Source: Medicago truncatula
Taxonomy: Eukaryota > Streptophyta > Magnoliopsida > Fabales > Fabaceae
Direction: 5' to 3'
Assembly: GCF_003473485.1 (NCBI RefSeq)
Contig: NC_053046.1
Span: 33,805,332 to 33,869,331 of the forward strand
DNA: 64,000 bases
The notes under the pieces are model-generated. The model had not been told where the DNA came from. It ran no database searches and saw nothing but the letters and a program-made list of their open reading frames with translations. Both the position numbers and the translations under genes were made by a program. Below, one piece after another: positions 1 through 64,000 of this stretch (the stretch's first letter is position 1; each line of letters starts with the position of its first letter).

Positions 1-267
1 ACCTAGAGAAGTTGGTAGTTTCTGACTTGTCCCTTATGCTTAGTTTATTAAATGCTGATTCAGATTCATCTAGTAGTTCAAACTCAAAGCATGCATCCTC
101 AATAACTTGATCCAATTTCTTGTCCTCATCAGCATTATGAAAACAGTTTCTCTGCTTAGCATCCATAACAACTTTTCTCCACACAGAGTTACTATTAATC
201 AAAGTTGTTGCATTTCCAACTATCCAAAGGCAATATCTGCAACAAATATAATCAGTTTAAATCAACA

Positions 268-311
<44 letters not shown>

Positions 312-3300
312 CGACCAAAAAAATAATACTTGAAAGCAACAAAATAATAGCATACCTAGCCCTAGTGATTGCAACATTAGTTCTTTGTCTATTGGAAAGA
401 AAACCAACTTTTCCACCAAAATTTGATCTAACAGTAGATATTATTATGAGGTCTTCTTCGCCGCCTTGAAAACCATCAACAGAACGGACATTAATCGAGA
501 AGTTAGGAGCCGAAACCATGTACTGCTTCACTCTCTCTTGGATTTCATGAACTTGCGCCTTGTATGGAGATATGATCCCTATGCTAACTTTATTCCTTGT
601 CCTTACAAACTCTGCCACAAAAATAAAAAAATTACATAATGTTATGGTATATTATATCATATGGTTAAATATGTATTTAGTTTCTATAAAATACATAATT
701 TTTCAAGTTTAGCCCCTACATTAATTTTGTCTAATTACAGTCCATTTTATGTTTTCATAGAAACTAAACGATAATTAACCCTACATCATATTATATTTAT
801 ACTCCAATGCTAAAAATTTGATCAACAAACTTATAGACAGAAGAAAAAGTAAGAGAAATCAACCCTTTTGAATTCTTCCAATAATCTCCGAGATAGCTGC
901 AGCTTCAATCACATTCTTCAAACTATGATCATGATTACACTGCTCTTTACCCTTAGATATGTTAATGAAAGAGTAGGAACCATACATTTTTCCTCCAAGG
1001 AAACGCTTGTTATAGCTTATTTCTCTTACAATCTGAGAATCAGAAAGTTTCTTATTATAGAACTCTCTACTCGGGAATATGCTAATGGATGGATGCATTC
1101 TGTATTGAACATTAAGCATATGTTTCTTGTATCCCAACGTAGCAAGCCTCTCAAACAAGCTTCTTCCAAATCCAGCCCTATCAGCAATCTGACACAGAAA
1201 CACCATATCATAAGCGATGATAAATATTTCACCAACTCATTTTATCTGTCATGTTAGAAACAATATCTTATTCTTATCACATATTATTCACCACTTTACA
1301 ATATCAGGGACTTACTTTTCTAACAGTACTACAAAATATGTCTTTGTAGTGAACGATTTAGTGGCCGAAAATGTCAAATTGGTCGCTTACATTAGCAAAT
1401 AATAGTTTAAAAGCATCTTCAAATCAGAGTCTCTAAATTGGTCACAAGCTCATTTAGTGGTCGATTTAGATACCGATTTAGCAAGTGATTTGAAATATTC
1501 TGGTCAAAGCCACTTATCAGCAAATTTTAGCAGTAAAACACATGTTTATTGTTATGTAGCTTACTTTATGTTGATTACTTCTTCTACCAAAAACTTGCAA
1601 CAGAAAATAAAAGCAATAATAAAGATATTTTATTAAAGACAGAATAGATTGTTTTGATAAGATAGAAAAAAAAACAGATTATCTTAACTTAGTATAACAA
1701 ATACTATTGTTCAACTAAAATGAGACAGAAAAATTTCTAAGTACCTCGCTTTTGACCATTGCAGGGAGTTGTATCTCATCGCCAACGAGAACACAACGCT
1801 TAAGGCCATTCAATTGCAACGGAATAGCTGATTCACATTCTTTAAGCTGAGCAGCTTCATCAATCACTAAAAATTCCACTTGTGCCATTCCTTCTGAGAA
1901 CAATTTTACACAACTTGAAGCAGTGCATAAAAGAAGGCATGCATTCTTCAAGCAAAATTGTGATATTCCATATTTGGATGTAACTTTAGGAAGCTTAATA
2001 GTCTCAGAAAGAAAACAAAGAGTGTGAAGTAATTCTTCTTTTTCATGTAAAGCTTCTTTTTCAAGAGATTTCAGCAACTCAAGAACTCTAAAAACTTTCT
2101 TCGCAACCTTAATTGGAAGGAAACATGTTGGTAAGTGAGTACACAAAGTTTTCATGAACAACTTCAATTTCCCTCCAATGAAACAGAATCTTTGTCTTAA
2201 AAACTGTTCCATACTCATACCAATGCTTAACTTTTTATCATCTTTATACATATCGTACTGCTCTATAATATAATCATATTTCTTCTTCACAAACTCCTCC
2301 AATGTCATGGGACAATCATGCTCACAGTGTTTCGTGTATGAAAAATATGCATTTTTCACATGATTATAATTTCCATTGGCAAATTCTTCTAATGACATAA
2401 CAACGCCTTCATTCACATCATTTTTATACAAATCATATTGCTCTTCAGGATCCTTTAGTAACTTGATCATTGATTCCAAACTATTTATCCATCCAGTCAT
2501 TGGAGAAAAAGCGTGCAACAAATCATCAACTCTATTCTCCAAAAACACTTCACCAAGATCCTTATAAGAATCTATTTTCATTCTTTTACTATTTCCAAAT
2601 AAAACTATGTCACCGAGACCATATGAACCATGCTCAAGTGAATCCTTAGCTATGCTGTGAAGGCGCGACACCACTGCCAACACTGCAGTGTTTGTTGGAG
2701 CACATGTTAGTGTTCTGATTCTTAACTTGAGGAGACAGAATAGCATGGAAGCAACTGTTTTTGTTTTGCCTGTTCCTGGTGGACCCCATATGAGTTTAAT
2801 AGGATCATTGTGATGACATTTTTTTATATGAAAACAACTTAGAATAGAATCTTCTTGAGATTTGTTTAGATTCTGAGCTTTGATCATGTTTTTTACTCGA
2901 GAATAGGATTGAGGGAGATATTCTCCTGACCAGCAAGTATGACAGTTTTGTTCCATCTGTAAAATACAATGAAAACATGAAACTTTTTATGATAATATCA
3001 AAGAACAAGAAGTAGTCCTGTTATCAAGGATTTAAATAGAGTAGTAGTGTTACAATTGAGATCGTTTATATTGCAAAAAAAAAAGGTTAAATATAGTTGA
3101 TATGGCCATGATTGCTGTTTCAAAAAAACAAAAATCAGAAAACCTTGTTTTTGCCACAATCAAGGATGCTACTGTTTTTTTATAATTGAGCGCACTATAA
3201 AAATGATTTTAAAAATGGCCTAGGAATGAGATTAAAACCATGGCATCTAGATTTTTTATGCTTCTGTAACGCAACTAATACTGAGACCACATCAATCAAC

Positions 3301-5493
3301 CAAATTTGAGCACAATTCTCTCCGATACCAAGAATCGTGACGCAACCATGGCTGTGAACTATGATCTTAAGACCTGAAGGAAGGATGTATTTCACAAGGA
3401 TTGAAAATAAACACAAGCAGCATCTTATCTATTGAAGAAATATGTGCATGAAAGTTTCAAAACAAATTCTAATGCAGAAAAACTTTTCTCATAGTATTCA
3501 AGTTGATGTTTGTTAAATTTGTAAGTTGAAAAACATTAGTTTCATGAGTATAACAAAGAATAGAAACCAATAAATAATTTTGTGATTCTTACCCTTGAAT
3601 ATGGCTGCAACACTTTTTTAATTATATTCATGTTGGATTCTTCCATATCTGAGTTCAAAGCATTCCAAATACGAATATTTGTTGTCATGTTAATGAGATA
3701 AACAACGTAGAGTTTCTGGGCTTTGTTACTCCTCAAATCAATGTTGTTATGCATCTCCTTGGACAACAGCATAGTAATCTGATCATTAAGTTCATCTTTT
3801 GATCCACAAATATAACCTATGTGACAATATCTTTCGATCCTGCTCAAATCAGACACGCTTCTAGGTCGAACATTTGTGAATGCAACGAGGTCACCAACCT
3901 CAGGTTCATATTTTCCTACACCGTACACTTCTTCGGTAGTGTTCTTCAATGTAGTTTGATAGAACAAGGCGTGGGGATAGTTGAAGTCTTTGGATATTTC
4001 CATTGTCCTGATTTCGCAAAAAGCTTGAGGAACATTCCACAAGCTTGAAGACAGATAACTATGTGTTTCCTCAATCAATGCAGGAAAGAATGAATTCACG
4101 TAGTCATTTGTTGAGATGAACGTCTTTGGAATCTTTGGTACCTGCGCAAAATTAAAGAGCACTTCAATTCAAGATGCCTTTACTGAGACAAAGAGTTCTT
4201 TCTACAAATATGTTTGACATGTCACAACAGAAAATGAAGAGACTAGGCAAAAAAGCTAGTACAATTTAAGTACTTATTATATCTTATAAAGGGATCCTGT
4301 GTCGTCCAGCCAAATCTTATCCATTAGATTAATCTATCGATTGAGATGCGATTTTGTTGGCAACACAGAAGGGGTTATATTAGTAGGCAATCTAACTTAC
4401 AACAAATAAAAATGTGACTAGCATCTAATTCTTCCAATTATTTTCTTGATCCAATTTCCTCACAATAAAACAAAAACAAATGATAACAAGATCAAGAGCA
4501 AAAAAAAAGCAAAATCAGCAGTGTTTCTATTTTCTTTCAATTAATTAACAAAATCAGCAGTGTTTCTATTCACCTCAATTAACAAAATGAAACATCCTCA
4601 TCTCCACTACGCTTACTTTATTCTCGTGTTAGTTCTAAGCCGCCCAACACTCTATTCCATACAACATCGTCGGTCTAACAGCTGTCCGGTAGAATTTTCT
4701 CTTCAATTTGAAAGGTACTTTTGCATCACATAAAACACCTGAGGCACTTCTCCATTTCGTATTCAAGTTGGGTGTTTTATGTGATACGAAAGTACCGCTC
4801 TAGTTGAAGGGAAAATTATATTGGACAGTTGACATACCGGTGATGTTGTATGGAATGGAATGTTTGGCGGTTAAGAACCATCATTAGAATAAAGTACACG
4901 TAACGGAGATGATGATGTTGTGTTGGATGTGTGGTAAGACTAGACAGGATAGACTTAGAAATGACAACATTAGAGAGAGTTGGAGTAACACTTATAGTAG
5001 AAAAGATGGTGGAAAATAGGCTTAGGTGGTTTAGACTTGTAAAGAAAATACATGTAGATTCTGTAGTATGGAGAGTAGATCGGATGAAGGATAATCAGAT
5101 TACAAGAGGTAGAGGAAGACCTAAAAAACTATAAGAGAAACTATTAGAGCAGATTTAGAGATTAACAAGTTGGATTCAAATATGGTTTATGATAGAATAT
5201 TATGACGTAATTTGATCGATATAACCGATCCACTTAATGAGATAAAACTTGGATGTTATAATTAACATAATGAAAATGGAATAAAGTCAAGGCATCAAGA
5301 AGTTGAAGGATGAGTAACCCAAAAAAATTACAAGCTAATGTGTTTTGCATGTTAGAGTATTGAAAAGTGAAGAAAGAACCTGGTATTTGAAAAGATTTTC
5401 ATTGAGAATATCCTCTAGAGTCCAAGAGAATACAATATCTATTAAGCTTCCACGATGAAGACATTTCTCCATTGCAGTATATCTCATCTCCAT
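1..5493 (-). CDS. SF1 UPF1/SEN1-like helicase, type I, copy 1 (3' end off window)
   Basis: Predicted ATP-dependent RNA/DNA helicase of superfamily 1. Exons on the minus strand: 5493-5380, 4141-3593, 2956-1745, 1188-864, 611-356 and 236-3; a donor GT occupies positions 2-1, so the small last exon lies outside. All boundaries are GT-AG and phases agree, giving 896 codons so far. Exons 1-2 hold the plant N-terminal region ([13 protein letters not shown], then [13 protein letters not shown]). Walker A GPPGTGKT is near residue 279, motif Ia is [11 protein letters not shown], the DEAAQ box is near 587, and motif IV is [11 protein letters not shown]. Motifs V/VI are [10 protein letters not shown] and NVAITRAR. 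Motif III reads GDEIQLPA instead of GDERQLPA. Exon 3 lacks about 26 residues present in the copy at 29.6k. The ATG at 5493 follows a probable 5' UTR intron acceptor; a second in-frame ATG lies seven codons on. The target is unknown. Confidence 0.85.
275..307. repeat. (AT)n microsatellite in intron 5
   Basis: An uninterrupted AT dinucleotide run of about 33 bases inside the intron between exons 5 and 6 of the first helicase gene. The paralogue at 29.6k has no comparable run at this site. Confidence 0.9.
1326..1545. mobile_element. CACTA-like MITE remnant in intron 3
   Basis: The segment starts with ACTACAAAATATG and continues with repeated TTTAGTGGCCGA / TTTAGTGGTCGA motifs, a style typical of small non-autonomous CACTA elements in legumes. 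It sits between exons 3 and 4 of the first helicase gene and is missing from the paralogue at 29.6k. No clear right end or target duplication was found. Confidence 0.35.
4592..5235. mobile_element. Head-to-head LINE reverse-transcriptase fragments, in intron 1
   Basis: Two copies of the C-terminal part of a plant LINE reverse transcriptase lie in opposite orientation: minus strand at about 4592-4740 and plus strand at about 4770-5235, separated by about 30 bases. The plus copy encodes recognisable pieces, such as [11 protein letters not shown]-like and MVENRLRWF residues followed by GRGRPKK, which resemble the end of RTE-type plant LINE ORFs. Several stops and frameshifts break it. The pair lies in intron 1 of the first helicase gene, so that intron could form a hairpin of about 150 bp arms. 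Confidence 0.65.
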
Positions 5494-5790
5494 ATTTCTT
5501 CTATCCCTTTTGATCAACTCTATGCATGCAACAACCAATATCACAATCCATGGTTTCTTTGTTTTGTACACATGAAAATACAATAAAAATATATGCAAAA
5601 AAAAAAAAAAAAAAAAAAAAACTTGTTAAAAAGCTAAGCACATTTACATATGCATGATAAACATGAAAAAGTAGAAAAAGAAAAAGAAAAAATTACCACG
5701 AGCTAGATAAACCAAAATACTTGCTGATCACCAATATTTGGAGAATTATACAAGTGTAGTAAGACCCTCTTTACAGAACTTTTGTAGCTA
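5494..5790 (-). other. 5' leader and UTR intron of helicase copy 1
   Basis: The minus strand from about 5790 to 5697 resembles the region upstream of the plus-strand copy at 29.6k: both carry AGAGGGTCTTA followed by a TCTCCAAATA motif. A donor GTAATT starts at 5696. A likely acceptor TGCATAG lies just before the ATG, and a poly-A/T run (about 5598-5620 on plus) lies within this intron. It is inferred to be a non-coding first exon plus intron. No transcript evidence is available. Confidence 0.4.
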
Positions 5791-5799
5791 ACTACAACA

Positions 5800-6240
5800 A
5801 ACTAGAGTAGTAAGACCCTGTTGACCAGACTAGAGTAATAATAATATATTAATTACATAAAGGAAAAAGAAACTGTTTATTGAAATTTGTTAAATAAGTT
5901 TTTTATTTATATTTGATAATGTATATTATTAAATAATGGAAAACGTTGACCCTTAACTCTTTTATTAATAAGTAGTTAATGCAATAATTAAATAGGGTTA
6001 TATTCAATAAACAAAGGTAGTGTAGAAAAAAAATAGCAATAATTAATATTGTACAGTATTGTTTTAATTAGTATTTTAATTAGTATATTATTTAAGTTCA
6101 CAGTAATTATATATATTTATTTAATTTTTTTAATAATGTGACCTTTAATTTTTACTTTTCTATAATAAATAATTAATGTGATTGATTTTGACCACATTTA
6201 TTAATGTTATCTTAAAAGTTGAAAAAGTCAATTTTTTTAT
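5800..6240. other. AT-rich intergenic DNA, no gene seen
   Basis: Very AT-rich sequence upstream of the first helicase gene. It should contain that gene's promoter, but I cannot single out a convincing TATA box among the many TA-rich runs. No open frame of interest. Confidence 0.5.
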
Positions 6241-6241
6241 T

Positions 6242-6600
6242 GGGAAAATAGTCATCTTGATCCCTGAATGTGTAACGGGACTTACAATATTCTATCAATG
6301 CATCGAAATTTTAAAATAGTCCCTGACTGTGCACTACATTGGTCAAAATAGTCTTTTACATTTAAATTATTCGTTAATATTGTCATATCAGTCTATCAAT
6401 TTATTTCCTTATTGTTATATCATTTCAAAATAGTTAATGTCATCATTGATGAACTATTTCAAAGTCGATGACTATTTTGACTAACCAAATGTACAATTAG
6501 AGACAATTTTAAAATTTCGATACATCGAGACAATTTTAAAATTTCAATACATGGTGTGACTACTCGTTACACATGAAGGGACCAAAATAACTATTTGCCC
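6242..6600. mobile_element. Inverted-repeat MITE
   Basis: The left end GGGAAAATAGTCATCTTGAT is mirrored by the right end ATCAAAATAACTATTTGCCC-type sequence near 6600. Internal segments are also palindromic (CGAAATTTTAAAATAGTC and its complement). A shorter relative occurs at about 7005-7220. No coding capacity. Confidence 0.55.
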
Positions 6601-6884
6601 TATATTATTTCAATTATGTACGTTTTTTAGAAACTTGGAATCCGATCCAATGACCAATTAAATAGGACTAATTTTACAATCCAAAAGTAGGACCTAATTG
6701 AAACATGATCAAAACACTATATAGATTGATTCAACGCATAAATGGCTGGCACCTAAGAGATTTAAATTCGAAACCTATATAAAAAACACACTCCTAATCT
6801 CAATGGGGGTGTTTGTTTCAAGTTTAGTAGATTTATTTCTAAGAATAACTTTCCGGAAAATATAAGGGATGAAAGTTTTTTTTT

Positions 6885-6985
6885 TTTTTTTTTTGTCAAA
6901 CAACCTAATGGTTCAGGCTCACACATTGTAAAATGTGGATAAGTGGGAAATTCATGGTTCGAAAGCCAATCCTTATACATGTTGT
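6885..6985 (+). mobile_element. Possible degenerate SINE-like fragment
   Basis: A poly-T run is followed by CCTAATGGTTCAGGCTCAC and, 50 bases later, CATGGTTCGAAAGCC. The second motif resembles a tRNA B box (GGTTCGANNCC) and the first a weak A box. No target duplication was found, so this is a weak call. Confidence 0.25.
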
Positions 6986-7231
6986 TCAAAATAGTCCTTT
7001 TAAAAAGGAGTAATAATCATTTTGATCATTGAATCTGTAACGAGTAGCAAGAATAGACCTTAATGGATCAAAATCAAAATAATCATCGATTGTGCACTAT
7101 TCACTTATGTTAAAATGCTTCTTTAATTGTCAAATTAGTACCTACTTTCATATTCGTCTCTACATAAAAAGAGTTAATGCATCATGACTATTTTGACTAA
7201 GTATGCAATCAAAGACTACTTTAAAATACAA

Positions 7232-7510
7232 GGTTAATTAAGTTTTTGGTCCCTATAAATATCTGCAGTTTTGTTTTTAGTCCCTATAAAAATCAATCAC
7301 ACTTTTTAGTCCCTAAAAATTTTCCGTTAGTGTGTTGAGTCCTATAAATTTTCCATCAGCATTTTTGGTCCTTGTTAAAATTTCCATCAACATTTTTGAT
7401 TCCTAAAATGCTTAAGAAAAATGTTACAGGAACGAAAAAGTGTGATTTTATTTTGTAGAAACTAAAAACAAAATTGTGAATATTTATAGAGACTAAAAAC
7501 TTAATTAACC
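7232..7510. mobile_element. MITE with long terminal inverted repeats
   Basis: The left arm begins GGTTAATTAAGTTTTTGGTC and the right arm ends with its complement, ACTAAAAACTTAATTAACC. The inverted similarity extends for roughly 90 bases per arm, including TTTGTTTTTAGT and CACACTTTTT blocks. Non-coding; the family of TTTTTGGTCCCTAT-type foldback elements is common in legume intergenic DNA. Confidence 0.65.
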
Positions 7511-7514
7511 CTAA

Positions 7515-9120
7515 AATATATAAACACCTTAAATTAATGACTTTGACACATCATAATTGAGTCAGGGGACTAATTTCTTAAAAAAATTACAATGACGAGA
7601 CCAAAAAATTGATTTTTAAAACAGAGGGATCAAAATTTCAAAAAATTTAAAATAAAAAGACCAAAATTACATTTAAGTCCCAAATCAAAGGCAGAGAAAG
7701 AATGTCGAATCAAAATCTTTAGCTAGATTTTACTTAGCATCCTATCAAACTCTAGCTTCTAATTTTGTTGTTGAAAACATCAAATTCTTAACACAAAAAG
7801 AATGAGTGATTGCTTGATTTCACTTTAACAAAAGACTAAAATTGTTCTGACTCAAATTCTTTTAAATAATTCGTCTTAGACTCAATAAAATTTTCCAAAC
7901 CTAAAGGATATCGTGGTGTAAACATGAACGTTATTAGTGAAGAGAAAAAAAGTGACATCTATATTGAAAGAATGATCAAAACAAGTTACGTACCTCTTAA
8001 GCTTGCTTTGAGTGTGTTCTTGGAGCTTGATTCTTCTTCTCTTCTCTTTTCTTCCCCTAACCCTATTCTATTTTCACTTGTGCGTGTAGTTTCTTTTTAA
8101 AACAACTTATATAAAATAAATTTGTATCTTTCGGAGAGGTTATAATTATATATAATCAATGGAATCAACTCACGCGATTGTAGCCAAATTTATAGTCTTT
8201 TTTTTTTTGTCACTCTCCAACTTTCCTATTTCGTTTATGATTTTCAAAATTTCCGCTTCACTTTCATCAAGTAACATTTAATTAGAAGGGGGGTATACGA
8301 GAGTGTAACTATAATTTTGAGATCCATATTTTTATTTTCTTCTCTGTTTTATTAGTAAGTTTAGGGATGATAATTGGAATCAAGTTCGTCGGACACCCGC
8401 AAAAATATCCACAATTAATCTGAGTTTTTGGCTCAGGTAATTACCCACAAATTTAAATGAATATGAGTGCGGAGCCCGACCCTAATCCGCACATATACTC
8501 ATAATATTATATATAATTTAAATCTACATACCATTAAAGTTGATTAATTGTAAACTTTTTTATAATTATTTAAACCTAAATCTTTTTTAGAAGTGTTCAA
8601 ACCTAAACCAAAACAATTGTTCTCGGTTGAAATAGACTTAAAATTTGATGGATGAAGAAGATTGTTGCTGAAAATATATTTATGTAGAGTAAAAATATAT
8701 TTTTGTACCGTACGAAGAAAAATTTGATGCAAACATATTTTTAAAATAAATATTTAATGCAAATATATTTTGCGCTTAAGGAGAGAAAACAAACATATCT
8801 TCAGCGTGATATCTATTCCAAATTTACAAGTTATAATTCTAAAATGAGAGAGTAGAAAAATAAGGATTAGAAGCCAACAACAAAACTAGGTTTGTAGAGA
8901 TCTCTGGTGGCAACAAACACTATGGTTGGAATTGAATCATCATTGATTCACATTCGAGAAACACTATTAAGATTGAGTCTCTCGATTACGGGAAGAGATT
9001 CATGACTTTGGGTAGAATTAGGTTTGAAAACTGATTCTTGTAACCCTTTGGAATCTTTTGTAAAGTTACTAAAAAATTATAGCATAATCGAGAGCTACTC
9101 TCTCTTTGGAGTAGGTTAGT
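7515..9120. other. Intergenic DNA with scattered repeat debris
   Basis: No convincing gene. A poor-complexity segment at about 8365-8520 (GGATGATAATTGGAATC, then ACCCGCAAAAATATCC and AATCCGCACATATACTC) looks like an old copy of a repeat that also appears at about 10490-10680 and, in a GC-richer form, at 63.3k. Short open frames here have no recognisable motifs. Confidence 0.4.
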
Positions 9121-9122
9121 AT

Positions 9123-9731
9123 TAGGGGTGTTCAAAACCGAACCAACCCAATAGAAAAACCGCAAACCAAACCAATCCAAACCGAAACCGCAAAAAACCG
9201 CACTTGGTTCGGATGAATTCGGATGACTTTTGCAATGAACCGCGCGGTTCGGTTTGGTTTGCGATCTGCATCTCAGCAACCGAACCAAACCAAACCGCAA
9301 GAATGATGAATATTACTTAAAGATGTACTAGCCCAATTACATAATTTAAGAATAATCTCTTTTGATTCGATTTTTTCATTGTTGCACCATCAGGTTCGAT
9401 TCTAGTTCATTTCCATCTCTTTCAATTCATTTCAAGTGATGAATTTGTTTCTTTTACTTCCCAATAATTTGTTTCATGCTTATGTTTCTTCTTAATTATA
9501 CCGATTTTTATACAAGTTTTACCTAATATTTTATCATATAAACAACAAAATAAAATGTCCTATGTTTATTTTGTAACAAGTTGGCAATATTAGAGTTAAT
9601 GTAATATTTTTTTTTATCTCACGATAAACCGCACAAACCGAACCAATCCAAACTGCATTGATTTGGTTTGGTTTGGATGAATTTTTAAAAATCAACCGAA
9701 CCAAATTAAACCACACTGTGAACACCCCTAG
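9123..9731. mobile_element. TIR transposon with AACCGAACC-rich arms
   Basis: The element starts TAGGGGTGTTCA and ends TGAACACCCCTA, a perfect short inverted repeat. Next to each end lie blocks rich in AAACCGAACC / GGTTCGGTTTGG that are complementary to each other and internally palindromic. A second partial copy of the terminus (GTCAACACCCCTAGTC) directly follows the right end. No transposase reading frame is visible, so it is non-autonomous. Confidence 0.6.
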
Positions 9732-10103
9732 TCAACACCCCTAGTCAGTATTGTACCGAACTGGATAAATAAACTTGTTTCTATTCTTCATCCTCTCTCT
9801 CTCTCTCTGATTTCTAATTTTGTTTTTGTTTATAATTGTCACCCACGTTGATATTGGTTGCTTGATTAATTTGCTTCACACATCAAATTTTTATTGGTGT
9901 GTTTTTTAAGGAATTCACAACACTATGCTACATATCAACATCTCTTCTTCTTTTTTACATTTTTTTTTTATCGTTGTCTTGTTTTTATCGTTAGTCAACT
10001 TTGGATAGATATTCTTTCTTTCAAAAAATTATATGCTTTTAAATAAAAATTGTTGAATCATCTCTAAATTATTTGTTAATTTATACGTCTTTTGTTTTTT
10101 TTT

Positions 10104-10465
10104 GGCTTAATACATATGCTTTGATCCCTTAACTTATTTTTAGATTTTATTTTGGTCCCCTAACTATAAAGTGTCTCAATTTGATCCATTATGTCTTTTG
10201 CCGTTACCTCTTTTGGTCATATCCGTTACATTTTAACTGTTTGATCTATTCTTCATATTTTATAAAAAATATGAATTTTTTATATATTTTTCAAAAAAAT
10301 CAGGTGTTAATCATTCACTGTAGGCTACAATAAACCTACATGATCCAACGGATAGGACCAAAAGAGGTAACGACAAAAGACACAAGGGACCAAATTGAGA
10401 CACTCTATAGTTAGGGGACCAAAATGAAATCCGAAAATAAATTAAGAGACCAAAGCATGTATTAA
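10104..10465. mobile_element. Foldback MITE (long inverted repeats)
   Basis: The left arm (10104 to about 10235) reads TTAATACATATGCTTTGATC and continues with TTTTGGTCCCCTAACTATA; the right arm (about 10335-10465) carries the complement of both, ending ACCAAAGCATGTATTAA. Arms of about 130 bases surround a spacer of about 100 bases. No coding content. The flanks are poly-T, so the target duplication cannot be defined. Confidence 0.7.
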
Positions 10466-10469
10466 TTTT

Positions 10470-11110
10470 TTTTTTTGTCTTTTTTGGTAGGTAATATGTG
10501 AGTGCGGATACAAACACTTAGATACTCATAGAACATGATGACAAACAATAAAGTTGTTGTCCACAAATATATGAGTTTGGGTAGGGACAATTTTTTATTT
10601 TTTTTTATAAATATAGGTATGGGGACCGACGCTAATGTATCGTATCGTATCCATTACGGGTTCATTGACATTCTTAAGTAAAATTGGAAGAAAAAAGTTT
10701 ACTCCGTAACACGGTATTATTTTATATAAAGTCAACATTAGTTACTTTTAATAGTATTCAATATTGTTCTCTTCAAAAAAAATAGTATTCAATATTGTTT
10801 AAAAACAATAAATTTAAGCAAATGTTATGAATGTTGCAGATATTTTTTTTAAGTAAAATCGAAAGTGTAGAAGCATAATTATGATCAATTTTGACATCTA
10901 ACTACGCTGCTACTCCATCAACTAACAATGATTTGAACCATCCTAAAACACTCTCGGTCACATTTACAAGTTAAAAAACATTTTTTTTTGATATATTGAA
11001 TAATTAATGTATGCAGTCACATTTATAGATCAGATACATTAATTATTCAATGTATTTAAAAAACTATTTTTTGATTATAAACGTGACCGGAGTGAGTATA
11101 TGAGAAATGC
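10470..11110. other. Intergenic DNA, repeat remnants only
   Basis: Contains a degenerate relative of the 8.4k repeat (10490-10680), a near-duplicated AATAGTATTCAATATTGTT motif around 10750-10800, and a palindrome around 10990-11060 built on AATAATTAATGTAT / ATACATTAATTATT. No gene recognised. Confidence 0.4.
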
Positions 11111-11271
11111 TAAATAGTGCCCTTGGATATTGGTTAAAGGAACAAAAATAGAAATATTTTGTTGGGAAGTGATAAACATTGGTGAATTCAACTTTTTAAA
11201 ATTTAAAAAATTATTATTTCCAATGCAAAACTACTATTTTTAGTTTCTTTAACTAGTGCTCTAAGGGCACT
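11111..11271. mobile_element. Short inverted-repeat element
   Basis: TAAATAGTGCCCTTGGATAT and AGGAACAAAAATAG at the left are mirrored by CTATTTTTAGTTTCTTTAAC and AGTGCTCTAAGGGCAC at the right. Related ends occur around 54165-54372 and 28590. Non-coding MITE-like unit. Confidence 0.5.
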
Positions 11272-11728
11272 GGGCAAGACCCAAAATATATTAGCAAAAA
11301 TAAAGAAATTAAAATAAGGGAGGACATAAATTAAACACAAAAATACAGATAAAAATAGCATGAAATGAAAACAAGACAATCTAAACAGTGAAAATAAATT
11401 GCAAAAGAGTTACATTTTAGGATGATTCCAAAAGAAGCAAAGATAATCATCACAAGTATTCCTCTCTATAGTGACCAAGAAAAGTGCACGAGGACTGAAT
11501 TGTGTATTTGTTATCTTGTTTGTGCCAAACACAAAAAATAGAAGCGGATAGTACAATCATCAAGGGGACACATAAAGCTAGCTTTTTTGACCTTACAAAA
11601 CCAGCTGGTACATATCTTTAGGACTAAGTTATCTAAACATTTCTTGAAGGTCCACTCTTCAAGATAATCCTGTTCCAAAAAGAAGAAAAAAAACATTGAT
11701 CATTCTTCACCACCTTGGTTTCCTGGGC

Positions 11729-12545
11729 CTTGCAACAAAAACACAACAATTCCTCATATTAGTACTTATCCTAGGGATGAACGAACATAAGAGTTTAAAT
11801 CCTATATAAAGACAGGAAATTTAACACAAAAATTCGTGAGCAACTCAATTGGCATAGAAATTTAAGTATGCGGGAAAAGTTCAAACTCTGAATTTTCCAT
11901 TTATTCATCGGTGAATTTCTAATCAATAGATTATGTCAAAAGAAAATTACAAGAGACCGGATTAGTGATACACCATAAACCAATAAGAGAAAAGCCCTAA
12001 AATCCAAAACCCTAGCTAGTGCACAAAAGAGTGAGTTCTCCCAACCGTTCGCAGCTACCACACCAATATCTTGACAATGGTGGCGGAGCAGGCAACTATG
12101 TCGGCAAAGGGAGACTGATCATACAGGTTTCAGGTGCGGCAAATTGACTCTGTTGTTTATTTTGTAATTTAAAATTGTAGTGTCTTGGTTTAAAATTGTG
12201 CTAAGATTTGATTTTGGCTAATTTATTTATTCTAAACAATATATGCAAAGGAGTTCATGATTGTTCTTATTTAATTTCATGGTATAGAAGTATATTACAT
12301 ATTTTAAACATCTGGGTGGACATTATTGTAAAACTTAAGTTTGATATTAGCATGAGAACAATTCATCAAGTTAATGAATGAGTATCTTAAACAACAAATA
12401 TGATCACAACAAGAACAAATAATTCAGCACCAAATTCTATAAATAGGACTCACAAGATTGCCCCACTTGAAACTTGATTTTTCCATTACCATTTGTAACA
12501 ATTAACATAGCTGTTAATAGTATAGATTAAATTGGTTCCACTAAC
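11729..12545 (-). other. Long last intron of helicase pseudogene, with insertions
   Basis: The 817-base intron separates exon 6 from the 22-nt last exon. It contains a tRNA-like motif set around 11840-11900 (GAGCAACTCAATTGGC, then AAAAGTTCAAACTC) suggesting an old SINE, and a GC-richer segment at 12000-12140. The 54.6k paralogue has a comparably long last intron (962 bases), while the 29.6k gene has 149 bases. Confidence 0.4.
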
Positions 12546-15480
12546 CTGGAGGAAGAAGTTGATGCTTCTGATTTTTCACCTAAACTTAGTTTCATAAATG
12601 GAGACTCAGATCCTTCAAGTAGTTTGATCTCGAACAAGACATCATTAATAGCCCGGGCCAAGTTCTTGTCCTCTACAGCATTATGGAAACAATCTCTTCT
12701 CTTAGCATCAAGAACTACATTTCGCCAAACCGAGTCACTGTTGATTAGAGTAGCTGCATTTCCTAATATCCAAAGGCAATATCTGCGCAAAATGAACTCA
12801 AGAGTTTTCAGTAAACATTAGAGAAGCAATGCAGCATAACAAAATAAAAATAGTATTTAACATACCTAGCCCTAGTCATAGCCACATTTGCTCTTTGTCT
12901 ATTTGAAAGAAAACCAACATTACCACTTCCATTTGATCTCACAGTAGATATTATTATAATATCTTCCTCACCGCCTTGGAAACCGTCAACAGAACGAACA
13001 TTAACAGAAAAGTCCGAAGTAGTATCCCAAGTGTATTGCTTAACTTTCTCCTGGATTTCATTAACTTGAGCATTATATGGAGATATTATTCCTATGCTTA
13101 CTTTCTTCTTTGTCCTCATGAACACTGGAAGAACAAAAAATTCCCCGTTACACCTATAAATGCATAATTCATACCGAGGCTAAAGATTTCTTATTCAACG
13201 AAATACAACATAAAATTTAAAATAGGAATTGACCTTTATTAAGGCTTTTAATCATCTCTGAAATAACAGCTACCTCAACCATGTTCTTCAGACTTTGTCC
13301 ACAATGTCCAAGTTTCTCTTTACCCTTAGCTATGTTAATAAAAGAATAAGAAGAATACATATCTCCTACAAGGAAAAGCTTGTTATAGCTTACTTCCTTG
13401 ACGGCAGGAGCATCTGATAGCTTTTCATCGTAGAACTCTTTGCATGGGAATAAGCTAATGGAAGGATGCATTCTATATTGAATATTTAGCATATGCCTCT
13501 TGTATCCTAAAATTACCAGCCTCTCAAACATACTTCGGCCAAATTCACATTTATCTGCAATCTACAAATATAACAGTTTCGAACATATTAGACCAAATCA
13601 TCAATTACAGAGAAAACCAACAATTAAATGCAATGATCAACTACCTTGCTTTTCACCAATGCAGGAAGTTGTCTCTCATCTCCGATCAGGATGCAATTGC
13701 GGAGACCAGACAGCTGTAATGGAATCGTTGATTCACATTCTTTTAGCTGTGCCGCTTCATCGATTACTAAAAATTGAATTGGGCTCACCTCGGCTGTGTA
13801 TAGTTTAACAGAACTTGATGCAGTACAGAAGATTAGGCAAGCATTTGACAAGCAAAAGTTTCCTACTTCAACTCTCATGTTATCTCTTTTGTCAAATTTA
13901 GGAAGGGATATTGTGTCAGAAAGCGAACTTAGTACTTTAAGGCACTCATCTCTTCTGACGTAGAATGCTTGAATGTATGCAGGAAAGCTTTCATCTTCAC
14001 AATTAAATTGATTTTTCTAGAATTTGGCCTGCCACAAAGAAATTCCAAGAGATCTTAGCAAATCAAGAGCTTGAAGCATTTTTTTCACTGTTTCAAGTGA
14101 AATGAAAGACTTTGGCATGTGGGTGTATAAGGTTTGCATCAACAGCTTGAGCTTCTCTCTTTGTTCAACAAATTTCTGCTTGTATATAAATGCAAATACT
14201 GCCCTATACTTTTTTCTCAAAGTAAATTTCTCCATGGACTTGAGCAGCCGTATCATGGATCGCAAGTTAGTTTCCCATCCAATATTTGAATCAAAGCACC
14301 GCTTGAGATTCTCTACACGGTTATCAAGAAAGATATCAACAAGGCCTGGATGAGAACTTAATTTCATTCTCTTACTATTTCCAAAGAGCACAATGTCACC
14401 TAGACCATATGTTTCAAGCTCAAGTGAATCCATAACCAACCTATGCAATCGAATTGCCACTTGCAAAACTGCAGTATTAGTAGGAGCACAAGTCAATGTT
14501 CTGGTTTTTAACTCGAGTAAAGAAAATAGCAAGCATGCAACTGTCTTCGTTTTCCCTGTCCCTGGAGGTCCCCATATAAGTTTGACATTAGAATGATTAC
14601 AATTTATCATATTAGCACTGCTCGAAACAGCATCTTCCTGGGATTCATTCAGTTTCTGAGAGCGAATTATCATGTCTTCTTTGGTGAATGAAGCTTGACA
14701 ATTTTCTTCGGAAAGGCAATTTTGACAGTTTTCACCACTCTGAAATACAAAGCAAGCATTAAACAGGTTAAATTTTACAGCACACAATGCACATGTATTT
14801 CACAGTAATTCGCGACCGTTGATTTATTGTGTATGTTAGCATTACACAGTATGCTACATAATAAATTAAGGAGAAATTCATTCATATCAAAAATTATTCT
14901 TACAATGAGATGCGGTCCCAACACTGTTTTAATTATGTTGAGGTGTTCACCCTCTGAGGGTGAATTCAGTGCATTCGAAATACGAAGATTTGTTGTCATG
15001 TTCATAAGGTAAACTGCATACAGTTTAGGCTCTTCTCTATTCCCAAAATCATGTTCAGTATCCGTCTTCAGGCATTTGGATGATAGAACTGAAACCATAT
15101 CTGAAAATCGTTTTTTGGGCCGATCAACATAACCTATATGGTAGGGACTTTTGAGTGTGTTCAAGTCATCTAAGCTTTTGGGTCTAATGTTTGTGAAAGC
15201 AATGAGATCTCCACTTCCAGGTTCATAATCTCCACCATCTTCCACACTGTAAAATGTACTCTTCAACTGTATCTTATGACGGAACTGTTTGAAATGCTTT
15301 TGAGCTTTGGGAAGTTGCAATTGCTTGCTTTTTATAACTTTCTTGATTTCACAAATGGGAGCTCGAGACACACCAGACAAGCTTGAAGATAAATCAGTGC
15401 GCGTTTCCTCACACAACAGAGGAATGAAAGAGTTCTTGTAATCTGTTGCTGACTTAAATGTCTCTGGTATCTTATGAACC

Positions 15481-16126
15481 TAAGAGAACCAAGGTGTTTT
15501 CCAATGTTAGAAGTTAGAACATCAGATGGTAGTATAATTAAAAATAAATCCACAAATAAATAGAAGAAATGAAAATAGAAGAATAGAGCAATTTTCATTT
15601 CATACATGACAACTTTTTTTATTTATATCTAAGTTCATTACAATGTCAAAAATGCAGTCCATACTTTATGTTATACCTAATTAATGCCATGAGGAAGACA
15701 ACCATTACCAACAAAAATAAACAAAATTGTTGCACTCATTAGCAAAGTATTTTAGAAATGTTTTATGGATCAAGAAATTCCTTAATTTTAATTATTTTCA
15801 CATAGCAACAAAGTAACACAATTTTTTTTGGTACATGCTATTGTGTAAATAAAAGATAACATAATATAATTAGTATCTTAAACATTGGCATGCGTATTAG
15901 CATTTTTATCAAGATCATAATCATACAAGCGTATGAACATTTTTTGGGTCAAAAGTGTATGAAATGCAGTTCTAATACTCATTTCCCACTTTGCTCAAAT
16001 AAGATTTACCCCTAGTCGAGAAAATCTTTAAATTACCGTAAAAATAAATTTGGAAAGAATCTACAAAAATAGTAAAGATTTCAACACAAGTTTTCATTGT
16101 GAGTGTTCAAAAGGTGTAAATGAAAC
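15481..16126 (-). other. Intron 1 of helicase pseudogene
   Basis: AT-rich intron of about 650 bases with a GTTTCA donor. No inserted element with recognisable ends. Confidence 0.5.
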
Positions 16127-16240
16127 CTTGTGTTTGTAAAGATTTTCGTTGAGAACATCCTCGAGGGGCCATGAGAGTACAATATCTAAAAGCCTTCTAG
16201 GTTTAGCATCTCCTTCACTTGCATTACTAGTCTTATCCAT

Positions 16241-17010
16241 CCTTTGCTCTTTCTCAACTCTAAAGCAATCATTAGGGAAAATAAATTAGTATGCATAACA
16301 AAACACAAAGATATAGTAGAGAATGGAACAACCTGAGGAAATAGTTAAAGTGTATGGCTTGCTAAAGAATTCAAGTATACATGATCAAAAATGAAAAGAT
16401 AATATAAAGCATGAGAAAAAGTTAAAGGAACAAAAACAAGGTTGGCCAAAGTGTAAAATACCGTATATGGTAGAATATGAGAGGTTAGAGTTTCAAGCAC
16501 AGTTTAGAAATTTTAGTGATGTGGGACGGGGATATAGAAGTTTTACTAGTAGAACTTTTATGTTATTAATGAAATTGGAGTTTAATTATAGGAATACTAG
16601 CTAGTTTTAACATGGCGTTTGAAGGTGCTTTCATAGGAAATGACAAGATGCATCATTGCCTTTTCGACTTCTACACACCTTTTTATTTTCCTGCATGAAA
16701 GTATGGCGCATAATGATTAGTGGGTGGCATTTAATCAAAGGAAATTAAATAGACCTAAGTGACTTAGTAGTATATGATATGGAAAATGATGAAATAAAAA
16801 AAGAAGATAAAACCAACTTGAGATCATTTTAGTACTTGAGAAAATTGTGATACTCAATTTAGTGCCTAAGAAAGATAACCACATTCCTTGTCTTTTTGCA
16901 AAAAAAGGAATTGGTTCAACTTATTGGTCAACCCAAACCCAATGTTACCGCTATCTCAAGCACATATAATGTGTTTTAGTGTTTTATATAATGTATTTTA
17001 GTGTGTTATA
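16241..17010. other. Upstream region of helicase pseudogene, no gene
   Basis: The 5' leader continues AAAGAGCAAAGG directly before the ATG, as in the 54.6k gene (GCAAAGG before ATG), with a possible UTR acceptor CTTTAG about 25 bases upstream. Beyond that there is no recognisable gene. Confidence 0.4.
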
Positions 17011-17350
17011 GGGTGTGTTTGATTTGCAAAATAGTAAGTACTGGACAGAACAGTACAAGATAGAACAGTACAACATAAGGCAGAACAGCACATGACAAAT
17101 TTTTTATGGCATTGAATAATTTTTTGTTTTATACGATTTTTGAGGGACAAAATGCTATTTTGGTATTTTAGACAACTTGTACGTGGGACAAAAAGTTGTG
17201 TTGTGGTTTGGTGAGGGACAAAAATATGAGTTTTTGTCCTGTCCCTTGTCTCCAGTTTGTCCTGTACCTGAAACAGTTTTACAAATCAAACACTGAACAA
17301 CTAGAGTTGTCCTGTCATGTCCTTCATTTTTTAGCAAATCAAACGCACTC
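17011..17350. mobile_element. hAT-like MITE
   Basis: The left terminus GGGTGTGTTTGATTTGC is matched by GCAAATCAAACGCACTC at the right. The interior repeats ACAGAACAGTACA and its complement-like TTGTCCTGT motifs. No transposase. GTGTGTTTG-type termini are typical of plant hAT-derived MITEs. Confidence 0.6.
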
Positions 17351-17367
17351 ATAAAGTCTTTTTGATA

Positions 17368-17978
17368 TTCCGTTTGGTGCACATGATATGATAAAGACGG
17401 GATATGATAAAAAGTTAGATAAAGATAGGATATGATACTGATATGATAGACACTTATTCTATCATGTGTTTGGTGCATAGATGATAACAAATATGATAGT
17501 ATTATTTTGTCAAAATTATAAGAAATATGATTAAAACAAATTTTCCTTAAAAAAAAAATGATTAAAATAATTGGGTTTCTTGTCTCTCGTATGTGAGCTG
17601 GTAATTTCAATATGATGTGTTTTTTCTTTCAACAATGAAATTGGGTTTCTTGTTTCAACATGACATGCGTTTTTTATTCAATCAATTGTTTAATTGATGG
17701 AGAATAGCATGAGGTGTGACGGAGAAGAAGCAAGAGGCGAGAGACACAGAAGGAATTTTTGGGGGAGGCACGATAGAGAAGAAGATACGCGTGATTTAAT
17801 ACCTTATCAGGTTGCTAACACACCAAATACTAAGGATTAGAAAAAAAGGATGAATAAGATATGATTAGAAATAAGTTTAATTTATTCTTTTTTATTGGTG
17901 CACCAAACAGCGGATTGAAGTAAGATATATGATAGTTTTATCATATCTTGTCTTCTTATCATGTGCATCAAACGAACC
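17368..17978. mobile_element. TIR element adjacent to hAT-like MITE
   Basis: Left end TTCCGTTTGGTGCACATGAT with ATGATAAAGAC; right end GTCTTCTTATCATGTGCATC then AAACGAACC. The ends are inverted copies and the interior repeats GATATGATA motifs. An internal CGTGTTTGGTGCATAGATG-like stretch suggests rearrangement. About 610 bases, non-coding. Confidence 0.55.
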
Positions 17979-17979
17979 T

Positions 17980-18985
17980 TTAGATGTTTAAGATTTTAGA
18001 ATGAGATGCTAATAAGATTTCAGACTTCACTAAGAATAGAATTAGTTTTAAAATCCTTCGATTGTTGCTCAACTGGATTTATTACTACTTCTCCTTTAGT
18101 TTTAAAATTGACCTTTGACCATTGGTAGAAGAAATTAGTTTGGCCGTTAAGAATAGAATTTTGCTTTATAGTTATCACCCTATTTAGATATTTTAATCAC
18201 TTATACCAATCTCAAATTTTATGTAGATTGAAAATGCCCCAAATAATGATCATGTAGATTGTATTATTCCTAATTTAGCAATAAAATGAATGAAGTTTAT
18301 TTTAGTGTAAGGATAACTTAGTTGGTTGGGACAACACAACACACATGGTCGAGATTCGAAACCAAATTCTCACATTAAATGACAAAAGTTAATAGATAGT
18401 GACTGAATAAAAATCTCTCTAATTCGCTCCGATCTACATCCGTTGTAAAAATTCTCCAGTGACTGAATTTAGTCACACATAATAACCATAAGCATAACTT
18501 GGCAATCATAGTAGACTAGTAAAACCCTATCTTGAGAATAAGCACAATTACTCCCCCTTTGATACTTGTAATTATATATGTTCTCAAATGTTTGCTTAAT
18601 TTTTAATTTGAAATTGCAGACTGTTTGGTTTTAAATTGTGCTTAGATTTGATTTTGGTTTTGATTGTGCTTTGACTTGTTCTTATTTAAATGCATGGCAT
18701 AAAACAATGATCACAACAAGCCCAGATAATTCACCACAAAAGTTAATAGATAAGACTCAAAAGATCTCCTAAATAAGGTCTCAAAAGATGTCCCCACCCT
18801 ACTTGAAACTTGATTAACCATTTGTAACATAATCACAGTTGAGCCATCACGATTTTAACAAAAACTACACTTTGGAGATTAAACAACAGCACATGACACC
18901 ATGATTTTGAGAAACTCACAGCTCATCCAAACATACACAGATTAATTTGGTGCCACTCGCCTAGAGGGAGTATTTGATATTCTAT
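17980..18985. other. Intergenic DNA 3' of helicase copy 3
   Basis: No gene found. At 18305-18400 the motifs GATAACTTAGTTGGTTGGG and GGTCGAGATTCGAAACC resemble tRNA A and B boxes and may mark an old SINE. I found no counterpart of the small last exon of the neighbouring helicase gene here. Confidence 0.4.
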
Positions 18986-18989
18986 GATT

Positions 18990-21900
18990 TCAAAATTTCC
19001 CTCCTAAACGCCGTTTCTTCAATGGCGACTCAAATTCTTCAAGTTGTCGAAGCTGAGGCAAGACATCCTTAATAGCTTGGGACAATTTTTTGTCCTCTTC
19101 AACATTGTGGAAACAATCCCTTTTCTTAGCATCAATAACAACATTTCTCCATACAGAGCCACTGTTGATTAGAGTAGATGCATTTCCTAATATCCAAAGA
19201 CAGTATCTGCACAAAATGAACTCAGTTTTCAGTAAACATAGAAACAGCATAACAAATTGAACATTATATACATCATACCTAGCCCTAGTCAGAGCCACAT
19301 TTGTTCTTCGTCCATTAGATCTCACAGTAGATATTATTATAATGTCTTCCTCACCACCTTGAAAACCATCAACAGAACGAACATTTACAGAGAACTTAGA
19401 ATTAGCAACCTTAGTGTACTGCTCAATTTCCTCCTGAATTTCATAAACTTGAGCATTATATGGAGATACGATTCCTATGCTAACTTTCTTCCTTGTCTTC
19501 ATGAACACTGGCAGAACAAAACAAAATACATTGTAAGACATAAATGCATAATTCTTACGGAGACCGAAGATTTCTTTTGCATGAAAAAGTTAAAAATAAA
19601 AAAGCTTAAAAGAAAAGAGAAATTGACCTTCATAAAGGCTTTTAATTATCTCAGAAATAACAGCAACCTCAACCATGTTCTTCAGACTTTGTCCATGTCC
19701 AAATTGCTCTTTACCCTTGGCTATGTTAATAAAAGAATAAGAAGAATACATTTCTCCTTCAAGGAAAAGCTTATTATAGCTTTCTTCCCCGACAACGGGA
19801 GCATCACATAGCTTTCCATCATAGAACTCTTTGCATGGGAACAAGCTAATGGAAGGATGCATTCTATACTGAACATTTAGCATTTTCCTTTCGTATCCCA
19901 GCATTACAAGCCTTTCAAACATACTTCGTCCAAACTCACACTGATCAGCAATCTACAAATATAATTGTTTTGAACATATTAGAGAAAATATTCAATTGAA
20001 GAGAAAAAATCAATAACTAAATCCAATGGTCCAATGGTCAAGTACCTTGCTTTTTACTAATGCAGGAAGTTGTCTCTCATCTCCAATTAGGATGCAGCGG
20101 CGGAGACCGTGCAGCTGTAATGGAATTGCTAATTCACATTCTTTTAGCTGTGCGGCTTCATCGACTACCAAAAATTGCACTGGTTTCAACCATGATGCAT
20201 GAATTAGTTTAATTGAGCTTGATACAGTGCACAAAACTAGACAAGCATACGACAAGCAAAATTTTTCCACTTGAACTCTCTTGATCCCACCTCTCCTGTC
20301 AGTTTCAAAATAAGGAAGGGAAACTGTTTTAGAAAGCGAACTTAGTATGCTAAGGCACTCATCTCTTTTGACGTATAGCAGTTGAAAGTAAGCAGGAATG
20401 CTTTCATCTCTTTTCTTAAATTTGGCTTGCCCGATGGAAATTCCAAGAGACTTTAGCAAATCAAAAGCCTGAAGCATTTTTTTCACCATTTCCAGTGAAA
20501 TGAGAGATGTTGGCATGTGTGTGTATAAAGTTTGCATCAAGAACTCGAGCTTCTCTTTTTGTTGAACAAATTTTTGCTTGTATTCAAATACTTCACTACT
20601 CTCTTTTTTGTTAGCAGATTTCTCCATGGACTTGAGCAACTGTATCATTGATAGCAAGTTAGTCTTCCATCCGGTATTTGGATCAAAGCATTCCATGAGA
20701 TTCTCTACATGGTAATCAAGAAAGAATTTGACAAGGCCTTGATGAGAACTAAAATTCATCCTCTTGCCATTGCCAAATAGCACAATGTCACCCAAACTAT
20801 ATGTATCATGCTCAAGTGAATCCATAACTAACCTATTCAACCGACTTGCCACCTGCAAAATTGCAGTATTAGTTGGAGCACAAGTCAATGTTCTGGTTTG
20901 TAACTTGAGTAGAGAAAATAACAAGCATGCAACTGTCTTAGTTTTCCCTGTCCCTGGTGGTCCCCATATAAGTTTGATATCAGCATGATTGCAATTCATC
21001 ATACTAACACAGCTTGAAACAGCGTCTTCTTGAGATTCATTTAGATTCTGAGAACGGATTATCACATCTTCTTGGATGAGAGAAGATTGACTATCTGGTT
21101 CAGGCGGGCAAAGTTGACAGTTTTCTCCACTCTGAAATACAAAAAGCGTTAAACAGGTTACATATTTAACTGCAAAAGTATTTTAAAGGACATAACGACA
21201 TGTATTTCAAAGTAATTTCCCATGCGGGAAAAATAAACATCATTGATTTATTGTGTATGTCAGTATACCACAGTATGCTATATATACTAAATGAAGGAGA
21301 AACTTATTCAGATCAAAAGATTACTCTTACAATTGGACGTGGTCCCAACATTGTTTTAATTATGTTCATATGTGAGATTGATTTCAGGGCTTTGCAAATA
21401 CGAACATTTGTTGTCATGTTCATAAGGTAAACTGCATACAGTTTCAACTCTCTGTTGTTCCACAAGTCATCTTCAATATCCATATTCATGCATTTGGATG
21501 ATCGCTCCTTGTTGTTCTGCAAGTCATCTTTGATATCCATCTTCATGCATTTGCATGACAGTACTGAGATTCTATCAGGAATCCCATTCCCTGCCTTGAT
21601 TGCCTTCTTAACATAGGCGATACGGTAGGGGCTTTGGAGTGTGTTCAAGTCATTTAAGCTTTTAGGCCTAATGTGTGTGAAAGCAATGAGATCCCCTGAC
21701 ACAGGTTTATAATTTCCAACGTCTTCAACTTCATCAGATTCAGTTGTACTCTTTAGCCGTATGTCATGATGGAACTGTATGAATTGATTTTGATCTTTTG
21801 GAATGGAAAGTTTCCATTGTGCAGTTTTTTGGACATTATTGATCTCACAAAAAGGAGCTTGAGAGACAGCAAACAAGCTTGAAGATAAATCAGTGTGTGT

Positions 21901-22586
21901 TTCCTCAAACAATAGAGGTACAAAAGAGTTCTTGTATTCTGTGGCAGACTTAAACGTCTCTGGAATCTTATGAACCTGAGAGAACGTAGGTTTTTTCTAG
22001 TGTTATTAGAACATGTAATAGTTGCATAATTAAATAGCAGAGATAAAAATGATCAACAGAACAATTTTCATTTCATGGTAATACAGACAATTTTTTTGTT
22101 CATAAAAAAAAATACATCTATTTTTATCCAAGTAACAAAATGGTTGCACTCATTACCATAGCCACAAAGCAACATAGTTTTTATAAAAGATAATGTAATT
22201 AATTGGAACGAACCTGTAATTCTTATTCATTTTCTTCAATAGTTAAAATTTACTCATTTTGTTCACTGCGATATACTCCATATGTGAGGGTGAGACTACA
22301 TAGAAGGAAAACTATTTTCTTTATGTTTGAAAAGAGCATAAAAATACTCAATCTTTATTTAGATTGGGTATGGTTCAAATCCTTTTCCAAGAAGCAAGTG
22401 CACTTTGTAAAGAATCTAAAGATGGAAAGAAACCTTGTCTTTGTAAAGATTTTCGTTCAAAACATCCTCGTAGGTCCATGAGAGTACAACATCCTCGAGT
22501 CGAACAACCTCTACATTTGCATCGCTAACATCCTTTTCACTTGCATTGCTAACATCCTCTTCACTTTCATTACTAGTTGTCTCCAT
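18990..22586 (-). CDS. SF1 UPF1/SEN1-like helicase, type II, divergent copy
   Basis: Six exons on the minus strand: 22586-22434, 21975-21331, 21131-20046, 19952-19628, 19507-19279, 19206-18990; GT-AG and in phase, predicting 884 residues. Walker A is near residue 323, the DEAAQ box near 590, GDERQLPA near 616, then [18 protein letters not shown] and NVALTRAR. Oddities: exon 1 is 13 codons longer than in paralogues, through an acidic repeat ([16 protein letters not shown]); exon 2 carries a 57-bp tandem duplication; exon 5 lacks ten residues just before motif VI (the VGFLSNRQ segment of other copies); exon 6 ends at its own TGA, and the usual donor is GCGAGT, so the RWW-type tail exon seems lost. 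The lobe-1 inserted module is absent. Probably still translated; catalytic competence is uncertain. Confidence 0.8.
21449..21558 (-). repeat. 57-bp in-frame tandem duplication in exon 2
   Basis: Two adjacent copies, 21506-21558 and 21449-21501, encode [16 protein letters not shown] and [16 protein letters not shown]. The period is 57 bases (19 residues), so the frame is kept. Other helicase copies in the window have only one such segment. Confidence 0.85.
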
Positions 22587-22589
22587 CCT

Positions 22590-23093
22590 TTGTTCTTTCT
22601 CAATGCTAAAGCAAATAAGCAATTAATCATTAAGGAAAAAAATCAGTATACATGCACCAAATTAACGAAAACGCAAAGAAGAGTTGAACTGAACAGTTAA
22701 AGTATGTCTTGATCTACCTTTCAAGTAAACATGACCAAATTTGCAAGTTATTATAAGAGGGAACAAACATTGTGTCGCAGCAGAATATGAAAGGTTAGAG
22801 CCTCATGCACAGTTAAGTAGCTTTGGTGATTTATCTGAAAGAAAAATGTACTTTGTGATATGTGACGGGAAGAAATTTATAGTACTATTTAATAATACTA
22901 GTATAATTAATTAAAGTGAAGTTTAGTTATGAAATGCTAGTTTTAATACGGCGCATGAGGGTAGTTGTACATTACTGCATAGGAAATGACAAGATGTCAA
23001 GATGCATTGTTTGTCTTCTCGACTTCTACAGCTCCTTTTTATGCATGAACTGAATTATGGTTGAATCAGGCTGATGGCTCATAAGGTCACCAA
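22590..23093. other. Upstream region of helicase copy 3
   Basis: Presumed 5' UTR and promoter of the divergent helicase gene. AAAGGATGG precedes the start, as in the related copies, and a CTTTAG acceptor-like site sits upstream. No other gene. Confidence 0.35.
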
Positions 23094-23440
23094 GAGTATC
23101 CACAATTGAAGAGTCTTAAACATTTAAGACCTAGTACTTAATAGGTACCCTCATTTTGGAAAAAAGAATTGAAGGTCTTAAAAGATGTAAGGTCTAAATT
23201 AAGACCTTATTCTTAAATTGGCCCACATCACCTTTTTATTAAAATAATAATTAAAAAATGTATTAAAATAGATAGTGTATTAAATAAATAATATTGGTGG
23301 AACCAAATTAGACATTTTGTTAGAGGGTCTCTCCATTGGAGTGGTTGAGTACCTTTTAGGTACCATTATTAAAAAAGTGATGTGTCAATGTGAGACCAAT
23401 TCAAGACCTCAAAGATGAGACTCTCCATTGTGGATGCTCT
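23094..23440. mobile_element. MITE with GAGTATCCACAATTG ends
   Basis: The left end GAGTATCCACAATTGAAGAG and the right end CTCTCCATTGTGGATGCTC are inverted copies with a few mismatches. Interior motifs AAGACCT / AGGTCTT recur on both halves. Non-coding, about 350 bases. Confidence 0.6.
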
Positions 23441-23444
23441 AACA

Positions 23445-24080
23445 TGTGAACTTGAAAAAAATTGTGATGAAATCATGAAAATATTACTCCCTCTCTTAGG
23501 TCCCTAAGATGAGTATTAGCTAGGTTTTTTTTTTTTTTTTTGGGTGGACACATGAATTTGGACACTCTATTTGATTACACAAAAAAAAGTACTCTTTCTA
23601 TTTTAAAATAAATGTTGTTTAAGGTTTTTACACACAAATTAAAAAAATATAATAATAATGTCAATTTTACACATTATTTGTTTTTACACACAAATTACAT
23701 GATAATTTTACTAATCTAGCCTTATTTATTATCGGTGTAATATTTTGTAAGTAGTGTACGCTCAATTAACTAGAAGGTACAATTGGAAATAAAATAATAA
23801 TTTTACATTGAAAAGTGTAAGTGACATTCATTTTAAAACGGAATGAGTACACGTGTTATAATCATTTTAAAATTAATGATTATTTTAATTATTTATATTT
23901 TCTGCTTTTTTTCTTTTTGTGCATGTGTGACCAAATGGAGGGTATAAATCCCTCTGTCCTTCCAAAAATTGCTCGTTAATTAGGAAGTGAATACTCCATT
24001 TTCAACACTATCACTAACACAATATTTTATTGAATGAAATTCATGAGTCTCACAACTTTAACTTCAAATGAGACCTATTT
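23445..24080. other. AT-rich intergenic DNA
   Basis: No gene. Holds a poly-T tract near 23527 and low-complexity AT runs only. Confidence 0.45.
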
Positions 24081-24084
24081 TCAA

Positions 24085-24434
24085 AGGGTGTGTTTGTTTC
24101 AAGTTTACCAAATTTATTCTTAGGAATAACATTCCTTGGAATATAAAGATGGGAATTTTAATCCAAGGAATTTAGGAAAAATATGTTTGGTTAGCTTTAT
24201 AATATTCTCAGGAACCATAAAAATAGGGGTTATAATAGGTAAACTATTTATGAATTTATTCCCATCTCCATGGGAACTTTATTCCCACCCTTTTCCTTAG
24301 GAAATTTTTTCTATTCCCAATAACATTTTATACCAAGAAATAAATTTTAGTAAACTTGTAACAAACATAAACATATACATTTCTATCATTTTATTCCTGG
24401 GAATCAACAATTATAACTTAAAACAAACACACTC
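24085..24434. mobile_element. hAT-like MITE (GGGTGTGTTTGTTT ends)
   Basis: Left end GGGTGTGTTTGTTTCAAG, right end TTAAAACAAACACACTC, inverted to each other. The inner halves share TTCCTTGGAAT / GGGAAT-type palindromes. A truncated relative of the left end appears at 6805-6870 (GGGGGTGTTTGTTTCAAG). Confidence 0.6.
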
Positions 24435-24439
24435 AAAGT

Positions 24440-27400
24440 GTATGTTTCACATTGATTTCATTTAATAAATAAATAAATAAACGCTAGAGAATGTTAAAAA
24501 AGAATCTTTTGAAGATTATCTTGTATCTAATAATAAAACTTGTTATAAACAATTCTTCGTCCTTAAATACAAGACAATGTAAACATCCACTTGTATTAAT
24601 GATTTGTTTACATAAATGCCCTAATTTTATTTATTAATGAAAAATGTACATATAAATATACAAACTTTTTGTTTTATTCCTTTTAAATTTTTTGTTTGAC
24701 TTTTAGTCCCACAAATTATTTTTATCACCATTTCTGATCTCTACTTTTAAGTTAACTCAAGTGTCGCCTTTATATTTTTTTAAAGAAATTGTGTAGAAAT
24801 GTATAGAATATTAAAGCATTCTCTAGCCATAAAAAAGATTTTTTTTTTAAACAAAAAATAAGTTAAATATGAATCTTTAAGTGCAAAAAACATAACAATT
24901 CATATTTAATTCATGCTTTGTTAAAAAAAATCGAATTTCTTTTTTGAGAGAAGTTCTTATAATATTCTAAAGATTTATGAAAAATTTCATTAAGAAATGT
25001 GAAGTGTACACATGAATTGATTTAAAAATAAGTATAAAAAATGGTGATGAAATTTTTTTGAAGGATTAAAAATCGAAGAAAAATATTAGGAGTACTAAAA
25101 CGAAAAGTTAGTATATTTATATGGATTAAAATATATTTAACCCCATGCATAAATTAATACACATATCAAACAAATTTTTTACTTCACCTTTTTTTTTGTT
25201 AACGGGTTCATATAATGAGGGACAAAGAGAGTAAGTTTTACTATTTTTTCTTTAAAGTTGATTTTGTTTTTGAGAAATTGAATACACCACTTCTAATATA
25301 CTCACGTTATGTTGTTATTTTCTCTCTTCTTTTTTCTCTCTCTATTGTTTTTGATCAATAAAAAGAAAGAGAAAAAAATTATCACAAAAGTTGTCTCAAA
25401 TAGTTGTTCAAAGCACACTACTATTTTTTTAACAACAATGTTTATTAGTAAAATGAGTGAAGTATAAAGATGACTAAATTTGTAATTCAGAAAAAGTACA
25501 AGAGGTATTCTACCCTCAAAAAAGAAATCCGATTAAGAAAAAAGACATAAACGCGGGTTTGAAAACCACATTTTTTGCTCGCCCCTCAAACAAAAATAAA
25601 CGACCAATCCGATCTACATTGAATATCAGTTATCAAAATACGCTAATTTGTCAAAGTTTTTTTTTGGTAGTGCTATCAAGCCGTCTGGTATGACGTGATA
25701 TCATATTATATTATTTTCTTCACACGTTTTCAGGTTTTCTAACATTTACCTTTTGCTAGTAACGGTAAACCAAAAAAAAAGTTAGAAAAGCCGAAAACGT
25801 GTGAAAGAAAAAATATGTCACGCCATAACAGATGTGGGTTTTACTAGTAGGAAATTAAAGAGACCTAAATATTTCCTTTGTCTCTAAGCACAAGACTATA
25901 TTTAGAAAAAAAAAATGTCACGCCATAACAGATGTGGGTTTTAGTAAACGAACCTTTGTGGTGACAAGAGTTCAAGAAAAAAGTAACAAAAATATGGACG
26001 TAGAAATAAAATCTTGAGATACTTTTTGCACGTGAACTTTTAGTAATGTTCTTTAACACTTTTGCAAAACATTGTTCAAAATCTCAAAAGTTTAAGCATA
26101 ATTAAACAAATTTAGAAAACAATCACTACCACATACAATTCTGCGAACCAACGTAGGGGTTTGAAAACGAATTGCAAATAAACTCAGTGTGAATTTTCTA
26201 AGCATTTAAATAGGCGTATGGATCGTCTGCCAACACATAAACGACCGAAGTTTCAACATCTCCCTTCAAAGTATCAACAAGCCATAAACGCCCTTTCGAT
26301 CCAAAGCAACCAGTTACGAACCTAATCTATAGATTCACAATGGTCTTGAGTTCAACCGAAATCAACATCGATGGATGAACAAACAGTAGAAATCTATCCC
26401 ATTCCACCAATTACGGAAGAAGCAACCATGTAGGATAAAATCCTTTAGGTACGATGAATGACCCCTACCGTCAACACGGAGCATCTATGCACCTAGCCCT
26501 TTCGAGCAACATCAAGATAAAACCAATTATGTTGAATCTAGATATGCATCCAACAGAACAACCCCATAACTAAAGAACCCGTATCTTCAATTCGAAAAAT
26601 CAAATTCAAGATTTTCAGACCAAAATCACAGAGCCGGAACAAATCCACCACCCATCTTAATCACTACGAAACAAAACAAAAACAAACGTATAAAAACATA
26701 AAAAAAAAGAAGCAAAAATCAGATCGAAAAACTCACGATCTAACATAATCCACCATAAAAACTAACTCATAACCGCGTCGGTGCCAAAACAGTACAAGAC
26801 AACGACGATGTTGAATGAAACCAATGACCATAACATAATCAACTCAAACCAAGACTGTGAGAGGATAGTCGGGGCGACGCTTCACCGACGATGATCTAAA
26901 ACTCACAAAAATATATTTTTCTTTTATGCATAAAAACACGAGACATATGTTCTTCACTAATAAACATAAAAATGAGGCATATTTGTCATCATTGCAGCAA
27001 AAAAGATACAGACAAATTTTAAAATTCACGGGATAAATAATTTTCATTGACAAATAAAAATAATAATAATTTGAGATTGAAAAATAATAGTCTATCACCC
27101 GTGCATTGCACAAGTTAACACACTGGTAATTAAACAAATTTAGATTTAGTAGGGACTAAAATTGAGTGCATAATTTTTTTTATAGGGACCAAAAACATAT
27201 TTAATCCTAAAAAATATAAAGGATACACATTAATTGACTTAAAAGTGTGGACGAAAGTGATCATTGAAAACTTTTAGGAAGATTAAAATGAAAATTTGAT
27301 ATATTTACAAAGACCAAGATATATTTAACCATAATATTTATTATTATATTTGAGAAGAAAAAGAGTTAATTAGAGTATGTTAATAAATAAATAACTACGT

Positions 27401-29280
27401 AGTTGAAAATTCAAATAATACCTTTGAGCATTTGCAACGGTAATTTTTTTATTTTATTTTAAAGATGCAACGGTGATTCTTAGCTTGTCCTCAAATCCTT
27501 AATAATCTTTGTCCTTTTACTTAGTTCACTATTGAAGAAGGGAAAAATGACTTAAATGAGTTCGGATTCCAATGATTGGTGCATTCATAGGTGTGTTTCT
27601 TTGCACCGAAGAATTGTCATCACATCACATATTTAGTACAAGTTCTTTGGCTGTCTACTTTTTCTTTTGATAAAGCAATTGTCTACTTTTAATTTATTTA
27701 GGGGAATTATTCACCTTACTAATGAAAAAAAGAAATAGTCACTGAACACATAGAAATTGCAAAACAGTCTCTGAATGTAGAGTATATTAATCAATTTCAG
27801 GACTAAAGTGACTAACATAGTCTACATTCAAGAACTAAATTGACTAACGAAGTATGCATTCAGTGAGACTCATTTTTTATTCATGGACTAAAATGAATCT
27901 CCCTTTTATTTAACTCTCAAGAGTGTAGGCTTTGCAATCAGAAGACACATATATCTTGACTTTTTAGTACTACTACTTTTAACTTTTACTTCATCAGTCC
28001 CATAATAACCAAACTTTTTGTAAAAAAATATTGTCATAAAATAACCGACCCATTTTACTTTTCAATACAATTTTTTTTTCTTCTAATTATAACTCTAATT
28101 AATACTATTTTCATCACTTCCGATTTAATATATTTTATTTTACATTTATGATAGTGGAGAATGCACCAATACATAATAAAAGCACTTAAAACCATCTTTG
28201 TCTCTCCTTCGTTTATTCATTTATCTTAATATGTGTGAAATGAGCAAAGACCCACCCGATTAATCTTGGAGAGAGGGAGTACATTTTATTTTAAAGGAAA
28301 TGATAAAACGTGCTCTTAAAAAGGAATGTATTATTTGAATATCTATCTGGATTACAACTTTATGAGACAATTATAAATTTACAAAAAAAAAAAAGTAGAT
28401 ATTAACATAAAAACCAAATCAATAAAGAAAAAAAGTAAAAACATAATGTTAGTATGAGAGAGAAAGCTGTTACAAAAGTTACCGCAAATTGGTTGTTCAA
28501 ATATAATTTCTCTTGAAAGAATAGGTTAAAAATTTCAATATGAAAATTAATTTTTATCAATAAATATTTTCTCTTAAAAGAATATTGGTTTCTTTAACTA
28601 GTGTTGACAGAACCACTAGTTAACATTTTCCATTTTTAAATATGGTTCCCTCCCTTGATTATTTTAATACGATCAATACATTGAAGAAATGGTCGGATCT
28701 GATTTAGTCACAACTTTAAATAAAAAATATTTAGACAAATAAGGAAAAATATTAGTAGAAGAGAAGTAAATTAGCAACATCAATTTTTATTTTTATCTTT
28801 TAATTTGTCTTATATATGTGTATGTATAAATATTTTTTATTTGTGTTTATGACCAATTATTAAGACTTACTCTAGAAGAATTGTCAAAAATAAAATAAAG
28901 ACTTACTCTAGAAGAAAGAGTACAACATGCATGTAGCTTAGGCTGAAGAAAGCTCGTCACTCATTAATATCTGTTTCATACATCAATATCAAACTTGCAG
29001 CAACCATTTGACATATTTGCACAACCATGTAAGCAAGTCATTTACATTACATTTTGATCAATATTTGCTGTTATTGCTGCAATGAATCTTAGATGGGGCA
29101 AAAGCACAATTGGAACAGATGAAGGGTGAAAGGAAATCAACTGGAAGGTGGGGAAGATTCATAGTGTGAAGTGAAGTGTACAAATATTATATTTATCATA
29201 TGTCACTCTTTCTTACCAGTAATTAATACATTATTATTGATTGGTGGTATTAGTATATAGTCTGCTCAACTTCTGTAATT
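24440..29280. other. Gene-free, repeat-derived stretch between minus and plus helicases
   Basis: About 4.8 kb without a recognisable gene. It holds AT-rich DNA, copies of a 33-base direct repeat at 25811 and 25911, a GC-richer block (25530-26880) with short interrupted frames that looks like an old mobile element of unknown type, and a CACCCGTGCATTGCACAAG motif near 27097 of the kind found near ends of plant Helitrons. Foldback-like fragments (GGGACTAAAATTGAG and relatives) occur around 27150-27320 and 27770-27900. Confidence 0.45.
25811..25944. repeat. Direct repeat of about 33 bases, 100 bases apart
   Basis: ATGTCACGCCATAACAGATG followed by TGGGTTTTA occurs at 25815-25843 and again at 25915-25943. 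The spacing is exactly 100 bases. The first copy adjoins an inverted pair (CACACGTTTTC / GAAAACGTGTG) around 25725-25805, so the block may be one end of a small mobile element. Confidence 0.6.
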
Positions 29281-29289
29281 AAAGAGTGT

Positions 29290-29604
29290 CTTTCTAGCTA
29301 CACAAGATTCTTGTAGTTCGCTAGTACAAAGAGGGTCTTAACTTATCTTCAGTATTTCTCCAAATACTTGTGCTCTTCAACTTCTCAAAGGTTGAGTGAC
29401 ATTCTACTGCTTAATTACTAGTATTATGGTTTTGTTGTTTATCTTGCAAATTTTTCATCAAGTTCATGATAAATTATTTCTCCTTTTATTATGGACATGT
29501 AAATGTGCTTTAGCTTTTGAACAATTTGTTTATCCTTTTTTACACAAACTTTTTATTTAGTAAACTTGTAACAAATCGACTCTCTTTTTATGCAGATTAA
29601 TTTA
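29290..29604 (+). other. 5' leader and UTR intron of helicase at 29.6k
   Basis: A non-coding first exon is inferred to end at 29390 (CTCAAAG, then GTTGAG), with an intron to the acceptor TATGCAG at 29595. The leader shares AGAGGGTCTTA and TTTCTCCAAATA with the opposite-strand copy at 5.5k, which supports a conserved transcribed leader. A TATATAG about 40 bases upstream (near 29255) could be a TATA element, but this is weak. Confidence 0.45.
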
Positions 29605-32600
29605 ATGGAGAAGAGATGCAGTAATAAAATGGAGGAATGTCTTCACCGTGCAAGCTTAATAAGTGTTGTATTCTCTTGGACTCTAGATGATCTTCTCAAC
29701 GAAACTCTTTTCAAATACCAGGTTATTTTTTTACTTTTCATTACTCTTAACATATATGAAAAACCACAATAGACCTTTAAGATATAATAGTTTAGAATTT
29801 TTTAATCACTCACCATCAATTTTTAACACCTTATCAACTTTATTCTCCTTTTCATTTAATTATTTCAAAAATATTTTTATAAGCTTATTTCCTTTTGTTC
29901 TTTATATTGATATCATTTTTTTCTTTCCATTTGAGGAAAATAAATTAAGAAATTACCTAGCAGAACTATGGTAGTGTAATTTATATTGTTTGAATGTTGA
30001 TTAGTTTGCCGTCTCTTCAAATTCTCTGATGTAATTTGAACTGTTGGATTAATCTAAGAGGAGTACTAGAAACACTCCATTTTCAAAGGTCACTTACGCG
30101 GGTCTCATAATTTTATGTGGGACCCATTTTCAAAGTGTGAGACCTACATTAAGAAAAAAGTGAGCGTCGTAATGAATGTTGGTCTAAGAGTGTTCTTAAC
30201 ACTCCTGGTCCTTAATAGGTCAAATTTGGTTAGAGGTTTGAAAAAGATCCAATTTCAATTATAAGTCTCTTTTCTTTCTCTAGTTTTTTTATGTCATTTC
30301 ATCTTTCTGTTTTGAAATGGTAAGCTTATTTCTAGTGATCAAATTTCATCAAAACAGAACAACGAAGTATTGAACCGTCTATAATCCTAGCTTGAAGGAA
30401 GACAACAAAACTTTCAATGTCTCCGTTAAGGTAGCTTGAAATGTTTCTCAATTTTTTGGTAGGTACCGAAGATTCCGAAGACATTCTTGTCAACAAATGA
30501 TTACACGAATTCATTCTTTCCTGCATTGATTGAGGAAACACATAGTGATCTATATTCAAGCTTGATGAGTGTGCCTAAAGCTTCTTTTTGTGAAATCAGA
30601 ACAATGGAAATATCGAAGGTCTTCAATCCTCCGTACGACTTGTTCTATAAAATTACATTGAAGAACATTACTGATGAAGTCTACGGAGTAGGAAAGTATG
30701 AACCTGAGGTTGGTGATCTCATTGCATTCACAAATATTCGACCAAGAAGTGTGGATGACTTGAGTCGGATCAAAAGATACTGTCATATAGCTTATATTCA
30801 TGGATCAAAAGATGAATTTACTGATGAGATTCCTATACTGTTGTCATATGAGTTTGACTTGAAGAGGAACAAAGCACAGAAACTCTATGCAGTTTGTCTC
30901 ATTAACATGACTACTAATGTTCGTATTTGGAAAGCCTTGAACTCAGAGATGGAGGGATCGGACATGAATATAATTCAAAAAGTGTTGCAGCCTTATTCAA
31001 GGGTAAGAATCACAATTTGTTATTCATCCTAGACTTCTGTGACCTTTCTTTACATCTTTATATAATCAAAGCTCTAAATCGCATTTTCATGGTATTGCAG
31101 AGAATCATGATCAAATTCAGCTGACGTGGCCCCAATTGCAATTTTGCTATAAAGTGATAACAAATTTAATACCATAGATTTAGATTGCATTCGTTAGCCT
31201 CAATGTTTATGTTATTTTTGCGACTGCTATTGTTGCTGTTTCAACCATATTTTTTTGCAATCGCAACGCTACTACAACCTCTATTTAATACCTTGCTTAA
31301 CAAGATTACTTATTGTTCTATTATATTGTTACTACTCTATTTAAATTGTCATAAAAAGTTTCATGTTTACATTATATTTTACAGATGGAACAAAACTGTC
31401 AGACTTGCTTGTCAGGAGTAAATCTCGGTCGATCCAATTCCCGAGTCAAAACTATAATCAAAGCTCAAAATCTAAACGAGTCTCAGAAAGATGCTATTCT
31501 AAGTTGTCTTCATATGAAGAAGTGTCATCACAATGATCCTATTAAACTCATATGGGGTCCACCAGGAACTGGCAAAACAAAAACAGTTGCATCCATGCTA
31601 TTTTGTCTCCTCAAGTTAAGAATCAGAACACTAACATGTGCTCCAACAAACACTGCAGTGTTGGCAGTGGTGTCGCGCCTTCACAGCATAGCTAAGGATT
31701 CACTTGAGCATGGTTCATATGGTCTTGGTGACATACTACTATTTGGAAATAGTAAGAGAATGAAAATAGAATCTTATAAGGGTCTTGGTGAAGTGTTTTT
31801 GGATAATAGAGTTGATGATTTGTTGTACTGTTTTTCTCCAATGACAGGATGGAAAAATTGTTTAGAATCAATGATAAGTTTACTAAAGGATCCTGAAGAG
31901 CAATACGCTTTGTATTTAAACAGTAAACATAATGAAAATGTTATGTCATTGGAAGAATTTGCCGTTGGAAATTATAGTCATGTAAAACCTGCATATTTAT
32001 CATACAAGAAACGTTGCAAGTATCATTGTCTTTTGACATTGGAGGAGTTTGTGAAGAAGAAATATGGTTACATTGTAGAGCAATATGATATATACCAAGA
32101 TGATAAAAAGGTAAGTGTTGGTATGAGTATGGAACAGTTTTTCAAACAAAAATTCTGTTGCTTTGGAGGGAAGTTGAAGTCATTAATGAAAACTTTGTGT
32201 ACTCACTTGCCAACAAGTTTCGTTTCACTTAAGGTGGCGATGAAAATTTTCAGAGTTCTTGAGTTGCTAAAATCTCTTGAAGTTTCATTGAGTCAAAGCA
32301 AACAAAAACAATCTTTAAATGATCATTTTGGAGTTGGACAGAGAATTTTTTCTTGGTTTGGATGGTTAAGCTTCGAAAAAGAAGAATTCCTTCATACCCT
32401 TTGTTTTCTTTGTGAGACTATCAAGCTTCCTAAACTTACATCAAAATATGGCATATCACAATTTTGCTTGAAAAATGCATGCCTTCTTTTTTGTACTGCA
32501 TCAAGTTCTTCAAAATTGTACACGGAAGGAATGAAACGAGTGGAGTTTTTAGTGATTGATGAAGCTGCTCAGCTTAAAGAATGTGAATCAGCTATTCCTC

Positions 32601-34415
32601 TGCAATTACATGGCCTCAAACGTTGTATTCTCATTGGTGATGAAAGACAACTTCCTGCAATGGTCAAAAGCAAGGTACTTAGAGAATTATTTTCTGCTTA
32701 ATTTTACTTGAAAATCAGTAGTTCTACTTCTTTTCAAGTTGTGAAATTTTTATTATGGCTTATGATTATAATGTTTTTGTGTCAGATTGCTGACAGGGCT
32801 GAATTTGGAAGAAGCTTATTTGAAAGACTAGTACTGTTGGGATACAAGAAGCATATGCTTGATGTTCAATATAGAATGCATCCATCCATAAGCATGTTTC
32901 CAAGTAAAGAGTTCTATGATGGTCAACTTTCTGATGCCAATATTGTAAGAGAAATAAGCTATAACAAACGTTTCCTTGAAGGAAAAATGTATGGTTCCTA
33001 CTCTTTCATTAACATATCTAAGGGTAAAGAGCAGTGTAATCATGATCATAGTTTGAAGAATGTGATTGAAGCTGCTGCTATCTCTGAGATTATTGGAAGA
33101 CTTAAAAAGGGTTGCTTTCTCTTCCTCCTTTTCTTCACTCAATTAGTTTGTTAATCTGTTTTTTAGCAATATAATATACTATGTTTGGATCGACACATTT
33201 GAGCTTATTTACTGAAATAAACACTTATAATCACTTATACACATAAGCTCTCCATGATAACTTATGAAAACAGTTAATAGCTTCTGTGAAAATAAATAGT
33301 TTGACATTATTTTAACTTTTTCTATAGAAATAGCTTAGACATAAAGACATATGATAGGTTTTTATGCCGCTTAATTAAGCTCTTTATCCAAACAGGGTCA
33401 TAATATTACGATACACATTATATAATCTTTTATTTTTCTATCGGAGTTTATTTTCCTGCCAGAGTTTGTTCTCATAAGCTATCTTGGAGAGCTTATGAAA
33501 ATAATCTGAAAATAGATTGTAGACATGTCATAAGCTGTTTATACGGTCTCTCCCAATTAGTCTCATGATATGATAAATAATATACCATACATTATATTAA
33601 TCTTTTATTTATGTGGCAGAGTTTGTAAGGGCAAGGAATAAAGTCAGCATAGGAATCATATCTCCTTACAAGGCACAAGTTCATGAAATCCAAGAGAAAG
33701 TGAAGCAGTACATGGTTTCGGATCCTAACTTTTCTGTTAGTGTTCGTTCTGTTGATGGTTTTCAAGGTGGCGAAGAAGACATCATAATCATATCTACTGT
33801 TAGATCAAATCTGAGTGGAAAAGTTGGTTTTCTTTCCAATAGACAAAGAGCAAATGTTGCAATCACTAGGGCTAGGTATGTTGTACATATATGCACATTT
33901 TAAGGAAGAAAAAAAAAGGTTAAATTTGAAGTGCAAAAACATCTGTATGAAATGCTGACATATATAAACATGTTGGTTTAAAATTTATTTATTACTTTTT
34001 GCAGATATTGCCTTTGGATTGTAGGAAATGCTACAACCTTAGTTAATAGTAATTCTGTGTGGAGAAAGGTTGTTGTTGATGCCAAGGAAAGAGATTGTTT
34101 CCATAATACTGATGAGGACAAGAAATTGGATCAAGTTATTGAGGATGCATGCTTTGAATTTGAACTACTAGATGAATCTGCATCAGCATTTAATAAACTA
34201 AGCATAAGGGACATGTCAGAAACATCTACTTTCTCTAGGTAAGAAGCCGTCACATCTTTTCATATATTCATGTTAATTGTATAATGCTGAACGTGTAAAT
34301 CAGCATTTTGATACTACAAACTGTAAACTCTGAGCAATTTAGTCTCTCAAATTTACAAACTAATATTTGCATGATTGTATTTCATAGGAAACCATTGAAA
34401 TTGTGGCGACGATGA
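29605..34415 (+). CDS. SF1 UPF1/SEN1-like helicase, type I, intact copy
   Basis: Seven exons: 29605-29721, 30463-31002, 31385-32674, 32786-33110, 33620-33875, 34005-34238, 34388-34415. All splice sites are GT-AG and in phase, predicting 929 residues. Exons 1-2 form the N-terminal region ([41 protein letters not shown]). Exon 3 holds Walker A GPPGTGKT near residue 277, [11 protein letters not shown], one copy of an inserted lobe-1 module rich in MSLEEF/LTLEEF/MSMEQF repeats, the DEAAQ box near 611 and GDERQLPA near 637. Later exons give [20 protein letters not shown] and NVAITRAR, and the tail ends KPLKLWRR. This is the most complete type I copy here. The family includes UPF1 and SEN1 RNA helicases; the substrate of this plant subgroup is unknown to me. 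There is no transit peptide or membrane segment. Confidence 0.9.
33179..33402. mobile_element. MITE in intron 4 of helicase
   Basis: TATGTTTGGATCGAC at the left is mirrored by TTATCCAAACAGGG at the right, with AGCTTATTT / GCTTAATTAAGC-like internal motifs. It sits in the intron between exons 4 and 5 of the 29.6k helicase; the paralogous intron at 612-863 does not contain it. Confidence 0.45.
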
Positions 34416-34710
34416 GCAAGTAATAATGGTTGATGGATTTACTACAGTTCGGGTTGTCAGCACCATGGAAAAGTGAAGAGTGAAGATTTTGAAGCACGAC
34501 TATGTATGAATGCATTAAGAAAATAGTACTTTAGAGATTGTGATGCAATCATCGAGGTGTTTATTTTATATTTGTGCCACAAGCAACTCAAAATAGACTT
34601 CTTGTCATTTAAGATTGTATGACTCTTATCGTGGTCTTGATTATGCTCCTTATTTTAGCCTTGTAATTGAAACTATAAATTATTAAAAAGTACCAATTTT
34701 TGAAATCATG

Positions 34711-34784
34711 AAATTTGTGATGATATGGGAATATTGCCAATCAATATAAATTTGTGATGATATGGGAATATTGCCAATCAATAT
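34711..34784. repeat. 37-bp perfect tandem duplication
   Basis: Two adjacent identical 37-base units, 34711-34747 and 34748-34784, each starting AAATTTGTGATGATATGGGA. They lie between the helicase 3' end and a LINE tail, so they may have arisen with that insertion. Confidence 0.85.
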
Positions 34785-34794
34785 TATATTAGTT

Positions 34795-35185
34795 ATTTCC
34801 GGCTTGTAATCGCTTTCTGTTGTCTGCAGTCATTACTGTATCACTAATTTGGTCAGGCTTTCTGGTGCTGTTTCTGCTACAGGTGTGCGGTTTCCTTCTG
34901 GTTTTTGCTAGCCTTCTGTTGTGTTCAGGCGAGGCTGTTCTCTGCTGATTCGGTTACTATTCTATTACTGAGTTCTTTGGGGTTGTTGGCGTGTTTTCGT
35001 GGGCTAGCAGTAGCTTTTTGGTGGTTTATTCCTTTTGGGTTTAGGTTCCTCATGTATTCGGAACGGTTTTTGGGCTGGTGTTCCGCATATATACGACACC
35101 TTGCATTTGTTTTCTTTTTTACCAAGCTCCGTGCGTCTTACGCCGGCTTGAGTTAATAATATTGGCTGATTAAAAAAAAAATATA
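34795..35185 (+). mobile_element. LINE 3' end
   Basis: A GC-richer, T-rich stretch ends in GTTAATAATATTGGCTGATT and a poly-A run (about 35171-35180), preceded by TACCAAGCTCCGTGCG. This layout is that of plant L1-type LINE 3' untranslated ends. No reverse transcriptase remains. It inserted just downstream of the 29.6k helicase gene in the same orientation. Confidence 0.6.
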
Positions 35186-35189
35186 TATT

Positions 35190-35770
35190 ATATTATCAAG
35201 TCTTGAATGATTGGTTAAATTATTTATCGAAATTGTAGTTATTGATCAAATAGTTTTGAATTTATAGGAGTTTGTATCTTTCATTCCTAAAATTGTAACA
35301 AAACTCAAAAAAGTTCATCCATCAAGTTTCACCGTTAGAGAATACAGTGTACTAATATGTTCAATTAAAAACGTGGTTTTTTATATCGAATTTCAATCTC
35401 ACATATATTGACATCAGGACTGCAGTGCCCAATTGTTTGCTCAACTATTTGATCAAGAACTCATTTTTGAATTGTATGACTAATACTTATGCCCATTGGA
35501 ATTGATCTTAAGTATCACTCTTTAGATGTCTAAAGTTGATTATATGACTAATACATATGAGATAAGAACTTTCAATTGGTATTTGGGAATAATTTTGTAT
35601 ATTGTAACTACAATTTATCCCCTCAATTTACAATTAATTTTGGTTAATAATTCTTATCTAAGAATTTTTGAATGTGTTGTGTATGTTCCAATTATTCCAA
35701 TATAATCCAAAGATTTCTTTTGGACTCAAGTAATGCATTAAGATTGATCTAAAAAGTACAGTTTTTTTTT
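35190..35770. other. Intergenic, no gene seen
   Basis: AT-rich sequence without convincing open frames or paired repeat ends. Confidence 0.5.
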
Positions 35771-35774
35771 TTTG

Positions 35775-36345
35775 GTGAGGCCTAACACAAGCGCTTTGGT
35801 TGCTTGACCCTTGGGCCGGCCCCACACAGTTGCACATGATGAGTCACACCAGCATCTGAATATTACAACTAAGATGCCTCGGAGTGAGAAGATTGAACTT
35901 ATGCTCTGGTGTGGTAGGTTTGAGGTTGGCTTGCAGATGGCACCGGTGGACGAGAAGATGATTGAGCACCATTAGAAGCAAGTCCAAGTGAAGGACCAAA
36001 ATAATTTTGCCACTGATTAGGATTAGAGTGCCACTGGTTCCAGTCACGAGCAGGAGGTCCTTATCATGATGCAGACACTAGAGTGAAGTTATGGAAGTAA
36101 CAAATGCTAGCAGCATGACCAAACTTAGACAAATTCGAGCAAGATAATAAAAAAGGGATTTAATACTTTCAGCTATAGATTTAAGCTTGAATCGTAACTG
36201 TCGTGACTTTGCATGATAAAACTTGTGAATCTCATCCCAAACTTGAGGTGCATGAAGACAGCAAACAACATGAGGATCAGCGGAATTTGTGGTACAGACG
36301 ACTTGAAAACGTGAATATAATTGAACGTGATGCAAAAGATATTAG
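35775..36345 (-). mobile_element. Copia-type gag remnant
   Basis: The minus strand encodes pieces of a Ty1/copia gag polyprotein: a QVWDEIHKFYHAKSRQL stretch followed by KSLFYYLARI, and further on fragments like NPNQWQNYFG. Frames are interrupted and no protease, integrase or LTR is visible, so this is a truncated relic. Confidence 0.6.
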
Positions 36346-36354
36346 TGTCTGACT

Positions 36355-36570
36355 ACAATGCCACCCTGTTTACTACAATGCCATCATAGACTATACACCA
36401 AGGCTCACTAACAATCTGGATTGGTTCTAATTCTAAATCAAACATGTAAATGTGTCCCCCCAGAATGACAAATGAGACTATACTGCAGGAGTTATTACTT
36501 ATTACATCTATCTATAAGAGAAGCAGACTACAATTTCTGCTAATGTATCAATTGCAGACAACAATTTTAA
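36355..36570 (-). repeat. Orphan copy of ubiquitin-gene 3' flank
   Basis: The sequence CTACAATGCCATCATAGACT, then CAAGGCTCACTAACAATCTG and ACTATACTGCAGGAG, repeats the region downstream of the SINA/ubiquitin gene (45365-45630) and partly that near 37100-37160. No ubiquitin exon lies next to it, so it is probably the leftover of a deleted or broken duplicate. Confidence 0.5.
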
Positions 36571-36579
36571 CTACAATGC

Positions 36580-37770
36580 AATCATCCCTATCCTTTCATT
36601 TTTTTAGATAGACGGAATGATAATAACATTTGAAAACTCACATAAGTGGAGGATTTTGGGTTCGAATCCAAGGTCACAGTTTAACAATTTCAGCACCAGT
36701 TGAACTAAGACTTGTGGACTATATGGTCACAAATGTCTAATCTCTATTATTAGATCATGTACTGCCTTGTATTTCGTTGCACGTATTTCCTTTTTCCTCA
36801 AAATGATTCCTCCCCCTAGTTCTACATGTACTACTGCACTAGTTCCAAAACAATGCCTCATAATTAACAATTCCTTCTTGTTAATAGGGTACACATTTAC
36901 CTGGCTACTATACATTACTTCCAAAATTAAGAATGTTAGCTTTATTAAAGGTTTTTGAAACCTATTGAGACCTCAGTATCAGAGACTTGCCCAAGGCTCA
37001 CTAACAATATGACTTCACTCTAACTCAGAATCAAACATACTCTTTAATTTCATCTATATTTACCACTTTCTTTTGAAACACTTGGAGTGCTTTCAAACCA
37101 CTCATGCCTTAATCAGACTATATAACTGGAGTCATTACATCTATCTACAACAGAAATAAAGTACAACTTCAGTTGAAAACAGGTGACCCCATGATGTTCA
37201 AGCCGGCAAACAACAACGGAAAGATGAAAGAAGATCAGTGGGCATAACTGAGAAATGCGACGAAGAGAGAGAGAGAGAGAGAACACACATAACAAAGGCA
37301 CATGTGAATGACTCGCTTAACCTATGTTTTAATCTCATACACAGATGTCATTCTCACTTGATATGCCCCTAATTTGTTGTTTTTTTTTAGGCAAATCTCC
37401 TAACTTACAAATGCACTCAAAATATTTCATTCACATGCTGCAGTGTATTTCATTTCACTCACTAACTTTAAAAACAATCAAAACACTAGAATAGAATCAC
37501 ACTTTTTCTCTTGATGTACTATCACTAACAATCTGCCTACTCAGATTATGTAAATTTATCTCACTCAGAGAATCACAAATAAACCAAACACAGGGAATGT
37601 ATTCAAGACAAAAAAAAAACAGCTAATGTTAAAAAGTAAATATGTTTATTTAAATGCTGAAAATCATCCCAAGTAAAAGAAATCATCATACAGCTCAAGA
37701 CAGAACAAAAGTACTGTTAAAATGTTTGATTTCATTTATAGTGTCGCCTATGGCGGCAGCAAGATGAGGT
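36580..37770. other. 3' flank of first ubiquitin-like gene
   Basis: No gene. A (GA)n run lies at about 37264-37282. A tRNA-like GGTTCGAATCC motif at about 36660 could be a SINE relic. Parts of 37080-37700 resemble 40840-41240, the equivalent flank of the second ubiquitin-like gene. Confidence 0.45.
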
Positions 37771-37776
37771 GGTGAT

Positions 37777-38132
37777 CTAATCCGCCATGATACGGACAAC
37801 GAGGTCAATAGTTGAATTATCTTGGATGTTGTAGTTGGCAAGGGTGTGGCGGTTGGAACATAGCGCCTCATTGTCAAAGAACAAGTCATATCCGTGCACT
37901 GGGATCCCTTCCTTGTCCTGAATCTTCTTCTTCACGTCAAGTATCGTGTCTGAACTCTTAACCATCAGAGGGAACCTCTTGTTTTCAAACATGATGTCTA
38001 TGAATATTTGCATCTGCACCGCAAGAATACAAAATCCCTTGCAAAATTTATTATCATACTACTAATTCATATACCATACACATATAAAAGAAATTCTACA
38101 ACACTTACAGAAACGGAGCTGCTGCTATTCAT
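37777..38132 (-). CDS. Ubiquitin-like protein without C-terminal GG, copy 1
   Basis: Two exons: 38132-38109 (MNSSSSVS) and 38013-37777, joined by a 95-base intron (GTAAGT donor, GGTGCAG acceptor). The predicted protein has 86 residues. After the eight-residue leader it follows ubiquitin: MQIF start, SSDTI, IQDKEGIP, TLANYNIQ. It ends VVRIMAD instead of RLRGG, so the di-glycine needed for conjugation is missing. Lysines matching ubiquitin K27, K29 and K33 are kept; those matching K48 and K63 are not. One extra residue lies before position 16 of ubiquitin. The first exon and 5' leader (CGGCGGTGA, then GTAGTAAG before the ATG) are conserved in the second copy, which supports the start. It may act as a free or decoy ubiquitin fold; its role is unknown. 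Confidence 0.75.
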
Positions 38133-38252
38133 CTTACTACTCTGTTCACCGCCGTGCAGTTACCTTCGCAGAGAAGAGAGTTTTGAATGTATGTTTGTCT
38201 GAACAATCAAACTTATCTTCGGTCACATTTATAAATAAAAATGGATTTTTTT

Positions 38253-38468
38253 AGGTTCATTCAACATTAATGTATTTGATCTAAATTAAAATGTTCGAAA
38301 AATTTATTGTGTTTTGGTCAAAACATTTAATGACCCTAATTTAATCAGGTTCATTCAACATTAATGTATTTGGTCTAAATTAAAATGTTCGAAAAATTTA
38401 TTGTGTTTTGGTCAAAAAAATTTAATGACCCTAATTTAATCAGGTTCATTCAACATTAATGTATTCAC
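38253..38468. repeat. 94-bp tandem repeat, about 2.3 units
   Basis: Units start AGGTTCATTCAACATTAATG at 38253, 38347 and 38441. The first two units are complete and nearly identical; the third stops after about 26 bases. It lies just upstream of the first ubiquitin-like gene, in its probable promoter. Confidence 0.9.
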
Positions 38469-38581
38469 AGCGGAGGCTGCATTAGCAATGCAGATCATGT
38501 TGAACGATTGGTAAAAATAATAAACTTTTAATTATTTTTTCACATCATATTTAAATTTGATTGTTTTAAATCAATAATGAT

Positions 38582-38748
38582 AAATTTATGCATCTGATGT
38601 CCCTGTGAGCTTAGTTCAGTTGGTAGAGACATTGCATAATTTATGCATGGGCAGGGGTTCGAACCCCGTACACCCCACTACTCCACATTTAATTGTGTGA
38701 GCTCTAGCCACCAGCCTACTAGACCAGAAAAAAAAAATTATGCATCTA
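38582..38748 (+). mobile_element. tRNA-derived SINE with target duplication
   Basis: The element has an A-box-like TAGTTCAGTTGGTAGAG and a B box GGGGTTCGAACCCCG, and ends in a poly-A run. The flanks carry AAATTTATGCATCT on the left (38582-38595) and AAATTATGCATCT on the right, a target-site duplication with one base lost. Two related copies lie at 47723 and 53943. Confidence 0.75.
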
Positions 38749-38969
38749 ACCATAAAATTTAATATTTAATTAATTAATAATTTTTTTTCTTGAATAAAAT
38801 AGGTCAGGAGGCTCGGCAGAGAGCCATATGATTTTTAAGCAAAAATCAGTCAACATAATTTCATGTATTTTGGAACGGAGGGCGTATATTGCAATTATTC
38901 TCAATTGTTTTATTAAGTTTTAAAAACTAGTTGTTATTTGTCTTTTATAGCTATTTTGTTATTATTTAT

Positions 38970-39490
38970 ACAGGAGGTGTATGATAGGAAGCTTGTTGAG
39001 AGGCTCTTTTCCAAGGAGCATCAGTTGATCATGGTTTGACCCTCCAAACTTGGACTAATGTTGCCGGCGATAAATCTAAAGGGAAGTTATATGGAGCTGG
39101 TAACTTAGCTGTCAACCACCAGAAGGGAATTGCACATCCCTCAAGCTCACCCTGAATCATGGTGAGGGATCCTCACACCAGCCTGAGATGACCCATGAAA
39201 TGCGCGAGCTGATTCAAAAATTGACACAAGAGCAGCTCATACAACAAATGGCGAGTCAGGAGGCCCTTATGCAAAAATTGCTTGAACGAAAACGGTCATA
39301 TATATATATAATATGAGGAGCAATTGGCCCAATTTAAGCAAGCACATGCTGGAAGGTCAGGTGAGCATGTGCAAGTTGAAGAGCCTGCCCACACAGCACA
39401 CAGGAGCGCCGACTCTAAACGACAATGATGACCCTTATCCTATTTATGATGAAGAGGAGGTGGAGAGCGACGATGAGGATTGAAGATGGA
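38970..39490 (+). mobile_element. CACTA (En/Spm) transposase C-terminal remnant
   Basis: The plus strand encodes, with frame breaks, VYDRKLVERLFSKEHQ, then LQTWTNVAGDKSKGKLYGAG, then EMRELIQKLTQEQL. These resemble the C-terminal region of plant Ptta/En/Spm transposase-family proteins. No intact frame and no CACTA termini were identified, so it is a relic. Confidence 0.6.
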
Positions 39491-39499
39491 CCCCTGTTG

Positions 39500-41270
39500 A
39501 TGTGTTTCTATATATTTTCTTGTGTCTATCTATTTTACTGGTTTGTAATATTTTGGGGAAGTTGCATATGCTTCCCGATACAACTTCTACGTATTTGCTA
39601 CTTCTGGTCTATAATATTACACTGCACAATTTTAATTTCATTGCTGCTAGACTTAATATTTTATGTGTGTTCTTACTTTAATTTGTATTTTTTTACTACT
39701 TTTTTAAAAAAAATTAAATGAAAGAAAAAAAAAAACAATTTCAGAAAGGCTTTAAAAATGTCAATGTTTTCTGAAAGAGGTAAGGGGTTTGGGGGTCTGA
39801 AATTTTATTTTATTTTCCTAAGATAATTTCGATGAACAGGTAGAGAGGTATATTGGTGTGACTGTTACAATGGTCTGATGCGATAGCTGGTGTCGTTGCA
39901 AAAGTTCATACCCGTGATTGAAGATCAGACCTCAATTGCAGTGTGATGCAATTGCGGTTGCATGAACACAGCGAACAACGTAATTTGTTGCACGGACGTC
40001 TTGAAAACGTTCTTTGAAGTACAAAAAGTAACTAGCGATGATGGAGTTGGCACAGGTGGAGGCAACGGTGATGGTGTTTGAGAAGAATCAGACTCGGAAG
40101 CCGTAGAAATGGAACTAGAAAGCTCTATATACCATAACAGAAAAGCGATAAAGCTATAGAAACTTGAGAGATTGTGTATTCATCTCTGAAATTTGTTGAG
40201 ATTTGTTATCAATAGAAAGTTAGTTACATGAAAGACTAGGAAAGGCTATCTACAGCAACACCTAACTGCGGTGACACAGTTAGTTATAGTTCTTACTAGT
40301 TTACCCTTTTTTTTTTTGTAGAGTCCAAATGATTTTATTTGGTTTCATCGCAAAATATGAAAAACAAAATACAAATAAGGTGATAATAGATTAATAATTA
40401 ACGGGGCTAGATTCAGATATTGACATTCAATTCATGTTATATAGTGAGCAATTATATTCACTTGTTAACTATTCTCAAAAGTTGAAGCTTTGAGAATGGC
40501 ATTTACAAGATTAACTTGGCTATCAAATTCAAACAATACATGCTCAAAACCATGACCATGAACACGGATGTGTACTCTACTCGTATAAGAAGTACAAAAG
40601 GACGAAAAAACAAAAATACAAAGGCATCGTATGCGACTACCACCCCCTAAATAGGGTAAAATACAAAAACCCCAACTAACATAACACCTATGGATATTGA
40701 AACTCGAAAAAAGACTCCCATCTCCCAAGCCAAAACTCTATCTCATAACACAGTTGTTAAATATATCAAAAGACGGAGTTCAAGTCTACTTGAGTCGATT
40801 GTAAGATAATCATTAACGTTACTATAAAAACACTCAAAATTTCATTCACATGCTGGAGAGTATTTCACACACCTACTTTAAAAACAATCAAAACACTAGA
40901 AACACTCTTTCTCTCTCTTCATGTACCATCACTAACAATCTGCTTTCACTACTCAGGTTATGTAAATTTGTTTCACTCAGAGAATCACAAATAAATCTAC
41001 CCTCTTTTCAATTCACCACTTTTATTTCAAATAGAGGGAATCAATTCAAGTTACTTGACTCTTTTAACTTGAATCATACTCAAGACAAATCAAAAAGAAT
41101 TACCGTACGATTTCAGCTAGTGTTGAAAAGTAAATATGTTTGCTTAATTATAGTATTGAACATTATCCAAAGTAATAGAAATCATTATATTATACAGCTC
41201 AAGACAGAACAAAAGTACTGTTAAAATGTTTGATTTCATTTATAGGGTCGCCGATGGCAGCACGATGAGG
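39500..41270. other. Intergenic: repeat debris and flank of second ubiquitin-like gene
   Basis: Around 39860-40020 a weak match to the Copia gag relic at 36.2k is seen (GCATGAACACAGCGAACAAC, then ACGTCTTGAAAACG). The stretch 40840-41240 resembles the 3' flank of the first ubiquitin-like gene, including the block CAGAACAAAAGTACTGTTAA. No independent gene. Confidence 0.45.
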
Positions 41271-41277
41271 TGGTGAT

Positions 41278-41713
41278 CTAATCCGCCATGATACGGACAA
41301 CGAGGTCAATAGTTGACTTGTCTTGTATGTTGTAACTGGCAAGGGTCCGGTGGTAATCTAGTGGCGCATTAGAAAAGTAAAGTTCTTGATCATGCACAGG
41401 GATCTTTTCATTGTCATGAATCTTCTCTTGAACGCTGAGTATCGTGTCCGAACTCTTAACCATCAGGGGGAATGACTTCATTCCATACTCGATGTTTATG
41501 AATATTTGCATCTGCACCGCAATTGTCAACACATTAAATTATTAATCAATCACAAAATAAAACAAAATCATACAATTAGCTAGAATAAAATTAAACAAGA
41601 GATTACACATATAAACGAAAATCGAATCATGTATGCAATAAGAAATTGATACAAACACATATAAAACATATACAAAATTTAATGACACTCACAGGAACGG
41701 AGCTGCTATTCAT
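41278..41713 (-). CDS. Ubiquitin-like protein without C-terminal GG, copy 2
   Basis: Two exons: 41713-41693 (MNSSSVP) and 41511-41278, with a 181-base intron (GTGAGT donor, GGTGCAG acceptor); 84 residues. It is a duplicate of the gene at 38.1k: same leader, same intron position, same VVRIMAD end. It has diverged further from ubiquitin: the K27 equivalent is Q, the K33 equivalent is N, and K48 is lost; K29 is kept. The patch around ubiquitin I44 reads ELYF. Without the di-glycine it should not be conjugated. Upstream and downstream flanks match the first copy, so a whole-gene duplication of about 3.5 kb spacing is the simplest origin. Confidence 0.75.
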
Positions 41714-41719
41714 CTTACT

Positions 41720-42180
41720 ACTCTGCTCACCGCCGTGTAGTTTCCTTCGCAGAGAAGAGAAGAGTTTTGGACGTATGTTAGCGTTAGGTTTTCTATCGGC
41801 CAGTATTGAATATTAAGTTTTAGAAAATTGCTCTTCTCCCATTTTAAATTGTTCTTTCCCATGTGTTCTGACAATAATACCCCCCAACGTGACTTAAGAG
41901 TTAAGTTAGGACGTGAGTTACGTCAACTGCCTCTGTCATTTGATTAGTTTTTTTTTTTTTTTTTTTTCCTTCCATATTTTCCTTCATTCATTCATGCTTC
42001 CATACACTCATTCATTCATTTTCGACCCTTTTTAATCCATTCATTTCAATCAAAATTAAACCAAAAAACAAATGTCATAAAAAACACAAAGGCGCAAGTG
42101 TAAATATATTACATCAAAATCAGCCAAAATGTCGTAAAACCATCTAAAAATAAACAAATGTCATGAAAACATTAAAACAA
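41720..42180. other. Upstream region of second ubiquitin-like gene
   Basis: Contains a poly-T tract (about 41948-41967) and a CATTCATT-rich stretch at 41980-42050. No gene recognised. Confidence 0.45.
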
Positions 42181-42189
42181 ATCATACTT

Positions 42190-43275
42190 CTATGGATTAC
42201 AGCTTCTAGTCCTCCTCCGGGGAACTAGCTCCTCCTGCAAAATGCTATGCAACACACCCATAAAGATAGGAAAAGAAAACACATCAGGATGCCCCATTGC
42301 ACTATCCACTCTAGCTATGATGTTCGAAATAATCTAGAGTGGATCGGGAAGCTGTTTAGCCCACTGTTGCTCACCAATAACCTCCTCGTAATGAGGGACA
42401 GAAGTTGTGTATTCAGCAACAGACGTATGGTCACTCATAAGATGAGATACACGGTATAACCATTTGATGTACCCCTCCTCATACTTCCACAACTTCCTCG
42501 CTCTTGTCTTCCGACCCCTCTACGCCTGGTCAAGGACATGGGCCATAAAATCCTGAAAGGTTGCAACCACATCCCCTGGCTCAAGAGCCCCAATCGTCAT
42601 AGGAGATCTTGTAATGGTCTGGATATAGTTGTAATGCCTGAGAACCCGCTTTGGCAAGTGAAGACATGTCCTTTCTTTGTTGGCCATGATCCAACCGGGG
42701 TATCAACAGATGTCGTGTAAAGGGGTGATATCTCGCCAATCCTCGTACGACCTCTAGAGTACATCGACATTCACCATCAGATCAATGAGGCATCATTAAT
42801 GTGAAGGATCAGAATGGCCCCTTGGGGGTTCCTTCTGGCGGCAAGCAGGTCCGCACGATCGTAGTCTTTAACAAGCTTCCTCGGAAAGAGCTTCAGGAGT
42901 GCTCCAAAACCCATCCCTACAAACACAAATAGACACAATAATATTAGCACAATTATCATAAACATGTATACAGACACATATATAGACACAATATTATCGT
43001 AAGTGATCTATGATTATTAAAAAAAATATTCCCTCAAGTATAGTCATGTAACCGCGAACAGTGCCAACCGTAGGGTTCGTAGCAAGAGAAATCTGGTTAT
43101 AGAGAAAAGCAAGTGTCATCCCGCCACAGGATCACTCACGCACGGTGTCCAAGTCCTGCAGCGCCGTCAGCCATTTCAGCTAAACGTTTTTGCTGTTCTT
43201 GTTGGCAAAAATGGTGAGGCCAACCAAGAGCAACAAAAACGCCATAATACACATGGTCCTACGTCATCATTAAAA
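42190..43275 (-). mobile_element. Degenerate plant-mobile-domain (PMD) type coding remnant
   Basis: On the minus strand, pieces in changing frames resemble the plant mobile domain found in transposon-related and phosphatase-7-long-form-like proteins: LVGLTIFANKNSKNV, then LKWLTALQDLDTV, then GGMTLAFLYNQIS and GTVRGYMTILE (43040-43260), and later a WKYEEGYIKWLYRVSHLM-like piece (about 42440-42490). Stops and shifts prevent any full-length product. The region is GC-richer than its surroundings, consistent with an inserted element. Confidence 0.6.
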
Positions 43276-44179
43276 TAATAATTCAACAATAAGTCAATTA
43301 ACTTCAAGGTGTTACGTCATCATTAATGCAAAACATGCAAAGGTTATAAAACTTCATAAACAACCGCAGCGAAAATACAACTCAACATAAAGTCATAATC
43401 TCAAAATCTCAGATACATCAACACAGCAAACTCAATAGTTTCTCAAACATAAATAAAATATCCCAACATCCTAATCAGAGCACTGTTAGTTAAGAAAAGC
43501 TATAAAAAAAGATGAGAAGGCGGCAAGCCGTCCTTAGATACTCACGTCAACTAAGCGTCATCAACCTACACGTCTAACCACGAGGATGTAAGCGACCAAA
43601 AAGCCACTAGAGGGTAAGATATACGTTAAGTATAAAGAAGATATGAACGCATGCATAGCATTAGGATCACAACATCAATTAAGCATATATTCATCTTAGT
43701 TAATATCATATCCAGTTGTACACTCATCATCATGCGATTCATTTTTTTTGTGTTTAATGGAAGATTTGATTTTGATCAAAAGAGAGAATTAGATGAGATT
43801 TAGGGATTTGAGGATTGAATTCGGGATTTAGGAATTTGAGATTTAGTATGAGATTATTGATTTTCGGTTCAGGAACCAAGTGACAATTTTCTACTTTCAC
43901 TTTAGTCCATGTGACACCTCATACTCCTTGTCAGCATAAAACCTTTGTCATATCATCAATTAACATAATTATTTAACGTCGGGGACTAAAGTGCACATTC
44001 AGGGACTACATTATATTTAATTTTGAGTCATGGACCTTTATGATAATAAAGTGTGGAGTTAGAGACTAAAATGACCATTTACACTTGAATTTATTTGAAA
44101 CACTTCAAGATTAACACCTAAAAGTCTTAAACCATCCCTTTTACAAAAAGGCTTAAACTATATTAAAAAAAAAGTAATT
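43276..44179. other. Intergenic, probably transposon-derived
   Basis: Non-coding sequence following the PMD remnant, including CGTCAACTAAGCGTCATCAA and ACACGTCTAACCACGAGGAT motifs that look repeat-derived, and foldback fragments (GGGACTAAAGTGCACATTCA) at 43980-44080. No gene. Confidence 0.4.
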
Positions 44180-44492
44180 TAACATTTTGGCTTAATTGCA
44201 TTTTTGGACCCCTATCTTTTTAAAAGTTGCGGTTATGGCCCCCTAACTAATTTAAATACAAAACAGCCCCTTATGTTTTGATTCTTTGGCAGTTTTGGAC
44301 TCCCAGTCCATTAGTGAGGTGCCACGTGGCCCCCTAAATAATACACGTAGCACCTCACTAATGGACTGGGGGTCCAAAACTGCCAAATAATCAAAACATA
44401 AGGGACTGTTTTGTATTTAAATTAGTTAGGAGGCCATAACCGCAACTTTTGGAAAGATATGGGTCCAAAAGTGCAATTAAGCCTAACATTTT
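44180..44492. mobile_element. Mutator-like foldback MITE with 9-bp TSD
   Basis: The element spans 44189-44483 and is flanked by perfect 9-base direct repeats TAACATTTT (44180-44188 and 44484-44492). Its arms of about 140 bases are near-perfect inverted repeats (GGCTTAATTGCA start, TGCAATTAAGCC end). A 9-base target duplication with long inverted repeats is the hallmark of Mutator-like elements. The high arm similarity suggests recent insertion. Confidence 0.85.
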
Positions 44493-44494
44493 TT

Positions 44495-45765
44495 AATGGA
44501 TATAGTTCACGGATTCATGAATTTAAAATTATAATCCTATTATTCTAGTCAAACTATTTTGAGTTTGAATGGGTTGACTTAGATTAGATTGAACGTAAAC
44601 TTGAATGAGTTTGGCTAAAATACAGGATGGGTTGGGAATGGGTTGAACTGGTCATCAAGACCCATGAACATGTTTGATTTTCCCTTCAAAAAATTTCCCC
44701 CTATTTTCCTTTTTCCTCTTCTCTTTTAATTATTTCCCCCCTAATTTGTCATGCATTTTGAATTGAACATGAACTTGGATGGGTTTGGTTAAAATACATG
44801 ATAGGTTGGGCAATTATTTCTTATTAATTATTAAGGAGCGAATGAACTCAAGTGGTTAACAAGTTCCGCTTAAACACAAATCGTCAAAGAGAACCCAAAT
44901 TTAAATTTTGGTTGAGCAATTCTTGATCAAATTTTACTTAACACCAAAATCCAAATTATCATGATATCCTATGTACTACAGGGATAACCCCAAACCAAAC
45001 AAAACAAAACTATCACTATACCTTATTATTCTATTTCACTCTTCATAGTTTATATAAGATGTCATAGACTCATAAATCCATCGAAAATAGACCAAGACTA
45101 ACATCAGCTACCATAACAAAAGATGTTCTATAATAGACCTTTTTTATGGAATCAAATAAACCATGTGTTTACTACAGTCATATTTTCATGCAGCCTATGC
45201 CATGAGACTGTAAATAAAATTTCATAAGATCTAATAATGCCTACACTTGATGTTTATTACTCCCTCCCTTCCCTTTCCTCAGTTTTCCTTTCTTTGTATA
45301 AAAAAACCTGTGTAACCATACTCTTGCATGAATTCTGCCTGTATTTCAGCAGAGTCACTCTGTTTACTACAATGCCATCATAGACTATACAACAAAGGCT
45401 AGCTAACAATCTGTATTGGCTTTCACCCGAGTAAGCAAATTTGTCACACTCAGAGAATCCCAAATAATTTGCCACATTTTTTTTAAACATAAGGGTGGAT
45501 TTAAATAACTTCATTCTTTTATACATTGGGGCTGCAATAAGCTACAGTTAGACTATACTGCAGGAGTCATTACATCTATCTATTATATCAAAATAAACTA
45601 CAATTTCCGCTAATGTATGTTTCTTCATTTGCAGAATATCATAGCAAGCAAAAAGATCATTAGAGAGCTCAAGCAAAATAAACAAAAAACAAGCATAAGA
45701 CAAATCCTTGAACATGAGAACCAAAAGTCAAATGTTTTGTCTTAGCATTGATGTCTGATCTACTT
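44495..45765. other. 3' flank of SINA/ubiquitin gene
   Basis: No gene. A tRNA-like segment at about 44835-44930 (AATGAACTCAAGTGGTTAAC) may be an old SINE. Sequence at 45355-45640 is shared with 36355-36570, as noted there. Confidence 0.4.
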
Positions 45766-48254
45766 CTAGGGGAGGCGGAGGATGAGGTGGAGGGTTGCCT
45801 TCTCTTGGATGTTGTAATAGGCAAGGGTATGGCTGTCATCTAGTAGCTTATTGGCAAACATCAGACGTTGTTGGTGCACTGGGATCGTTTCCTTGTCAAG
45901 AATCTTATCCTTCACATTTGCTATCGTGTCTGAACTCTCCACCTTCAAGGGGGTCATCTTTCCACAACCATGTGCTATGAATATTTGCATCTGCACCGCA
46001 GTCGCCAACAAATAAATCAATAATGAAACCACCAGAAATAAAACAAAAACACCTTGGACCCTTCATTACAACACAACATGGTAAACAAATTTCATGATCA
46101 AATGAATAAAAGAAAATTTAATTTTGATATTTCCAGAACTGATCCAAAATTGAAAAACGGAAAACACTAACAATCCTTTTTGGCATTTGAAAAACTGATG
46201 AATTTGAGATAAAATGCTAGAGTATATATTCGAAACATAAAAGAATTTTGTAAGACTATAATTGGAAAAACAACGAAAGTAATGAAGAGGAGAAGAGGTA
46301 CCTTGGGGGTTATGCAAATTTCTAGCTCGAGTGGTTTAGAAGAACCAAAATAACCAAATGGAATCATGAGATACTCTGATGAATGAGTTGCTGAAGTAGA
46401 CCGTTGGATATTCTTCGGAGAAGAATGGAACTTCAGACGGGATGTCTTAGACCTAGCCAATATATCATAACTATAACCGGCTTCAGAAGAGTTGACATCA
46501 ATGCAGCTAATATTGACTGCATTTCCCAGAAGCATAGTACTATTATTGAGAGTAAATAGTTTCCCATCATTTTCCTCTTGAAGAACAGCAGCTTCATCAT
46601 TAGAATTCAACGAGACAGTGAAGGAGTGACCATAAGAAAATTCGATTAGAGAGTCCCCGTGTTTATGGTTGAAATGGTTGGACAACACTTCTAATGAGGC
46701 AACAAAATCACAACCTTTAACGGGACAGTAACATGGCACATAGATGCATTCTTCTTCATGTTTCCTCTTTCCACTTTGACTTATTGTCTCCCTGCAGCCA
46801 TATTTTTTGTTCGGGCATGGCATTTGGATAGATTGCGATATATTCTCAATGACTTTGCAACATTTTGAGCTAATGGGCATTGAGCACTTGTGACAGTTGT
46901 TCATAAGTTGAGGAAAGCAAGTAGAGCAAACAATATGATCATTATCGCACTGAATTGCAACATAAAAGATAGTCATCAAATTAGACTTTGAACCATTAGG
47001 TAGAATAAAATAAAGTAAGAGATTTCTTTGCAAGGCTTGTTAGCATGTCGTGCAATCAAAAGTATAACCAACACAAAACTAATCATTCTCAAATTTTTCT
47101 TCTTAAAGTCTATTTCGAAGTTTAGGGAAGCCATACAAGAAGTTCATACTGTACACATAAAAGTTCAAAAATTGAAGGTTATACAAAACTAAAGACATTC
47201 ATAATTAATATTCAAACCCAATGTAAAGTAAATAAGTATTGGCCTCCATGGCTTACTCATCTGAGCATTTAAAATAAACAAAATTGATTCCTTAAACATA
47301 ATCCAACCACTTATTCATCATCACCATCATCATGCTCATTCTCTTCACTACTAGTCCTCACTAGTGATACAATTTCTCCTTTTGTATGCCTATAAGGACA
47401 AGTTGGTTCCCCTCCCCATTCTTTTCTGCTGTCTACATAGGCACATAAGACAATGAGGGTGAACAATGTAGTTTTTTGGTCGAATTAGACTCTTCTAAAG
47501 TCAATAAAGGATAAAGTGAGAAAATCAAGTGACTTATATTTTAACAAATTTGTGGTTGTTATAATGTATCTCTGATATCCATCCTTAGTTTTTCTTGGGT
47601 TAATTAAGCAAATGGTCTCTATTAAATATCCCAAACTTTGTTTTGTTCATACAAAAAAAATCATAACTTTTTAGTCCTCTGACATTCTTTTAAACATTTT
47701 TAAAGGACTGTGCTCGTGAGCTGTCCTCGTGAGCTTAGCTCAATTGATATTGACAATGCATAAAATATGTAAGGTCTGGGGTTCAAATCCCGGCCACCAC
47801 CAAATTATATGATTTTCTCAAATTATTAATGATAGTGATGTCGGCATGTACATGTCCGTGTTGTGTCTGGCATGTGTGTATTTGTACTTCAGTGGTAGGG
47901 ACTAAAAAAGAAATTATGAATATTTATATGGATCATTTACGTAACTAACGGATCTTTTTTAATGATCAATCATATTGACCATTCAATATTTTAGGGTGAA
48001 ATAACAAAAAAGGCCAAAAAAAAAAAAAGAAATAACCATAAATTGAGGGTATATTCGGATTTTCATATTCCCAGGTGTGGGAGTGGGAAATATGAAACGC
48101 ATACCTGAAAGACCGGAATACTTGACGATGGTTGAAGACAAATGCAGCACTCGAAATCTTTTGGGAAGGAAATCATCACTTTGACGGAACTATTCTTATT
48201 AACACCTTCTGCGGAATCAACGATCTCTTCGTTTTCTTTGTTGCATGTCTCCAT
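45766..48254 (-). CDS. SINA-type RING E3 ligase fused to a ubiquitin-like domain
   Basis: Three in-phase exons: 48254-48105, 46949-46302, 45990-45766; 340 residues predicted. A C3HC4 RING (C36, C39, C51, H55, C58, C61, C69, C72) spans the first intron. It is followed by the SIAH zinc fingers (CPNKKYGC, then HEEEC, CPVKGC and a paired H) and the start of a SINA-like substrate-binding region. Exon 3 adds a ubiquitin-like domain: MQIF, VESSDTI, QQRL, YNIQ, with K11, K27, K29, K33 and K48 kept and K63 replaced by E. It stops at RLP, so there is no di-glycine. SINA proteins pass ubiquitin from an E2 to bound substrates. The fused domain could aid E2 or proteasome contact (inference). Without the last splice, the frame would read on to a stop at 46167; the matching acceptor in two neighbouring ubiquitin genes favours splicing. 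Confidence 0.7.
46950..48104 (-). other. Intron 1 of SINA gene (1155 bases)
   Basis: Interrupts the RING finger between the second and third metal ligand pairs. It contains a SINE copy (47723-47802) and a poly-A stretch near 48018. A CATCATCACCATCATCATGC run near 47320 is low-complexity only. Confidence 0.55.
47723..47802 (+). mobile_element. tRNA-derived SINE, in SINA intron 1
   Basis: GTCCTCGTGAGCTTAGCTCA at the start and GGGGTTCAAATCCCGGCCAC near the end match the copies at 38597 and 53943 (A and B box positions). It is inserted opposite to the host gene. No clear target duplication was seen. Confidence 0.65.
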
Positions 48255-48960
48255 TACACCGTTTTACTAACAGTGATGATGACGAAAAATTAAGTTTATA
48301 TAATCAAAATCAAGATCAAATTAAATCAATACAAGTTTATATAATCAAAATCAAGTTTTTAGCTAAAAAAAAGGAAAAGGAAAATGAAAATGTTAAAGAT
48401 TGCTACATTTACCAAAAGACTCACCGAGAAAGTGCTTGAAGTTGTTGGACTTTGGTCTTCCGTATGTTACTTTTGCCCGCTATCGATTCATTTCCTCCTT
48501 TTTAAAGCCAAACGTTAACGATGATTGACACGTGTATTGAAGAAAAAAGAAAATTTTATTTATTTTATTTTAAGGACGAAAATTAATTCAATTGCTGACT
48601 TGAGATAGTTCTTATATTTGTTTTTTTTTTGTTGAGAATTTCATTGTATTACTCTCTCTCCCATTAAGTGCGTGTTTGGTTATGCGGTGATGAGAATTGA
48701 TTTTACATAATTGATTATGAATAAAAGCGAGTTGGATGAAAATTGATTTTTGTTTGGATACTTTTATGATAAAAGTGATTCATATGAAAAATGTTGTTTG
48801 GATATTTTGTGTCAAAATTGCTTTTAGTTATGAAAATGACCAAAATGGGTTTTTCCTATATGTGCATTTAAAACAAATTTCATTTATTTTTCCTACAAAT
48901 TTGATTTCCAATTTTAGGTTCATGCTCGAAAGAGCTTTTATGCTTGCTGCTGCTGTCTGT
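48255..48960. other. Upstream region of SINA gene
   Basis: Probable promoter and 5' UTR of the SINA gene, then a segment starting GTGCGTGTTTGGTTATGCGG (48670) that looks like the left end of a hAT-like MITE without a matching right end. No other gene. Confidence 0.4.
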
Positions 48961-49285
48961 CAGTGAGCTGCTGACACTTGGGTTTTTACCGTGTTGGCGG
49001 TCAATTCATTCGCCGATTTTAAACCGTAATTGTTCTTTACAATATTCACTTTTCATATATTTTTTTTTGTAATCTGGTTTCGCGCCCGTACGCGGGTTCG
49101 CTGGATTGCGCTGTGATTTGTGAATTTTTGTTAGATTGATTAGGGTTGATCCACTAGATTTAATGTATCACGATGTATCCCCTTTTTGGGTTTTATCTGG
49201 GTCAGGTCTAATGTCCCCCCGTCTCTATATCTTTTCCCTTTATATATATATATATATATATATTTCCTTTGGCTAAAAAAAGAAA
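48961..49285 (+). mobile_element. LINE 3' end with AT tract
   Basis: GC-richer sequence (TTCGCGCCCGTACGCGGG, then TGTCCCCCCGTCTCTATATC) ends in TTTCCTTTGGCTAAAAAAAG. This resembles the 3' end of a plant LINE. An (AT)n tract lies at about 49241-49262. No coding part remains. Confidence 0.5.
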
Positions 49286-49289
49286 ATAG

Positions 49290-52200
49290 CTTCCTGCATT
49301 TGTATACCTTTTTCACTACAATAATGGTTCATTCATTCATAAACTTCTTAGTTACGAAGCTCCTTCCACTACTAATATGTGTTTTTTTTACATATCATTG
49401 CTGCTAAAAATCAGGATAACTATCATTCGACTAAGAAAGAACTCTATTATTAACTCTTTTAATTGCATGCTTTCAATCTAATGCCAATTTTTTTTTATTG
49501 TTATGTTGTTATGGCTGATTTAAATTCTATGAATGTAAGAATTCCAACTCAATGCACACGAGACAATGAAAGAAATAAAAAGAAAATCAAAGAAGAATCC
49601 ATTTAGATTTGTTCCGAAATAATCATACGGCCATGTGATGTAATTTTCTACATTTCCTTGTCTGCATTGCTCGATTTCTACTTTATGTTATTTCTTAATT
49701 CATTTAAATATTTGTTTGTATTATTTTTCTATACGACTCTACGAATTCCAACTCAATACATATGAAGGCAATGTGGGAAACAAAAATGAAATTAAAGTAG
49801 AATACATTTAGATATGTACCAAAATAATCACATGGTCAAGTAATGTAATTTTCTGCTTCTCATGAACTGAATTGAGTGATGAAAACTTATATTAGTCTAA
49901 CATATTGTTGCATGTGTATTTATTTATCTATATATAGAAAAAAAATCAAATCCAAGCACAAGATGTATTTGAATAAGAGGAAAGAGATACAAAAGTAATG
50001 ATCTACTAGAAAAGATAGATGAGCCATAACAACGACCAAAACCATTAAGTAACAGAAATAGGGAGATGGTATTACCACTAAAAAAACAACCTAGAAGAAT
50101 AAAATAGTCTGTAATTTTGGATTTTTTTTTAGTCTTTTTATTGTCCATCAAATAACTGAATATTGACTTTCTTTTTCGATTTCTTATTTTAGTTATATCA
50201 GCTAGGTAACTGAACAATTATATTTTTATTTTTTGAAATTTTGAGGTGTAAATCACGTATTTTGTCAATAAAATAAAGAAAGACGTTGAACAACATTTGA
50301 TCACAAGCTTTTGAATCACAAAGCCAATCATATATACATTGGTCATGACATTATTCGCCATTGAACAACACATTCATTACATGCAACCTCTTGCTTCTTC
50401 GTTTTTACAATAGCAAATAATATAAATAAATATGTAATTTTGAGTCATCTTCATTTTCTGCAAGCATTTCTTGGGTGGTTTTCTTCAATTGTGTATAATA
50501 GTTTTTGTCTATATTTCTTACTCTTCACACATGTCTTAATCTTTTTTTTTTTTTTTGCCGAATATGGGCTCAACTTACTTTAATATTGTTTAAATTGGCC
50601 TGATGTTGTCACTTGGTAATTTATGTAATGTATATTAGTCTATTTTTTAGCTTTATTTCTTATTGTATTGTTTTACGTATATATGACTATTTTTTCCATG
50701 GAAATGATAAGAAGATGATAGAAGAGGCTTCCATTTTGTCTTTTGTTGCATCTTTAATGCTAGAGAAGCATATGAAAATTGGCATCTCATGTAAGTATAT
50801 ATGTCTTTGATCCAAATATTAGAATCAATTAGATTCAAATTTAATGAATTTGAATTGAATTTTTCTTATATAGTTGAAAATACATATAACACTTAAATAA
50901 TATCTTTCATAGACCCTTATTTTTTTTATTTGGAACTTATTTATGTATTAATGAAGATGCCGAATCAATAAAAGAAAATTTAATGATTATTATTAAAAAA
51001 ATCTACGACAATCATTTGTTTGCTTCACTAATCTTTGAACCGTCTCTTTCTTTCTTCATATTCTAAAACTATTTACCACTCTCTTACTCAATACTATATT
51101 AACGCAAATTTTAAATTAATAAATTTATGATTTACAAGTTTTTTAATTGCTTATTATTCTATTCACTTTAACATAAACAAAAAGAAGAAGAATTAACTAA
51201 ATAAAAAAAATGGTAAACCAAGCAATAGATTAAAGAAAATCGAACCAATGAAAGTTGGGATAAAATTTCCCTAAGTAAAAGTTTGAGAGGAAAAACGAAA
51301 AGAAGCCGTTATATCATCACATGATTTGCATTTTCAACAAAATATGAGAGATATGGAAACAAAACCACCAAATATAAATCACAATCTAACAACTGATTTC
51401 ATCCCTTTTATGAGCAATATTAAGTGCCTCTACCTCTGATTGAAAAGAAAAAATGATACCAAGATAAAAAGTGAAACAACTTGTGTCTGCACAATTGCAC
51501 CATCCATAAAAAGAAAAGCTGTTATATGATTACCCTATTAAGATAAAATGATAATTATGATATATCTTTACAAGAAAATTCTATGGTGAAGTCATTAAAA
51601 TGATTTTTCTGATGAAGTTAACACTATAACATCAAAAGTGTTGTGAGTAACACTCCACTGTCTGTACAGTGACATCAAAAGTTCAGTCCCCTTAATATCA
51701 TCAATTCATCAGATTAACAAGAATACACTTAATCTAATTTTATCCTACCTTGTTTTAAGTGTAACAGCCCACAAAGTGTAACACTCACATGATATCAGCA
51801 ACTCTGTTTGCATGTTATAGATGCCAACGATAAAATAGTACATGTAAGTCTAAGATGTTGCAAGAATTACTAGATAAATTATTATTGATCATTAATCAGC
51901 AATTAACAATTTAAAAATGAATCAAACATTAAAATTAAAATTAACTTTTTCAAAAAAGTCAGTTTCATAACTGCACCGTAGAAGCTCTCTTCTTAACAGA
52001 CTTATGAAATAGTAATAACACCCATGAAGAATGAATTCACATATAGTTTCTAAACAACCCTCTTATATTTGATATAAATTAATATTGAACATAACAATAT
52101 CATTTATTTTAAAACATTATCAACCACCAAACTCTATGCGGTTATGCTTATCACAATTATTATTTTCTCACTTATACAAATATTTCAAATACGAATTTTA

Positions 52201-53920
52201 ATCAAACCCGTGCGTTTAGTGGAGATTCCTAGTATTTATACTGTGCTTTTTGGTAGCTTCCTTTCACATTCCACCCAATAATGTTGAATGAAGCCGACCT
52301 CTTTTCCATGCTTAAATCAAATAATGTAATTGACTTGTTGACTTGACGTCAATATCATCATCGTACCTTTGTCTTCTACTTGGGGTTTTCTTTATTGAAA
52401 TAAGAAATAAGGAATGTCATCGAAACATATTTTTCAACATATTCTTTTTAATTGGTTAAAATTTACATAGATAAATGATCAAATTTTTTTAAAATTTTTT
52501 TAGACACACCACTTGATATTATCTTACTTTTAAATTTTATCATCTATGTGTGTTCAAATAAATTTTATTTATAATTTTGTCTTTTAAAGAGTTGATATAG
52601 TGTAACACTTGTTTCCCCTTTAGTTGTGACGTTTTATTGTATACGTCATGTTGCTTTTTATGACTGTACATTAAAGGTCCATTCAAATCATGTACGAGGA
52701 GCATCTTCTTTTTACTTTCATTATTATTATTACTAGCACTATGATATACTTCCTTCAGGCATAAGAAATTCTTTTTATATGTCTGTCCTTCATGTATAAA
52801 AAAGAAGCTTTGAGTGACATCGTTGCTACATGCTTTTGATTGCCTAGCTTGTTGCTCCTCCGCCAAAATCTCCAGTCTCAATATACTTCAAGCCATCACT
52901 GCGCCGGAGATCGTCTCCACCGTCGGTATGTATTTTCCGATGTCTTTCATTCATATTCTTCTTTCTCTATGCACAATTATGAAAAAAGACTATGTTAAGT
53001 GATGATGTTTAGACTACTTTTTCCATCAATAAAGTTGTTATCCGTTCTTTAAAAAATTAAAGTTGTTGTACGGTTTCTTACCTTTAGCTCAAACTTAATA
53101 CCTTTGGCATCTTTTTGAATCTTTAATTTGTTATTTTTTTAACTTTTGGTAGTGGAATTATGTGATTAGTGAATATGCTTTTGATTTGATTATTTGCAGG
53201 GATATTAATTATCATTGCTAACAATTGTTCTCCTTTGAGAAAGTCTGAAATTTAATATGGAAGTTAGTTATCTATCTAGCTCCCATTCTTATCCTTGTTT
53301 TTTTTTTCTTCTTCTTTCAATGTTAGTGCGAACTGAGTGATTGTTTATAATCCTTTTTTATTATGTCACGACTTTTCTTTAGTTTTATCTTAGATTGATT
53401 CAAACTAACTGAACTTTAAATAATTTTATTTGTGTTTGTATTTATATAAGACTTTTTTTGTAAAAAAAAAAATTATATAAGACTTTCTTCCATTGTACTA
53501 TCAATTACTTTATTCTATACCCACAAATTAATATATTTAATTTTTCCCTAAAAAAAGTTTAATCGATTAATTTTGTTACTATTTTATATGTTTCAAAGAT
53601 AATCAATCATTGTTATTTTGTATTATTAATTTTTAATAAATCAGATATTATATTTTGTGTCAAATCTATTATTTTATCGTATTTTTATAATAGTATTATT
53701 AAAAAAAATTACAATATGTAAATTGGATATGTAAAAATCGATCCAAATTGGATCAGATTTTTTCTTCTTCTCAAAATTGATCAAAACCACAATGGTGAAT
53801 ACTCCTAGCAAAGTGAGGAAAAATATAAAGAATGGAAAAGTAGGAATATGGGATAAAAAATAGGGTTGGAAAAAGCAACCATTAATTTCTAGGTAAATTT
53901 ATCATGGAAATTGGCCTTTT
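49290..53920. other. Gene-poor AT-rich region
   Basis: About 4.6 kb without a recognisable gene. AATTCCAACTCAAT-containing blocks at 49540 and 49746 are imperfect direct repeats of roughly 120 bases. At 52845-52925 a GC-richer segment (CATCACTGCGCCGGAGATCG, then TCGGTATGTA with a donor-like site) could be part of a transcribed exon, but no frame or homology supports it. The AACCCGTGCGTTTAG motif at 52206 is the kind seen at Helitron ends. Confidence 0.4.
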
Positions 53921-53925
53921 ATATT

Positions 53926-54043
53926 AAATACATATAATTTTGTCCTCGTGAGCTTAGCTCAGCTGGTAGGGATAATGCATAATATATGTAAGGTCCGAAG
54001 TTCAAACCTTGGCCACCACAAAAAAAAAATACATATAATTTTG
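53926..54043 (+). mobile_element. tRNA-derived SINE with 17-bp target duplication
   Basis: The element (53943-54026) starts TCCTCGTGAGCTTAGCTCAG with A box TAGCTCAGCTGGTAGGG and has a B-box-like GTTCAAACCTTGG, ending CCACCAC plus poly-A. It is flanked by perfect 17-base repeats AAATACATATAATTTTG (53926-53942 and 54027-54043). Its length of about 84 bases is close to a bare tRNA-related unit. The internal GTCCGAAG in place of GTCTGGG weakens the B-box stem, so it is not a working tRNA. Confidence 0.85.
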
Positions 54044-54164
54044 TGATAAATAATTTTTATTTTTCATACAATAATTTTTATCATTGGAAATAATAGTTTT
54101 GAAACTTTTATAAAGTTGTAGGGACACTCTTTAACGTTTTCCTAATAGTCCTAATAATATAATA

Positions 54165-54372
54165 ATTCTAACCAATGGTCTAAGGGCATTATTTAAGGAA
54201 ACAATACAGTAAGAATTACTTGAAACTCATGTAATCAAATACTTAAAAGTATAGAATATGTTGTTTTGAATGCAAAACTAACCATAATAATAATATTAGG
54301 TTTAAAAAAAGGGTCATTTTAACTGGTGCCCAAGACACTAGTTAAGAAAGTTAAAAATAGAAAATTTCCATT
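54165..54372. mobile_element. Inverted-repeat fragment related to the 11.1k element
   Basis: CAATGGTCTAAGGGCATTAT at the left and TAACTGGTGCCCAAGACACT with AAAGTTAAAAATAG at the right resemble the ends of the 11111-11271 element. It lies about 190 bases upstream of the last helicase gene. Confidence 0.4.
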
Positions 54373-54560
54373 AAAAACAATAAACTTTTGACTTTTATAA
54401 ACTCGAATATTCCACTTTTCATCACTTTCCAATGTAAAATTTTTATATTAGTCTCCTTAACTATTTCCCTTAATATTTGTGGTTCCATTCAATATTTCAT
54501 TGTGTTTTAGTTTACTTCAATGTGTTCTAATATTTTTTCTTAATGATTGTTTAGCAAAGG

Positions 54561-57500
54561 ATGGAGAAGACTAGAAATGGAAGTGAAGAGAATCTTAAAC
54601 TCGGGAGTCTTATAGATATTGTACTCTCTTGGACCCTCGAGGATGCTCTCAATGAAAATCTTTACAAAGACAAGGTTTCTTTTACACCCTTTACAACACT
54701 CGCAATGAAAAAGTGTACTTGGTTTTTGAAAAATAATTTGAACATGAAAGAATACAAAATCTTACAAAGAACTCGTGTCAAAATCTCGATAATGATTGAT
54801 TATTTATATAGATTTTCTCCACTTCATTGTTAGATTTTCACCCTTTTTAGTAGTTGCAAAGATGTTATGTTGTTTAAGAGTTGCAAATAATTGTGTTGCA
54901 ATAAGAAAGTCGCTGTATATAGTCCCCTCATGTTTGCTCAAAAGCTCCTTAAATGTATCAGAATGTATCTACCGATCACACAAACATATCAGGAAATACG
55001 TTCAAATCGTTTTTTATTCCCCATCGAAAGCTATATTCCGATCGATCTTTTTTCAGGCTATAGCAACTTGGGCGCCATATAGAGCAACCTTCTTAATAAT
55101 TTCAAGGAATTTTTTGTATGTGTTCAATATAGGCCCAGAAAACATATCTAAACTTTTTATTTTCTATTGAGTGCAACCATCTTATAACATTTGAATGATT
55201 AGAGCAGCACTATTAAGTTGAAGTATATTGTGAAAATTGTTTTCTCTCAGGTTCATAAGATTCCAGAGACATTTAAGTCAGCAACAGATTACAAGAACTC
55301 TTTTATTCCTCTATTGTTTGAGGAAACACGCGCTGATTTATCTTCAAGCTTGTCTGGTGTGTCTCAAGCTGCTCTTTGTGAAATCAAGAATGTCGAACAC
55401 AGCAAGCAGTTGAAACTTCGCAAAGCTCAAAATCAATTCATTCAGTTCCATCATACCATATGGTTGAAGAGTACAACTGATTATGAACCTGCGTCAGGAG
55501 ATCTTATTGCTATTACATACATCAGGCCAAAAAGCTTAAATGACTTGAACACACTTAACAGTCCCTACCATATTGCCTATCTTAATGGGGGTAAAAATAG
55601 ATTTTCTGATAGAATCACAGTTCTATCTTCCAAATGCATGAAGATGGATGTTGACACTCTATCCAGGAAAAACAATACACAGAAAATGTATGTTGTATAC
55701 ATTATGAACATGACAACAAATGTTCGTATTTGGAAAGCCTTGCACTCAAAGTCAAAAGGTGACCACCTCAACATTATTGAAAAAGTTTTGCAACCTAATC
55801 TCAATGTAAGAATTACTACATCACTTTCTTTGATGAGTTTCACCTTTATTTATGTCATACTGTACAATTTCTCAGAGCATACTTTTATGGAATGTAAAAG
55901 TACTTTGAAATGCACTAACTGCGCTGTTTTATGCAAATGATACTTTTTTCAATGATTATGCAGTATGGAACTTTAAATACTACATGTATTATTCAATTTT
56001 CTCCTTTGGCAGCTAAATATGAATGTAACTTGTATAATTTTTGTATTTCAGAGTGGAGAGAACTGCAAAATTTGCATGTCTGGATCAAATAGTCAAGCCT
56101 CTTTCATTACGAAAGACATAATTCGATCTCAGAATCTGAATGAATCCCAACAAGATGCGGTTACAAGCTGTGTTCGTATGGTAGATTGCTCTCATGCTAA
56201 TACCAAACTGATATGGGGACCACCAGGGACAGGAAAAACAAAGACTGTTGCATGCTTGCTTTTTTCTCTACTCAAGTTGAAATCAAGAACATTGACCTGT
56301 GCTCCAACTAATACTGCAATTTTGCAGGTGGCAATTCGTTTGCATAGTTTAGTTACAGATTCACTTGACCATGATACATATGGTTTAGGTGACATTGTGC
56401 TATTTGGCAATGGGAAAAGAATGAAAGTGGATAGTTATCCAGGTCTTGAAGATATCTTTCTTGATTATCGCGTGAAAAATCTCATGCAGTGCTATGCTGA
56501 ATGGAACCATAGTTTGGTAGCAATTATCGAATTTCTTAGTGATCCTAGCAAACAATATTTCTTGGAGATGTCCAAAAAGGATTTTGTTATGGATAAAAAT
56601 AGGATTTTAGCATCTGCATATCATGCATACAAGATAAATAAGGGGAACCATGGTCTAATTATGAGGTTTGAGAATTATGTTCAGAAGGCTCGGACAGAAA
56701 TCACTAAGCTATACCAATTGGATGAGAATGACAAAAAGGAATGTATGTTGACAATTGAGCGATTTGTGAAACAGAGAATTGATAAACTAAGAATGAATAG
56801 AGTCAATTTCTTCATGACCGTATTTACAAGCTTAATGCAGCTGTTTGAGGACCCTAGAGAGCAAATTTTCTCAAAGATGGGTTACAAGTCCCTTGATGAT
56901 TTTGCTACAAATAGTATTGTAGTATCTGCATATAGTGCATACAAGCAAAATATAAGGTATGATAAATATGATGATTCTTTGACTTTTGAGGGATATGTGA
57001 AGAGAGCAAGGAAAGATATTATAGAGCTATACCAAAGTATCATGACCATGGAGCAATTTGTGAAGCAGAGATATTTAGAATTAAGAGAGAAGCTAAAGTT
57101 CTTGCTACTTACCTTATACATCCACATGCCAAAATCTTTCATTTCAGTGAACAATATTCTCCAAGCTCTTGACTCGTTAAAATCACTGGAAATTTCCTTG
57201 AGTCAAGCCAAATTTAAGCAAGCTGTTGATGATTGTGAAGAAGAAAGCATTCCTGCTTGCTTTGGACCATCAAGTTTGGAAAGAAAGGATTGCCTTCACA
57301 TACTAAGTTTCCTTTCCAAGTCAATTTCGCTTCCTGATTTTAAAGTGAGACATCAAGTGGAAAAGTTTTGCTTGTCAAATGCTAGTCTAATTTTGTGTAC
57401 TGTATCAAGCTCTATCAAACTTTACTCAGAAGAGAAGAGTCCGGTGAAATTTTTAGTTATTGATGAAGCAGCTATGCTAAAAGAATGCGAGTCAACCATT

Positions 57501-60216
57501 CCATTGCAGCTTCCTGGTCTCTGTCATTGTATCCTAATAGGTGATGAGAGGCAACTTCCTGCATTGGTAAAAAGCAAGGTATTTGATCATTGCTGTTTTT
57601 GTTATTGTTTAAACTGTAGATATTTTTCCTTAATTTAAGATTGTTGTCTAATATATGTTCAAAATTAAAGGAACATTGTACGTTAGCTGAAACACACGAA
57701 GATTGTACGAAACACTCATTATTGAATCAAATTTGATAATAAGTGAGTGTTTAGACATGAAAATTATGAAATCTGCCTCTAAGTTAAGTGGCAAAAAAAT
57801 TCATTATGAAGATTGGTTTTCTTAAACACTTTTGCTCATAATATTCGGTAACATAACACTTAGAGAAAGAAGAGCGGATTACTACACAAGCTACAACAAT
57901 AAACTCTACCTCACCAAGTTTACTTGAGTCACAAGCTATCTAGTCTTAATTAGTTTGATCTAGTGTATTAGCATGTGATTAGGTTCTATGTACTTTACAT
58001 TTTGTCTATAAATACACATTGTACTCCCTTTTTCATCTATGAGAAATGAGACTACTTTCTATCTTTTACTTTCCATAACAACACTTTCTAGTTTATTTAA
58101 AACTAAAAACATGTCACTATTTGTGCATTTTGTGCGACACAATTTTTGTAAACCATTGTATCTCAAAGAATTTATATTTATAGATTGCAGACGAGTGTGA
58201 ATTTGGACGAAGTATGTTCGAGAGGCTAGTTACTTCAGGCTACAAGAGGCATATGCTTAATGTTCAGTATAGAATGCATCCATCAATTAGCTTATTTCCA
58301 TGCAAAGAGTTTTATGATGGAAAAATTTCTGATGCCGTCATTGTTGGGAAAGAAAAATATAATAAGCATTTCCTTGAAGGAAAAATGTATGCTTCTTATT
58401 CTTTTATTAACATAGCCAAGGGAAAAGAACAATTTGGTCGCGAAAACAGTTTGAAGAACATGGTTGAGGTAGCTGTTATTTCCAAGATACTTGAAAGCCT
58501 AAAACATGGTTTGTTTCTCTATCTTGTACTATGTGGATGTATTATATCTAATGCATTAACTCCAATTAAAAAGAAATATTTAGATTAAATATGCATTATG
58601 CTTTCATACTTGTGACCCTTTTTTGTGTACAGAATTTATGAGGACAAAGAAGAAAGTGAGCATAGGCATCATATCTCCATATAATGCTCAAGTTTTTGAA
58701 ATTCAAGAGAAAGTTAAGCAGTACATTGCGGTTTCTGATACCGACTTCTCTGTTAGTGTCCGGTCTGTTGATGGTTTTCAAGGCGGCGAGGAAGATATAA
58801 TAATAATATCAACTGTAAGATCAAATGAGAGTGGAAAAGTGGGGTTTCTTTCCAATAGACAAAGAGTTAATGTGGCAATCACTAGGGCTAGGTATGTTAT
58901 AACTATATAATATTTTCCTTTTTTACTGAAAACACAATAATATCTACTAGGAAAATGTTTACCGAAAACTGAATACATTTTTTGTGCAGATATTGCCTTT
59001 GGATATTAGGAAATGCAGCTACTCTAATCAACAGTGACTCGGTTTGGAGAAATGTAGTTCTTGATGCTAAGAGAAGAGATTGTTTCCATAATGCTGCAGA
59101 GAACAAGAAATTGGCCCGGGCTATTAATGATGTCTTGTTCGAGATCAAACTACTTGATGGATCTGAGTCGCCATTTAAGAAACTCAGTTTAGGTGGAAAA
59201 TCAGAAAAACCAACTACTTCCTCCAGCTCTAGGTGAGTGGAAATAATTCATTCTTTAATATATCTATTGTGGTTTTGAATTATTTGTTCTTGTTGTGATC
59301 ATATTTGTTGTTTATCTTTATCTTTTTTTCTTATAAGCAAAATATATTAATCAGTTTGAAGAGAAGCCAAAGAATTAGAATACCAGAAGGAATAATTATA
59401 TTAATATCTAGATCACAACTTTAAGTATGGTGCATACGAAAAAATTAAGCGAGAAACATATTCTAAATCTTGAAAACAAAACTACTAGGACTGGCTTGGT
59501 GGTATAGGTTTGCGACTTAGGAGTGTCCTCATCTCTGTTCCAGTTTGAATCCTTCAACGTATCAATAATTTATGTGTTGGGTCCGTCCATATGACCTTGG
59601 GCCCAATACCAAGTTTACAAATTTATTTTATTGAAATTTAAGTTTTACAATAATGTTCATCCAGTTTATTAATCCAATTCCAGGTAATAGTTATATGAAC
59701 ATGAACTCCCTTGCACATTTTCCTAAGTTTAAATAAAGTAACCAAAATCAAATCTTAGCTCAATTTAAATAAACACAGTCCATATTTTTAAATTTTACAT
59801 TAAGCTATAATTTCATAGTACTATGAGTATCAATACTCAGCAGCAAAATGAAAAATAAATTACTTTGGTTCGCCACAATTCGCAACATCTGTCTACTTGC
59901 TTGTAACGGATATGATATTTAATTGATATGCACCGACAGTATACAAATATTTTACACCGTTGTCAAATCACACATACAATTGGTTGCCAGTGTATTTTAG
60001 ACTCAGACATTGCGTAGAAATTTAAAGTCGAAATAGGGTTTTATTATTGGTCGATAATAATTGATAAAGTGAATCTTATCGATCTATAACATATATTTTT
60101 ATGACTGATTTAGTGACTAACATGAACATGCAATAGCATTGTCTATAATCATGTGGAATTAATACTTGTATGATTTGTTGTGTTTTGGTTGCAGGGCACC
60201 TAAACAAAGGTGGTGA
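54561..60216 (+). CDS. SF1 UPF1/SEN1-like helicase, type II, with duplicated lobe-1 module
   Basis: Seven exons: 54561-54674, 55251-55805, 56052-57578, 58184-58508, 58633-58891, 58990-59232, 60195-60216; all GT-AG and in phase, 1014 residues. Walker A GPPGTGKT is near residue 279, [11 protein letters not shown] follows, GDERQLPA is near 720, then [20 protein letters not shown] and NVAITRAR; the tail ends APKQRWW. The motif II region reads DEAAML (near 694), with M in place of the Q found in every other copy here. Exon 3 is the longest of the cluster, because the inserted module of roughly 100 residues (SAYxAYK, then FExYVxxAR, TxEQFVKQR) is present twice. The ATG at 54561 follows a TTTAG acceptor six bases upstream, implying a 5' UTR intron. 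Appears intact; substrate unknown. Confidence 0.88.
56500..57080 (+). repeat. Two in-frame copies of the lobe-1 inserted module
   Basis: Copy one covers about 56517-56775 ([43 protein letters not shown]). Copy two covers about 56815-57070 ([43 protein letters not shown]). They align in order without gaps of note. Type I genes have one related module; the other two type II genes have none. Confidence 0.8.
59233..60194 (+). other. Last intron of the 54.6k helicase
   Basis: A 962-base intron before the 22-nt last exon. It includes a possible SINE relic at about 59490-59560 (GACTGGCTTGGTGGTATAGG, then CCAGTTTGAATCC). No independent gene. Confidence 0.45.
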
Positions 60217-62190
60217 AGCATGGGGCTTGTATGATTACATTGAAACTATCCTAACTCATCTTTCTTATCAATGAATGTTAGTGTTCTATTTCCAGTGAGA
60301 CTCTTACAAAAAGAAAGGGTGAAGTTTTTTTTTTTTTTTTTTGAATAGTAAATACTAAATATTCAATTTCGAAATTGTATTCTGTTTAGTTAATGTGTTT
60401 TGTCAAATTAATGTGAATTAGTTTTGTTTGGATATTGGTACCTAACCAAATTTCATGTACTTAAAAGGATTTGTAGTCCCCCGCCTTACCACTCTACCAT
60501 ATCGCCAAAATTGTACAGAAAAATATATCCGAATACCACTTGTCCTCTCAAAAAAACAAAAATGGGTTTTTAAAGTTGTTTTTTTGATGTGTTTGTATCT
60601 TAAATTCCGTTTTCTTTAATCCCTTTTTCTATTGAAAACAAATGTATACCTTTCGGTCACAAGAAAAGTCAAAATTTCATGATTTTACCTGCAAAAAGTT
60701 CAAATTTACTTTGGTACCAATTAATACTGCAATAGTTGTGTTTTAATTTAAACACATACTTTTAATATTAAAAAATATCACATTGGATTAGATAAGAATC
60801 GATAGTTTACAAACGGCCCCTTGCAAGTGGAAGGTGAGATATAATCCCTCAAATTAATCGATCTTTGTGGTCATATACCAGTTTTTATTTTTTTATTTTT
60901 ACAAAGGACCGGTAATTTGGATAGTCATCACTTTACAAATTAATTTTATAAGTTTGAGCTAAACTCACTTAAAATTTTGATACTTTAATGTCAGAGTTTA
61001 TGGAAGATCTTATCTGATCACAAGAATGACTTGGTTGCTACAATGTTATTGCTTCCAAAGTTTATGGAAGATATAATTTTCCAAGAATATAATCCCTTTC
61101 ATTCCATAGTACATGTGGCATATTATTAGCCTAATTTGCATTTAATAATTTTCTAATTCAATGCATAAGTACAAAATGTCTAATGAAATGAAATTGTTAA
61201 AGGAATATTTGTTCTTCTTCAATGAAAAATTAAGATGCAAATCAAATAATATAAAAATCAAAGTAACACATTTCAAACAAAAACTAGCATCAATGTATGG
61301 TACAAAAAATTACTCTATTCAGAGAGTAATTCAAATTTGGCATAAATTTTGCATTTCACAATAAATAACAACTATTATAATCAATGTGAATGTATTTAAA
61401 TACCACCAACCACTCTCAACTCAGTCTTCTCTAAATCTGATAGGAAAATTGTAGTGACTCAGCTGAGTATTCCTTAAATATATTTTTTTTCTTTGGTTGT
61501 GTTTCCACTTTACCTTTTCTATTCAAGGTTATTATATTTGGTTTTACCCTTTTTTGTGAGCTTCAATCTTAACGTGATGATGAAGGGGTTTCAAATACAT
61601 TAGTGTTATGGCTACCTTCCACAATATCAACTGCTTTAGACATTAGATAGAAATGCAACAACTTTATTTTCAATTCAATTGATTGATTTTTTTTTTCTTT
61701 CAAATTTTCAAATAGAGAAGTTGATAAATGTCATTTCGAAGAGCAATATTAATAATGATAGTCTCATTGTGTAAACTGAAGCAGGAAAGAAGTGTCCAAC
61801 ATTGATTCCACCCTCAATGCCACCTTAATCCATATATACACAAACGACTAACACACGTAGCTTTATACAAATACATATGAGGTGGACAATCAGCAGCAAT
61901 GTCACATTCATGTGATTCTGCTGTAATGAAAAAAAGTAACAAAATAATACTATTAAAACATGATAAAAGATTGTGTATGAACTATAAAATAGATAATGAA
62001 ATTTGAAAATGATGAAAAAATAGTTTACCGGATATTGTTGCGACATGAAAGAAGAAAAGAAATAGAATCGTGACATAAACAAAATTGATAATTTCAGCCA
62101 TAACTTTTTCTCTTTGCATGTAAAAGGTTGAATATGATTTTATCATTTTATAGTGTGCAAATCCCACACTTACCTAAAAATAATCAAGTA
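60217..62190. other. Intergenic 3' of last helicase
   Basis: AT-rich sequence with a poly-T run at about 60327-60342. No gene recognised; short frames lack motifs. Confidence 0.45.
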
Positions 62191-62577
62191 GTTTTTAGCA
62201 TTTCCAAAGTTGTAAAAACCCTTCATAAATTTTGGATCATTATTACATGTATGTTAAATATATCAATGTGTTGTGCTTGCCCTTTTAACATTCTTAATAA
62301 GGAACATAACAAAGTGACTAACCATAAGAATTCATTATTTTTAAACTAATTTTTTTCATCATTATTTTAATATTTCACGTTAGTAAAGAAAAAAGTTATA
62401 TTGTCGGACCATGGTAAAGTAATATTTAGGAAAAATGCAATATTTGTTTGGAAACCAAATGGTTGGATAAAAAAGAATGCCTATTGTAATTCCATGATAT
62501 ATCAATTTATTCATATAGATTTCCCAAAATAATTGGGTATTGAATGTAAACCAAACATATTTTTTGAAATTATTAAT

Positions 62578-62610
62578 ACACACACAGGTATGTGTGTGTG
62601 TGTGTGTTAT
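62578..62610. repeat. (AC)n/(TG)n microsatellite
   Basis: ACACACACAGG is followed by a TGTGTGTG run. It is a short, slightly imperfect palindromic dinucleotide tract. Confidence 0.75.
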
Positions 62611-63279
62611 GGAATCATGGTATAAGTAGAGTTAATTTTCAAGTGAATTTACAACAAAAGAAAACTGCGCATTTTTCTTTGATTGAAACTACAAATGTGT
62701 GCATTTCTTAACATATTTCTTATAAATAATTGAAGGTTGAAAGACTCTACCTAAAATTAGATATGCAAATGACGTTTACTTATTATAAGCACCGATCGTA
62801 GTCATAAAAAAAATGCATGAGATATTGGCCCTTGAAAACATCCATATAAAAAATAAGTGGTACCGTGACAATATAAATTTCCCTTTGCACATACCTACAG
62901 ACAACTAGAAAATTCTATTTTTTAAATACTCTCACTAGAATCATTATTTTTTTTCATGTTAGATTTGGATTCGGTATATATTATAATCTTAGTTTATTCA
63001 TATTTTATAATTTCATTTGATTTATACAAAATAATTTCAGAAAGTCAATCATCTTAAAATTGCTCCAAGTCAAGCACGCTTAACTATGAAGTTATTATAG
63101 TTTGGGCTACCAAAAGAAAGATGCATTTTGTTTGTATAGGTAGTACCAAACAATTCCTATAAGCCTTCTTTAACCGTGCAGTCTCATACCTACACGACAT
63201 CTGAAACCCTTTCATTCTGATTTGGATTTGGTTCGTCTAGAAGCTGTCAGGAGCCGCTCATTGTTATACCTTGTGCATC

Positions 63280-63680
63280 GGAGACCACAATGGTTTATTG
63301 GATACCTGCTCGAACCAAATCCATTTTGACAGGTTTTTCCCGCTTTGACCTGGGTTTGGGGACAGGTTTGGGTTTTCCCCGATTTCAAAACACAGATACG
63401 GGATGGGTAACATGGATATATGTACCCATCCCGAACCCAAACCCAAACCCGCCCCGAATGTAGAATATCAATTTATTACCCCTTTTATATAAATAAGAAT
63501 CGATTTACTCGAAACCGTCGAGGACGGGGATGTGATTCGAGTTTTCTTCCCCGCTCGGTATGGGTAGAATAACATGTAAGAATATGGGCATAGGGTATGG
63601 GGACAGAGAAGGTAAAACCCATCCCCACCCACCCCATTACCATGCCTAAGACCACACCCCGTTCTCATCAGCCTCAAGCA
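63280..63680. mobile_element. GGGTTTGGG-rich repeat
   Basis: The stretch alternates GACCTGGGTTTGGGGAC, GGATGGGTAACATGG, GTACCCATCCCGAACCCAAA and CCCATCCCCACCCACCCC. The halves are partly complementary and GC-rich against an AT-rich background. It looks like a non-autonomous inverted-repeat element related in style to 9.1k and 8.4k. No gene. Confidence 0.4.
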
Positions 63681-64000
63681 TTAGACCACATCCTAAATTT
63701 TGAAGAGAATAGCCCCGTCAACCAGTTGGAGGAAAATGAATTTAAAACAATTATACGGTGGTTTCTGTTTCATTAAATAGAACAAGATTTGATCTCGTTA
63801 TAGTGTATAAAATTTATGCTCTATTAAAACAATTAAATGGTTTTTAGCATTTATAAGTTTGCAAAACCCTTCATAAAATTATAATCACTATTAGACACCA
63901 ATTAAATATATGAATATATTGTGTTTGTCCTTTTAACACTCTTAGAATTGAGGTCATAAAAACTTGCTAATCATAAGAATTCATTTTATTTTCTAAAAAC

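Follow-up and report, generated by a model that had tools for sequence, protein, structure and literature searches.

A gene in Medicago truncatula is predicted to encode a SINA-like RING E3 ubiquitin ligase whose C terminus is a diverged ubiquitin that could not be conjugated. In our judgement, it is fairly likely that this gene is one of a family of about 15, that the ubiquitin-like (UBL) domain came from polyubiquitin, and that it serves the ligase as a docking or regulatory module. The gene lies in a 64,000-nucleotide stretch of the genome (C5:33,805,332-33,869,331; "the window"). Positions below are those of the window, unless a contig is given.

The gene is on the minus strand and has three phase-0 exons (48254-48105, 46949-46302, and 45990-45766), which join into a frame of 340 amino acids with no internal stop. 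The order of domains in the predicted protein is RING, SIAH zinc finger, and a UBL domain that ends in RLP. Exon 1 (48105..48254) encodes 50 amino acids, with the start codon, an N-terminal tail, and the first half of the RING (CCIC). Exon 2 (46302..46949) encodes 216 amino acids and supplies the second half of the RING, the SIAH-type zinc finger, and a SINA-like C-terminal region. The SINA exon is separated from the UBL exon by intron 2 (45991..46301), which is 311 bp, is in phase 0, and runs from GTACCT to GTGCAG. Exon 3 (45766..45990) encodes the 74 amino acids of the UBL (45990-45769) and a TAG stop codon (45768-45766). The donors are CAG/GT and AAG/GT, and the acceptors are CAG. The first donor is in phase 0 and reads CAG/GTATGC. 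The second, GTACCT, lacks a G at +5, which is a weakness that the earlier note on this DNA did not mention. Since 14 of the 15 copies that we describe below lack this G, splicing of the SINA-UBL genes may be inefficient.

Based on its RING ligands and its zinc finger, the encoded protein is a SINA/SIAH-type RING E3, with predicted ligase activity. All eight C3HC4 ligands of the RING are present in the window protein, and the six that are encoded by exon 2 are invariant across 15 aligned exons (including the more distant L058, described below, and excluding L045). For the joined protein, Pfam's Sina_RING model gives 23.6 bits, which is below its cut-off of 29.3, and the zinc finger model Sina_ZnF (PF21361) gives 48.4 bits (cut-off 32). 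All 15 exon-2 sequences match PF21361 at E ≤ 1 (best E = 1.5e-12). Zinc-finger positions C52, H64, C68, C75, C80, and H92 are invariant in the same 15 aligned exons, while C45 is missing in L041 and H97 is missing in L050 (one copy each). By sequence, the nearest solved structure is SIAH1 (9g0l; E = 2e-10). The matches of the SINA exon to PDB stop near position 110 of the 211 positions of the profile, and none of the 15 exon-2 sequences matches a TRAF domain or a Sina C-terminal domain from Pfam at E ≤ 1. An AlphaFold model of exon 2 from the single sequence was useless (pLDDT 32.9).

The UBL domain of the window protein shares 47 of 73 residues with ubiquitin (E = 5e-25), and the protein scores 72 bits against PF00240 (cut-off 25.4). 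One of five AlphaFold models of the UBL was confident (pLDDT 84.6, versus 40-44 for the other four), and this one model superposes on ubiquitin with a TM score of 0.93 (to 6qml_B). Both the Pfam match and the model match indicate the beta-grasp fold of ubiquitin. As the earlier note had said, the UBL ends in RLP and has no di-glycine: Gly75 and Gly76 are absent and the stop follows directly, so this UBL is not expected to be conjugable.

To find other members of the family, we searched the genome (430 Mb in 42 contigs) with exon 2. We found 31 matches and analysed the 21 separate SINA-like loci with E < 1e-50. Of the other ten matches, which we left out, one was a fragment at the L028 locus and nine were weak (27-32% identity); reading by eye, we saw no UBL within 20 kb of any of these nine, among the matches listed. 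At 15 of the 21 loci, the SINA exon is uninterrupted (62-100% identity), and every one of these 15 copies has a UBL exon on the same strand, 88-1,114 bp downstream, that can be joined in frame and in phase 0. The GTA donor and the CAG acceptor of intron 2 are present in all 15. So the claim of the earlier note that the SINA-type gene stays in frame across a splice into a ubiquitin exon is true of the window gene and of its paralogs. The UBL frame is open in 14 of the 15 copies (it is frameshifted in L045), and none of these 14 intact UBLs has Gly76. In full-length matches, the UBLs of the family are 53-72% identical to ubiquitin. A homologous exon 1 is present in 14 of the 15 copies (that of L048 was read by eye). 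We looked for exon 1 of L050 and did not find it, and exon 1 has no in-frame ATG in L046 and L047, so the family may include dead copies. Intron 2 of L042 is unusually long (1,114 bp, versus 88-318 bp in the other 14 copies), which suggests an insertion.

Five of the remaining loci have damaged SINA exons: the exon is truncated in L053 and L054, interrupted by stops in L055 and L056, and frameshifted in L057. The UBLs of L053, L054, and L057 are broken, and we found no UBL in 7 kb at L055 or L056. Thus, the UBL is damaged or unrecognised at all five loci with a damaged SINA exon, versus 14 of 15 intact UBLs where the SINA exon is uninterrupted (Fisher test, P = 0.0004, or 0.005 if near-identical pairs are counted once). 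The last locus, L058, has a SINA-like exon with 43% identity that ends at its own stop, and its 8-kb region has no match to the UBL. Two pairs of broken SINA genes are close together, L053/L054 at C5:33.95-33.97 Mb and L055/L056 at C4:29.63-29.65 Mb. Within each pair the breaks are identical, which suggests recent duplication of genes that were already broken.

We infer that the roughly 15 SINA-UBL genes arose, most simply, from one founding fusion followed by duplication of whole genes.

The SINA-UBL joint appears to be maintained. Across 13 copies (the alignment omits L042 and L045), intron 2 has a mean pairwise identity of about 80%, which is similar to that of the fourfold sites of exon 2 (0.798). 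Despite drift of the intron at about the rate of fourfold sites, its GT and AG do not vary in the 15 copies (the acceptor of L045 was read directly from its sequence region). The UBL frame also remains open more often than expected by chance. In 2,000 neutral simulations on the UBL tree, 4.0 of 14 tips were free of stops on average and never more than 11 of 14, while all 14 were observed to be open; the 14 are the intact ones picked out of 15, which softens this excess and does not explain it. With the frame and the splice sites conserved in all 15 copies, the RING and the UBL may be spliced together in vivo and translated as one chain.

We used codon models to examine selection on the two parts of the protein (again without L045, because of its frameshifted UBL, which was also left out of the alignment A2). 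For the UBL as a whole, w is 0.90 and is not different from 1 (P = 0.4); a simpler model gave a likelihood ratio (LRT) of 3.7. This average hides strong differences between sites: M1a is better than a single ratio by 38 log units, and M2a is better than M1a with an LRT of 43.9 on the combined tree or 37.2 on the UBL's own tree, although gene conversion among tandem copies could inflate this signal. When M1a was simulated 60 times on the combined tree, the LRT never rose above 15.9. Because the 95% point of the simulated LRTs is 11.3, P values from the chi-square distribution are too small here, and the simulations should be relied on instead. The diversifying sites correspond to ubiquitin positions 6, 7, 9, 12, 24, 35, 54, and 74 (position 74 on the combined tree only). 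In contrast, eight residues of ubiquitin (I3, I23, K27, I30, Q41, L43, L50, and R72) are identical in all 14 UBLs. Also, I44 is kept in 11 of the 14, L8 in 8, and V70 in 5. In the UBL, the core of ubiquitin is fixed while the surface diversifies. In exon 2, w is 0.63 (P = 4e-7), and M2a gave LRTs of 20.2 and 22.6 in two runs (the simulations covered the UBL).

The sequence just behind the UBL points to the source of the domain. In 11 of the 15 copies, this sequence resembles ubiquitin from codon 50 on, and does so better than any of 300 shuffles. The resemblance is weak in L041 and L042 (reached by 12 and 4 of the 300 shuffles), and by the same test there is no second piece of ubiquitin in the window copy or in L044. 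Where the second piece is present, the stop of the UBL overlaps its out-of-frame codons. Because of this second piece, polyubiquitin is the probable source of the UBL. Plant polyubiquitin genes have a leader intron that ends at the first ATG, and in all four of the distinct polyubiquitin loci that we read, an AG directly precedes this ATG. On the other hand, the 3' end of intron 2 is no closer to the leader introns of polyubiquitin genes than the ends of intron 1 are (mean score 15.2 versus 16.3).

A SINA-like gene might have taken over the splice acceptor directly in front of a polyubiquitin ATG, so that its SINA exon was joined, in phase 0, to the first codon of what had been a ubiquitin unit. 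Most copies would then have undergone a deletion between ubiquitin units that shifted the frame, removed Gly76, and created the stop. The window copy and L044 would have ended differently: the RLP end of the window copy may have arisen in another way, or the trace may have been lost. This single founding fusion would then have spread through the genome by duplication of whole genes. The SINA-UBL genes resemble polyubiquitin genes and ubiquitin-ribosomal fusion genes in having an acceptor-like AG that abuts the ubiquitin ATG, and most of them retain the second piece behind the stop. Unlike those genes, they lack Gly76 and have the ubiquitin last, so we do not expect a deubiquitinase to release the UBL. 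An acceptor that ends exactly at the first codon suggests a simple route by which other genes could capture ubiquitin.

The window contains two other UBL genes, also on the minus strand, neither of which has a SINA exon. Neighbour A has a short predicted first exon that encodes the seven residues MNSSSVP (41693..41713), and its UBL exon (41278..41511) encodes 77 amino acids that end in MAD, without GG, and a stop. Neighbour B is similar, with a predicted first exon of eight residues (MNSSSSVS; 38109..38132) and a UBL exon of 78 amino acids that also ends in MAD, without GG, before its stop (37777..38013). In both genes, the two exons join in frame. As was claimed before, the three UBL exons in the window share an acceptor context, with GCGGTGCAG immediately before ATGCAAATATTC at 45990, 41511, and 38013.

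The similarity of the neighbours to the SINA-UBL genes is not confined to the UBL. The first-exon region of neighbour B aligns to the SINA exon 1 of L048 (68% identity over 81 columns; E = 4e-5). The introns of both neighbours have short, AT-rich matches to both introns of the SINA genes, with E = 4e-4 to 0.008 for intron 1 and best E values of 2.5e-7 and 9e-7 for intron 2. In the UBL tree, both neighbours group with the fusion gene L052 and with L060a (support 90), and then with L061a (support 100); the window UBL groups instead with L044 (support 90). (The tree omits L063, which is only 30% identical to ubiquitin, the broken L060b and L061b, and the UBLs of L045, L053, L054, and L057.) Given these matches and this grouping, the neighbours are best read as siblings of the fusion genes that lost their SINA exon, rather than as genes from which an exon hopped. 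At least two other UBL genes without an intact SINA exon carry SINA relics: exon 2 of L059 persists, with a large gap inside it, and L061 has a clear match to intron 1 (E = 2e-12) as well as a scrap of exon 2, which we identified by eye. So the UBL genes without SINA appear to be derived. In L060a and L062, we found no relic of intron 1 or exon 2 upstream of the UBL.

We also noted other repeated features in the window. An inverted repeat at 44186-44486, between the SINA-UBL gene and neighbour A, has arms of 143 nt that are 93% complementary and 15 nt apart, and is MITE-like or hairpin-like. Five groups of open reading frames that look alike by eye (262-4168, 12808-15479, 18990-21996, 30463-33903, and 55203-58910) surround the SINA-UBL genes, in both orientations. 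We scanned six of these reading frames with Pfam and found AAA_11 in four, AAA_12 in one, and DUF6469 in one. Presumably these are SEN1/UPF1-like helicase genes, or pieces of them.

The earlier note suggested that the UBL exon is "a mobile or duplicated unit." The second half of this suggestion agrees with our results, as whole genes seem to have been duplicated. An exon that hops between genes would account for the shared acceptor and exon start in the three window genes, and for the UBLs of L060a and L062 with no relic upstream, but we consider it very improbable. The neighbours resemble the SINA-UBL genes in introns 1 and 2 as well, and neighbour B also in exon 1; scraps of exon 2 are kept in L059 and L061; and the UBL tree places the neighbours with a fusion gene. 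The UBL and SINA trees agree on L041 with L042, on L049 with L051, and on the L040-L043 set, and differ elsewhere (for instance, the SINA tree joins L050 and L052 with support of 93). Nor did we find an unrelated host gene for the UBL exon, and the regions upstream of L060a and L062 have no match either way. So we rejected the mobile exon. A different possibility is that the UBL exon is a gene separate from the SINA gene, with its own promoter in intron 2 and translation from its own ATG. The window copy and 12 of the 14 intact copies do have a UBL that begins with ATG, and there are UBL genes without SINA, each with its own short predicted first exon. But the ATG has changed to ATA in L042 and to TTG in L050 while both frames remain open (starts at ATA or TTG are conceivable), and if the transcript is not spliced, the SINA frame enters intron tails that begin alike and stop at varying places. 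Together with the phase-0 donor and joint in all 15 copies and the SINA relics in at least two of the SINA-less genes, this led us to reject two genes as the main reading, which we view as improbable.

It is similarly improbable, in our view, that the family consists largely of decaying duplicates whose proteins have no function. The five damaged SINA exons, the frameshifted UBL of L045, the missing ATGs in L046 and L047, and the high average w are what decay would produce; against it are the number of stop-free frames, which is far above the neutral expectation, the strong heterogeneity of selection across sites, and the invariance of six RING and six zinc-finger positions in exon 2, with just two more zinc-finger positions lost in one copy each.

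If the fused protein is made, as we favor, then the UBL may recruit ubiquitin-binding partners to the ligase or tune its activity, by analogy to parkin and UHRF1. As a fixed module that cannot be transferred, it could bring in proteasome or shuttle receptors or the backside of an E2; alternatively, it could act in cis to control the ligase, like the UBLs of other E3s. Because the surface of the UBL diversifies, its partner probably varies between copies or is an antagonist. A possible but doubtful alternative is that the UBL is a built-in first ubiquitin, on whose lysines the ligase extends chains in cis, leading to its own rapid turnover. The end of the UBL is not conjugable, and K48 is kept in 11 of the 14 UBLs, K11 and K29 in 12 each, and K27 in all 14. 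However, K63 is kept in just 2 and K6 in 4, and the conservation of K27 may be structural, as this lysine is buried in ubiquitin. We also speculate, with about as little confidence, that the dead ubiquitin is a fast-diversifying recognition surface of a legume E3 family, such as a bait or decoy for proteins of pathogens or symbionts that attack the ubiquitin system, with the RING/SIAH part as the attached output. The copies without SINA would then be free-standing UBL baits.

The SINA-UBL proteins share the RING and the SIAH zinc finger, in the same order, with the SINA-like RING E3 ligases of plants; in this genome, L058 has a SINA-like exon that ends at its own stop. The SINA-UBL proteins differ in carrying a UBL, predicted to be joined by splicing behind their SINA-like C-terminal region. 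The earlier note considered it unusual for a single chain to hold both an E3 RING and a ubiquitin fold. This is fair for ligases of the SIAH type, but UBL-bearing E3s as such are already known, including parkin, UHRF1, and HOIL-1L. These also combine an E3 with a non-conjugable ubiquitin fold in one chain, as predicted for the SINA-UBL proteins. However, their UBLs are N-terminal, while the UBL of the SINA-UBL proteins is C-terminal, is attached to a SIAH scaffold, and in full-length matches is 53-72% identical to ubiquitin itself.

We found no description of a SINA-UBL protein in the titles and the beginnings of abstracts of the open-access papers that our searches listed; subscription papers, preprints, and protein databases were outside the scope of this search, and these proteins may already be annotated. 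Nor do passages of PMC6118397 and PMC9424811 report one. Searches of open-access full text for SINA or SINA-like together with legumes or Medicago truncatula and with a ubiquitin domain or tandem duplication also returned nothing. Our survey of the family covers one species, Medicago truncatula.

Ubiquitin is among the most conserved of proteins, yet here a copy that is tied to an E3 has become free to diversify, with its core retained. The fast-changing surface hints at a new regulatory part or a part in an arms race. If these genes are expressed, then they provide a natural series of about 14 different non-conjugable ubiquitins attached to one ligase scaffold, which could be used to test how a built-in ubiquitin fold affects a RING ligase.
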